Source: Henckelia pumila
Taxonomy: Eukaryota > Streptophyta > Magnoliopsida > Lamiales > Gesneriaceae
Assembly (NCBI RefSeq): GCF_033568475.1
Contig: NW_027331833.1
Location: 992,001-1,056,000, forward strand
Reading direction: 5' to 3'
DNA length: 64,000 bases
The notes under the pieces were generated by a model. That model made no database searches, had not been told where the DNA came from, and was given only the letters and a program-made list of their open reading frames with translations. Positions 1 to 64,000 of this stretch are shown piece by piece. Each line of letters begins with the position of its first letter. The first letter of the stretch is position 1. Made by a program: the position numbers and the translations under genes.

Positions 1-849
1 GACTTCAAACCTTGATCACTTCTTCTTCGGTTCGAATTCAAAGTTCTTGAGTCGTTGGCCTTCAATACGAATCTGAAATTGAAGAATACAAATGCTATAA
101 CATCAAAAACATCTCAAATAATACCTCAGCTCAATCATAGGCTATCAAAACGGCCTCAAAGCATACACCGACGGCGTAGCGATTAAAAATCGATAACCGA
201 CAAAATATCAAAATCAATATCAGCTTCATAAATGTAATATAGCAGCAATATAACATCATAAACCAGCATCTCAGCAGCTATAAGTTTAACATATAATCTG
301 GAAAATCATAAGAGATACAACCGCTATTTGTTCTTCGTATCAGTTTCGAACATACAAGATATAAACATTCAAGAACATGTACACATGAACGAATCCTGAT
401 TCCTTAAATATTTTGATTTCGAAATCTGTTAGAAACATCATAATACTTACATCAAATCGAAGCTCTCGTCGTAAGGATCGCGGTGCTATTTTCGAAATTA
501 AAATCGGATAACCGGATCAAAAGATACAAGGATTTGAAAATCAAAAATCAAATGAAAAGAAAAAGATCTCGACCTTGCTCTGTAAATTCTGAATCTAATA
601 TGAGTTTCACACGTTGAAAGCTGACTCCTCAATTAACAAAATTGGATATGTATTAACATAATTTCAATTTATCCCCTGAAACTTCATAAATTGCAATTCA
701 GTCCTCGGCCCTCTTTTTAATTCAATTTCAATCCTAAATAATTTAAAAATATTAGAATTTAAATCGAAACTCTAAATATTCCCAAATTAAATATACTCGG
801 ATTAAAATTAAATAAGTTCGGATTAAATCAAATAATCTCGTGCCTTACA
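1..849 (-). repeat. 3' LTR of gypsy-1 (partial)
   Basis: Collinear with 8117-8964 at about 96% identity. It ends, in plus orientation, with GCCTTACA, the complement of the LTR start TGTAAGGC. The first roughly 780 bases of the LTR in plus orientation are beyond the window. Confidence 0.93.
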
Positions 850-862
850 TTTCTCCCCCACT
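850..862 (-). other. Polypurine tract of gypsy-1
   Basis: On the minus strand this reads AGTGGGGGAGAAA, directly followed by the LTR start TGTAAGGC. This is the expected plus-strand primer position for an LTR retrotransposon. Confidence 0.85.
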
Positions 863-892
863 AAGGTATGAGTTCGTCCTCGAATTCATAAG

Positions 893-2335
893 TGATAGGT
901 TCATAATATTTATATTTTTAGTGTCATATTTCTTGGCTTTTTATCTTTTGCATATGTTAATTGGTGTATTTTTGTTGTGTTTTGTAGTTGGAGGAATTTT
1001 GATGATCTTAAACAAAATTTGGGCTAAAAGAGTTGAATTCTATCACATTTGGAGTTGCCAAGAGAAATTTTGATGAATTGAGCAAACTAGAAGAGGATCT
1101 GGATCAAGGTGTGGGCGCGTTGTGTTACTACGCTATTACTGTCTAGTAGGGGATAGAAGATTTCAGAATTTGAGAAGAAAATACCATATTTGAGGAATTA
1201 TAAGTATGGTATTTAAGTTATGGAAGATTTTTTTGAAGAGAAGATTTTTAGATAAATAAAGATAGTTAGAGATTTTCTATTTAAAACAATATCTCTACAT
1301 TATCTTTTAGTTAGACTTTATCTTTTTTTTTAATTTTAGACTTTATCTTTTTCCTTTTTTTCTAGGCTCTAGACGTTAGTTTTAGTTTTTAGGAATTTCT
1401 AGAGATTTCTGCTCTTGCTCTTCTACACGCTCTGCACGGCCAGAGACAGAGGAATTTTCTTCTTCTTTTCCTCTTCATAATTTCTAGGTTTAATCTTTTA
1501 TATTTCTAGAGAATTATGAAGCCAACTATGCTTGGCTAAGTTTTTAATTCTGATTCAAGGATATTTTCTGGTATTTCGATTATCACTGTGAGGTTATGTG
1601 TTTAAATTGATGTTCTTGTCTGTTTCTAGTATTTGTTAATTTATGATTTATTTCATGAAAGTTGTGGGCAGATTAATCTGACAAATTAATTTGATTTATG
1701 ATTTTCTATTGCTAACCATGAGTTCAGTGATCCGTAATTGTCATGAATGATTGGTACTTGAGTAGCGATAGATTAAGTGTGTTGTGCTATCATAGCATGT
1801 TTGATCTAAATAAATTAATCGAACTAGATTTAACAGTTGCAGCTATCTCGATTGTTAGATTTTAGGATTAACTGCTTTCACAAATCGAAAAGCTATTTTT
1901 AATAAATATGGAAGGCTATCGTGCCCAGTTGATTATTGATAAGTTTTGACTGGATGCTGGGTTTGGTCAATTAAAATAGGAGAACACAAAAATCTTAGTG
2001 GCTATCCCTATGATTTTAAGGTTAATTGCTAGGAACTGCATGAATATATTATTTGTTAGCCGATGACCAGTGATATAATTGAAATACGGAAATTTCTTGA
2101 ATCAGAGTTTGGTAAATTATTGAAGTTCGTATCTATTTAATTGTTCATCTCATTTATTTAATTCTCGCTTATTTTTATTTTTATTTCTACTGCATACCAA
2201 AAACCCCCCTTTTAGTTTCATTCACTTGAAAGAAATAAATATATGTTCCCTGTGGATTCGACACTGCTCATTACTATACTCATTTTGTTAGGGAGTAGAA
2301 ATTTTAAGTTTGTTGGCTGACGACAAGGCCTAACA
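893..2335 (+). mobile_element. Solo LTR nested in gypsy-1
   Basis: A 1443-bp block begins TGATAGG and ends CCTAACA, a TG...CA pair with near-inverted ends. It is flanked by perfect 5-bp direct repeats ATAAG at 888-892 and 2336-2340. It holds no pol domains, so it is best read as a solo LTR left by LTR-LTR recombination. The right end, with a 'ccctgtggattcgac'-type stretch near 2250, resembles the U5 ends of large plant gypsy elements, which is the only basis for the plus orientation. It inserted between the pol stop and the polypurine tract of gypsy-1 and is therefore younger than gypsy-1. Confidence 0.82.
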
Positions 2336-2407
2336 ATAAGCAATCTAGATATGCAGTCTGTATTCACATAAGAATAAAGAATAACATAAACTGAATAAGA
2401 ACTCACA

Positions 2408-5400
2408 TCAGTGGAATAGATAGGGAAATCTATGCCTCATGTCTTCTTCGACTTCCCATGTAGCCACTTCAACTCCATGCCGATTCCACTGAATCTTCAC
2501 CAATGGAATGGTCTTGTTTCGGAGTTGTTTTTCCTTCCTATCAAGTATCTGAATCGGCTGTTCAAAGTAGCTAAGAGTTTCATCTAATTCAGCTTCATCA
2601 GGTTGCAAGATATGAGATTCATCAGGTTGGTACTTTCGAAGCATCGAGACATGAAATACATCATGGATACCAGATAAAGATGTAGGAAGAGCGAGTCAAT
2701 AAGAAAGATTGCCTATCTTCTTGAGTATCTCATACGGCCCAATAAATAGTGGAGATATCTTTCCTCGCTTGCAAAATCTGACTGTGCCCCTGAACGGTGA
2801 AATTTTCAAGAACACTTTATCTCCCTGTTCAAAACTCGCATATCTGGATTGTCTATGCTGCGTTGTTCTCATTCTCTGTTGAATCAACTTTACCTTCTCA
2901 GTCATCTGTCTGATCATATCTGGTCTCAATTCAGGTACCTCTGACACATCATCCCAATACAGTGGCGATCGACACTTCTTTCCATACAGTGCTTCGAATG
3001 GAGCCATCTCAATACTAGTCTGATAACTGTTGTTATATGATAACTCCACCAATGGTAATGAATTTTGCCATGTAGTACCAAAATCGAGTACTACAGCTCT
3101 AAGCATATCCTCAAGAGTCTGAATAGTTCGTTCAGATTGTCCGTCAGTTTGAGGATGATAAGCGGTACTCAAATGTAAACGCGTACCTAACGCTTGCTGT
3201 AGGCTATGAAAAAAGTGCGAAGTAAATCTAGGATCACGATCAGATACAATCGACTTTGGCACACCATGGAGTCTTACTACTTCTCGAATATAAATTTCTG
3301 TCATATGATCATGACGATAAGTCATTCGATATGGAATAAAACACGCAGATTTCGTCAACCTGTCAATGATCACCCAAATAGCATCTCATCCTCGGGATGA
3401 CCGTGGCAATTTCGTCACAAAATCCATGGAAATGTGGTCTCATTTCCATTCAGGAACAGATAAACTCTGTAATAAGCCACTCGGTTTCTTCCTCTCAGCC
3501 TTCACCTGTTGGCAATTTAGGCATTTTGATACAAATCCAGTCACATCAGACTTCATTTGTTTCCACCAGTACTGATTTTTTAGATCATTATACATTTTTT
3601 TGCCTCCAGGATGTACACTGAATCGACTACAATGGGCTTCTTTCAAGATATTTTATCTCAAATCTGAAAGATCGGGAACAACAATTCGGTTATTCACATA
3701 CAAAATACCATCAATACTGACCTTATACTCAGATTGATGCCCTGATCGGATCATTTCAATCGACTTCTGAGCACTTAAGTCTGATTTGTGTGCTTCTTTG
3801 ATTCAAATCAACAATTCAGGCTCAGCACTGATAGCACAAATTTTCATTGGTCTTCTATTTGTCTCAAATATTAATCCAGAAATACGACAATCTTCAATCA
3901 AATTAGATACACCTATAGTAGACAAGGATAAATCATATACCTTCCTACTTAGGGCATCTGCTGCATTTGACTTCCCTGGATATTATTTGATTTCACAATC
4001 GAAGTTTTTCAATAAGTCAAGCCATCTTCTTTGTCTCATGTTCAGCTCAGATTGTGAAAACAGATACTTCAAACTCTTATGATCAGAAAATATTTCGAAA
4101 TTCTCACCGTACAGATAATGTCTCCAGATCTTTAATGCAAAGACGATATCTGCCAATTCAAGATCATGAATTGGATATATGACTTCATGTGGTTTCAGTT
4201 GTCGAGAAGCATAAGCAACAACATGTCCTTTCTGCATCAAAACACAACTCAAACCTTGGTGAGAAGCATCACAATACACAACAAAATCACCAGTACCTGA
4301 AGGGATTGTCAAGACTGGTGTTGTAGTTAATAATTTCTTCAGCTCAATAAAACTAACTTCACAAGCTTCAGACCAAACAAATGGTGCATTCTTCTGTGTA
4401 AGCTGAGTAATAGGCTTCGCAATAGACGAGAAATCTTTGATAAATCGACGGTAATAACCTGCTAAGCCCATAAAACTTCAAATTTTTGGCACAGATGTCG
4501 GTCTCTTCCAACTGATCACTGCTTCAACTTTGCTTGGATCAACTGAAATACCATCTCCTGAAATAATATGGCCAAGAAAAACAACTTTCTGTAACCAAAA
4601 TTCACATTTTGACAACTTGGCATAAAATTTCTCTTCTCGTAGAGTTCTCAATACAGTTCTGAGGTGTTCAACATGATCACACAGATTCTTAGAGTAAATC
4701 AAAATATCATCGATAAAGATAATCACAAAGTCATCTAGATACTTTTGAAATACTCTATTCATCAATCCCATAAATACTGTTGGTGCATTCGTTAGACCAA
4801 AAGGCATGACAATGAATTCGTAATGGCCATACCTGGTTCTAAATGCAGTCTTAGGGATATCCTCATCTCTTACCCTCAGTTGATGATAGTCGGATCGTAA
4901 ATCAATCTTCGAATATACTGACGAACCTTGCAATTGATCAAATAAGTCATCTATACGAGATAAAGGATATCGATTCTTTACCATTGCTTTATTCAATTGC
5001 CGGTAGTCAATACATAATCTCATTGATCCATCCTTCTTTCTAACAAACAAAACCGTAGCTCCCCAAGGAGAGACACTCGGTCTAATGTATCCTTTGGCTA
5101 AAAGATCTTCAAGTTGTTCTTTCAGTTCTTTCAATTCAATTGGTGTCATACGGTAAGGTGCTTTTGATATCGGTCGTGTACCTGACATCAATTCTATACT
5201 GAAGTCTACCTCTCGAAACGGAGGCAATCCCGGAATCTTTTCAGGGAAAACATCAGCGAACTCACTAACCATTGGAAAATCAGCCAATTTCGGGCTAGCT
5301 TTCAATACATCAACTGCGTAAATCAGAAATCTTTCTGCCCTTTTCTGCAATAAATAAGTCATAGAAAGAACAGATATCAAAGGAATTCTGGCTCGTGAAC

Positions 5401-6982
5401 CCTTACCATAGAAATTTCACTCGTCAGCCATCTCTGGTCTGAATCTCACAATCTTCTGAAAGCAATCAACTGTAGCTCTGTACTTGGTTAGTATATGGAT
5501 ACCGATTATACAATCAAAATCAGACAAACCAAGCACAACACAATCCATTTTAATCTCATGACCCTCAAACTGCAATGTACAATTTCTTACAGACTTCATT
5601 GATATAATACTTCTTCCCAAAGGTGATAAAATAGACACTACAGTAAATAAGGGTTCAACTGGAAATTCATGTAATGCAACAAATTGCTCAAAAATAAATG
5701 TGTGTGATGTACTAGTATCAACTAACACATAAGCAAGATAACCATAAATAGAGCAGTTACCTGCAATCATATCATCAGGTGCAGCTTGTGCTTGCTCTTC
5801 AGTTAGTGCAAAAACTCGAGCTTGTTGTCTTGGAGGTTGATTCACTGTCTGATCTCCTCCTCCTGCTCTACCTTGTGCTGCTGGTTGTGGTTGAAACGAA
5901 TGCACAGAGGATCCTTGTCTCCCGGCCTGTGCTACTGGTCTAGACGATCCAGTATCCTGTGCACTTCCAGAACCACGTTGTGGGCAAACTCGTGTAAAAT
6001 TTCCAATTTGATTACAAATGTGGCAACTACCAAAAACTCCTCTGCACTGTTCACTGGTATGGCGACCCCCACATTTGGTACAGTAGACATCAAATTTCTG
6101 TCCAGCTCTAGACTGTCTGGATCTACTTAAACTAGAAGATCTACCACCTGGACGTTTAAACTGTTTCCCTTTTCTTTTAAAGAAATTCTTCTTACTACTG
6201 CTGCTACCTCCTACATCAAATCGTGGTGGTGGTGGAATTTGTGGTTGCTCCTGCAGTTGTCTCACTGGTTGTGGCACAAATTGTGCTCCTCGTTGCCTCA
6301 ATAGTCCAACTTCAGCTCCATTTGCACGATTAAGAGCATCGGCAAAGTTGTTTGGTCATCCCATATTCACTAGAGTGAAAACATCTGGATTTAGCCCGTT
6401 TATAAACTGATTAGCTTGAGCTTCATCACTTGCAGCAATATGCGGAGCGAACTTCAGTAGGCTGGTGAACTTTGCAACATATTCTTCGATATTTAATTGC
6501 CCTTGTTTCAAACTTGCAAACTCTGCTCCCTTGTCCTTGCGATAAGAAACAGGAAATAATCGTTGATACAAAGCAGTTTTAAATACATACCATGTGATAA
6601 CTGTACCTCGGTTTTCAAATGCTCTTTTCGTCGCTACCCACCAATTCTTTGCAAGGCCATGTAATTGATGAATTATCAGTCTCACACGACAATCATCTGT
6701 ATAGTTGAGTGATTCAAATAACTGCTCGATATCCTCTAACCAATTCTCACAATCAACAGAGTTCTCAGTTTCTTGTAACGTTGGCGGTTTGAAGGAATAA
6801 AATCATTTCAACAGTGTTTCCATGGGAGTTGCAGTAGCACTCATTGTATCAGTAGAAGTACTACCATGTCCTAGTTCAGGTGCTGTCGCTGGTACCTGTG
6901 GCACTGTCTGTGCAACATTAGTCTGCTCTGGCTGATTCACTGCCAATGTCTGTCTAGGATTCGGTACTTGAAGGGGAGGCAT
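2408..6982 (-). pseudogene. gypsy-1 gag-pol polyprotein, one frame with ten premature stops
   Basis: A start codon at 6982-6980 opens a frame of 1525 codons that runs without frameshift to a TAA at 2408-2410. Domains in order: gag capsid (6685-6360 region); a zinc knuckle near 6090-5990, with Asn in place of the His of the second box; protease with DTS instead of the usual D[ST]G; reverse transcriptase (5380-4478) with an intact FIDD; RNase H (4471-3985); HHCC integrase zinc finger (3646-3440); integrase core (3373-2696); and a chromodomain-like tail (2644-2408). In-frame stops lie at 6805, 6358, 5419, 4480, 3985, 3805, 3655, 3442, 3388 and 2698 (first base, minus strand). Eight are TGA and two TAA. 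By comparison with the family, most TGAs sit where Arg (CGA) or Trp (TGG) is expected. The element cannot encode a working polyprotein. Confidence 0.93.
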
Positions 6983-7320
6983 ATCTGATAATCAAACATA
7001 TTAGTGCAAAATTCATCAATATATCATATACACAATTCTGTCTCAGTCCCTCCTATGATTAGCACTTTCATGCGTCTTCAAGAGATAGAGTTCTGATTCG
7101 TACTTCTAAATCAATACATGTTGTTATTCAGTTCAGGTATTCAACTAGCATGTAATTCTGAAAACTGTACAACATACTCTTACCATTAAATCACATACTC
7201 ATGCAATAATAAACTCTAAATATATTAAAGCATATACCATGCGAGCATGCAATAAGTAAATAAATCAATCAGAAGGACTCGATCTACCTCGCTCATCTAT
7301 TCTCAGTCTGAGAAACTTAA

Positions 7321-7332
7321 GCTCTCATACCA
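7321..7332 (-). other. Primer binding site of gypsy-1
   Basis: On the minus strand TGGTATGAGAGC lies two bases inside the 5' LTR. It matches the 3' end complement of initiator Met tRNA (TGGTATCAGAGC) at 11 of 12 positions. Confidence 0.85.
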
Positions 7333-7334
7333 CC

Positions 7335-8964
7335 TGTTGTGGGGACCTCGGGTTGCTAATCTCATCTTAGGGCAATTAACGATTAATTAACAATTAATCA
7401 TACCTTAAAAGAATACTCAATCCAAGAACTAAAAAAAATTTAAAAAATTCTTGCACCTCGCTCGATCGGTTAAACTCAACCGATCGAGCGAGAGTAAAAC
7501 TCCAACTCTCGGGTTTGAGCATTATTTGGCCTCGCTCGATCGGTTGAACTCAACCAATCGAATCGAGCGGGCACAAAAACTTGATTCTCGGGTTTGGAAA
7601 AATACAGGCCTCGCTCGATCGGTGGAATTCACCCGATCGAGCAAGCACTCTGCCCAGAAAATTCTGCAGATTACATTTCGCTAACAAGTCTGGAAATCCA
7701 ATTCAAACCATCTACAACTCAACTCAAATCATGGTTTAACAAGTCTGAAACATGAATATATACATACATAAAGTTTCAAGCATAAATCCATGCATTTCTT
7801 ACATCAAACGGATAGTGCAAAAAGCATTCAACTACAAGCTACACAAAGTCTTAAAAGTGTGCTTCAAGTTATAAAATTATTCTAACAAGTTTGATGTTAT
7901 TCAAACAAACATACTTCAGCTAAAACCCGAGTCCACAATTGCTAACATACTTGAGTTTCAAATCCCTGACTTGCGATGTCGTCTTATACCTTCTTATTTT
8001 CTTGGTTTTGAACGCTTCAAATCTGAAACATAACATCAAAACATTCATATCAAACTTCATTCAATTCTATCATTCCAAAATCGGTTCAAAATCATCATTA
8101 GATCTTCAATCAAAATGACTTCAAACCTTGATCACTTCTTCTTCGGTTCGAATTCAAAGTTCTTGAGTCATTGGCCTTCAATACGAATCTGAAATTGAAG
8201 AATACAGATGCTATAACATCAAAAACATCTCAAAGAATACCTCATCTCAATCATATGCTATCAAAACGGCCTCAAAGAATACACCGACGGCGTAGCGATT
8301 GAAAATCGATAACCAACAAAATATCGAAATCAATATCAGCTTCATAAATGTAATATAGAAGCAATATAGCATCATAAACCAGCATCTCACCAGCTATAAG
8401 TTTAACATATAATCTGGAAAATCATAAGAGATACAACCGCTATTCGTTCTTCGATTCAGTTTTGAACATACAAGATATAAACGTTCAAGAACATGTACAC
8501 ATGAAAAAATCCTGATTCCTTAAATATTATGATTTCGAATCTGTTAGAAACATCATAATACTTACATCAAATCGAAGCTCTCGTCGTAAGGATCGCGGTG
8601 CTATTTTTGGAATTAAAATTGGATAACCGGATCAAAAGATACAAGTATTTGAAAATCGAAAATCAAATGAAAAGAAAAAGATCTCGACCTTGCTCTGTAA
8701 ATTCTAAATCTAATATGAGTTTCACACATTGAAAGCTGACTCCTCAATTAACAAAATCGAATATGTATTAACATAATTGAAATTTAGCCCCTGAAACTTC
8801 ATAAATTGTAATTCAGTCCTCGACCCTCTTTTTAATTCAATTTCAATCCTAAATAATTTAAGAATATTAGAATTTAAATCGAAACTCTAAATATTCCCAA
8901 ATTAAATATATTCGAATTAAAATTAAATAAGTTCGGATTAAATCAAATAATCTCGGGCCTTACA
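7335..8964 (-). repeat. 5' LTR of gypsy-1 (complete, 1630 bp)
   Basis: In element orientation it starts TGTAAGGCCC and ends CCCCACAACA. It adjoins the primer binding site on one side and the hAT remnant on the other. It contains three palindromic repeats near its 3' end (7457-7645), annotated separately. Confidence 0.92.
7457..7645. repeat. Three palindromic repeats in the gypsy-1 LTR
   Basis: Copy 1 (7457-7492) is a perfect 15-bp inverted repeat, CTCGCTCGATCGGTT and its complement, around a 6-nt loop. Copies 2 (7531-7569) and 3 (7610-7645) are degenerate versions. They are spaced 74 and 79 bp apart, with similar spacers containing 'ctcgggttt'. They may be hairpins in the LTR transcript or dyad protein-binding sites; the sequence alone does not say which. 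Confidence 0.9.
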
Positions 8965-11534
8965 ATTTTAATAGCTAAATTCGAGTTTTTCATTGTCACA
9001 TGCTTCATATACTTAAAATGGGAAAATCTGTTACGATTGATAAGTTTTTTCAAAGGAAGAGAACAAATGAACTAGATACAACTACTGATATTACTTCATC
9101 AACAAGATCAAGCAACAACGATCTTTCATCTGAAATTCCTCCTAAAAGATTCAGAAATACAAAAAGTGAAGAGGTTGATCTCAATTCTTTGGATCGTGAT
9201 CCAGGATTACGTCGTCAAATTTGGGAATATCATCCTAATCAACAAAAATAGATTCTCCAAACTTATTTGAATCTAAAGGCACATCAACCTATTCTTGAAT
9301 AATATCCACAAAATAAAAATACTAAACACCCTCGAAGATTTTAGTTGGGTTGGTATGAGAAATTTCCTTGGTTGGAGTATTCTTTCGTTAAATATAAGGT
9401 ATATTGCTTTCCATTTTCTATCTTCAACAAGCCATTAGGATGCTCAAATCAAAATGCATTTACTGTTGATGTGTTTGATAATTGGAAGAAATTTAAATGG
9501 GAAAGATTGTGTTTTCTTAGGTCATATGGGAAAAGATAATGTATCTCACTCCATCGTATTTCTGAAAAGGCATGTTACGATTTGATGAACCAACCACAAC
9601 ATATATCAAGGAGATTCAAAAATTTTAATACTGAACAAATTGCAACTAACTGTCTTCAGTTAAAGGCTCACATACATGTGATATGATTGCTTGCACTTCA
9701 GGGAATTTCATTTAGAGGTCATGATGAGAAATCTAGTTCGTCAAATCGTGGTAATTTTCTTGAATTCTTGGATGTGCTAACAATGTATAGTGACGATCTT
9801 TCAAAGGCAATTGCGAGAGCTTCAAAAAATGCCAAGTATACAAGTCATGATATTCAAAAACAAATTCTTCACGTGCTTTCAATGAGAGTGAAAAATGCAA
9901 TTGGTGAACAAATTGGAGTTCTCAAGTATTGCATAATTGTTGATGAAGCCCGAGATGAGTCGAAAAGAGAGCAAATATCTATAGTATTGAGGTTCGTGGA
10001 TACTAATGGTTTCATTCAAAAACGGTTTTTTGGGCTTGTTCATGTATCTGATACTACTGCTTTGACTTTAAAGAATGCTATATACTCTGTTTTGGCTCAC
10101 TAAAATTTGGATGTTCAAAATATTCGAGGTCAAGGTTATGATGGTGCTCGTAATATGAGGGGGGATTTTAATGGATTGAAAGCTTTGATTGTAAAATATT
10201 GTAAAAGTGCTCATTATGTTCATTGTTTTGCTCATCGATTACAATTGGCTTTAGTTGCTGCATCAAAAAATGTGACACCTATTCATCAGTTTTTTGATAA
10301 ATTAACTTTTATGGTTAATATTGTTGGTTCTTCATGTAAACGCAATGATGAATTGAAGATTGCTCATGCGGATGATATTGCTCATTTGATTTCTATTAAT
10401 GAACTCGAGACGGGGCGTGGACTCAATCAGAGAGGTACTTTACAACGAGCTGTTGATACGCGTTGGAGTTCTCATTTGAGATCACTGACAGGTCTAATTA
10501 AGATTTTTAGTGCATCAAGTATGGTATTGTTTAATGTTATGGAGGATGGACTTCCTTCTCAACGAGCAGATGCTACATCTGTTTATGATGAAATGACATC
10601 TTTTGATTTTGTTTTTATCTTGCATCTTATGAAAGAGATTATGGGAATCACAGATATTCTTTGTCAGGCTTTACAAAGTAAGTCTCAGGATATAATAAAT
10701 GCAATGAAACTTGTATCATCGACCAAGAATTTACTTCAACAGATGAGAGAGAACAAGTTGGATGATTTGATTGTAAAAGTGAAGTCCTTTTGTGAAGTTC
10801 GAAATATTGATATTCCTGATTTTAGTGCTCCGTATATTGATAGACGAGGTCGATCTCGTCTTTGTCAAGACAATTTCAGCATTGAGCATCATTATCAGGT
10901 AGACGTCTTTTATGTCGTGATAGATTCACAGTTGCAAGAAATTAATGGGCGTTTTAGTGGTGATGCTATGGAGTTGCTCGTTCTGAGTACTGCCTTAAAT
11001 CCTAAAAATGCGATGGAGTATTTTAGAATTTCATATATATGTAAATTGGTTGAAAAATTTTATGCACAAGATTTTACAAGAGATGAAAAAGAGCAATTGG
11101 AGATTCAGTTGAAGCATTACGAGTATAATGCAGTCAAAGACTTTGACTATAAAAGTCTTTCAACCATTTCAGTGTTATGTCAATGGTTGGTGAAGACTAA
11201 CAAGTCAGTCACATACAACCTTGTTTTTAGAGTGATCGTACTTGTGCTTACTCTTCCGGTTTCAACTGCTACTACAGAAATATTTTGAAAATTTAAAAGA
11301 ACGTTGAATTCATTTTAGTTAGAGAATTGTAATTGAGACTTGATTATATCATTCAAAAAACTTTTGGCCTCTATTTTTTAGTAATATATGAATATTGTCT
11401 TTAGGTATTCTATTATTTTTTAATTATTGTATTCTTGTTATTGAAATTTATATCAAATATATAATAATTATTTTCTTGAGTTTGTATGTGTTGACGGCCC
11501 CCCCCCCCAGTATATAATCCTGGATCCGTCCCTG
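8965..11534 (+). mobile_element. hAT-superfamily transposon remnant, 5' end missing
   Basis: This stretch lies between the gypsy-1 LTR and a 17-bp candidate terminal repeat at 11518-11534, whose complement reads CAGGGACGGATCCAGGA, a common plant hAT-type end. It contains the broken transposase frame. The C-run at 11498-11508 close to the 3' end is also seen in such elements. No matching 5' terminal repeat is visible; it would lie left of gypsy-1, outside the window, if gypsy-1 inserted into this element. Confidence 0.7.
9000..11288 (+). pseudogene. hAT / ZMYM1-like transposase (DUF4371 type), broken by stops
   Basis: One plus-strand frame carries the signature order of plant TTF-type zinc-finger/hAT transposases. 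First comes a basic N terminus with 'DKFFQRKR'; the ATG at 9018 fits the family start better than 9000. A 'WYEKFPWLEYS' block of the TTF finger follows. DUF4371 spans about 9690-10400, including 'GQGYDGARNMRG' and 'VHCFAHRLQLAL'. Last is the start of the C-terminal dimerisation region. In-frame stops occur at about 9249, 9297, 9342, 9537, 9683 and 10101, and the frame ends at 11288. There the conserved dimerisation motif after 'STATTE' is lost. No frameshift is needed to read the domains through the stops. It cannot give a functional protein, although the segment from 10107 is open for 393 codons. Confidence 0.88.
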
Positions 11535-11617
11535 GCCACATGTATAAGAAAATAAAATCGCGTCTTGGCTAACAACTATAGCTTTTAGTCTAGTGGTAAG
11601 CACTTGACCCTAACGAC

Positions 11618-11630
11618 TGGTATCAGAGCC
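11618..11630 (+). other. Primer binding site of the Cassandra-like element
   Basis: TGGTATCAGAGCC is an exact match to the 3' end complement of initiator Met tRNA and lies directly after the LTR-like repeat. Confidence 0.7.
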
Positions 11631-11690
11631 AATGGCATAGGTTCGAGTCTCCCAAGAAAAATATTTATGTAGCTCTTGGGAAGAATTTTA

Positions 11691-11755
11691 GGTTAAGTGT
11701 GCATGGATGAGAGTGGTACTGGGATAGGTGACCTCTTGGGAATCCCTAGTACGTA
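11691..11755 (+). other. 5S rRNA-derived segment (not a 5S gene)
   Basis: Begins GTTAAGTGTGCATGG and continues through GGTACTGGGATAGGTGACC, about 80% like the second half of plant 5S rRNA, including the box C promoter region. The 5' half of 5S is not recognisable, so this is not a functional rRNA gene. Confidence 0.75.
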
Positions 11756-12045
11756 AAGTTTCTGATGTTGCGCTGCTGATTTAGTTGGCTAGATCGGCCA
11801 TAAAAGAGAGACACCAGATCTTAACGGGTAATACTATCTCTGTTATGGACAGTTCCGATGGTAGGGAAAATATAAGACTTATGTGGAAGGGATATGAGAC
11901 AACACCAGCAGTAAGACACATCCCTCCATGTACTCATGGGCTTAACAACCTGACTCTTCTGTGCTGCCACAAGTATAATAAAATAAAGTTGTGCCTCGAC
12001 TAACAGATATAACTTTTGTCCTAGTGGTAAGCGAATAATCCTAAC

Positions 12046-13363
12046 TTTAGTGACTCATTCAGAATCACTAACTAAACAAAGCTAGTGGTGTCAATTCATG
12101 TGGGTCGGGTGGGTTCGATCGGGTAGACGAAAATAGTATTAAATAATTTCTCAACCTGAACCCAACTCAACCCGAAAATTTCAACTTGAACACGAACCCG
12201 GCTAACCCGTCAACCCGAACCAACCCGAACCAACCTTAACTTTAAACACATAATAAAAAAATCTAATCTTATATATAATTTAAATTTGAAAATCTAGTTG
12301 GAATTTTAAATTATACTTACTAAAAAAAATAAAAAATTATTTTAAAACATCAAAATTATACAAAATAAACATTAAATGACGAAAATCTATTATATCAATA
12401 TGCAATAATTTTTTTTTCAAATATACAACATATGAAAATTTAGCAAATCTTTCTTAATTTTAAATAAAAATAATAATAAAATAAAGTTTCGGGTTAGCTT
12501 TCGGGTCAACCCGATTTGACCCAAACCTAAAAACTTACAACCCTAACCCGATATTTTTTGGGTCAAATCGTGTCGGGTTGGCGGGTTGGGTTAGATTTTG
12601 ACACCCCTAAACAAATCTTAAGCATGCAATAAATATCTTAAAGCAGTAATCAGTAAAAATCAACAGAAACTAAAGTGATACAAAAATCCTCTAATAGAAA
12701 TCTGGTATGGTACAAATCAACCCTGCTGCAGCTCAACGACTGCTACCTCCTGGTCGCTTCCAAACTAAGCCCTGACCCATATAATGGGATGTCAAGAACC
12801 AAAAACTGAGGACGTGAGCTAACAATGCTTGGTACAAAAGTATGAGTATACACATGCCATGAATGCTAATGCAAATGAAGGGGTTACCGGAAACATATCA
12901 CGGTAGAAACTCTTACTCAAACAATATGCGCTATGGTGTGTAGCACACTGGACCTTCGCATCAGGAGGTACTCCCATATCATAAGAATAAGTGGAAAAAA
13001 GTAACCAGACCTGAATCCACGGAATCCATCCACAAATTACTCGGGGTTGAGCAACCCCTCTACTAGTAATATCACAGTATAGGCTAGCAACACTAGTTTT
13101 CTAGTCCGAGACTATAAGCAGATAATCATCATATCACTTATTGTCTACTAAAAACCTTAACTAGACTAATGGCTACTCACATAAGCTAAACAGAAACTAG
13201 TAATATACTTGCATCCGTTGTTATCCCTTTGATACAATGGCCTCAAAACCTAACACAACTTTACTACGATCTCGGTAGTGCCTTGCAATCGTCTGGCCTT
13301 TGAACTGACGCCTAAAATTGCCCAAAAGCCAACTAGAAACGAAAGAGAAAGTTGAGAAATTGT
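12046..13363 (-). repeat. Gypsy-type LTR of family X, copy 1 (minus orientation)
   Basis: A non-coding stretch. Its left end resembles the complement of an LTR terminus ('tttagtgactc', compare the 'gtagtgaccc' ends of other LTRs here). Its right half (about 12946-13361) is collinear with 25483-26545. It is split by a MITE at 12083-12609. It breaks off at 13363, where a new LTR-like start (TGTAGTGACCC) begins, whereas copy 2 continues for about 470 bp more. Confidence 0.65.
12083..12609. mobile_element. hAT-type MITE
   Basis: A 527-bp AT-rich element without coding capacity. Terminal inverted repeats are TAGTGGTGTCAA and TTGACACCCCTA (11 of 12 paired), with GGGT/ACCC-rich subterminal regions. 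The flanking 8-mers AACAAAGC (12075-12082) and AACAAATC (12610-12617) match at 7 of 8 positions, the size expected for a hAT target duplication. Confidence 0.78.
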
Positions 13364-13889
13364 AGTGACCCAACCCAGATCACCTACTAATCAGATTTCT
13401 AAGCATGCAATTAAATTAAGAAAACCAAAATAAGAAATTAGCAATTGGATTTCCTATCACCAGATTTGGTGATAGATGTCAATATTCGACCCAGATTATT
13501 AGTAACAGAAATTTTTACTAATTGACTTTTGAGTCAACAGAATAAATATGGATATTTCCAAGAAGAGAACCTGGAGGGTTCAGGAAATCAGGAATTGTGG
13601 ACAATGATGTTGTCACATGTGTTATGACAAAGTGTTAGTCATTAGTATGAGTATTCTTTTGGTGTACAAAGACTTGAGTACTCGGTTCTGGTGGAAATAT
13701 ATGAAGCTCTTTGTATGTCAGTATGTTTTTTGATATTGGGTGTGTCAACAGATTTAGACTAAACATCGAAAACTTGGAAATTTGTATCATAGTTATCGAT
13801 TCCTGAGTGAAAATGAGAATTATCACGATGAACTTTGTGACCCATTTTTCGGTATTCTTGAGGAATTACGATACTATTAGGATTGTGAT

Positions 13890-14846
13890 GTATCGACTCA
13901 CCAAGACATCACATTCGTTCCATGTAATCGAGACTTCATTTTTGACAGTAGACATTCAAAAATTGTGAGTTTTCACGGCATATCAGTAAGCATTGTCAAG
14001 GAATGAGATTTCAGATTTGTTTCCAGATTTTGGGGGAGTTTCAAGTATGACTCAAGGAATATTCTCAATGCGAGTACAGCCTATCATTCGGAGAATGATG
14101 ACCAGTAAGAACATAATATCTATATTTTGAGAATATATTATGAGCTTGCACTATGGATTTTTGCCAGCATGGAAAAATCAGGTTTCAGTGATTAGTTTGT
14201 TTATAACAATAGTTACCACAAAAATAATGGTATGGCACCGTTTGAAACATTTTACGGACGACGATGTCGTACTCCACTGTTCTAGTAAGAAGTGGGGGAG
14301 CAAAAAATAGAAAGACCAGAGTTAGTCCAGTAGGCTGTTGATATCGTTGGACAGATCAAGAAATGAATTAATATTACGCAGGATCGTCAAGCTAGCTATG
14401 TGAAGTTTAAGCGCAGACCTTTGAAATTTGAGGTTGGCGAGAAAGTATTTTTGAAAGTTTCACCTTTTCGCAGGATTTTGAGATTTGATCTCAAGGGTAA
14501 GCTATCTCCTGGATTCATTGGTCCGTTTGAATTCTGAAAATTGTAGGAGATTTGGCTTACAAATTGACATTACCACCATATTTACCTAACATCCGCTATG
14601 TGTTCCATGTATCACTGTTAAGATGATTGGTGGTAGATGAGTCTTACATCTTGCAATTATCCAAGGTACAGTGGATACAGATTTGACATATGTGGAGAGA
14701 TCATTGCGTATCATGGGTCATAAAGACAAGGTATTTCGTAACAAGATCATTCCTCTTGTTCTAAGTTCAGTGGCAGCGCCGAGGCACTGAAGAAGCCACT
14801 TGGGAACTTGATAGTAGTATGCGTACAAACTATCCAAAGTTTTTCT
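13890..14846 (+). pseudogene. gypsy-2 integrase core and chromodomain remnant
   Basis: Translation in shifting plus-strand frames recovers pieces of chromovirus integrase: 'RLTK', 'YNNSYH', 'GMAPFETFYGRRCRTP', 'DRQASYVKFKRRPLKFEVG' and 'KVFLKVSPFR'. A 'TWEL'-like chromodomain piece follows near 14800. Many stops and frameshifts are present. The upstream gag, protease and RT are missing. Confidence 0.8.
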
Positions 14847-14949
14847 GATTATATTGAATCTTGTAAAATTTTCAGTCTGAATAAAATATGTTTATTCAGT
14901 ATTAACCGCATTCAGTACTCAATATTTGTTTCGAGAGTGAAAATATCTT

Positions 14950-14962
14950 AAGTGGGGGAGAA
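14950..14962 (+). other. Polypurine tract of gypsy-2
   Basis: AAGTGGGGGAGAA directly precedes the LTR start TGTAGTAGC at 14963. It resembles the gypsy-1 tract. Confidence 0.85.
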
Positions 14963-15286
14963 TGTAGTAGCTCGGTTCCACTTTACAAGATTAATTTGCT
15001 AATCATGTTCAGATTTAATGAATCATGATTAAAGGATTTTAATATGATCTAACGGGCCTAAGATTTGGGTCCAAAATACCCAAAAAAAATGGTTAATGGG
15101 CTTAATTGGGCTCAAAAATTCGGAGGATCGAAATGGGTTCAGAGGGTCCGAACAATATCGGAGCCAGCGAAGAAGTTCGGAAGCTACGGGGATGATGAAG
15201 CGTCTAAACCAGGATCCGAGCCTCCAATCGTAGTTCCATGCACGTGGAAATAAGACTTGAACACGTAGCTGCATGCATGAGATCGG
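14963..15286 (+). repeat. gypsy-2 3' LTR, first part
   Basis: Starts TGTAGTAGCTCGG after the polypurine tract and is interrupted at 15286 by copia-1. The last five bases, ATCGG, are the target site duplicated on the other side of copia-1. Confidence 0.82.
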
Positions 15287-17148
15287 TGTAAGAGTGGGTG
15301 CCCAGTGAGCCAACTGTGTGGCTATGGGCTTTGTTGACTCTTTGTATAAACAATCTTTTGTTTAATAATATTTACACTTTTATGGCAATGACTTTATATT
15401 ACTTCATATTGTTATATTGTGATATACTATTGTTGTTTTGATAAAGACCTTGAATATACTATAGTGTATGTAAGATGTGGTAGAACATGGAGATGTCTAT
15501 CATGAAATACATCTTATAGTCACTGTATATTCTAAAACCGTTCCTAGTCGATTGAGCCGTCCGATAATAAGGATAAGGATCGCTCGAGTTTGAGACTAGC
15601 ATTTGCGATGCGGAGTACCACGTTTCATTGGTAGGGAACATAGAGATGTTCGAAGCATGCAAATGGATATTCATAGGATGAATAGTCGAACTACCCTATC
15701 CGGACTTTCCAAGTGGTTATCACTTATCGAGTGGATAAAGTCCGCGGTTTTGGTTGTACACCATTAGTCCTTATGACTTGAAACATCATGGAGACTCTAT
15801 ATGCTAGTACTGTGCTTTGACTCGTTTACCGACTCTGAGGGGGTCATCAGGTGTCGAGATTGGGTACAGTTACGACACATATAGGAGTCAATGCATTGTT
15901 GTCAAGGATTCACCACATACTTGCGAGTGTGGATATCCTATGCGATCTGAGGAGATATTAGTGTGACAAATCTCTGGCCAGAGTACTTGATGTGATTTAA
16001 GAAATGGTTTCTTAGTAGCACATGCGATGTCACTAATTTGATCTTCAAGATGCATTGCATAGTTATCGAATCTTGAGCGACTCTCGATATACCAATGGTT
16101 GTTGATTCGATCGGGATATATGGATGAAGGGACCATACTGTACGCTAACCAAAATCTACTGGTTCTTGTAGGCACTATCAGTGATACCTAGGGAATCATG
16201 GGGCGATGTTGCTAGGCGCTTTACCATGATTCGTTGGGCAAGTCGGAAAGTGTTGTTCCGAGTCACAAGGAGTTGTGAGCCCACGGCTAGCTGTATCCCT
16301 GAACCATTGAGGGTCACACAGTGTAATGGAGTTTTAATCCCCGTTGAGATAGTTAAATTTAAAGAGTTAAATTTAATGAACTAAGGAGTTGGACTTCTTA
16401 AATAAGAGTAAGGGAGTAGGATTTCCTAAAATGACATAGGGATGGACATTTTTGGAAACCACTGAATTCGGATTCAGGAAAATTTATTTTGACTTTAAAA
16501 TGTGCAGAAATGGTTTCTGTGCACATTGGTGAAATCAGTTCATCAATCGGAGTCACGATGAATTTTATATTAATTTCTGAACGAGCGGGCTTTGCTTGTC
16601 GGGCCCCAGCTTATGACTAATGGGCCCTAAGGTGTTAGTGGCCTGCATTATAAATAAGTTATTTCAGTACAGAAATTACACACAATAGGTCATAATTTTT
16701 GAGAGCAAAAATCGAAAACCCTAGTTCCTCTCAAATAATATTTCGGCCGCCCCCTTGCTCTGTCACAGAGAAATTCCGGTCTGTGATTTTGAATCGCAGT
16801 AAGGAATAACGAATCAGATTCGTTTATTCTCTTCGCAGAAAACTTCTGATAGATTTTCTAGTGCAATCTATCAGAGGGATTAAACCTCTGTTCGTGGACC
16901 TGATTGAAGGCGTTCATCGGTTCCAGGGAGAGACAACAAGAGCAGAATTGTTCTGTTGGTGTCCATTAATCTCGTTGCGAGATTTGAGGTAAAATTTATT
17001 TAATTGTTATTTAAATTTTACACACACACGTAATTTAATCGTTAAACGGTTGATACCCACACTATGGAATTATTCCATAACAAAATTTTTAAACTTCCGC
17101 TGCACCGGGTATCAATCGTGATTGATCTGACCGCCAGTTTTTCCAACA
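15287..17148 (+). repeat. 5' LTR of copia-1
   Basis: Starts TGTAAGAGTGGGTGCCC and ends CCAACA, 1862 bp. It is nearly identical to 22441-24302; differences seen at about 16145-16148 (CCAT against CAGT) and two near 17060-17080. Small frames inside it are repeated unchanged in the other LTR and show no sign of coding. Confidence 0.96.
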
Positions 17149-17149
17149 G

Positions 17150-17165
17150 TGGTATCAGAGCCAGG
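17150..17165 (+). other. Primer binding site of copia-1
   Basis: TGGTATCAGAGCCAGG starts two bases after the 5' LTR and matches the initiator Met tRNA 3' end exactly over the first 13 bases and beyond. Confidence 0.93.
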
Positions 17166-17278
17166 TTGCTCAGATCAAACGATTAAATTAATCAATTGTA
17201 CAAAATTTTTGAGTCTCGGTTTTTGAAACAAAATAAATATTTTTAAATAAAAAAAAAAAAAAATTTTCGGGGCAAAAC

Positions 17279-17528
17279 CCGGGCAGCGATTGGATCGCTG
17301 CCCGGTGGGGCAGCAATTGTTGCTGCCCCGGGCGGCGCACGGCGCCGCCCAAAGGGGGCGCACGGCGCCGCCCAAGGCGGCGACCGTCGCCGCCCAGGGC
17401 AGCGCTGTGCGCTGCCCAGCGCAGCGCTGGGCGCTGCGCAGGGCAGCGCCGTGCGCTGCCCTAAGGGGGCAGCCGGGCTGCCCCCGGCCCGCGCCCCGGG
17501 TGCGGGCCGGCCCGGGAGTGTCCCGGGC
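17279..17528 (+). repeat. GC-rich tandem array of hairpins with 3-nt loops in the copia-1 leader
   Basis: About eleven consecutive inverted repeats in 250 bp of almost pure G+C, in an AT-rich element. Stems and loops: 17279-17305 (12 bp, TGG), 17307-17329 (10 bp, TTG), 17330-17350 (9 bp, ACG), 17354-17373 (bulged, ACG), 17376-17394 (8 bp, CCG), 17397-17417 (9 bp, TGT), 17419-17439 (9 bp, TGG), 17441-17461 (9 bp, CGT), 17465-17485 (9 bp, CGG), 17486-17508 (7 bp, 9-nt loop) and 17510-17528 (8 bp, GTG). Nine have perfect stems with exactly three loop bases. The units vary in sequence while pairing is kept. The function is unknown. Confidence 0.95.
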
Positions 17529-17755
17529 GGCCCGCGGGAAAAATTATATTTTTATTTAAAAATTAATTTTAATATTTAAAATTTTATTTTTGGTCCGATC
17601 AAAAATTGTTTTTGATTGGTTCACGAGATTTCGGATCGAATTGTTCGAGTCCGTAAATTTTAAAATTGATTTTGGATAAATTTGAATTTTTGGAAAATTT
17701 TAATATTTTATCCGTAAATTGAATTTTGAAATCAATTATTTTGGTACAATTGAAG

Positions 17756-17903
17756 ATAAGATATGATCTTATGATATATTAAGTAAAATATGATTTTATT
17801 TGTAAAATTGGATTTTATAGATAAAATATGATTTTATTTGATATAGAGATAAAATATGATTTTATATGTGAAATGAGATTTTATATATAAAATATGATTT
17901 TAT
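17756..17903 (+). repeat. AT-rich tandem array of hairpins with 3-nt loops in the copia-1 leader
   Basis: Six short inverted repeats, each with a 3-nt centre: 17756-17772 (ATAAGAT, loop ATG), 17784-17798 (6 bp, ATG), 17803-17817 (6 bp, TGG), 17821-17837 (7 bp, ATG), 17849-17865 (7 bp, ATG) and 17887-17903 (7 bp, ATG). A weak 4-bp unit lies at 17871-17881. The first unit has G-C changes on both arms that keep the pairing. The layout mirrors the GC-rich array upstream. Confidence 0.85.
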
Positions 17904-18590
17904 CTTGTTTAAATTTGAATTGCCACAGCATGTTATCCAATAAATTAATTTTGAATTAAATGTTATTGGATAAGGATGATCGATTGCCATGACCAATTTT
18001 GTAGGTGTATGTTAGGAATTTACATTTTGTCTTTATTATTGTTGGTTTTATTAATGGGCCTGGTTTATGGCCCGATATGAATGTCATATGTAATAAAAGT
18101 GGGCTTGGTTTATAGCCCGTTCCCACCCCTAAAAATGTATCCCCTACTTGTCATTGTTATTTATTGTAAATACATTAGATTTAGTGGGAGATCAAGATTT
18201 GAAGATGGTGGGCCCAGCAGACAATGAAGACTGAAGAAATGTAAATTGGAAGCATATGTAATAGGATTGCATTTGCATACTGCATATTACCTAGGATTGG
18301 ACTAAGACCCGTGATTGGCAACCACGGGTCAATTAGAAATGGAATCGATCATCCTATATAATATGTGATATTATGATTGTATGCATGTTTAGACATAAAT
18401 TGCGTGAATCCGGCAATGCATGCAATAAATTAAATATGATGAGACAAATATTTTTATAAATAAAATCCCTCATTTTAAATATGATTTAAAATTTATATCA
18501 AGATAAATAAAGGAAATTTAAATATTGTTTAAATGTTCCTACCTTCCATCAACGGTCAATGTATGTGATGCTACCCGCGGATACGGTCCG

Positions 18591-18870
18591 GCTCATATTA
18601 TTGGGGGGGCCCGTCCGTCGGAAAGCTGTACATTGGATCGACAAATGTTGTAAGTTGGGTGGAACTCCCATGGGATCGGCTCATATTATTGGGGGATCCA
18701 CATGGCGACCGTCCATCACAACTTAATATTGATGGGTCATCTTGACATGTCACTTTAAACGGCGTCATATTATTGGGCCCTTATTGGACATGAGGTAAAT
18801 ACATGGGGGTTGCTTTGGAAGCAATTGGGCTCTACCTTTTGAGAATTATGGTTGGCTGATATTATTCGGG
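18591..18870 (+). repeat. Four spaced copies of a CATATTATTGGG motif
   Basis: GGCTCATATTATTGGG or close variants occur at about 18590-18606, 18679-18695, 18761-18776 and 18854-18870, spaced 82-93 bp. The sequence between is not obviously repeated. They lie in the copia-1 leader just before the gag remnant. Their role is unknown. Confidence 0.8.
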
Positions 18871-19231
18871 ACCATAAGTTTGTCAATTGGACTCCATGTT
18901 CTCACTAAGGAAAAAGTTTCCCGTTTTCACTAGAGGGTGGTGAAATCGCTAAAATAGTGGGAGTGAGATTCATAAAATAAAATTCGCCAATTTTATGTCT
19001 TAGTAAATTATTTAAACAATCATCGATAATTGTCTGTTTTATCTCAGTAATCCACATGTTTCTGTTCTCCAACAAAACAAACTTATTGACGCAAACAATA
19101 CAGAATGATTCCATAAGTTAAGATTGTCCTAAGTTCGGAAAAAGATTTTCTAAGTGTTAGAAAAGGCTTCTCCGAAAACAGCCCCGGCTGATGTAACTAG
19201 AGAAATGGTTGGACCATGATCTCAAGGCAAA

Positions 19232-22200
19232 ATGTTACATACAAAATTGGACAAGTCTAAACAAGTTTGCCATCACTGCAAGAAACCCGGTTATTGGAAA
19301 CGTAACTGCAAGGAATACCTCGAGCAGTTGCGAACTGCAAAGGGTATGTTATACATTGAAATAAATATTTTTAATACTACTTCTTGGGTATTGGATACCA
19401 GATGTAGATCTCATATTTGCAATGAGTTGCAAATGATGATAAGAAGTAATAGGCTAAGGATGGGTGAGACCCAATCAAGGCTCGGGAATGGTTCCAGAGT
19501 TAAATCCATAGCTATGGGAAATATTTATTTTTTGCAGAACGGTTTTAAGTTACTTTTGATAGATGTTTTATTTGTTCCAGATTTAATTAAAACATTATTT
19601 CTGTTTCTATGCTAGATAGAGATGGTTATTCTTGCAATTTTGTGAATGAGATTTGCAATATTTACAAGAATGAATGTTTAATTGGAAATGGACAACTTGA
19701 AAACGATCTATACAATTTAAAACTAAAAGACGTTCCAGTGAATTGTATTGACAAACCGGCGTCAACAAACAAAAGGAAAATCGATAGTCAAAACCCGGCA
19801 AACCTATGGCACGCTAGACTAGGTCATATTTCCTCAAGGAGGATGAACAAGCTAGTGGGAGAGGGCATGTTTGATATGTCTGATATTAACTCTCTACCTA
19901 CTTGTGAATCCTGCCTAAAAGGGAAAATGACTAAATCTCCTTTTAAGGGGAAGCCTGAGCGTAGTCAAAATCTGTTGGATTTGATCCATACAGATGTTTG
20001 TGGTCCATTTAGAGTAGGGACTCAACATGGCCACACCTACTTCATTACCTTTACTGATGATTATTCTAGGTATGGGTATTTATATTTAATGAAATATAAG
20101 TCTGAAGCATTTGAAAAGTTCAAAGAATTCAAGGCTGAAGTAGAAAACAAGCTAGGTAAAAGTATTAAAGCACTTCGATCGGATCGAGGTGGAGAATACT
20201 TGAGTACCGAGTTTTTTGGACTATCTAAAAGAGAATGGGATTCTCTCTCAGTGGACTCCTCCTATGACACCACAGCTTAATGGTGTATCGGAGCGTCGTA
20301 ATCGAACTTTGTTGGACATGGTTCGATCCATGATGAGCTTCACTGAGCTTCCACCTTCGTTTTGGGGCTATGCGCTTGAAACGGCGGTATTGTTGTTGAA
20401 TAACGTCCACACTAAAGCAGTGGACAAAACACCATACGAGTTATGGAATGGCAAAGCTCCTAAGTATTCGTACTTGAGGATTTGGGGATGTCCTGCTTAC
20501 GTGAAGCGGACAGTGGGAGATAAGTTGGATAGTCGATCCAGCTTGTGTTATTTTGTGGGGTATCCGAAGAATTCAATCGGATATTATTTCTATTATCCTG
20601 CTGAAACAAAGGTGTTTGTTTCACGGAATGCCACCTTCTTGGAGAAGGAGTTCTTATTGGATAAGAAAGGCGAGATGATGGAACTCGAAGAAGTTCGAGA
20701 AGAACCCGAAATACAAAATAACGATCCCACACCTCAGGAACCATTGCTGGACACGCCTGCACCTAGAAGATCCGAGAGGACTTCTAGACCTCCAGTTCGA
20801 TATGGTCTTCTTCTTGAAGAGGGTCAAGATGAACACGACATTGGATGTGATCCAAGAAGCTTCAAGGAAGCAATTTCTGATGCGGATTCGAATTTATGGC
20901 TTGAAGCTATGCAGTCTGAATTGGATTCGATGCATACTAACCAAGTCTGGTCTTTAGTGGATCCTCCCGATGGAATTGTTCCAATAGGGTGTAAATGGAT
21001 CTACAAAAGAAAGCTTGGACCTGATGGTAAGGTATTGACCTACAAGGCGCGATTGGTGGCGAAAGGTTATACTCAAAGGCAAGGAGTTGACTATGATGAA
21101 ACCTTTTCACCAGTTGCTATGTTCAAGTCCATAAGAATCCTTATTGCCATAGCTGCATGGTATGACTATGAGATATGGCAAATGGATGTGAAGACTGCTT
21201 TTCTTAATGGAGACATTAAGGAAGAAATCTATATGAAGCAGCCTGAGGGGTTCACATCCATGGGAAGCGAGCATAAGGTATGCAAGCTTCAGAGATCAAT
21301 TTATGGTCTAAAACAAGCATCAAGAAGTTGGAACCAGAAATTTGATGAAACAATTAAAGATTTTGGTTTCATCAAGAACCCGGAGGAACCTTGCGTGTAC
21401 AAGAAAGTAGTTAAGGATGCGGTGACATTCTTAGTACTTTATGTTGATGACATCCTACTCATTGGGAATGATGTAGGGATGTTGCAGTCAACGAAGATAT
21501 GGTTATCAGGTAGATTTTCGATGAAGGATTTGGGTGAGGCATCCTACATTCTAGGGATTCAGATCTATAGAGATAGATCTAAGAGAATGATAGGACTCAC
21601 TCAATCAACCTACATCGATACCATATTGAAATGGTTTTCAATGGATGGGTCCAAGAGAGGACATCTACCCATGTGTCATGGAGTTTCTCTATCCAAGTCT
21701 ATGTGTCCCAAGACTGATGCAGAAATAGAGAATATGACACATGTACCATATGCGTCAGCTATAGGTAGTATCATGTATGGGATGATATCTACCAGACCGG
21801 ATGTAGCATTTGCTCTGAGTGTCACGAGCAGATATCAGTCTAATCCTGGTCAGATGCATTGGAAAGCCGTGAAGGACATTCTTAAGTACTTGCGAAGGAC
21901 TAAGAATATGTTCATGGTTTATGGAGGACGAGAACTCAAACTGGAAGGCTATACCGACTCTAGCTTCCAAAGTGATGTGGATGACTCGAAGTCAACCTCT
22001 GGATTTGTGTTCATGCTCAATGGCGGTGCTGTCTCTTGGAAGATTTCCAAGCAGGACACCACAGCGGATTCCACCACTGAGGCTGAATACATTGCAGCAT
22101 CAGCTGCTGCTAAAGAGGCCGTTTGGATGAGGAATTTCGTCCAAGAGTTGGGCGTCATTCCTGAATTTGTTGGTCCAGTCCCGGTGTACTGCGACAACAC

Positions 22201-22426
22201 GGGTGCCGTTGCTCAAGCAAAGGAACCAAGGTCTCATCAAAGATCCAAACACGTACTGAGGAAATACCACATAATCCGGGAGATTGTGGAAAGAGGAGAC
22301 ATCAGTGTCGAACGAGTGGCCTCTGCAGACAATATCGCTGATCCACTTACTAAGCCTTTGCCAGGACCATTGTTTGACAAACATCGCGAAGCAATGGGTC
22401 TACGTAGTATGACTAGTTGGCTATAG
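19232..22426 (+). pseudogene. copia-1 gag end and pol (PR-IN-RT-RNaseH) with two single-base frameshifts
   Basis: 19232-19615 encodes the gag tail with a CCHC knuckle (H replaced by Y in 'CKKPGYWKRNC') and a protease whose active site reads DTRCRSH where family members have DTGCGSH. 19609-20280 encodes the integrase zinc finger and the first core Asp residues. 20216-22426 (736 aa) encodes the rest of integrase, a reverse transcriptase with intact YVDD, and RNase H, ending in a natural-looking stop. The two joints are one-base changes in homopolymers: an A run near 19590 and a T run near 20212-20217. They may be real or assembly errors. The protease missense changes argue that the copy is defective in any case. 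Confidence 0.93.
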
Positions 22427-22429
22427 GGC

Positions 22430-22440
22430 AAGTGGGAGAT
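22430..22440 (+). other. Polypurine tract of copia-1
   Basis: AAGTGGGAGAT lies immediately before the 3' LTR start TGTAAGAG, three bases after the pol stop codon. Confidence 0.88.
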
Positions 22441-24302
22441 TGTAAGAGTGGGTGCCCAGTGAGCCAACTGTGTGGCTATGGGCTTTGTTGACTCTTTGTA
22501 TAAACAATCTTTTGTTTAATAATATTTACACTTTTATGGCAATGACTTTATATTACTTCATATTGTTATATTGTGATATACTATTGTTGTTTTGATAAAG
22601 ACCTTGAATATACTATAGTGTATGTAAGATGTGGTAGAACATGGAGATGTCTATCATGAAATACATCTTATAGTCACTGTATATTCTAAAACCGTTCCTA
22701 GTCGATTGAGCCGTCCGATAATAAGGATAAGGATCGCTCGAGTTTGAGACTAGCATTTGCGATGCGGAGTACCACGTTTCATTGGTAGGGAACATAGAGA
22801 TGTTCGAAGCATGCAAATGGATATTCATAGGATGAATAGTCGAACTACCCTATCCGGACTTTCCAAGTGGTTATCACTTATCGAGTGGATAAAGTCCGCG
22901 GTTTTGGTTGTACACCATTAGTCCTTATGACTTGAAACATCATGGAGACTCTATATGCTAGTACTGTGCTTTGACTCGTTTACCGACTCTGAGGGGGTCA
23001 TCAGGTGTCGAGATTGGGTACAGTTACGACACATATAGGAGTCAATGCATTGTTGTCAAGGATTCACCACATACTTGCGAGTGTGGATATCCTATGCGAT
23101 CTGAGGAGATATTAGTGTGACAAATCTCTGGCCAGAGTACTTGATGTGATTTAAGAAATGGTTTCTTAGTAGCACATGCGATGTCACTAATTTGATCTTC
23201 AAGATGCATTGCATAGTTATCGAATCTTGAGCGACTCTCGATATACCAATGGTTGTTGATTCGATCGGGATATATGGATGAAGGGACAGTACTGTACGCT
23301 AACCAAAATCTACTGGTTCTTGTAGGCACTATCAGTGATACCTAGGGAATCATGGGGCGATGTTGCTAGGCGCTTTACCATGATTCGTTGGGCAAGTCGG
23401 AAAGTGTTGTTCCGAGTCACAAGGAGTTGTGAGCCCACGGCTAGCTGTATCCCTGAACCATTGAGGGTCACACAGTGTAATGGAGTTTTAATCCCCGTTG
23501 AGATAGTTAAATTTAAAGAGTTAAATTTAATGAACTAAGGAGTTGGACTTCTTAAATAAGAGTAAGGGAGTAGGATTTCCTAAAATGACATAGGGATGGA
23601 CATTTTTGGAAACCACTGAATTCGGATTCAGGAAAATTTATTTTGACTTTAAAATGTGCAGAAATGGTTTCTGTGCACATTGGTGAAATCAGTTCATCAA
23701 TCGGAGTCACGATGAATTTTATATTAATTTCTGAACGAGCGGGCTTTGCTTGTCGGGCCCCAGCTTATGACTAATGGGCCCTAAGGTGTTAGTGGCCTGC
23801 ATTATAAATAAGTTATTTCAGTACAGAAATTACACACAATAGGTCATAATTTTTGAGAGCAAAAATCGAAAACCCTAGTTCCTCTCAAATAATATTTCGG
23901 CCGCCCCCTTGCTCTGTCACAGAGAAATTCCGGTCTGTGATTTTGAATCGCAGTAAGGAATAACGAATCAGATTCGTTTATTCTCTTCGCAGAAAACTTC
24001 TGATAGATTTTCTAGTGCAATCTATCAGAGGGATTAAACCTCTGTTCGTGGACCTGATTGAAGGCGTTCATCGGTTCCAGGGAGAGACAACAAGAGCAGA
24101 ATTGTTCTGTTGGTGTCCATTAATCTCGTTGCGAGATTTGAGGTAAAATTTATTTAATTGTTATTTAAATTTTACACACACACGTAATTTAATCGTTAAA
24201 CGGTTGATACCCATACTATGGAATTGTTCCATAACAAAATTTTTAAACTTCCGCTGCACCGGGTATCAATCGTGATTGATCTGACCGCCAGTTTTTCCAA
24301 CA
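22441..24302 (+). repeat. 3' LTR of copia-1
   Basis: 1862 bp, about 99.8% identical to 15287-17148 by visual comparison, bounded by the polypurine tract and by the ATCGG target duplication. Confidence 0.96.
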
Positions 24303-24387
24303 ATCGGAGCGTCCGATCCTGACCGATCGGAATGTGGCATGCATGCGTAGATCGGAGTGTCCGATCTAGGGATCGGAGCATCCGATC
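24303..24387. repeat. Palindromes with 3-nt spacers in the gypsy-2 LTR
   Basis: Three inverted repeats of the form (G)ATCGGA-NNN-TCCGAT(C): 24303-24317 (spacer GCG), 24350-24366 (GTG) and 24371-24387 (GCA). A lone half-site lies near 24325. Copia-1 inserted inside the first palindrome, after its ATCGG. Confidence 0.9.
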
Positions 24388-25482
24388 GAGGTCCATAAAT
24401 AGGGGTGTGAGAAGCTCATTTGTTTTCGTTCAGAATCCTTTCCTCTCCCATAATGGCTCTATTTTAAGGGCGTCGGGACTCTTTCTTTAAGAGTTGGAGT
24501 AAGAAGTATAATTTTTATAGTTAAGGGACAGTGTCCGTAGTAGTGGCCAAGCAGCGGAGGTTTGAAGAGGTGTCCAGGGGTCATAGCAAGGTTGTGCCCA
24601 AGCTCTGGGCATTTGACATCAGCGGGTTGACGACGGACGAAGCTATAGCTCTAGCTCCTTATAATAAATAGGGAGTATTCTAGTTTAATTAAGGCTTTTA
24701 GAGCATGATAGATGATGTTTGGCATGTTAGATAATGCATGGTTATTTTGTATTGAAGTACTGCATGGTAGGCTTGGAACCTAGATGGGAGCTTCTAGGAT
24801 CTGCCATATAAAGGTACGAAAGTATTGTTTGAGATATCCAGACTGAGTATGCATGTATTATGTGTTTGCATGGTTTATTTGATTATATGGCATGGTTTTA
24901 TCTGCATATACGTGTCATGATATTATGCTGCATCCATGAGCATATTGATCATTTATTCTTGAGATATCATATAGTAGGGCGCTCACCCTACGAGTAGTGG
25001 ATGATTGGATACGTAGGTCTTATGTCAGGTCATCGTTATGGTTGGACACTAGTACTAGTATCAGGTCATCATTATTCACTGGGTATAGGAGCCACCTCCT
25101 GATGCGATGGTGCAGCGTGTTATATACCCTGGGCCCGTCTTGCGAGCTTGTTTTCTTGACCCTTGTGTCTTGGTATCCAGTACACTTGCATACATGCTCA
25201 TATAATCATTGTATACTCATACTCTCATACTGAGTGTTTTATGCTCACGTTCGGTTATTTTCTGTGTCTGGATGCCCCATTCGATGTGGCAGTTGCAGGT
25301 AGATTTCCTGAGGATTTGGAGGTTAGGTGGTGACCCATGCAAGATTGCAGGGTTGACCACTAGATTATAATTTTCTGGTATTAACTTATTTAAGTTTCCG
25401 CATTTACTCTGATTAAGATTACTTATTGTTTAAGTATGCTTAATCTTTTAATTAGTAGGTGATCACGGTGCGGGTCACTACA
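24303..25482 (+). repeat. gypsy-2 3' LTR, second part
   Basis: Continues the LTR interrupted at 15286 (24303-24307 is the duplicated ATCGG) and ends GGGTCACTACA at 25482. Three GATCGGA-NNN-TCCGATC palindromes lie within its first 85 bp. A promoter-like 'ccataaatagggg' occurs at about 24391, consistent with the U3/R part of an LTR. The following GTAGC could be a target duplication, but no left partner is identifiable. Confidence 0.8.
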
Positions 25483-25944
25483 GTAGCACACTGGGCCGTC
25501 GTATCAGAAGGTACTCTCGTACCATAAGAATAAGTGGACTAAAGTAACTGGACCCAAATCCACCTAATTCATCCGCAAATAACTCGGTGCTGAGCAAATC
25601 CCTCTACCGATATTATCAATGTATAGACTCAACATGATAATGCATGTGGCAATAATAACCGTGGCACAATAAATGCACATAAGACAAGCCATATAAACCA
25701 TGCAAACATAGAACATGCATACTCAACCAGGATATTTTGGATAGTTCATTCGTACCTCTATTAAGCAACACAGGCAACCTAGCAACACTGGTTCTTTAGT
25801 CTAAGCCTATAAGCACATAATCAACATATCACTTATTGTCTACTAAAAGTCTTAAATAGACTAATAGCTACACACAGAAGCTAAGCAGAAACTAGTCTTA
25901 TACATGCATCCGTCGTTAGCTCTTTGATGCAATGACCTCAAAAC

Positions 25945-26406
25945 TAGAGCTGTCAATTGGGTTAGGCCCACCGGGTCGGCCCGTCCCGCCACACAATTTA
26001 AGTGAATTGGGTTGAAATTTTTTCAACCCAACTAAAGGTGGGCCTAGGTTGGCCAAATCGCGCAGTTCGTGGTACTAGGCGGGTCAGCCCGCGGTGGGTC
26101 TGGGTTGGCCCGCAAGCCTGGAGAATTATTATTATTTTTTTACTTTTATTGTGAAATATATATTTTTTAATGAAAGTTGTGAATTTTTTTTATATTAATT
26201 ACTTTATACAAAATTTACATATATGAAATCAATAATTAATTTTTTTTATTAATATGTGTCTATTAATACTTATTTATGAAATGAAATTTATAATTAATTA
26301 TAATAATTTTAATTTATTATTTATTTATTTTTATTTGTAGTGAGCCAACCAGCGGGCCGGCCCGCTTAACTCGCCCCGTCATGGGTTAGCCCGTCTGACA
26401 GCTCTA
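25945..26406. mobile_element. hAT-type MITE with perfect TSD and an empty-site relative
   Basis: A 462-bp non-coding element with perfect 11-bp terminal inverted repeats TAGAGCTGTCA / TGACAGCTCTA. Perfect 8-bp target duplications CTCAAAAC lie at 25937-25944 and 26407-26414. The related LTR copy at 13243-13258 reads CCTCAAAACCTA without the element, which serves as an unoccupied site. Subterminal regions are rich in GGCCC/GGGCC words. Confidence 0.95.
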
Positions 26407-26590
26407 CTCAAAACCTAGACACAACTTCGCGATGATCTCGGTAGCGCCTTGCCATTGTCCGGCCTTTGAAACGACGCATAAAGTTGCACAAAAGTCAACA
26501 AGAAACGAGAGAGAAAGCTGAGAAATGTGCAAGAAAAGTGAAGCTCTCGGTCCCTATTTATAAACCACTATCGAAATGTCTGATCTCTTA

Positions 26591-26875
26591 TTCGGAGCCT
26601 CCGAACGCTCTTCGAAGCATCCGATCGTCCTTCCGATCTCTCACTACGGAAAACGTGTCCCTGATTGGACAACACACTGTTGTCGACGCAGTTCGGACCT
26701 TTCGAACTCTAGTCCGGAGCATCCGAACTCTCTTAATTCCAATCACCAATCAAAACTCGTACCATGTTTGACTGCAAAGAGATTGGAGCTTTCGATTCGT
26801 AGTTCGGAGCTTCCGAACTGCTTGGTACATTGATCTTCAACTTTGGCTTCCAAACTACTTTTCGGAGCTTCCAAA
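26591..26875. repeat. Cluster of TTCGGA-NNN-TCCGAA palindromes in LTR X copy 2
   Basis: Six copies with a 3-nt centre: 26591-26605 (perfect, GCC), 26611-26625 (imperfect), 26690-26708 (one mismatch), 26711-26729 (one mismatch, GCA), 26801-26819 (perfect 8-bp arms AGTTCGGA, GCT) and 26861-26875 (one mismatch). The same basic word with different flanks occurs in the gypsy-2 LTR. Confidence 0.88.
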
Positions 26876-27020
26876 CTGTCTACTAACTTGAAGCCTTTAG
26901 AACCATTTTTTATCATTCTGAATCCGTATTTCAACTCCTTAAACCTATTTAGTAACTCTTAATCAAGTTTATTCAGTTGATTAACTTAATTAGGAGTTGG
27001 GTTACTATATTAACAGTCCG

Positions 27021-28484
27021 ATCTACCTGGTTAGCATAGTTTATAGGTTATTACGTTAGCCGAGAGTTTATCCAATGCTTAACAAAAGATAACAGCTGCG
27101 GTTTTCACGTCATAAAAAATTGCATAACACATGCATTGTGTATGCCGATCACTATTATATTTTAGTAAATGATGCAAATATACTAATGTATTTGTATTTT
27201 TTCAGTTTAAGTATATTTTTAATTGACAAAAAACTATAAATATAATTTAATAAACTTTATATATATATATATATATATTAATATATATATAAATCGAGTA
27301 GTACCTAAACCTGAATATGAATACCCCAATTATCTTGGGCATGGTTCGGATATAAAAATAAAAATTGAAACCCGAACTTTCCATAATCGAACTACCCGAA
27401 ACCCGAATAACTCAGACCATGTCCACCCCTATGTTTACCCCAAATTTTTTATGTATCATCAACAAGTATATTTAATAAACCATAAAAGTGTGAGGTATAA
27501 TCCATCAACCAAAGGATTGAGAACAAAGATTTGAGATTTTGATTAGTTAATAAATAGTCCTATAATATTTATATATAAAAAAAACATTGTTTGATATGAA
27601 TGATGATATTAAAATGTCCTTATATCATCTCGTATTTAGATCAAAGTTTACAATAAATTGAGTATTATAAATAGTTATGTTATTTTTATCATCAATTTAT
27701 CATCTCTACCTTATATGGCAAGATGTTCAATTAAAGGTATAATTGCTAAGCCAGTGTGTGTATAAAACAATCATGCAATTAGAGTAATAAAACGTGGCTA
27801 GTGGGTATGACTTGCCCACAAGCCGTTATTTGGTGGGCGAGACAGGGCACACCATCATTTAAGCTGAGAAGTGCTTCCTAGAAGTTCTATCAAATACTTT
27901 TTTAATATATTTGGTAGACCGACTTGCATTCCATTATAATTTGAGATTAGGTGAGATGAAAAATTGTCAAATCAACTCATCTATTTATTGAACAGGGCGA
28001 ACCAACCCAACAAGATGATTTCGTTTTGAGAGCGGTAGTAGTTTTGTGTGAGGACAATAAAGAGTAATGTTTTTATTTCCAATATTCGTTTTCTTAACGA
28101 TTCAAGGCCATGATGAAGTGGTATATGTTTGAGATCTTGGTAGACTGAAATATATGAAAAATATAAAAATAGGGGTGACAGAATGACTTGATTGTGATTG
28201 GGCCAGATCGGAGCCCAATCGAATTGGTCCGAGTAGGATACGGCCCAACAAAATTGAGAAACGAGATCCGACCCATAAACAACGCGTCGACACGAATGGG
28301 ACATGAATATCAGTGAAGTCAACTCGCACAAATATGAACAGGCAATCAGCTTGAGCTTGCTTTTTAAATCTTAATCCATGGCAATGATTTACCAATTCCA
28401 GTAGTCGATTGGATAACTTAGCTGCATCATCGTGAACTAGGTGTTAGCTTCGTTCAAGAACCGGCAGTCGGGTGTTCGACGGAG
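27021..28484. other. Intergenic region upstream of the NLR gene
   Basis: AT-rich and without a recognisable gene. It holds a TA microsatellite at about 27248-27290. A stretch at about 27300-27435 ends in 'gtccacccctat' and may be the end of a hAT-type MITE. The NLR promoter must lie in the right part, but no convincing TATA box could be assigned. Confidence 0.6.
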
Positions 28485-31433
28485 ATGGCGGACGCCGCCG
28501 TGGAGTTCCTGTTGGAGAACCTGAAACAGCTGCTCGTGTACAACGTGGGACTGATCTCTGACGTGAAGAACCAGGTGGAGCGTCTGTACAACGATCTGGG
28601 TCTGTTCAAAGCTTTCCTCAAGGATTCCACAGAAAAGCGCAGCAAGAATGAGGTGCTGAAAGAGCTGGTGAAGCAGATCAGGAACGTGGTGTACGAGGCT
28701 GAAGATGTGATCGACGCTTTCGTCGCCGAAGCGGCGGCGCACAAGGCGCGTGGCGTCGTCAGGAAGGCTTTCCACACTCCAGGTTACGCGGAGAAGCTTC
28801 GCAAAGTGGGGGTACGGATCGAGGAGATCCGACGAAGGGTCGATGATATTTATAGAAACAAGCAATTCGGGTTCGATTCGCTTCAGACAGGGGACGGGGC
28901 CGAGGGAAGCTCGAAAGAGAAAAAGGTGAATCTTTCATGGTTTCCACTTTCACTGCTGGGATCTATCTTCTTCCTATTTTGCTATATTCCTGCTCTTGTT
29001 TGATTAGATTTGGAATGAATATGGAGCAATAGTTGGATTTGAATTGTTACATTTATTTTTCTCTTATTACTTTTGTCAGTTCATTGGCATAAGAACTAGT
29101 GAGGAATTAAGTAAATTTCTTATTGGATGTTCGTTTACTAAAAGACATAAGTCATCGGCCTTAATTGTACTGATTTGAAACCTTCTACACAGCCTCCTAT
29201 TGTTGAAGAAGACAATGTGGTGGGATTTGAGGATGAGGCAGAAACGGTCATCGCTCTTCTCACTGGGGGAGCGGATGAACTAGAAGTAAACTCAATTGTT
29301 GGCATGGCAGGACTTGGCAAGACTACATTGGCCAAAATGATTTATCGCGATCCTCGTATCGAGTACGAGTTCTACAACCGAGCATGGGTTTATGTTTCTC
29401 AAGACTATAGCAGGAAAGAAGTATTCCTCAGCATTCTTGGACATTTCACTCAGGTGACTGTTGATATGCAGAAGATGAATGATGAAAATCTGGCCAAAGA
29501 ACTTTGTAAGATTTTGGAGAAAGGAAAATATTTGGTTGTTATGGACGATGTTTGGACTCAGCAGGCTTGGAATGATCTCAAAATCGGTTTCCCTAAGAAC
29601 AACAAGAAGAGTAGGATATTGATAACTAGCCGTATAAGAAAAGTAGCGCAACATGCTAACCCAAACAGGGATCCTCACGATTTGCGTTTTCTAACAAATG
29701 AAGAGAGTTGGAAGTTACTAAAGATTAAGGCGCTGGGATCAGAGGATTGCCCTGAAGAATTGATAAAAGATGGAACCCGTATAGCCACACAATGTCAAGG
29801 ACTGCCACTCGCAATTGTGGTCATTGGAGGAATTCTGTTAGAGAAAGGTACAGATTGGTGGGAAACGGTTGGTAAAAGTGTGGATGCATATATGGCAATG
29901 GAACAGAGTAACCGCGTGGACAATTTGATTGAATTAAGTTACAATCACTTACCTTACCACTTGAAAGCATGCTTTATTTACTTTGGAATGTTTCCGGAAG
30001 ATTTTGAGATCCCCGTATGGAAACTTATTCGGTTATGGATTGCTGAAGGATTCATACAGTCAAAAGACGGAATGAGCTTGGAGGATATTGGAGAGGAGTA
30101 CTTGGACGATCTTGTCAGCAGAAATTTAGTGATGGCAGGAGTCCGGAGATCTAATGGAAAACACAAAACATGTCGTGTTCATGACATGCTTCATGAGTTT
30201 TGCAAAAGAGTAGCTGCAGAAGAAAATTTTTTTCGAGAAATAAAGCGGTTCGATCAAGGAACCTATGTATCGTCCAACCTTAACTTGCAAACTTATCGCC
30301 GTCTTTGCATTCATACTCGTGTCTTGAATTACATCTCATCGAAACCAGTTGGTACACGCGTGCGTTCTTTTGTGTGCTTCTCCAATGAAGAGATTAACTT
30401 ACCTGCTGAATATATCTCATCCATTACTGGAGCATTTAAGCTGCTCAGAGTATTGCATGCTCGGTCCATCATATTTAGTCGCTTTCCTACTGACCTAATC
30501 CAACTGGTTCATTTGAGGTTTATTGCTCTCTCTTGTAATTTCAAGATTCTTCCTGCTGCCATGTCTAGCCTTTGGAACATTCAAACTTTTGTGGTTGAAA
30601 CATCTTCACGCACTTTTGACATTAAAGCAGATCTATGGAAGATGATTCAACTAAGGCACGTGAAAACAAATGCATCCACAACTTTGCCAGGGCCTCTCTC
30701 AAAAGGTAGAAAAGGTAAAGATGAAGTTTTGATGCTTGGGAACCTACAAACACTTTCAACCATATCACCTGAAAGTTGTACAGAAGATATGTTTTTAAGG
30801 ACACCTAACCTGAAGAATTTGGGCATCCGGGGTCAATTGGCTAAGCTTCTAGATAGCAAGAGCGGAAACATTCCTTTTGATAGTTTGGGAAAATTGGATT
30901 ATCTTGAAAATTTGAAGTTGTTGAATGATGTATTTCCTCGTCCACCTTCTGAAGGAAAATTAGACAGTCTTCCTCAAACGTATAAATTCCCACCGAAGCT
31001 GAAGAAGCTAACGTTGTCAGATACACTACTCGACTGGAAAGACATGTCTACGTTGGGAATGTTGGAGAACTTGGAGATTCTAAAGTTGAAAAACAATGCG
31101 TTTAAAGGGGATTGGTGGGATTCGAAAGATGGTGGTTTCCGCGCTCTGAAAGTATTGCATATTGGAAGGACAGATCTGGTCACCTGGAGATCTGCAGCTC
31201 ATCACTTTCCAAGACTTAAACATCTTTATCTTAGACACTGCAGTAGCCTTTCAGCACTCCCAATAGCTTTCGCAGACATTTCGAGCCTCCGGCTTGTGGA
31301 CATGTATTGTACAACAAAAAATGCGGCTTTGACTGCTAAGGAGATTGAGAAAAAAATAACAGAAAAGCCCAACCAGATGCAAATCGCCAGGGGCGGAGGA
31401 TTTAAGCTCTCTATCTATCCTCCATATCAATGA
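28485..31433 (+). CDS. CC-NB-LRR disease resistance protein (RPP13/R1-like), two exons
   Basis: Exons 28485-28925 and 29193-31433 join in phase 0 (AAG|GTGAAT donor, CACAG acceptor) and encode 893 aa. Residues 1-147 form an Rx-type coiled coil with the EDVID motif at 73-77. The NB-ARC follows: P-loop GMAGLGKTT (184-192), kinase-2 LVVMDDVW (261-268), RNBS-B ILITSR (289-294), GLPL (350-353), RNBS-D around 407-434 and VHD at 476-478. The C-terminal part to 893 consists of irregular leucine-rich repeats. All NB-ARC residues expected for nucleotide binding are present, so this looks like an intact intracellular immune receptor. The recognised pathogen cannot be inferred. Reading through the intron would give a 172-aa coiled-coil protein. 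The closest named relatives by motif style are R1A/RPP13-like proteins of asterids. Confidence 0.94.
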
Positions 31434-31742
31434 ATGAGCTGAAAAGTTCTACTTTGGAAGGTAACAGGAAATTTTCGTTCTTGCCTGCGGCAGAATCCAC
31501 ATATGTTCTGCTACATTCACACGCCTCTTCTCATATCATGTACTCTTTACTTTGTGTAGATGGATGCTGAACTGGGGAATGGTGGAGCCATCCACCTCAA
31601 ATCCAGTCTCAGTACTAAAATATGGTCCGTCTTCGCATTTTTTTGGAGTATATGCATTTCATGTGATTCGGTGTGATGTTGAGCTGAACTGCTGCTTTGT
31701 TTTTCGATCTTTGACACGCTGTTCGTGCTTATAGCCTTCTTC

Positions 31743-31748
31743 AATAAA
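31743..31748 (+). terminator. Candidate poly(A) signal of the NLR gene
   Basis: AATAAA lies about 310 bp after the stop codon and is followed by a GT-rich stretch (TTTGTGTGTGAGGG). Plant poly(A) signals are loose, so this is only plausible. Confidence 0.5.
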
Positions 31749-32583
31749 GACATTTGTGTGTGAGGGATGTATATATGTGAATCCTTCACTGTTTACAGTG
31801 TACGTTGCCATTTATTTGCCATTGCTTTGGTTTGTTAAATAAAAATAATGATTCTAGTCGATAATAATAATAATAACTAGGAGTTGTGGGCACGCATGTT
31901 GCATATGTAATTTACAAACACGTGTGATATATTTTATCTTTAAGTACTTGCTTTAGTTATGATATATATAATCACATCAGATTTAGCGTTGTAATATTTT
32001 GTAATTATTAAAATAAATGTATTATGCAGTAGTTGAAAATTGATTATTGGTAAGAGGAACATTACATGCATATGGTTTGATTACTGAATCGCAGATCTTT
32101 GTTGAAATATCAAATCCATCTTATGACATATCACCGAAAAGATTATCCACACAGTCCAAATAATGATCACATGGCCATAGAGTAGAGATTGCATTTGAGA
32201 TGACGTAGATTCTTGCATGGATTCCAAAAGATTTTGAAATTTAGCATATTTATTAACAAGGATGATTTTGAAAGTTAATTAAAATATATCAAAACTTCCC
32301 TAATTCATTCTGGTCAGTACTAATGGTAAACTATTCGGAAAATCGAGAATATTAACTTACAACTAATTTTTACATCAAAACCTGCAATATAAAACAGAGC
32401 CACAACCACAAAAGTGGAAACATAATAGTAACAACAAACATGCTGTGGGCCGGGCCAACCCTATTGGATCACGGTTACCGAGCCCAGGCCCACACAACCC
32501 TTTTTCTTCTAAACACTCGCAAAACTAATCAGACTCCAAAATCCCAGGACTAAAATTAGAAAGAAAGGACTCCGAACGCGATT
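31749..32583. other. Intergenic region between convergent NLR and protease genes
   Basis: AT-rich, with a short ATA microsatellite near 31860. It contains the 3' untranslated ends of both genes. No further gene or repeat family was recognised. Confidence 0.7.
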
Positions 32584-34047
32584 TCAGCATTTATTGGGTG
32601 AAAACGCAATTAAAGAATTAGCCAAGTCGTAACTGACACGTGTCCCCTGTTGCTGGACATTACCGATTATCCCGAGGGAGGACGTCGTCGGAGCAAAGGC
32701 GAGGCAGAAAGTCCCCGATGAGTCAACCGGTATCAGGTAATTCTTAGCCGGTAGACTCAACTCTTTACCGTTCGAGAAATGAAACGACACCGTTGGGACC
32801 TCCACGCTTTGCCTCGAGCTCAAATCATAGCACGTGTCGAATAGAGCAACGCCGTTAGTTAACGGCAAGTCTCGCGTCCCCGCCTTAAATGCATCTCGCA
32901 GGGAGTCGTACGCCGCCGTTTGCAATCTAGTAACGGCCGTTCCCGAATCAACTATGACCCCGCCGTCTCCGTTCTCGTTTATCTGAAAATTCGCCGGCGG
33001 GATTGCTAATAGCTCACCGGAGACACCGATTCCCGTCAAATCTACATAGTAAAAGGTGTCCAGCTTGGAGTTTCGGAGTAATGGAGCTGTAATGGCGTCA
33101 GGCGGGGGTGATGTGTTGAAATCGAGAGTTGAAGCGGAATCAGAATCGCGGTCCACGAGGCAGTAAGAGAAGGAGGAAGCGTTGATTTGCGAAGGAAAAG
33201 ACAAAGAGCCGCCGCCTAATCCGATCAAGCCGGCGGCTCCGACGAATAATCCTTCGTTGTTATGGCCGCAACCGATGGCTAGGTTGTTCACCGCCGCGGA
33301 GTTTCCGAAAGTGAAGGACTCCTTCACGAAATCGCCGACGGTGTAAGAGCCGTCGCCGTAGGAAACCTCGTAGAGACACGTGTCGTTACGGCACTCGGAG
33401 ACATCGAGCGACCTGCATTGCTGGGTGTCGCATGTGAGGGTGGAGAAGGAGGTGGACTGGACCGGGTCGAAAATCGGGTCGGCTTGCTGATAACAGTCTG
33501 CGCAAGGGGCGCATTGCACCCAATTGACGTCGCTTCCGGTGTCCAGCACCATGTAAGATTCGGTCGGCGGGTTGCCAACTCCGACACGGCAGAAGTACTC
33601 GCCACTGCCTTGGCTTGTCCCCGAAATTACCGGAACTTCAATCTTCTCATCCTCCAATTCTTCTTCCAGTGGCGTTAGATCTGCTCTCTTTATGCCTAAA
33701 CTCAACAGATCCAGCCGGGTCTGAAGCGCTTTGACTCGGGCCGAGTCACGGTTGATTCGGGCCAATGTGAGTTCTCTGTAGTCTTTATCGGAACTTGTAC
33801 GGATGCCCAAGCGAGAATGCAGCTGAAAACTCAGAGACGAACCCGAAGAAACAATGGGTTTCTGGTGTTTTACATGCACCAAATTTTGGGAATCCAGCGA
33901 CAATAAATCTTGGGTTGTCGTCAGTGTAGAAGATACATCAAGAACCACAGATTTTGAGCTGGATTTGAGTGTTCTTGACAGCACCGGAGAGGAGAAAATG
34001 GAGAGAAATGAAATGTAAACTGCAAGAAGAAGTCCCATTTTCTCCAT
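32584..34047 (-). CDS. ASPG1: Secreted aspartic protease, ASPG1-like (pepsin family A1)
   Basis: A single-exon frame of 487 aa. Residues 1-24 look like a signal peptide (hydrophobic core LLLAVYISFLSIF), followed by a propeptide to about 140. The catalytic motifs are D169-T-G-S and D367-S-G-T. Between them is the Cys-rich insertion with 'CAPCADCYQQ' typical of atypical (nucellin/CND41-like) plant aspartic proteases. The end, with 'FAPTTSSLGIIGNVQQQGTRVSYDL', and the full length match ASPG1 (aspartic protease in guard cell 1), a protein reported to affect ABA responses and drought avoidance in Arabidopsis. The orthology is inferred from sequence similarity only. The gene is convergent with the NLR. 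GC content is visibly higher than in the surroundings, as is common for intronless plant proteases. Confidence 0.95.
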   Translation of the reverse strand: MEKMGLLLAVYISFLSIFSSPVLSRTLKSSSKSVVLDVSSTLTTTQDLLSLDSQNLVHVKHQKPIVSSGSSLSFQLHSRLGIRTSSDKDYRELTLARINRDSARVKALQTRLDLLSLGIKRADLTPLEEELEDEKIEVPVISGTSQGSGEYFCRVGVGNPPTESYMVLDTGSDVNWVQCAPCADCYQQADPIFDPVQSTSFSTLTCDTQQCRSLDVSECRNDTCLYEVSYGDGSYTVGDFVKESFTFGNSAAVNNLAIGCGHNNEGLFVGAAGLIGLGGGSLSFPSQINASSFSYCLVDRDSDSASTLDFNTSPPPDAITAPLLRNSKLDTFYYVDLTGIGVSGELLAIPPANFQINENGDGGVIVDSGTAVTRLQTAAYDSLRDAFKAGTRDLPLTNGVALFDTCYDLSSRQSVEVPTVSFHFSNGKELSLPAKNYLIPVDSSGTFCLAFAPTTSSLGIIGNVQQQGTRVSYDLANSLIAFSPNKC

Positions 34048-34986
34048 CGCAGTGTAGTAAAATCCAGTAACTTTGATTTTATATATGAACCTCCAAAGGA
34101 AGAGTCGCAGAAGACAGAGAAGAGAGACAAGCTTTGAATGTATGGTTTCTCCGACATTAATATTGTTTTTTTTTTAATATCTTATATTCCAAATGTTTAA
34201 TTAGTTAGATTAGATTCTGCTATTAGTTCAGTCACGTCATGAAAAGAGTCTGCGTAGTTGGTTAATATTATCATATTGTAAACATATTTGGTCAAGTGTG
34301 ATTATATATGAATATGATTTTTGAGTTTAATTGAAAGCTTTTGACCATTGATTGTGGAGTGGTGTGTGGGGGTGATTGGTTGGCAAACATTGAAGACTTT
34401 TTATGACCATCACGAGATGAATGGGGTTATGGGGTGTTGGAAGTGTGCCTTTTTGTCATCACTTTTATTCCTCATGTACGGGAAATTATTACATCCAAGA
34501 ACATGTTCAATTGTGTGAGGTGACGTTGATGAAATTGATAATTTTACTTAATTGTATGTTGACGTGAGCGATTATAACTTTATCTTATAGTTTTGTAAGA
34601 GTTAGATGATAGCTAAATATTATTTTTTTTAAAGACTAAATATTAATTTTTTTATTTTAAAAGATTAATTTTTATTTCATAAAATAAATGAATATTTAAA
34701 AACAAAATAAAATTATATATAATTGGGAAAAAAATTACACTCAATTAAAATTTAAAAGCTTACACATAATTTTAAAAAAAATAATTAAAATAACTCATAA
34801 TTTTAAATTACATACATCAATTTAAAAAACACATATAATTAAAAAAACATACATAATTAATTATTCATCTCATTATTCACCACCATTGATTTATATTTTT
34901 TTTAAAAAAAATTAATTTTAAAATATTGGACAGGCCAAATTGGATGAAGGTTCAAATTTAATCTGATCGTTCAAAATTTTGATTTC

Positions 34987-35080
<94 letters not shown>

Positions 35081-36627
35081 CTTACTATCTTATTAAAGTA
35101 AAAACCCTCTAATTAATAAGCTTTTAATTAATTGTTAAACTTGATTTAAAATTATCATTATCTTCTAACTTAATTTTCAATATAACCAAAATTATTGAGC
35201 AAAATAGTCATTTTATAAGGTTTCTTTTTTTTTAGTCATTAAAAGCTCATTTTGTGTCATTTGATATTATTTTATTTACGAATATGACACTCATTTTATA
35301 AAATATTTGTTTAGCTAAGAAAACGTTATATTTTTATTATTTTTTAATTTTATAATTTATTTTTTATTATTTTTTTTATTAAAAAAACGAAATGTATGTG
35401 TGCAGCTGGATACTAGTATATATAAAAGAGCAGACACACTCTTCACCGTATGGAAGGATTCCACACGAGGCTTGCCTGCTTTATTGCATGAGGAGTAATC
35501 CTCGTGCTATTTTCTCGATTCCTTCGTAATTAAATGGACGAGAAAGCCCACTTCCTCATTGAACTTCGACGCTAACTGTACATGGCCTAAGGGGACTTAT
35601 TAGAGATTCATGCATTCTTGAATTGAATTAGCGGTTATAAATATAAGTTTGAGAGAGAAAAGAACAAAGGGTGGTGAGGGAGACAAGAAGACTGGTTTTA
35701 AGTGATCATGATGAACTTGCACAAAAGAATTGTACCGATTGTTTTGATTAGGTTTGCTTTTTGTGTCTGTGAGACGTGAGTACATATGGTGGACCTAATG
35801 AGTTGTGTTGGTGAAGTTGTATATGATTGGTTGTGTGTGTTTGTTCTTGTCATTGATTAGAAGATAGTGGTAGATATTATGCTTTATTGGGTGTGTTATT
35901 CGGTGTAGAAATAGTTTTTGGATCAATGGACTTCACATAATTTCATGCGAGATCTAAGTGAATCCAAGAGATGGTTTTGTACGTGGAGTAAAATTCATGG
36001 TGCATCATATTAATATATTTATAGGAGTTGTTGATGCTTGTGATCATAGGTTATTTGGTCAAACATTTAGAAATTCGACGTATATTTCAAGTTTTGTTTG
36101 TGTGTGGAAAGTAGTTACAACAAATTATGATTTTTTTTAAGACAAATTTATCGCCTATGAATTTTTGAAAGCAATATGCCGGGATCGGTTTTTTGTGTAG
36201 TGGGAGGGAGGGTGAATGAATACACATACTTTAAACTTTGTACAAAAAATGCCCTAGTTTTGCAGCCGGTCGAGTTAGGTGTTAACCAAATTAGACCAAA
36301 TATCTCAACACGTAAAAATGATCAAACAATAAATAGTGCGAAAATGGCTTGAAAATTTTTAGCGAGTCTTTTTTACTCAACACAGTCACTGTTATCCACA
36401 AGATAAGTAAAAGCAGAAGGAAAGGACACAATATATATGAAAGTTCGAATGTAAAATCCTTATATGTTCCTCTTCTTCCACTTGGGAAGGAATGTCTTAG
36501 AAGAGTTTGGTTTATACAGCATTTGTATACAACACACACAAACTTTAGTACTTGTACACTGTCTAAATCGGAACTCTTAGTTAACTCATATAAGATCTCA
36601 AATCTTGGCAATTAAAATCCAACAACA
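34048..36627. other. Gene-poor region upstream of the protease
   Basis: AT-rich. It includes the protease promoter (a TATATAAA word on the minus strand at about 34078-34085 is too close to the ATG to be assigned with confidence) and a long AT microsatellite. No convincing gene was found between 35100 and 36627. Confidence 0.6.
34991..35076. repeat. (AT)43 microsatellite
   Basis: 86 bp of uninterrupted AT dinucleotides. Such runs are prone to length error in assemblies. Confidence 0.97.
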
Positions 36628-36978
36628 GCAGAGGCTCTGGCAATCCGAGAAGCTCTCAAATGGATGAAGAATCTTCAATTATCTCCAATCATTGTGGAAT
36701 CTGATGCTTTAATGGTCATTGAAGCTCTTCATCGCACTATTCCAGATCACTCTATTTTATATCTTATCATTGAAGATTATAAACTCCTCGTTCAGGATGT
36801 CTCTTCTTATACTTTGTTTTTGCCAGAAGATCAACGAACTAGACTGCTCACGCTTTACCTAGAGGGGACTTCTTCTATGTCTGATCTAGTAGAAAGTATC
36901 ACTCCTACTACTGTAATTTCTAATGTACTTGTTTCTGATTTGGCTATTTAATAATATCGTCTTGCTTATTAAAAAAAA
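36628..36978 (+). pseudogene. LINE 3' end with RNase H-like (RVT_3) remnant
   Basis: The plus frame from 36628 reads AEALAIREALKWMKN and then IIVESDALMVIEAL, the conserved start of the RNase H-like domain at the end of plant L1-type LINE ORF2. The end 'VISNVLVSDLA' before the stop at 36949-36951 resembles LINE C termini. The middle (about 36810-36890) is out of register with the family, suggesting compensating indels. A short A run follows at 36971-36978. It is strongly 5' truncated, as is usual for LINE copies. Confidence 0.72.
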
Positions 36979-37819
36979 TCAGCAAGTTATATTCTAAAAA
37001 TCGCCGCGTAGGACCGTCTAGGTGACCCACCGCCCCGAGTTTTAAAAACTTGGTGGCCCCAGTCGATGATGATAAATCGATCATCTAGGCGGGTAACAAA
37101 CAGCCTAGACGTTTTGATTTTTAAAAAAATAAAATAAAAAGTGATATTTTTTTTTAAAAAAACAGTAGTTGAATAAAATTATGCATATTTTTGTTGAAAT
37201 ATATTAACATAAAAAAATTATGCACATTAATAGCATCCAAGTGCTTCTTTTCAAGCTAGTGGCAAAGAAAGTTCGGGTACAACTTCTAGCGCAAGCTCAC
37301 AACACTTTTAGATTTAGAAAATGAGAATCGAAATCATGCATTGCGGGTTGAGAAGAAAATAGATAAGCTTAAACAACTGTTTCAAGATATACAGTTGAAT
37401 CGCAATGGTTAGAAAGTTGAAGACATGTATCGTAATTTTTCCTTGTTTGTAGATTTGTTATGAGTTCGAAAATTTTAGACGATCATTAATTTGTATCGAT
37501 TTGGTGTTTGTTAGAAGATTTTAGACTATCGTAAACGGGTATGTATTGATTTGGCAATTATACGAAGATTTTAGATTATCATAAATGTGTGTTGATTTGG
37601 CAATTTTTTCAAAGATTTAAACTCGGCATTTATTTGAAAATTTCATACGATCGTAAAAAGAAGTTGCTGTCCTATTTTCCGTTTCAAGATGCAAACATGT
37701 TAGAATTCTATCAAGTTTTAATTAATATTTTAGGCTTAAATGTTATGCGATATTGATCTTTTAATTGTGCTCTTTGCGTGTGCAAATACTTATTAAGAAA
37801 ATACAATTTGGAAGGTTTC

Positions 37820-38060
37820 ATAATAGAAGTTGAATTAGTAATGCATACAAAAACGTTGTTGCTACACAAAATACTTCCAATGGTTGGCGGCCCCTGTTCT
37901 TTCTACACAAAATATTTCCTATGCAAATACTTCTCCAGTAAGCATAATAGAAGTTGAATTAGTAATGCAAATACTTCTCTAGTAAGCATACAAAAATGCC
38001 CTTGCAGTCTTGCTATACAAAATATTTCCTATGGTTGGCACCCTTGTTCTTTCTTCTTGC
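37820..38060. repeat. Imperfect tandem duplication
   Basis: 'cataatagaagttgaattag' occurs near 37820 and near 37945. Each copy is followed by related text containing 'ctacacaaaata' or 'ctatacaaaata', 'atggttggc' and 'tgttctttct'. The unit is roughly 120-140 bp. Confidence 0.7.
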
Positions 38061-38109
38061 TCCTGGATCAGCTCTCCTACCAACTGCCAACATCTCCATT
38101 GTCTCCAAA

Positions 38110-38460
38110 AAACCAAAATTCACGAAACCGCCTAGTTCCAAAAAAACTCTCAATTATAACAATTCGGAAAAGATTAACATAGCGAATGAGAGGAAACAAA
38201 GTCACATAATTTGTTTCAAATCTCTTCTCCTAAAAAAACAAAATTAACAAAGCCGACTAATTCCAACAAAACTCTAGCAACTAAAAAAATTCTAAAAAGA
38301 CCAACATAGCAAACGAAGGATCAATACAGAGGAAACAAAGTCACATAAGTTGTTTCAAATCTCTTCTCCTAAAATAAACAGAATTAACGAAACCAACAAA
38401 ACTATCGCTACCAAAATAATCCTGAAAATACAACACAACAAAGACAAAATTTTACACCAC
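38110..38460. repeat. Tandem repeat, about 2.5 units of 130-140 bp
   Basis: The unit contains 'gaggaaacaaagtcacataa' followed by 'tcaaatctcttctcctaaaa' (seen at about 38190-38235 and 38330-38375), then 'attaac(a/g)aa' and 'ccaacaaaact'. A third partial unit starts near 38381. Confidence 0.75.
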
Positions 38461-39954
38461 CTCATCTTGATTATTTTAGACTAATACAAAAGAAAGGAGT
38501 AAAAAATTTACCTCGAGAAGTCGAGACAGCGCGCAGCTCTTATATCGAGCTATTACGGTTACTATCATCATGTCCCTAAAAATATTAAAGAAAGTGAGAG
38601 ATAAATTTGTAAACAATTTTAACATTCTTTAAAAATTTTCCTTACGGATTCTCAAACTGATATGAGAATAAATTCATCTGACCATGTGAATATAAATTTG
38701 TATCACATTCCTGCATTTAACATACGTACACAAATAAATGTAAGATGATGAGAGAATTATCGGTATATATTAATCCAATGGAAAAAGTTAGTAATATCCC
38801 AATGATATGGTTGGTTGACATGAAATTGAGATCCAATTGATACAAAATCAAATGGATGATTAATATTGATTTGTGATGGTGGGACAGTAGGATTTTGATG
38901 TTGTTGGCACTTCGAGCTTTGAGAGGGTTGTGAACTTTGGCCTTCGCCTTTTTTTTTTTCCTTTTGCATCTATATCACATAAAATAAAAAATTAAAAATA
39001 AAAGAACAAAACTCATACAAAAGATCAATTTACAACTTACTTGCAACTTCAACCTCCCATCAAGTCTACAATTAAAAAAATGATTCAAATGTAAATAAAA
39101 ATAAACAAGGATCTAAAAATTTAGTCACAACTCAAGTCCCAAAAGCAGTAAAATAAAAGGAACAAATAGAATAAAGTCACAAACAAATTCAACAAAGTAT
39201 AGAACCTTCGTAGGCAGCCATCTTTTCTTTCTAACTACTTATACACAGAAATGGAAGCATGAATGCTAAGGTTTCTATGAACAGAGGCACAAACCAAATA
39301 CACACCAATATCCTAAAAATAAAAAAATCATTCGATCATCCATATACACACCAATATCCTAAAAATGAAACGAGTCCGTCATTTTTTTTCATTAGTCCAC
39401 GAACAATAATTTCCCCAAGGCCAAATTCATCTCTACGTCCCACAAATTACCCTGCCAAAGCGTCCATTCTAAATCAATTTGCAAGCATTACAAAATTGTA
39501 GTCATCGAGAGAGCGCGAGAAATCAAATTTTTTTCTTCTGACTATGATTTGCAAGATGACAAGAGTAAGCCTATTTTTGTGGACCAGTTCAAGAATTAGG
39601 TGAGTATTCAAACGAGGACTTTTAAATCAATTCATACCAAAGAAAACAGTAACCCATTCAATCAACACCTCCCTTGATTTCCAGTCGATATACACAACCA
39701 CGGAATCAAGAATGAAACTTGAATTAAAACCTGAACGGCATCTTAAACCATGAAATCCGACAATCATTTGCTGATTTACCTTTAGAATAACGGAAATCGA
39801 TAAAAAAAAAAAGGAAATCACAAGATTTAACGAAATAATAACACTGGAAACCTTCTCTCTAAGAGAGGAATTAGTATTTTACCCACGACGCTGGATCCTC
39901 CTCAACCAAGGGTCGTGATTCGATATATGTATCGGGCGAAGCTGATATCGATTC

Positions 39955-40429
39955 TGTTGGTCCCAGGTGCGGCATCACGAGATAGAAACTATGTAAATTG
40001 AAAAATAAATAGACAACAAGATTTACGTGGAAAACCCCAAAAAATTATTAGGGTAAAAACTACGGGCAAGACCAAAAGATTCCACTATAATATTTGAAGA
40101 ATTACAATCTCTCTCTGTGTTTCCAAAGAGACACTCATCCTCTTAATACAGGAGAAAACCCATCTCACAAATATATAGAAATAACTAGGGAGAAAATAAA
40201 TTCACTCAAGAACAGAAGAATGCTTGAGGCTGAGGGATAATCTGAAATGCCGAGATGAGAGCTCTATTTATAGAGCATCTCGGTCGTCTGAACACACGGT
40301 ATAATCATGAGAAAATTCTCGGTGGCTTCTGCTTCAATTAAATCCGCCCACCTTTGTTTACAAATGTATTGACCATAATTGACATTCCACCCACTACCTC
40401 ATTATGAGGTTTGAATTTTCAACCTGAAA
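39955..40429 (-). repeat. 3' LTR of copia-2
   Basis: 475 bp, 97.3% identical to 44534-45008. In element orientation it starts TTTCAGG where the 5' LTR has TGTCAGG, so the terminal TG has mutated. Confidence 0.95.
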
Positions 40430-40443
40430 TTTCTCCCACTTGG
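40430..40443 (-). other. Polypurine tract of copia-2
   Basis: The minus strand reads CCAAGTGGGAGAAA directly before the 3' LTR. Confidence 0.88.
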
Positions 40444-40504
40444 ATATTTGATTGAAAATCAAACACATCTCCACACATCCTTTCAATCTTGTCATTCCTG
40501 TTGC

Positions 40505-43500
40505 TTACGTTTCTGCGAGGCCACTTGAGGATTTACACCATTCAAACTTCTCCGTGTTCACTGGCTTTGTCAGAATATCAGCAATGTTATCCTTCGTATG
40601 GATTTTCTGCATATCCACACTTCCTTCCTCTACTACCTCTCGTACAAAGTGAAATTGAACACCAATGTGTTTAGTATTGGAATGAAAGGCTGGATTCCTT
40701 GCAATGTGCAAGGCACTCTGACCGTCACAAAACAAAGAAATTTTTTCTTGTTTGTGCCCAAGTTCCTCCAATAACCTTTTAATCCATATTGCCTCCTTGC
40801 AAGCTTGAGTAGCTGCCATGTATTCTGCCTCCGTTGTAGATAACGCCACAACTGTTTGCAGTTTTGAAACCCAGCTGACTGCACCTCCTGCAATTGTAAA
40901 CACATAACCAGTAGTAGATTTTTTTTTATCTGGATCACACGCATAGTCTGAATCCACATAGCCCCTGAGTCTAAAATCTGATCCTCCAAAACATAATGCA
41001 GCATCCGAGGTACCCTTAATGTATCTAAGGATCATCTTAACCGTGCTCCAATGCTCTTGTCCAGGATTCGCCATATATCGACTGACTGCTCCCACTGCTT
41101 GTGCAATGTCTGGTCTTGTACAAATCATGACGAACATTAAACTTCCCACTGCTGATGCATACGGTACTCGAGACATCTCCATATTCTCTGTTTCACTGCT
41201 AGGACACATCTCAGAAGATAACTTGAAGTTAATAGGAAAAGGGGTTGAAACTGGCTTACTATCTTGCATGTTGAAGCGCTGCAAGACTTTCTTCAAATAA
41301 TTTTTCTGGGAAAGCCAAATCTTCCTATTGCTTCTGTCTCGGTGAACTTGCATCCCTAGAATCTTGTTTGCTGGTCCCAAGTCCTTCATATCAAATTCCC
41401 TAGCCAACTGTGCCTTCAATTCTTGGACTCTATCTTTGTTGGAGCCTGCTACCAACATGTCATCCACGTACAACAGCAAAATGATATAATCATCATCACC
41501 AGACCTCTTGAAATACGTACAAGGGTCTGCACTGAGTCTGTTGTACCCAAGGCTCATGATATAGGAATCAAATCTCTTGTACCAACACCTCGGCACCTGT
41601 TTGAGACCGTACAGAGATTTATTCAACCTGCAAACCAAGTTCTCTTTGCCTTTTTCTGTAAAACCTTCTGACTGGAGCATATAGATTTCTTCTTCAAGAT
41701 CGCCATGAAGAAATGCTGTTTTCACATCTAGCTGTTCCAAATATAGGTCAAACACAGCACACAATGCCAATACTACTCTGACTGTTGAAAGTCGAACCAC
41801 AGGAGAAAATATCTCATTGAAGTCAATACCTTCTTTCTAAGCATACCCTTTGACAACCAATCTCGCACGATACCGCTCCACTTGGTTATTGCAATCACGC
41901 TTGATCTTATAGACCCATCTGTTACCTATAGCTTTCCTTCCTCGTGGTAGTGTAACAAGATCCCAAGTTTTGTTTCTGTCCAATGCTTCCAATTCTTCCT
42001 GCATCGCTGTCATCCACAGGGATACATCCGAGCTTTGAGTAGCCTCATGGAAACTCGATGGCTCACCATCCTCTGTTAACAGACAATATGCAATGTTACT
42101 TTCAGTGACATAATCTGAAAGCCAACCTGGTGGTCTTCTCTCTCGAGTTGACTGCCTCACTTTGGAAACCTCTGACTCAACTGGTTCTTGTTTCTCGTGC
42201 TCTGGTACTGCTTCACAAGAAACTTGATCTTTGTCTGTCTTATTTTCCACCTGAATGATAGTAGTTTCTGAATTCAGTGTGCCTTTGTCTCCCTTCACTT
42301 TATCTTCCTCAAAGATAACATCTCTGCTGATGATAAGCTTGTGGAAAGTAGGATCCCACAAGCGAAACCCCTTTACTCCATCAGCATAGCCCAAGAAGAT
42401 GCACTTTCTGGATTTGGAATCCAACTTTGATCTTTCTTGTTCATTGTACAACACGTACACCGGACTTCCAAATGTATGTAACCGAGAATAATCAGCTGGC
42501 TTGCCAGTCCACACCTCCATCAGAGTCTTCAAATCAATCGCGCACTGAAGGAGAACGATTGATGATGTAAGAAGCGGTTTTAACTGCTTCTGCCCAAAAT
42601 AACTTTGGTAGACCCGCAGTACTCAACATGGCCCTTATTCTGTCCAACAAAGTTCTGTTCATCCGCTCTGCCACTCCATTCTGCTGAGGCATGTACGCCG
42701 TCGTGAACTGTCTTTTGATGCCCTCATGCTGACAAAATGCATCAAACTCATCACTGGTATATTCTCCTCCATTGTCAGTCCTCAAACACTTGATTTTCTT
42801 GTCAGAATCAAGTTCAACCCGCGCTTTGAAAACTTTGAAGACTTCAAAAACATCTGACTTCTTTTTTATTGGACACACCCAACATCTCCTAGAGAAATCA
42901 TCAATAAATGAGACAAAGTATCTCGCTCCTCCTAGGGACACCATCGATACTTGCCAAACATCAGAATGAATCAGCTCCAATATGCCTTTGCTTTTGGCAG
43001 TAGATGTTCCAAACTTCAATCTGTGCTGTTTACTGGTAACACAATGCTCACAAAATGGTAGTTACTTTTGTAAGCCCTAACAACAGCTTTCGTTCAGAGA
43101 GAATCTTCATTCCTCGTTCTGACATATGTCCAAGCTTTCTATGCCACAACACTGTTGATTCTTCTCCCGAACCAATTGATGCAACAGCTAGTTCCGCCTC
43201 TTTGTGTGTTTCCCCCAACAATACATACAGATTTGCAGCAACCTTTTCCGCCTTCATAACCACAAGCGCGCCTTTCACAATTTTCATGATCCCTTTCTCG
43301 ATACGGGTTTTGCACCCAATATCATCCAATTGCCCCAAAGACAAAAGATTTTTTGTCAGACCCTTCACATGTCGTACCTCCTGTATGGTGCGAATAGTAC
43401 CATCAAATATTTTGATTTTAATGGTACCGACCCCAGCGATTTCCAAGGCATGATCATTTTCCATGAATACAGATCCTCCCGAGACTGGTTCATACTGGTC

Positions 43501-44406
43501 GAACCATTCTCTCCTTGACGTCATATGCCATGTCGCTCCTGAATCCATAATCCATGCATCACAAAATTTGTGTCTGCCTTCCGCAACTGTTGCTGCTTCG
43601 CTGAATAATATTTCACCATCGCCTGAAGTACTGGCCACATTTCCTTAAGATCCCTTATCGATGCTCTTCGTACACTCTCTCTTGAAGTGCCCTTTACCGC
43701 CACATTTAAAGCAGTAAATATTCTTCTTCTTACTTCTTGACTTGGATCTACCATATCTGTGGCTCCCACTGGAGTCACGCTCCGTCAATCTTCCTCTCGT
43801 CATCGGTAAAGCCTCTGCTTGCTTCGATGTTGCCAACCTATCTTCCTTGTTCCTTCGACGACTATCTTCTCCAAGAACCGCAGTTAAGACGTCGTCAAAA
43901 TTTAAATTATCCGAAAGAACATTGTTGGTAACATTGATGATGAGCTGATCGTATGAATCTGGTAGACTCTGAAGTAGAAGCTCCGCACGTTCTTTTTCCT
44001 CTATTTTATGCCCCATAGAAGTGAGCCGAGAAAATAGAGTATTCAATGTGTTGATATGGTCGGTCATCGATGAGGATTCCGCCATCCGAAGAGTATAAAG
44101 CTTTCTCTTTAGGAAAATCTTGTTGTGTAGTGACTTGACCTCGTACAATTTTGTCAAAGTATCCCAAATAACTTTTGCGCTTTTTATTTCAGAGATACTT
44201 GACAAAACTTCTTCCGTTATAGCCAAGTGCAAATTGGCAACAACATTGTGATTCATCTCGTTCCACTTTTGATCGTTCGTGACATCCACCGGTCTATCTT
44301 AAATAGCTGCCAAGCAACGCTCCTTTGTTAGAATTGCTTGCACCTTCAATTTTCACAGCAAAAAATTGCTCCCGTTGAACTTTTCTATCTCGTATTTTGC
44401 CGTCAT
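40505..44406 (-). pseudogene. copia-2 gag-pol, interrupted by stops and frameshifts
   Basis: Gag starts at 44406 and reads in one frame, through stops near 44353 (TGA where Trp is expected) and 44300 (TAA), into a long stretch 44289-43645. That stretch ends with an intact CCHC knuckle (CFKCGGKGHFKREC). After a TAA at 43645-43647 the same frame gives protease (WIMDSGATWHM) and the integrase zinc-finger region to 43048. A frameshift near 43062 leads to the integrase core (43019-42534; DDFSRR, ERMNRTLLDR), and another near 42545 to RT. A TAG at 41837-41839, where Gln is expected in 'KGYAQKEG', separates RT pieces. The last part (41800-40505) has YVDD and a complete RNase H. Confidence 0.93.
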
Positions 44407-44518
44407 CTTGACTACAAGATTTCTGCCTTATAAAATCTTCAAAAAATCTTTTCTGATGTGGAAGATCAGTCAAAGCTGCAACCACAGAGCATACTCAAAA
44501 TTTTAAATTTTATGTCAA

Positions 44519-44531
44519 GGCTTTGATACCA
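44519..44531 (-). other. Primer binding site of copia-2
   Basis: The minus strand reads TGGTATCAAAGCC two bases inside the 5' LTR, one mismatch from the Met tRNA primer site TGGTATCAGAGCC. Confidence 0.88.
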
Positions 44532-44533
44532 CT

Positions 44534-45008
44534 TGTTGGTCCCAGGTGCGGCATAACGAGATAGAAACTATGTAAATTGAAAAATAAATAGACAACGAGA
44601 TTTACGTGGAAAACCCCCAAAAATTATTAGGGTAAAAACCACGGGCAAGACCAAAAGATTCCACTATAATATTTGGAGAATTACAACCTCTCTCTGTGTT
44701 TCCAAAGAGACACTCACCCTCTTAATACAAGAGAAAACCTATCTCACAAATATATAGAAATAACTAGGGAGAGAATAAATTCACTCAAGAACAGAAAAAT
44801 GCTTGAGGCTGAGGGATAATCTGAAATGCCGAGATGAGAGCTCTATTTATAGAGCATCTCGGTCGTCTGAACACACGGTATAATCATGAGAAAATTCTCG
44901 GTGGCTTCTGCTTCAATTAAATCCGCCCACCTTTATTTACAAATGTATTGACCATAATTGACATTCCACCCACTACCTCATTATGAGGTTTGAATTTTCA
45001 ACCTGACA
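44534..45008 (-). repeat. 5' LTR of copia-2
   Basis: 475 bp. In element orientation it starts TGTCAGGTTG and ends ACCAACA. It is flanked on the right by the GATTC duplication. Confidence 0.95.
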
Positions 45009-45859
45009 GATTCCATGGAGGATGAAATTTTTTTGGTGAAGACGATGGCCGCAAAATCTGAACGCAAACAGGAAAGGGGTTTTCTGTAAGTTTTGGGTCC
45101 GAGAGATGATGACGGTAGGTTGATCGCGGGAGAACAAAATTTTGGAATTTTCGGCGGGTGGGTTGGAGAGATGAGAGCGCGCGCGAGAAATCAAATTTTT
45201 TTGTTCTAACGCAAGATGACGACACAAAGGCAAGCCTATTTTTGTTTTTTTTAAAAAAATAATTAAAAACTGAATGACACGTGTCGCTCATTGGCTGGCT
45301 TAGGGCAGTGCCCTTAAGCCAGCATAGACTTTCCCGGGATGGGATGGGGGATGTGGAATTTGGGGTAAATGTAAAGAAACACGAGGGTTCATTTCAACCT
45401 ATCTTAACAAGCATTACCCCATGATAAATCTAGCCCATGATAGATCTAAGGGTCCTCATTTATCAATATATGCGAGGTCCACTAAAAAATAATTAACCCC
45501 ACATTTATTAATAAATGTACATCGTTAGATTTATGTCAAGGCAGTGCCTGTATAGGAAGGATCTAACTTACCTGAAACGAGAGAAACATAATTTAACTAA
45601 TCTATCTACTCTAATCCAATAAACCAAACGCTCCCTTAGATGAATTGTTGAAGAAGAATCTTTTTCATCATATGAAAGTACTTGTGAAGTTGCCTGTCCG
45701 ACGTGAAAATAAATTCTTAAAAATCATTTCACGGTAAAATATTTAAATTAGAAGAATTGTTATCATGAGTGACAGAGCAGCACATTAAATCCACTAACCC
45801 CGCTAGAGAACACTAGCTGAGACAAAAATTTACAAGAGATGAAATGGATCACAACTATA
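45009..45859. other. Intergenic region downstream of MED25
   Basis: No gene recognised. The left part (45171-45244) resembles 39508-39580 on the other side of copia-2. An imperfect palindrome, CTGGCTTAGGGC-AGT-GCCCTTAAGCCAG, lies at 45295-45322 and could be a transposon terminus, but no partner was found. The MED25 3' untranslated region should lie at the right end. Confidence 0.55.
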
Positions 45860-48800
45860 TTAGTTCATAAAAGCTCCCCCAGGCAGATTTGTTGCTCCTT
45901 GTGCTGAAACCTGTCCCTGAGACAGTAACTGCGGCCGTCCAGCCCCTTGAATATAACCTTGATTCATTCCCGCCCCCACCATCTGTTGAGGCTGCTGTTG
46001 TAATTGCTGGATTTGCTGCTGTTGTGGCTGCAGCTGCATAAGCTGTGGCTGTTGCTGAAGCTGCCCAAGTGGTTGCTGCTGCATCTGTGTAAGCTGCTGC
46101 GGTTGGGGCTGCTGTTGCATCTGTGGAAGTGACTGCTGTTGCTGTTGCTGCTGCTGCTGCTGTTGCAACTGTGGGAGTGACTGTTGCTGATGCTGCTGCA
46201 CAAGAGGAAGAGGCTGTTGCTGCTGCAGCTGCTGAAGATGATGCTGCTGCTGCAGCTGTTGTGCCTGTAATTGCTGTTGATTCGATGGTTGCGGCTTAAA
46301 CACAACCATATCCTGGTAAAGAAATATGATTAAAAGATACGAACTCTAGAAGATTAGTGTGATATTTTGGAATACAGATGCTACGGTAAGGCTAATGTTA
46401 CCCCAGGGAAAAGCATTCCAATCAAGCGATACGCTTTGTCAGATACTGAAAGCAGCAATGTTTGGGACGGTAGCTGTATTACTGCACACTGCGTAATTAC
46501 ACGATGAGTGAGATTATCGTCATGAGTTTTAGACGATGCCGAAGGGAAGATATGGTTGGTATGGACAATACTTACAAGCTTCTTTTCTTGAAGCTGCCCA
46601 AGAAACCCATGTTGATTCATCGCCCGGAAAACTAGAAAATCAGCCTTCCCAACATATTGCCTGGCATAATGTTGAAAAATGAACACAACCACGGATTGCC
46701 AATTTATTCATACTGCGCACATTAGGTACCAGTCGACTAAGGAAATTACTTGTTATTCATGTGATCCTGCGATATCAGGCGAACTATCTGCATTGTTCCA
46801 GGCCAATTCGAAGCAAGCCTGAAAGAAACAAAATGTCAACAGAATTCAAATTGAGCCACGTCTGGTATATAGGTAATATGCCAAAATGTCACACGTTGGA
46901 AACATTTAAAGGGTGTTCCCCAAAATTGAAAAGGATATATTTTACAATCATGCCTTCAAAAGTATTGGTTTTTAAAGGCCCAAACCTGAGGGGATTACTT
47001 ATTTCTGCATAAACAGTGATTGTGCTGACAGATAAATGAACAGCCAATCATAAACGGGTAAATGTGATGTGATGCTATAATTTGATCTTGAAAGACTACC
47101 AGATAAATTCAATGGAAAGTAACAAAGTTGGTTCTTGAAAGATTACTCTGACTAATTATTTCAAGGAATCGTGACTTGGTTAATCTGGTATATCTGATTA
47201 GATCCACCTCCTAAAACCATAAATTCATTAGAGAGAATTTATCAAACGCCCAGCTTTTAAATGTTAGATCAATTTAATTACCATCATAACAGATTATCAC
47301 GATCTAATCAAACCTTCAGAACCACAATGAAATACATGAAAAACTGGCAACTGGTAACAAAATAAAACATCAGAGGAGTCTTACGTCTCAGAAGCTGAGG
47401 CACTCCGGTATCCCTGGCACAAGTAACCCAGGATGTTAGTAATGGAAGTAAGTTGAGGGTTCTAATACAGAAGAAGCTAATACCAGAGAATAGCATACAC
47501 AGTATCCCAAATGATTTGACAATATGAATACTGGAGGGGCATTTTGAATCAAGATTTACCCTCCTAAAATATTATCATCTAAAATTAAGCATGACATTAT
47601 TCATGATAGGACAGCTACTTTACACATGGGAAAGGTGTACCTCCAATTTGGTGATGAAAACAGGTTGACCTTGCCTCTGTCCAGATAAGCTTCCCTGTAT
47701 CCATCATCACAAACACTTGGAATAAACTAATCTGTTAAAAAAGGCTAGTTGCTCACAGCTGTTAGCATCTTAGCATTTACTATAGTCATGTTATTTGTGC
47801 ATCCTAGGTTTGTTCATGAAAAAATTCAGGCAAGACCTTTTGACCTGGTGTCCTTCAACAATTTAATCAACCTCACGTGCATACATCAAAGTAGTGGGCA
47901 GTGGACCAAAGACTGCCATTTTTGGGTAATAAATTGTATGGCTAAACAATTATGTACCTCCAACTTGATTAAAACTGCTACATGAGGAAGAAACCAAACT
48001 TAGTGAAGATGGTCTCACTAAAACTCAATTTGCCTAATCACCAATACTGACTTCTTTCCCATTTCTATTACTCGGTAATAAGATGATACTTTAACAATGC
48101 AGTTTCCAGTAGACAACATTATGAGTCCATAAAAATCTACAACTATATATGTGATTGTGCGGAGATGCTCAAGTTGAGGGTTGCAATACATTTCATCCAA
48201 TAAAATAAGACAGCATACTTAAGTCACCTCAAGTTTGAAAGAACTTTTTCACACAGGTCTACCACAGAACCAGATGTTATAACCGAGCAAGTTGCGTACA
48301 ATAATGTTAATTCAGGTCAAAATAAAAATATCGGGAACATCATAAAAATGGCCATTGTCATACTCATAATTATAAATACCTCCCAGACTTTGACATATTT
48401 TGATTGTGCTGATTGCATTGCATTTGCTGTCTGCTGATTCAAGGGCATATTTGTCACAGTGCTGTTTCCATTTACACCAACGGACTGCATTCCTGGTTGC
48501 ATTTGTTGACCTATTCCAGGAGTAGGAATCATGGCACCAGTTCCAGAAGGCATACCAGATGCACCATTGCTGCTCATAACGTTCTGACTCATACTCATCC
48601 CTGTTTGTACCATTTGAGTGACAGGAAGATTTCCTTGGCCCATGCCAGGGATTGTTTGCCCCATGCTAACACTTTGAAGATTACTCAAAGGTTGAGACAT
48701 CCCAAGGCTCGAATTTACAGGCATATTAGAAGCTGTGGAAGTAAATGAGGCAGCAGCAGAATTTTGTGCAACTTGGACTGTCGCTGCCATTGGTAATGGC

Positions 48801-51800
48801 CCGGAAATTGATGTGACACTTGAAGTGCCAGTGGATATCACATTTGTGGCAGGAGGGATCGAATTCATTCCACTGGATACCGTGTTTGAGATCATAGGTG
48901 AACCCCCAATAGAAGGCAGCCCACCTCCAGCAAGGGCCTGACGTGCTTGAGCGACATGATTCAAAATTCTCACATTTGCTGCAGGACCGCCAACTGGACG
49001 TAATGAGGGTGTCATGTTATTTACCAGAGGTTTCGTATCTGGTACAATTTCATTATTTGGAATCATTTCCTGAGATGCCGACATAGGCGAAGATGTCTGC
49101 AAGGAAGGAATCGCTTGAGAAGCAGCTCGAGGAACAGATGGCATATGTGGAAATGCAGGCGTTGTCACAGAAGGCAGAGAAGGGACAGAAGAGACAGAAG
49201 CGGCGGAAGTCACAGTGGTTGGCTCCTGAACAAATTTAGCAGGATTATAGTACCAAAGACAAGCAAAAATATTGAACAGAAAGGAATCAACAAATTTTCC
49301 CAACAGAGGAGTTTAGAAACATTAAATATGAACTTTACCACTTTTATTGTTGCAGGGGGCATGGGCATACTTCCAACAGCCACTGGTTGTCGACCCATTA
49401 CAGATCCATTTGCTGAAGAGAAAAAGGCACACAATCAACATCAATCTTACATCTCAACTGAGTACTATGAAAGAGTTCTAAAACAAAGGCTCATGGTTAC
49501 TGTTGTGTATACCTGTGTGGTATTACTAATTTGTATGCGTGCGCGAACTCAAACAAGTTATCCAAATGAAAGAAAATAATGACAAGGATTTTCAAGGTAA
49601 AAACTCTCGCCATATTCTATCAGCATTAATCAATAACATTGCAAAGACAGAGTGATGAAGCACCACATGCACAAGGGAATCCCTCAATGGTGCACAAGGG
49701 AATCCCTCAGCAAGAACCGGACCCCCCCCCCAACCCACCCACCCACCCAAACCCCCAAACCAACTCCAACACACACTCTGGTGGATGTCACTGTTGTTCG
49801 CCACATGGAACGGAGCGACCTACTCTGATTCCACGTGAATATCAATGACCAGGTGAAAAATATAATTTTCTAGGAACTAAAATCTCGCATCCTTCACAAT
49901 TGATATCTGTTGAAATCCTTGCAGATCTACGAGATTTACACCCTGATATTTAGGGGTTGATTTGATCTACTCACTAAATTAAACCTGCTGAATATTATCT
50001 TTGATTTTTAGCTATCTTTTTCTTTTATAGTTGTTGGTATTCTAGTTGTATAAAAGATTGTATAATTCTCTTTTCCCGTAAGAAATAAAATTTCATCAGA
50101 ATTTCTTCATGGTATCAGAGAGGGTCTTAAACCTCTGATATATTCCGATGACCAAATACGGAATGACTTCGGAATCTGATAAAAAAGATCCTCACGAGGA
50201 TCTTTTTATCAGATTCGAGGATCAACCTCACAACCATCATGGCTATGTGGAAAGTAGTTCACATCCTGTCATAGGACTCAAATTGAATGGGCAAAACTAC
50301 CTTCAATTGTCACAATATGTGATGATGTACATTTGCGGCAAAGGTTTGGATGATTATCTTACTGGAAAAATCACCGCTCCAAAAACACGACCCGAAGTTC
50401 AAAACCTGGAAGATCGATAACAATATGGTGATGTCCTGGCTTGTCAACTCGATGACAAACGAGATCGGCAAAAATTTCCTTCTCTACAGCACAAGCACAT
50501 GAAATATGGGATGCTGCCAAGGAATTTTATTCCACTAAGGAAAACACATCTGAGATCTTCAAAATAGAAACCACACCATGATCTCCAACAAGGAGATCTC
50601 AGTATCACTCAATACTACAATATACTCACACGCCACTGGCAGCGATTGGATGTGTTTGAAGAAAACCAGTGGAGCTGTCCAGAAGATGCAAAGAAATTTC
50701 GTGAAATCATTGAAAGGAAAATAATATTCAAGTTTCTGATGGGCCTCTTACCAGGAACCTAGATGAAGTTCGAGGGAGAATATTAGGAATGAAACCACTT
50801 CTGAATATTCGAGAAGTGTTCTCTGAACTCCGCAGAGAAGAAAGCAGGAAAAAGGTGATGCAGGGGGCACAAACCACCGACTATTCTACAGAGAACTCAG
50901 CTTTGGCAGCACGAGGCACTCAACAAGTCAATAGTGACACTCGACAAAGAAAAGGGAAGTTATGGTGTGAAAAGTGCAAGAAGCCTACTTACAACTTGGA
51001 CACCTGCTGGAAAATTCATGGAAAACCCACAAATTGGAAGCCTACACATTCAACTCGTGGCAAGGAGAGCCAAGGCAGTAATGCTTCAGTCAATGAAGGG
51101 TCTTCAACATCTGATTCCAGCTTATTCAGCAAGGAGCAATTCGAGTTATTGCAAAAATTGTTCTCACCGCAGAATAATAACATGGTGGGGACAGGAATTG
51201 TGGCACAAAAAGGTAATTTCTTAAGTGCCCTCACTGAACATTCAAGGAAAAACAGCCCATGGATAGTGGACTCGGGAGCATCTGATCATGACCGGAGATG
51301 CTACTCTTTTCCACAAATACTATCCATGCAGAGAAGATTTGACTGTGAAAATTGCTGATGGATCCTTGTCCAAGGTGGCAGGAACAGGTTCCATAATTAT
51401 TTCTGAGAATATATCTTTATCCTCGGTCCTCCATGTGCCAAATCTTGATTGTAATCTCTTGTCAGTCAGCAAATTTACTCAAGAACATAAAAGTGTTGCT
51501 AAATTTTTCTCAAATATCTCTGAATTTCAGGATTTGGATTCGGGGAGGACGATTGGCAATGCTAAGATGTGCTCTGGACTTTTTCTTCTCAAGAATGAAG
51601 ATTATGTTAGAGGCCAGAATTCTAATGTTGTGTGTGTTCCTTCAAAAGGTTCAGTTTCTTGTGAAAATAATAATAAGGATAGTGAAGTTATGTTGTGGCA
51701 CTATCGTCTAGGTCACCCGAATTTCTTGTATCTCCAAAGATTGTTCCCATCCTTGTTTAGTAATAAAAGTTCTCGACTGTTTCAATGTGAGGTGTGTCAG

Positions 51801-54800
51801 TACTCTAAACATTCTCGTAGTTCTTAACACCGTACACCATATAAAGCTTCCTCACCTTTTTCCATAGCGATGTGTGGGGGTCATCCAAAAAAAAAAATGT
51901 GACTGGAACTAGATGGTTTGTGTCATTTGTGACCACACTAGAGTCACATGGTTGTTCCTTGTGAAATCAAAATCTAAAGTGGGAGCACTGTTCCAAAAAT
52001 TCAATACTATGATTCAAACACAATTTCAAACTAAAATACGAGTGATAAAAACTGATAATGCGAAAGAGTATTTTGAAACAAATCTGGATAAATATCTTGA
52101 AAATCAAGGAATTATCCATTTGAGTTCTTGTGTTGATACACCCCAACAAAATAGGATTCAGAAAGAAAAAATAGGCACATTCTTGAAGTTGCTCGATCCT
52201 TGATGTTTTCGACTCGTGTTCCTAAGTTCCTTTGGGGTGAAGCAATCCTCACAGCAAACTATCTTATAAATAGGATGCCTTCTCGGACTTTAAACTTCAA
52301 GACTCCGTGTAACTCCTTCTTCAGTCTTTCCCAAGCTGTAGGATCATATCCAGCAGTCCTCTAAGGTCTTTGGGTGAACTTGTTTTGTTCATATTCATGA
52401 TCATCTTAGGTGTAAGCTTGACCCAAAAGCTGTTAAGTGCATGTTTGTTGGGTACTCATCTCATCAAAAGGGTTATTTTTATTCTCCTATCACTCAAAAG
52501 TTCTACAACTCTATGGGATCATTGGGATGTATCATTCTTTGAAGAACAACCTTACTATACGTCAGAAATTTCTAATGAAACTGCCTCACAAGAAGTTCAG
52601 TCATGGAACTCTGATACATTCATACCGAATGCTATAGATTCATACCTAAATCCATTCCCAAACTCTACTGATCTGTTTGAATCATCTCAACCAATTTCAA
52701 GTAATCAACCAGCACCTAGTAACACTTTGCAGCCTGAACCAAATGCCGAGATTCGAGTCTATTCGAGGAGAAAAAGAAATCAAAAAGAAAAGGAACTTGA
52801 GACATTGAATCATTGCCATGAATCCAATCCAACTCCAAATCCAAGCAATTCACCAGGTAACACTAGTCCCTGTTCTCCCCCAGTCAATGCGATAGATGAT
52901 GATGAACCTATTGCTTTAAGAAAAGGGAAGAGATCATGCACTGATCATCCTATTCAAAAGTTTGTCTCATTCAATGCTCTATCACCAAATTATCATGCAT
53001 TTGTTAGTAATCTTGACAGCATACAGATTCCAAAGTCTATTCATGAAGCTCTTAAGAAACCAGAATGGAAAGCTGCTGTTTGGGAGGAACACAAGCATTG
53101 GAGCAAGCTGGTACTTGGGAAATATCAAAGTTACCAGCTGGAAAACAACCAGTGGATTGCAAGTGGATTTTAACAGTTAAACAGATTATTGAAGGCAGCA
53201 TTAACAGGTACAAATCACGACTTGTTGCAAAAGGATTCACTTAATCATATGGCATAGACTGCCAAGAACATCGCTCCAGTTGCAAAACTTAACACTGTCA
53301 GAGTGTTGTTATCTCTTGCATCGAATCTTAACTGGCCATTGCACCAACTAGATGTAAAGAATGCTTTTCTAAGCGGTGATCTCGAGGAAGAAGTATACAT
53401 GGAGGTACCTCCTGGATTTGATTATCTCACAAGTCCCAACAGTGTTTGCAAACTCAAGAAATATTTATATGGTCTTAAACAATCACCAAACGCTTGGTTT
53501 GACAGATTTACAAAAGCTGTGAACCAATTCGGGTATAGTCAAAGCCAAGCAGATCATACCATGTTTGTCAAACAGTCCTCCTCAAATCAAAGGATCCTAA
53601 CTGGAGATGATTTGCTGAACTCAACAAACTCAAAAGCTTCCTAGCCAAAGAATTTGAAATTAAGAACTTGGGGAACCTCAGGTACTTTCTGGGCATGAAG
53701 GTGGCTAGATCGAACAAGGAAATCTTAGTTTCACAACGGAAATATTGGAGACTTGGATCCTTGGATGTAAACCAGCCGATACACCCATGGGACCAAAATT
53801 CAAAACTAAGAACTACAGAAAACACTGTGGAAATCGACAATGGAAGATATCAAAGATTGATTGGAAAACTCATCTACCTATAACCTATCACATACTAGAC
53901 CAGACATTAGCTTTGCTATCAGTGTTGTAAGCCAGCACATGAATAAACGAACTGAAGAACACATGGAGGCAGTTTATAGAATCTTAAGGTGTTTAAAAAG
54001 AACTCATGGTCAAGACAGTGTTCTACAAAACGGCCTAGGTGGCGCCTAGGCGCTAGACGCCGGCCGACCGCACCAAAGTAGTGCTAGTCGGCCAGCCTAG
54101 GCGTCCTAGGCGGACCTAGGCAGAAATGAAATTTTTTTTTTGGCTTTTAAGTTTTAAATCATAAGCCCAGTAAAAAACTGACAGAAAAATTTTATTACTC
54201 TTCCACAAAAACCCTTTCACCATCGTTTCCAAAGAGAAGAGAAGAAAAATATGGAGAATAATAAGTAGAGAAATTTATGGAGAATAAGTAGAGCAAATTG
54301 TGAAATTTTATTAATTATGTAATTTTTAACTCATTTTAAATTTGATGTTATCGTGTTGGAGTTATAATATCTGATTTATTATGTTATATCGAGGAATTCG
54401 CCTGGCGGCGCCTAGTCCCCACCTGATCTGGCGTCCGACTAGTGCCTGGAGAATTTTAGAACCTTGGGTCAAGGTTTATTCTTCAAAAGGACATAAAACA
54501 AGGAGGTTGAGATATTTACTGAAGCTGATTGAGCTGGATCTATAGAAGATCAACTTCAGGGTATTGCACCTATCTTTGGGGAAATTTGGTTGGTTACTTG
54601 GTGTAGCAAAAAGCAACCGGTAGTGTCCCGGAGTAGTGCAGAAGCTGGATTTAGAGCATTATCACAAGACATGCGTGAGGGAATATGGATAAAACGATTG
54701 ATGTCTGTAAAATTATTCTGTGATAATTGGTCTACCATCAGCAAAGCAAAAATCCAGTGTGTCATGATCGAACTAAACATGTGTAGATTGACACACTTTG

Positions 54801-57800
54801 TAAACGAAAAACTTGAAGGAGGAATCATCTCTCTTCATTATATCCCAAAAAGTCATCAAACTGCAGATATCTTGACAAAAGTATTGCCTAGAAAACAACT
54901 TGAGGATCTAAAATCCAAGCTAGGTTGCTCAACATCTACAACCTAGCTTGAGGAGGGGGAGTGTTGAAATCCTTGCAGATCTACGAGATTTACACCCTGA
55001 TATTTAGGGATTGATTTGATCTACTTACTAAATTACATTTGCTGAATATTCTCTTTGATTTGTAGCTATCTTTTCTTTTACAGTTGGTAGTATTCTAGCG
55101 GGTATAAAAGATTGTATAATTATCTTTGCACGTAAGAAATAAAATTTCTATCTTCAGAATTTCTTCAATATCATATTAATATACTGCATTACAGATCTAT
55201 CTGCCATTTTAATCAACTTCCAATCATATAGTTGAAGGACAAAAGCTCCAGCACTCGCCACTCAAAAAACTACAAATAAAGATTGTTATCCATAGCCATG
55301 GGAAAAAGGGATCATTCCTAAAGGCACATATCAATTTTTGCACAACAGACGGGAATATAGTCTAGTTTCATTCTGCAAGTAAACACATAAAAGGAAATAA
55401 CCTAGCAACTCACAGGGTTGTTCAGTACATTCAACTATAGACCACAGCAACAAGGAGGAAGATAAAATTGGCATAGAATTCAAGTTTCGAAAATCACCAG
55501 ATGGGACAGAAATCGAAGGTGTAGCAGATACGGGTGGAACAGGTGTTGCATCCATCTTTACAGGGCTTTGATTGGATGGCAAATTGGTCATTCCTGGCCG
55601 AATTAAAGCAGCACGGGCCTCCACAAAATTTTCTGAGATGAGGACAAGGAAATGAGGATTCTTGGCATTGTCTATCAAAGGATCTGCAGCTCGTGGATTA
55701 CGTTTTCCCTAATCAATACATTGATGGTAATGTCAGTGTTGTCAAAATCTACCTTTTCAAAAGATAAATGGATAAAGAGAAGAGATTAGTATTTCAGATA
55801 TCTCTGATTTTTGTTTGCAAATATTCTACTTAGATCAAAATTTAATAGGACCATGTAATACTGAAAATGGCCAATATAAATGGAAAAGAAAATGCATATA
55901 AAAATATAAATTAATTCTGGTGAAATTCATAAGTCAAGCGAAATACCAGATAGACGATGTAAACAAACGAATCTACAATCAACATCAGGAAAGGTTTTTA
56001 TTTCACTGACCCAATTAAGAAACGACATATATTACTCATTTATCTGAATCAATTTTCTAAATCAACTAAAAGCAAATAATAAATTGGATGGTACTCAAGC
56101 GATTTCAAGAAGGATTTACCTATAATTTGCAAGCCACGAGAATTTTTTTTTAACATTTTTGAATGCCCTTGATGGCTTTTATAAAAAGGAAATATTCAGC
56201 TATCTATTCTTTCCAGAGGTCCAGATTTAATGAAAAATATTCTAACTAAAAACTTAATGCACAAAATACCCATCGGGCACAGAAACTCGAAAAAAGTTCT
56301 CAGTTACATGATCATATTTTCCATCTCTCCAAAAGGCCATTCAGAACTGTGGGGTTTGAAGAGTAGAATGCAGAAACCCAAATTTAAAAAGATTTATAAT
56401 GTGGGGAAACTATAATAATTAGTCATGCTTCTGAAAGTGCAAGACTCACATTTCAATTGTGAATTCCTAATTTTGCTTTCATTTTAGAATTTAGAGTTAA
56501 AATTATACATTTTACCATATTTTCTAATATTTTCGAGAGACCATCAGAAGTTATGTATTAACTCGAAGAGTATTTGATAATCAAATCCTATGAGTCAACT
56601 GGACGGAGGGTTTTCAATTTATTTTCAGTCGAAGTGGATATCCAAATCATCCAAAGTGCATAGACTTCTGCAAACAAGCAGACTCTTGACAGTAATTTGA
56701 ACATTATACAGAACTAGGCCAAATTAAGAAACTAACTAAGTCCAGTTGGTTCTGAGATATCTAGCACAGCCACAGGGTTTGGTGGAGGAATATCTGATCC
56801 CGAGCAATCCAGTGTTGAAGTAATTTTACTTTATATCGTACGAATGGCATCATAGGAAATGATATAATAATGCATAACTACAAATCCTAGTAGTGGTCAA
56901 TCAAATGATAAAATCTGTTAGCCAGTAGAATCAAGGAATTAAAAACTCAATAACAAGGCCAAATGGGTGAGGACTCAAAAATGCTCACACAGATACCAAC
57001 TTATAATTAGAATTCAAATGAGAAAATCGTACGCAAATATCATTAATTTCAACAAGAGTTAAAGAATGAGTAACATGTAAAAACACATCATTACCGCATT
57101 ATAAATTGCCCTAAGTTTGGGAAGCTGTTTTGGACAAACTACGGACAAAGAAATGGAACCCTGCCAAAGAAGCATATTTATTTAGCTATTCAGTGATGTA
57201 AAATGGATTTCGAGATCAGATGGCAACGGCAAAAGTTACTTTAACCAGTACCTGAGCAAATGATTTTGCCAATGTCTCTGCGTCAGATAGATGACTATCT
57301 GGTTGCTTTTCAGATGCATCGTTCTGATCAAGATTCTGTGGCTGTGGTCGATATACTGGTGTGGGCAATGGGCAAGGATTGCTTGCAGCAACAAGAATGC
57401 AATGTCTTTGTCCATCCATATTTTGATTTTGGTTGCCACTTGGGTAAGAGAACATCTACTTAAAAAGTAAAACGATTCTTAGAAAACAAGTTTATGAAAA
57501 TAATAATATTGAAAGTCTTGTCAATCATTCGAATAGAAAAAAAGAAAACTTTTGTAACAATTTCAAGTCACCAGGGTGGTATAGATTCATTTTATTGAAG
57601 TAAATTGATGAACAAGTCCAGTGGCCATTTCTACAAAGGAGACTAGTTGCACCAAATCCATTTTACAAATGATTTAGTTGCCAAGGACAAACATCTGTAC
57701 TGCAGAGATGACTTTTCAACAAGGTTTGCAAATTCTAATTAGTTAAAATAAGATCCATGAAGAAATTTCTGCAATTTAGTTATAGCATCTAATATGTAAT

Positions 57801-60221
57801 CTTGAACAATTGAGCTTCAATGGATAACCAAAATTTGTTAATGTACAAACAGATAAAGATTACAACGGTATTACATTTCACCTTAAATCCATAACGTATA
57901 TCACAGGTGCAGCAACTACAATTATGAATTCACAATGAAATACCGCATCGATAAAAGTGAAGTAAAATACAAGTGGTTAACAGAAAGAATTGACATCATC
58001 ACAGACCATTAAAGCTTCTGCAAGCCCTTCTGCAATAGCAGCGTCACTGAATCCACCACCTCCAAACGGTATGGCTGAGAGCCATTGAAAGAAAATATCC
58101 ATGTCTCTGGTCCAGCCACTCCTTTGCACGAGGAAAGCTGAACAGATAAAATATGTTATAGAAAGAACAGACAAAGAACAGGTAATACATAAGGCAAGCC
58201 AAAATAATTAAGTGGTGACGTATCTTAATTTAATTCAATTTTTTTTAAAAATACTTTAACTAAAGAAAACAAGATTTGGTTGTCTCGCACTACCTTAAAT
58301 ACCCAAATACACAACTCCAAACCACATGTCAACAGAATGCTATAATATCACCACAAATAAATAGGCTCCAAACCATATGTCAACAGAATGCTACAATATC
58401 ACCACAAATAAATAGGCAGGTTTAAGAAAATTTTCAAAAACTTCTCTAAGCACTTATTCTATAGATTAAACCAGATGCATGGGAGATCTCAGCGACATAC
58501 AAAACTTTCCTTACTTACGACTAGGTGAAAAATGAAGTATGAAACTTAACTGGTATTCTATGTCAATTTAATTTTTAACCACCATATTTAAATTTTGAAA
58601 AATTAGATGCTAACTGAACAAAGAGCGAAAGACCAATACTGTATTCAAACCCTCCTCTACAATGTCTTCCACAATAAATTACTTGGAAATGTAAGACTTT
58701 TTTTCAAATGGTACCATTTGATCTGAAAGTGAGAAAATAGAAATGCCGCAGTCTCCAAAAACAGGGGAAAAACACGAAGAAGAATAAAAGCACACACCAC
58801 TATAAGATCCATGAGCATTGAACATAACTAGCGATAGCTCGACGTGGGGAGTAGATGGCTTCTGAAAAAAAGATGGAATAAATGAATAACTATCAAAAGG
58901 TTCGAATGCTGCACGTCAAACAGAAAAACATCAATAAATACTCTTCTGGTAGCACAAAAATCTCGTCCTTGGTATTTAAAATAAAAATATAGATAGCTAA
59001 AGTATAAGACATGCCAGTTATATCTACCTGACTTGTTGTCTCGTTTCCACAAAAAGATCTGCATGGATTGTCATAAAACTCAAAATTTATTAATAACCCA
59101 TACATGATCAAAGATCGACAGGATCAAGTTATTACAGTAAAACACTGTCAATGATGGTGAAATGTATTGATTTATAGATCTAAACAGTACGCAGAATGCA
59201 ACCATTGCTTGTGCCAAGTAGACTGGAAAGATTTTCCAATCCAATATTTTGAAAAGTACAATGAAACGGTTTTTATTTCAGAAAAGATGGCAAATTAGAT
59301 GAAGGAACAGCTATTTCTTAGGACACATCACTTGCACAGAAACTCTTAGCCATCACGCCTGGTAATATAATGGGTTGGCTTGTTCTGATCAAAACTCAAC
59401 TTTCTGCTTTTCTTTGTGAAGTTGTATGGATATTCTAGCACGCAAATTCCACATTAATAGCAAAGCATCGTCCTTTCACAAAATAAAGGTGAACTCTTGA
59501 TGTCCGGAATATTCACAAGATCCTTTCACAAAATAAAGGTGAACTCTTGATGTCCGGAATATTCACAAGATTTCTTGTGGGAGTAAAATATTAATACAAA
59601 ACGAATATCCCTTCCATAGCATTATACAACAACAATTTTAAAAGGAACAGTCTTGATTATCATGCAAACCAAAAAAAAGTGTATAAAAATAACAATTGAC
59701 GAGCGAGAAACATGATCGCCACCAGTCATGATATTTAGAGACTCCAAAGAGGATTAATTAAGTGCATGTGCTAAATCACACCGTAAGCAAGGTCGCCCCT
59801 CACTCCCCCTCCCCCACAAAAAGTACACCCCACCTCCACCCACTCAAGGGAAGGCAATATTCGTAAATAATAACCTCCAAATCAAGGCAACTAATTTCGC
59901 AACACAAGCACTGGTCAATATCAGAAAACAAATTCAAAACTCAATTTACTTCAAAAGAGACCAATGGAACTGTTGAATCGATAAATCTACTCCCCCGAAC
60001 AAGCAATTTACATTCGGGTAAACTGAAAACCTCTCCAATAAACATAATCCCTAGAGGAAAAATAAAGGCCGCGCTCCAAAAAAGCGCACAAACGCAGTTC
60101 AAGGGGGGACCTAGTAACATTACCGGACGATCTTCTCGAGGTAATCGGAGACGATGGTTTGCCAGAAAGGTCCGGTGGCGGCCGTGCCTTCAACGGCCAC
60201 GATCAGCTGTTTCGGCACCAT
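45860..60221 (-). CDS. MED25: Mediator complex subunit 25 (MED25/PFT1), 15 exons, 833 aa
   Basis: Exons (minus): 60221-60124, 59058-59028, 58861-58798, 58137-58007, 57455-57252, 57160-57095, 55708-55498, 49412-49339, 49225-48380, 47694-47641, 47413-47385, 46818-46750, 46660-46576, 46488-46402, 46312-45860. All introns are GT-AG, and the joined CDS is 2502 bp in one frame. The product is 833 aa, close to Arabidopsis MED25 (836 aa). Residues 1 to about 230 form the von Willebrand A domain that docks on Mediator. A Ser/Thr/Met-rich linker (about 240-560) follows, then the activator-interacting region (about 565-683, with QYVGKADFLVFRAMNQ and LPSQTLLLSVSDKA). The Gln-rich tail spans about 690-800. 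MED25 links transcription factors such as MYC2 to RNA polymerase II in jasmonate, flowering and defence control (known for the family). Intron 7 (6085 bp) contains copia-3 in the opposite orientation. The ATG at 60221 is the first in frame. Confidence 0.96.
49908..50109 (+). repeat. 5' LTR of copia-3
   Basis: Starts TGTTGAAATCC and ends TTTCTTCA; 202 bp. It contains 'gtataaaagattgtataatt', likely the TATA region. Confidence 0.93.
50110..50122 (+). other. Primer binding site of copia-3
   Basis: TGGTATCAGAGAG follows the 5' LTR directly and matches the Met tRNA primer site over its first 11 bases. Confidence 0.88.
50173..50215 (+). repeat. Long hairpin at the start of copia-3 gag
   Basis: AATCTGATAAAAA, a bulged A, GATCCT, loop CACG, then the complementary AGGATC and TTTTTATCAGATT. 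The stem is 19 bp with one bulge, about 25 bp after the gag ATG. Flanking G-C at 50172 and 50216 can extend it. Confidence 0.9.
54016..54466. mobile_element. hAT-type MITE inside copia-3
   Basis: A 451-bp non-coding element with ends CAGTGTTCTACAAAAC and GAATTTTAGAACCTTG, imperfect inverted repeats around GTTCTA/TAGAAC. The flanking 8-mers GGTCAAGA (54008-54015) and GGTCAAGG (54467-54474) match at 7 of 8. Subterminal regions are rich in CCTAGGCG words. The copia-3 RNase H frame is split by it. Confidence 0.82.
54950..54961 (+). other. Polypurine tract of copia-3
   Basis: GAGGAGGGGGAG directly before the 3' LTR. Confidence 0.88.
54962..55167 (+). repeat. 3' LTR of copia-3
   Basis: 206 bp, starts TGTTGAAATCC, ends TTTCTTCA, followed by the ATATC duplication. 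Confidence 0.93.
58315..58416. repeat. 51-bp tandem duplication in MED25 intron 3
   Basis: Two adjacent 51-bp units, 58315-58365 and 58366-58416, both starting CTCCAAACCA and ending AAATAAATAGG, differing at only two positions (C/T each). Confidence 0.93.
59471..59570. repeat. Perfect 50-bp tandem duplication in MED25 intron 1
   Basis: Units 59471-59520 and 59521-59570 are identical, starting TCCTTTCACA and ending ATTCACAAGA. Confidence 0.95.
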
Positions 60222-61666
60222 GTAATTGAGAATTTTCTCAGCCAAAATCCAATCTTTTTCTCCCTTGGCCTCCCCTTTACCTGCTTGCTTCTGGTCTCGT
60301 TCTTTCGCAAGTAACAACGTTGTCTGTAATATTTTGTAATTTTTAATTTTAATTTATATTAAAATAATATTATTATATTTTTAAAAATTAGTCTCTACTA
60401 ATTTCGTAACAAAAAATAATATTTTTGACATACGATATAATATTTTTTTACTCATTAAATTTAAAAAGAAATATAAAAATATCTTTCATAAGAATTTTTT
60501 TGTTATATCAATTGTATTTATTTATGATAAATATTGGCAAATTTTTGCTCGTAATCGGTATACAAAATTAAATTTTTATATTAAATATATTGAGGTTAAA
60601 ATAATTTTTCAATTGATATTAGATGTTTTATTTTATCACAAAAAATCGTCTCGGATATCAATTTTATGAGATATACGATCGACATGACTCATTCAAAAAT
60701 ATTATTTTTATGCTAAAAATATTATCTTTCATTATTAATGTGTATCAAATCGATCATTTGAAATCATATTACAATAGACAAACTAGTTATTGAATTATAT
60801 TTTGTTTTATTCAAAACTAATAATAAATTCGATTCATTTATGCCATCTAACCTCGACATATATTTTCTAAATTCTATATTTTTTCATCACTTCACGAACA
60901 CGAACCCAATATCGATCTTTTGATATATTTAAACTCAAATAATTTTCATGAAATTTCGCGAACTCCTCGAAGGAAAAGAGCAAGCAATTTAGTTTGAAAA
61001 AAAAAAAACCCAGAGAGGAAAAGAGAGAGGAGTTTATCGATTGGTCTAATTACTTAATATAAAATTGAGCCTAAAAAAATAATTAATTTACCGTTGACTC
61101 CTCTCCAAAAATAATGTTTGCATTGACGGAAAATAAATAGAAAGAAACAATAAATAACGAAGTAAATGGGCCTAAAATATATAAAATAAAAGCCCAAGAA
61201 AAACGTGGACCCGCGGTAGTCGACCTGTAGGGTCAACTCAGGCTTTAGCCACTGGATTGAAATGAGGAATGATCACAATTACTTCTTCAACAACAAATTA
61301 AATAATAAAATAAATAAAAAAATCATCAGAATTCTTAATTAAGAAGGAACACGGCCCACAAATCCATGTGATCAAAGGAGCCATTTGGATGATGGCTCGA
61401 ATCTGCGAACGATTTATATATAAATTTATACATTGTTAGTGTTTGTATCCATTTATAGATGAGGGGGATGCGTTGAATACTCAAGTAATTTGAAAGAAAG
61501 TCTTTTGTACGAGGTGGGGTTTTGGGAGAATCCGAAACGATCACGCTTTTTCGTGAAAGATTGGATTTTGATAAATTTAAATTTATTTAAAAAGAAGAAG
61601 AAAAAAAAAGCAAGAAATCGGGTTCGAGAGTTGTGAAAGTCTCTTGGTGGGTATTGAGGTGTGAAG
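60222..61666. promoter_or_regulatory. Head-to-head intergenic region between MED25 and the BRO1 gene
   Basis: 1445 bp between divergent start codons. It is AT-rich and without a recognised repeat family. It must contain both promoters and 5' untranslated regions. Purine-rich stretches lie near 61000-61030 and 61595-61615. No TATA box could be assigned with confidence. Confidence 0.6.
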
Positions 61667-64000
61667 ATGATGATAAGTTATCCAGGCCTTTCAAAGTTGA
61701 GAACCAAGCTGGTATGGCTTCTCCCCTGAGTTTTATGTTACTTTCCAATCAATATTATTGATTTTGTTTGGAATAGATGGGACTTAATCAATACTTGGAA
61801 ATTTGAACGGATGCGTTCTACGTTTTCTTGGTGGTGGTGGTGGTGGTGGTGGTGTGTGTGGGAGTAGTGGTTTTGATTCATATATTTTCACAAAAATCGA
61901 ATGTTTGCTGCTAAATGTTGTGTGTTGTATTGTGAGAAATCGTGGGATTGGTATATCAGCCAAACAAATGTGAATCAGTGAGTGCTGTGTCATAGTGGGC
62001 TTTGTGCAGTATTTATTAAACTTCTAAAATTTCTAGATTTTGGGTATTATGAGAAATAATTGTTTCTAAAGTTGCATTTGGTTGGTGAGTGAGGCTGTAT
62101 TTAGATGCTATCATACCAAAAGTTAATTTTTTCCTCTACAAAATATACTTTTTAAAGGGTTTTTTTTCTCGAAAGAGTGATGTTTAAATACAATGCTTAC
62201 GACAAAAGGTAGAAAATATGTCATCTAGACTTCAAAGTTAGTTGCTCATTTAGAAAATAAAAAAGTACTCATTTTTCCCTCTGGGTCCAAACATGAAAAC
62301 TGTTTCTATGTTAATGAAATGTACTAAGAAAGCTAAGATTGATTAAAATGTTTTCTATACTATGACTTGTATTTTCGAACTGGCCGTATTTGATGTTATA
62401 CATGTCGTGTTGATGATTGCCAGATTGAGTTCGAAAATGTCTTTTTGGCAAGTGATTCCATGACACTCGAACAACTTAAGGATATGAGCTCCAAACGTAG
62501 AGCAATGGAGGAGTCCATCAATGAGAAAAGCCTTGTTACCGCCGCTATTGCGAGGGAAATGTCCGGAGGTCTTACCTCCCGTTGTGAACAGGTAAACTAC
62601 TTTTGGTATCATATGTTGTAATTTTATTGGCAAAAGTAAGAATGTGGAACTTAGGCTGCTGAATAAAATGAAAATTTTGAATTAGACCAGTATCACCAAT
62701 AATAACTTTTGATATAAGGGCATACGCTCAATCCTGAGATCATCGAGGAGTTATAGTTGCAACTTGTGCGACAACTATCATTATCTGGTTGTGACTTTGC
62801 ATGGCAGTATGATACTCGAATTGTTAACGAAGTTTATTGTTTCAGGACATTCAGAAGCTGGAATATTATTTGCCTTTATTAGAGAACCTCGTTCACCACG
62901 TCAACTTGATGGACCACAATCGCCGAATGATTTCTTGGATTTCAGATCTTAAAATTAGATGGAGCAGTGTTCTCACTTCATCATCTATCTTCAACCTTAT
63001 GGGTCCAAAATTTTATCAGTTTGATAATGTTTACTTTGAGCTTGGAATGACATTATTTGTATACGGTGCAATGCTTCGTGAGCAAGCTTTGGAAGTTCTA
63101 CCATCAGGCAAGGTTAACTTTTCCATTGTACTGGTATTCCAAAAGGATATGTGGTGATCTGGGTTGGAACCTGCAGGGGGAATCGCCCCCATAAACAAAT
63201 TTTATTTTAAAGTTTAATAAAAAAATTTTAGAAGAACTGCAAGTTTCCCAAATTCCTGTATTCACTCCCTGGTTGTGATGCTTTTCTTATTTTCCCATTT
63301 TTTTTGTTGCAGACCTTGTGCATTCTACTACCCTTTTCCGAAAAGCTGCTGGAGTTTATACCTGTTTGGCTGAAGAAGTTTTTAACCACATATTTGGTGC
63401 GCAAGAAAAGCCTCCTGAAGCTTTGCCTCACGTGTCTTCTGTGATGAGTCTTATTTGCTTGGCCGAAGCCCAGGTTTGCCTACTTGTGTTTATTTGATCG
63501 CTTACGCTTGTAAAGCTTTTGTCTTTCCCTTGTGGTGGCTTAAATGAAATATGCTTGGTTGAAAATATTTAGGCTGTAGCTGCTAGGAAGGCCGAAGAAA
63601 ATGGTAATACTGGTGGCCTTTTAGCGAAGTTGCATTATGGTGTGACAGATCTCATGGCTAATGCCATTGATAACTTGCAAATTTTCACCAAAGAATGCAA
63701 GGATATTTCGCCTCGCTTTATGGTATGTGTGCACTTTACTTCAAGCCTATGATGTAACCTAAACTCCCAAAAATCTTTTTTAACTTGTAGTCTGAAGTCT
63801 TTACACACATAAATGGCAGTCGTCACGTGAATTGCGATGTGGAGGGGCGATGACTGTGTTAAATATGAGGAATTATGTCTGATTTGCGTGGTGTTTCTAT
63901 TCTGTGCAGGATTTTGTCGTGAGTTGCAAGACTTTGCACGAGTTAAAGAGTTACAAATACCTTGCGGAAAGCCTTAAAAACAAAGGTAAAATTGGCACGG
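61667..64000 (+). CDS. BRO1-domain protein (endosomal targeting BRO1-like), 5' six exons, partial
   Basis: Exons 61667-61711, 62424-62591, 62846-63107, 63313-63473, 63573-63722 and 63910 to beyond the window end encode the first 292 or so residues in one frame. The conserved stretches 'TLEQLKDMSSKRRAMEESINE', 'LPLLENLV', 'LMGPKFYQFDNVYFELGMTLFVYGAMLRE', 'FRKAAGVY' and 'AKLHYGVTDLM' identify the plant BRO1-like family (relatives At1g17940/At1g73390). BRO1 domains are helical, boomerang-shaped modules that bind ESCRT-III in endosomal sorting; this short plant subfamily is little characterised. All introns are GT-AG except intron 3, whose donor reads CAG|GCAAGG (GC-AG). The gene runs divergently from MED25. 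Confidence 0.93.
61830..61853 (+). repeat. (GGT)8 microsatellite in BRO1 intron 1
   Basis: Eight uninterrupted GGT triplets, followed by a short GT run. Confidence 0.95.

Follow-up and report, generated by a model that had tools for sequence, protein, structure and literature searches.

What does a GC-rich array of tandem hairpins do in the leader of a plant retrotransposon, or what process makes it? The question is raised by a 64,000-nt stretch of the Henckelia pumila genome (the window; coordinates refer to it, and the features of the element with the array are on the plus strand), in which 11 hairpin units and a GC tail occupy positions 17279–17538. A preliminary description of the window had offered an RNA signal, a protein-binding array, and a product of snap-back copying as answers.

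Nine of the units are perfect stems of 8–12 bp around three loop bases, located by script. Hairpin 1 (CCGGGCAGCGAT-TGG-stem, 12 bp; 17279–17305) is identical in 50 of 60 arrays. It is followed by hairpin 2 (10 bp, loop TTG; 17307–17329), whose relatives show an AA/TT to GA/TC change, hairpin 3 (9 bp, loop ACG; 17330–17350), hairpin 5 (8 bp, loop CCG; 17376–17394), hairpin 6 (9 bp, loop TGT; 17397–17417), hairpin 7 (9 bp, loop TGG; 17419–17439), hairpin 8 (10 bp, loop CGT; 17440–17462), hairpin 9 (9 bp, loop CGG; 17465–17485), and the last unit, hairpin 11 (8 bp, GCCCGGGA-GTG-TCCCGGGC; 17510–17528). The loops (TGG, TTG, ACG, CCG, TGT, TGG, CGT, CGG, and GTG) agree exactly with those listed previously. 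Those of hairpins 6 and 8 do not end in G, and relatives of hairpin 8 mostly carry other loops, e.g., CAG, TCG, and ACG. The bulged unit and the unit with a 9-nt loop that had been reported are also present. The former, hairpin 4, is a relative of hairpin 3 and was read by eye at about 17354–17373. The latter, hairpin 10, was found by script at 17484–17510 as a 9-bp stem with a 9-nt loop, an alternative reading being a 10-bp stem that includes one G·U pair and has the loop CCG.

The array is far from a chance product of its composition. The 250 bp from 17279 to 17528 contain nine loop-3 hairpins with stems of at least 8 bp, whereas the mean over 1000 dinucleotide shuffles is 0.06 and the maximum 2. 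The folding comparison suggested in the preliminary description also comes out clearly: the minimum free energy (MFE) of 17150–17600 as RNA is −266 kcal/mol vs −181.7 ± 6.5 kcal/mol for 100 shuffles (z = −13). Because the palindromic units are mutually complementary, the MFE fold merges several middle units into one long helix, and a row of local hairpins is therefore not the sole possible fold. Location in the leader of the genomic RNA and folding into hairpins are two traits of a Psi-type signal that the array shows. A covariance model (R1) was functional within the window. Rfam gives no match in the window at gathering score, and assignment to an Rfam family was rejected.

The host is a Ty1-copia LTR retrotransposon. 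Its 5′ LTR (15287–17148) and 3′ LTR (22441–24302) are 99.785% identical over 1862 bp and a TSD is present, in line with the earlier statement that the element is very young. A TATA-like box (TATAAATA; 16649–16656) is found in 21/21 full copies, and the transcript start is assumed to lie about 30 nt downstream of it. The primer binding site (PBS; TGGTATCAGAGC, 17150–17161) is of the type that matches initiator tRNA-Met. The gag-pol region (19048–22426) is broken: about 0.5 kb of gag is gone and the frame is interrupted, and Pfam recognizes parts of Pol_BBD, SH3_retrovirus, and RVT_2. The assignment to Ty1-copia is made from the LTRs, TSD, PBS, and RVT_2 of the window copy together with the copia-type gag domain of a relative, L009. 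RT-related proteins are common in flowering plants, and the names listed include Sesamum, Hibiscus, Vitis, and Dionaea.

The array had been placed where gag should be, and this part of the preliminary description does not hold. In 11 of the 20 fully fetched copies, gag-pol is a single uninterrupted frame of 1312 codons or more. L009 is one of them, and its Gag has the copia gag domain and a single CCHC zinc knuckle. In L009, the gag ATG is found 1905 nt downstream of the PBS, and in the other uninterrupted copies the open frame begins at a similar position. Therefore, the array belongs to a long leader and has not replaced gag; the loss of about 0.5 kb of gag in the window copy is a separate matter. 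In L009, 50 ATGs separate the PBS from gag; the array in the window contains none.

Is the array a property of the family? When the array was used as a DNA query against the 884.7-Mb assembly, 40 of 1054 candidate places were scored. They resemble the array by construction of the search and are spread over eight contigs (all four large ones and four small ones). Thirty-six of the 40 lie on four contigs of 183–234 Mb, which would suit a plant with few chromosomes. A pattern of the hairpin unit gives 15,766 matches genome-wide vs 0 for the reversed control; the pattern is self-complementary, so that the two strands yield identical places. All 30 unit clusters listed on contig C1 up to 2.92 Mb stand behind the LTR end or PBS of the family. 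As this sample was chosen by the units themselves, we surveyed PBS places in addition. The PBS has 3611 and 3547 exact matches (7,158 in total), of which the first 60 listed on C1 (4 Mb) were inspected: 21 in loci already read and 39 newly fetched, 19 of the latter chosen for having no listed unit match nearby and 20 being the next in line. A GC-rich tract of about 60 to 460 bp follows every one of the 60, and all but two tracts (L100 and L112) contain at least one perfect hairpin of at least 7 bp. The genome search called for in the preliminary description thus finds the array in the relatives of the window copy. That the array is an assembly or sequencing artefact is practically inconceivable and is ruled out by the copies elsewhere in the genome, on eight contigs, with no match to the reversed pattern and a tract after all 60 surveyed PBSs.

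No comparable array follows the PBS-like sites found elsewhere in the window (7321, 11618, 44520, and 50110), and no relative was confirmed among viral contigs. The titles and abstracts searched, in which subscription literature is thinly represented, describe neither a tandem GC hairpin array after a PBS nor retrotransposon hairpins with a loop-final G.

Across the family, the outer units are nearly fixed and the middle units are gained and lost, the largest array having up to 16 tandem hairpins (L065, G·U pairs allowed). The last unit is perfectly paired in 48 of 60 arrays: 35 with the loop GTG, seven with ACG, TCG, or ATG, and six with a compensated double change that turns GCCCGGGA..TCCCGGGC into ACCCGGGA..TCCCGGGT (6/60). 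The exceptions are nine private variants with a lost or wobble pair, one shared variant that breaks pairing (L016 and L042), and L062, which has no such unit. Both versions of unit 2, ..CAA/TTG.. and ..CGA/TCG.., are paired. In a distant family around L107, whose flanking pieces are 72–90% identical, the inner stems of the array are largely different and the last unit is recognizably the same; this array folds with z = −14.5, and three relatives (75–76% identical) have the same kind of array. The double change, the two versions of unit 2, and the different inner stems of the distant family bear out the earlier view that pairing is maintained while sequence changes.

Such turnover is also what a mutational by-product would show. 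Template-switch events can perfect a palindrome. According to this alternative, template switching by reverse transcriptase or a host polymerase perfects and multiplies palindromes, and the loop bases are a quirk without selection. Quasipalindromes are described as template-switch hot spots (PMC7202029), the array middle is variable (π about 0.05 vs about 0.01 in the leader after the array), and whole units come and go. The diversity scan has to be read with care: parts of the LTR end and of the gag start have a higher π than the array middle, up to 0.15, and the outer array parts are not less variable than the flanks, so that the scan alone indicates no special constraint. We regard the by-product as the main rival and as unlikely overall, for reasons that come from the loops and stems.

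Units of the type GGGCRGCGC..GCGCYGCCC are informative in this respect. In 70 arrays, the R/Y pair is G/C in 90 units, A/T in 51, G/T in 41, and A/C in 20; since the copies are related, these and the other counts of units and variants are not independent events. Thirteen A/C units directly precede a G/T unit with which they can pair across, giving a nested long hairpin (e.g., L020, L024, L025, L027, and L030), and such chimeric units, 13 times side by side, are in favor of template switching. Outside these nests, mismatched G/T units outnumber A/C units by 28 to 7, as expected if pairing counts in the sense RNA, where G·U pairs.

A feature absent from the preliminary description is the identity of the last loop base. 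It is G on the sense strand in 482 of the 524 perfect triloop hairpins of 88 arrays and in 77 of the 95 distinct triloop types, and loop positions 1 and 2 are mixed. All 65 perfect cases of the last unit end in G (GTG 50, TCG 5, ATG 4, ACG 3, and one each of TTG, GCG, and GGG). Allele differences from the commonest loop number 21, 24, and 9 at positions 1, 2, and 3, respectively (p = 0.005 for position 3), and 10, 9, and 2 when only shared alleles are considered (p = 0.013). In the distant family of L107, 14 of 15 distinct hairpins have 3–5-nt loops with a final G. Loops without a final G exist: TGT occurs in 17 array hairpins, ATT and CAA occur in LTR hairpins, and two units of the window array belong here. 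A thermodynamic preference was rejected as the reason for the G, as it gives no advantage in the ViennaRNA energy model on the three stems tried.

The loops also speak on snap-back copying. On AGCGC stems in 70 arrays, ACG occurs 16 times vs once for CGT, and TCG 22 times vs once for CGA. The single inversions, one of each kind on the same stem class, are what the by-product would leave behind, but orientation within a stem class is otherwise nearly fixed. The loops CGG/CCG and CAG/CTG, which are complementary, each occur often, but the two members of a pair sit on different stems. Snap-back inversion, one of the mechanisms proposed earlier, is thereby rejected as the main origin of the array, and the GC-rich tract after every surveyed PBS likewise disfavors a by-product.

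The strand asymmetry bears on a reading at the DNA level as well, in which the array would be a set of dyads that bind a protein for regulation or silencing. CpG-dense palindromes near a promoter LTR (40 CpG in 17279–17545) would suit it, and there is a precedent in the palindromic CGG-CCG boxes of Sirevirus LTRs (PMC2829016), which are likewise repeated CG-rich palindromes in plant copia elements. However, the loops have G as the last base and not C as the first, G·T and A·C units are unequal in number, and the motif recurs in coding DNA and in AT-rich stems free of CpG. Sirevirus motifs also differ in that they precede the TATA box within the LTR and share one common core (PMC2829016), whereas the stems here change and the loop G is mostly fixed. 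With its place after the PBS and 630 nt past the TATA-like box, the array is not a Sirevirus-type LTR motif. A DNA-binding array, which the preliminary description had listed, is thus very improbable.

Hairpins of the same design, defined as a stem of at least 6 bp with a loop of 3–4 nt ending in G, are spread along the rest of the element, which the preliminary description had not reported either. Four lie in the LTR: TATTCAT-AGG-ATGAATA (15668–15684), TAAGAAA-TGG-TTTCTTA (15998–16014), and CAGAAA-TGG-TTTCTG (16505–16519), each in 21/21 copies, and AACGAAT-CAG-ATTCGTT (16808–16824), in 19/21 copies, four of them with the loop CAA. AATCTCG-TTG-CGAGATT (16968–16984; 21/21, loop ATT in two) is located beside a predicted splice donor. 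In the leader, ATCAAAAA-TTG-TTTTTGAT (17598–17616) comes from the hairpin count, and ATAAGAT-ATG-ATCTTAT (17756–17772), ATTTTAAAT-ATG-ATTTAAAAT (18472–18492), and TTGCTT-TGG-AAGCAA (18810–18824) are in 21/21 copies, the last also in 11 of 12 further pieces (not L073). ATAATAT-GTG-ATATTAT (18358–18374) is likewise in 21/21, with the loops GTG in 17, ATG in two, and TTG in two.

The count of triloops outside the array was begun as a control. In the window element, it gives 6 in the LTR vs 0.37 expected (5 ending in G), 15 in the leader after the array vs 0.87 (14 in G), and 8 in the coding part vs 1.07 (7 in G). Of the 55 triloops in the other five regions of the window that were counted, just 9 have a final G. 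The whole element without the array has 29 loop-3 hairpins (26 with G) vs 2.45 expected and 19 loop-4 hairpins (12 with G) vs 2.75; for loops of 5, 6, 8, and 10 nt, the numbers are not clearly above expectation (4, 2, 1, and 3 vs 2.15, 1.50, 1.50, and 2.05). In the approximate genomic RNA of L009 without the array, 38 hairpins with loops of 3–4 nt end in G, whereas the shuffle mean is 1.07 (highest 5 in 200 shuffles). Loops with another last base number 9 vs 3.61 expected in the same scan (highest 10 in 200 shuffles), and the antisense strand has 3 G-final hairpins vs 38 on the sense strand.

The motif extends into the open reading frame. L009 has eight ORF triloops with stems of at least 6 bp, all ending in G, vs 1.40 (0.50 with G, highest 3 with G) in 100 synonymous shuffles, and with stems of at least 5 bp the number is 23 (16 with G) vs 6.44 (1.85 with G). 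The eight ORF hairpins start in all three frames. Twelve 900-bp pieces around the gag start contain 31 triloop hairpins of at least 6 bp, each with a final loop G. Of the 258 triloops in the AT-rich leader downstream of the array at the 39 fetched PBS loci, 236 have this G, but only 26 of the 42 distinct triloop types do; loop-4 hairpins in the same leaders are mixed (52 G, 60 A, and 9 T). Many sense-strand stem-loops with a common loop feature, in excess of chance, are a mark of dispersed packaging signals, and the element has them. Strand specificity alone cannot separate RNA from sense single-stranded DNA.

A second copia element in the window (39955–45006, minus strand) has nine loop-3 hairpins vs about 1.3–1.6 expected. 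Its loops tend toward a final A in the sense orientation (6/9, two being duplicates in the LTRs), and another family may possibly use another loop letter.

Constraint was measured on hairpins defined in L009 alone. In stem columns of G-loop hairpins (at least 6 bp), 11 of 472 carry shared variants vs 354 of 6551 elsewhere (odds ratio 0.42, p = 0.001). Stem columns under non-G loops carry 5 in 91, and the contrast is weaker when stems of at least 5 bp are included (22/612 vs 337/6366, p = 0.04). Loop-final bases have shared variants in 3/36 vs 10/82 for the other loop bases, so that the young family shows no clearly stronger conservation of the loop G than of its neighbors. The stems persist while the loops above them diverge, in coding DNA too. 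The gag hairpin GCAGTT-loop-AACTGC keeps its stem in 17/17 copies under three loops (AGG 8, GGG 6, and GCG 3), CATGGT-loop-ACCATG does so in 17/17 copies under GTG or GGG, and one leader hairpin has three loops over a fixed stem. In an LTR hairpin, the outer pair is compensated, with TATGGAA..TTCCATA in 11 copies and CATGGAA..TTCCATG in eight; it is lost in two. The compensatory changes sought in the preliminary description are thus found, both in this T-A/C-G pair and in the last array unit (6/60).

Our conclusion is that a hairpin motif is under selection on the sense strand and that the array is a dense cluster of it. Template switching, still the main rival, explains the turnover and the compensated changes. 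It does not explain why stems stay fixed under changing loops, why the constraint is confined to hairpins whose loops end in G, or why the other window regions counted have no such excess of G, and the idea of snap-back copying as the main cause is given up for these stems as well as for the orientation of the loops.

The position of the array in the transcript may also matter, and here the preliminary description had overlooked a predicted intron. A splice donor (AG/GTAAAA, last exon base 16988; 16987–16994) is predicted in U5, 157–182 nt before the PBS, and is present in all 29 copies that fully cover the site; 12 further loci have no or partial coverage of it. An acceptor is predicted at 19033–19047, a pyrimidine-rich tract ending in CAG at 19047, and the CAG is present in 33/33 aligned rows (the row of L021 derives from a neighboring copy). 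An ATG follows within about 15 nt in 29 of the 33, the exceptions being the window copy, L010, L011, and L073. The assumed exon 1, which would begin about 30 nt downstream of the TATA-like box and end at the donor, would be 308–312 nt long and has no ATG in 21/21 copies. From these sequence features, we infer a leader intron with the donor in U5 and the acceptor just before the gag ATG, containing the PBS and, about 290 nt inside, the array. Only unspliced RNA would then carry the PBS and the array. If splicing takes place, the mRNA loses the PBS, the array, and all 50 upstream leader ATGs, and only the unspliced RNA can be reverse-transcribed.

What would read the motif? Its constant parts are a perfect stem of about 6–12 bp and a loop of 3–4 nt with G as the last base, throughout the genomic RNA, and the array would be its densest cluster. 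HIV-1 and MoMuLV zinc knuckles bind exposed guanosines, including those in hairpin loops (PMC7599994). By analogy, Gag is probably the most economical reader, having a knuckle of its own: the single CCHC knuckle would bind the exposed loop G in the manner of retroviral nucleocapsids. The genomic RNA would be marked for packaging by numerous weak sites scattered along it and by one dense multivalent site, which together would also aid particle assembly. Spliced RNA would go to translation, and unspliced RNA, the sole form with the PBS and the array, to packaging and reverse transcription. If mainly pairing and the loop G matter, units of the cluster could duplicate, vanish, or be replaced. We consider it an even bet that the array consists of selected sense-RNA hairpins read by the Gag zinc knuckle, as dispersed packaging signals plus a dense cluster. 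A packaging or dimerization signal, one of the earlier proposals, is accordingly the favored, though putative, reading. A more detailed version we hold tentatively, with somewhat less than even confidence: the whole RNA, coding region included, would bear a degenerate hairpin code with a fast-evolving array in the leader intron, and the knuckle would read the loop G, so that dispersed signals are combined with a multivalent Psi that only unspliced RNA carries. The loop letter might differ in other copia families.

The strand and constraint evidence suits any RNA-level reader, and the selected hairpins could have another job, i.e., compaction or protection of the RNA, retention of unspliced RNA, a block to ribosome scanning, or binding of a host protein. 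About 290 nt into the predicted intron, the array could slow splicing, and the leader RNA of Ty1 serves translation start, packaging, and priming together (PMC5454406). However, control of scanning or splicing needs no hairpins with a fixed loop G in U3, U5, and the ORF, and compaction alone leaves both the loop-final G and the loop length of 3–4 nt unexplained. Such a job is, in our judgment, rather unlikely.

Packaging signals read by Gag have several known counterparts, the closest in kind being retroviral Psi and dispersed packaging signals. Psi of HIV-1 and MoMuLV likewise lies in the leader after the PBS and combines hairpins and an exposed loop G with a CCHC Gag (PMC7599994); carriage by unspliced RNA only would be a further likeness if the predicted intron is right. 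Unlike Psi, the array has up to 16 tandem hairpins with exchangeable stems and mostly 3-nt loops, the predicted donor is upstream of the PBS, the motif is repeated along the remaining RNA, and Gag binding is presumed. Packaging through many dispersed stem-loops with a common recognition feature is an existing hypothesis for RNA viruses (PMC6281560), and the single-stranded RNA viruses of that model share with our element many degenerate stem-loops with a short common feature (PMC6281560). Unlike those viruses, ours is an LTR retrotransposon with a dense GC-rich cluster in addition, and recognition by its Gag is putative. The TIPIRT domain belongs to another Ty1-type element, whose structured 5′ RNA serves packaging and dimerization (PMC5454406); it is built of a pseudoknot and two hairpins that kiss through complementary 7-nt apices (PMC5454406), whereas the hairpins here are short triloops of one design. 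The grapevine elements Tvv1 and Noble are also plant copia elements with leader length variation after the PBS (PMC2576258), described there as large insertions and deletions; the words hairpin and stem-loop are absent from the main text of that paper.

If the packaging reading is true, dispersed packaging signals extend to LTR retrotransposons. The family offers a simple sequence signature that can be counted in any genome and a single-base prediction, the loop G, and the genome holds thousands of natural array variants (15,766 unit and 7,158 PBS matches) in which features can be tested. Even if packaging is wrong, a strand-specific excess of G-looped hairpins over the whole element demands explanation.

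The gag deletion of the window copy is common to L010, L011, and L021. All four copies have no gag start, lie on four different contigs, and retain the array. LTR identity is 99.6–99.8% in the window copy, L010, and L011; the value for L021 is mixed with neighboring sequence. A gag deletion shared by several separate young insertions that keep the array recalls BARE2, a gag-less relative of BARE1 that moves with the help of others and keeps its packaging signals (PMC3735527). Judged by these sequences, the four copies look like a gag-less subfamily carried by other elements, and we infer that they use the Gag of relatives in trans. BARE also resembles our element in having separate RNA pools for translation and replication (PMC3735527), but there the pools are split by two promoters and a small intron lies in gag (PMC3735527), whereas here a leader intron is predicted. 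Three more diverged copies, L070, L073, and L075, apparently have the same deletion (L073 and L075 by alignment, among the rows listed; L070 and L075 by hairpin spacing), and the deletion may thus predate the subfamily of the window copy.

The rest of the window contains another LTR element, gypsy-like, at 1–8967, with RVT_1 and RVP_2 on the minus strand and LTRs that are 95% identical. Near its 3′ repeat lies a lone hairpin (7457–7492; stem 14 bp, loop 8 nt). Two genes are also present: an NB-ARC/LRR disease-resistance-like gene at 29175–31433 and an aspartyl-protease-like gene with TAXi domains at 32584–34047 on the minus strand.
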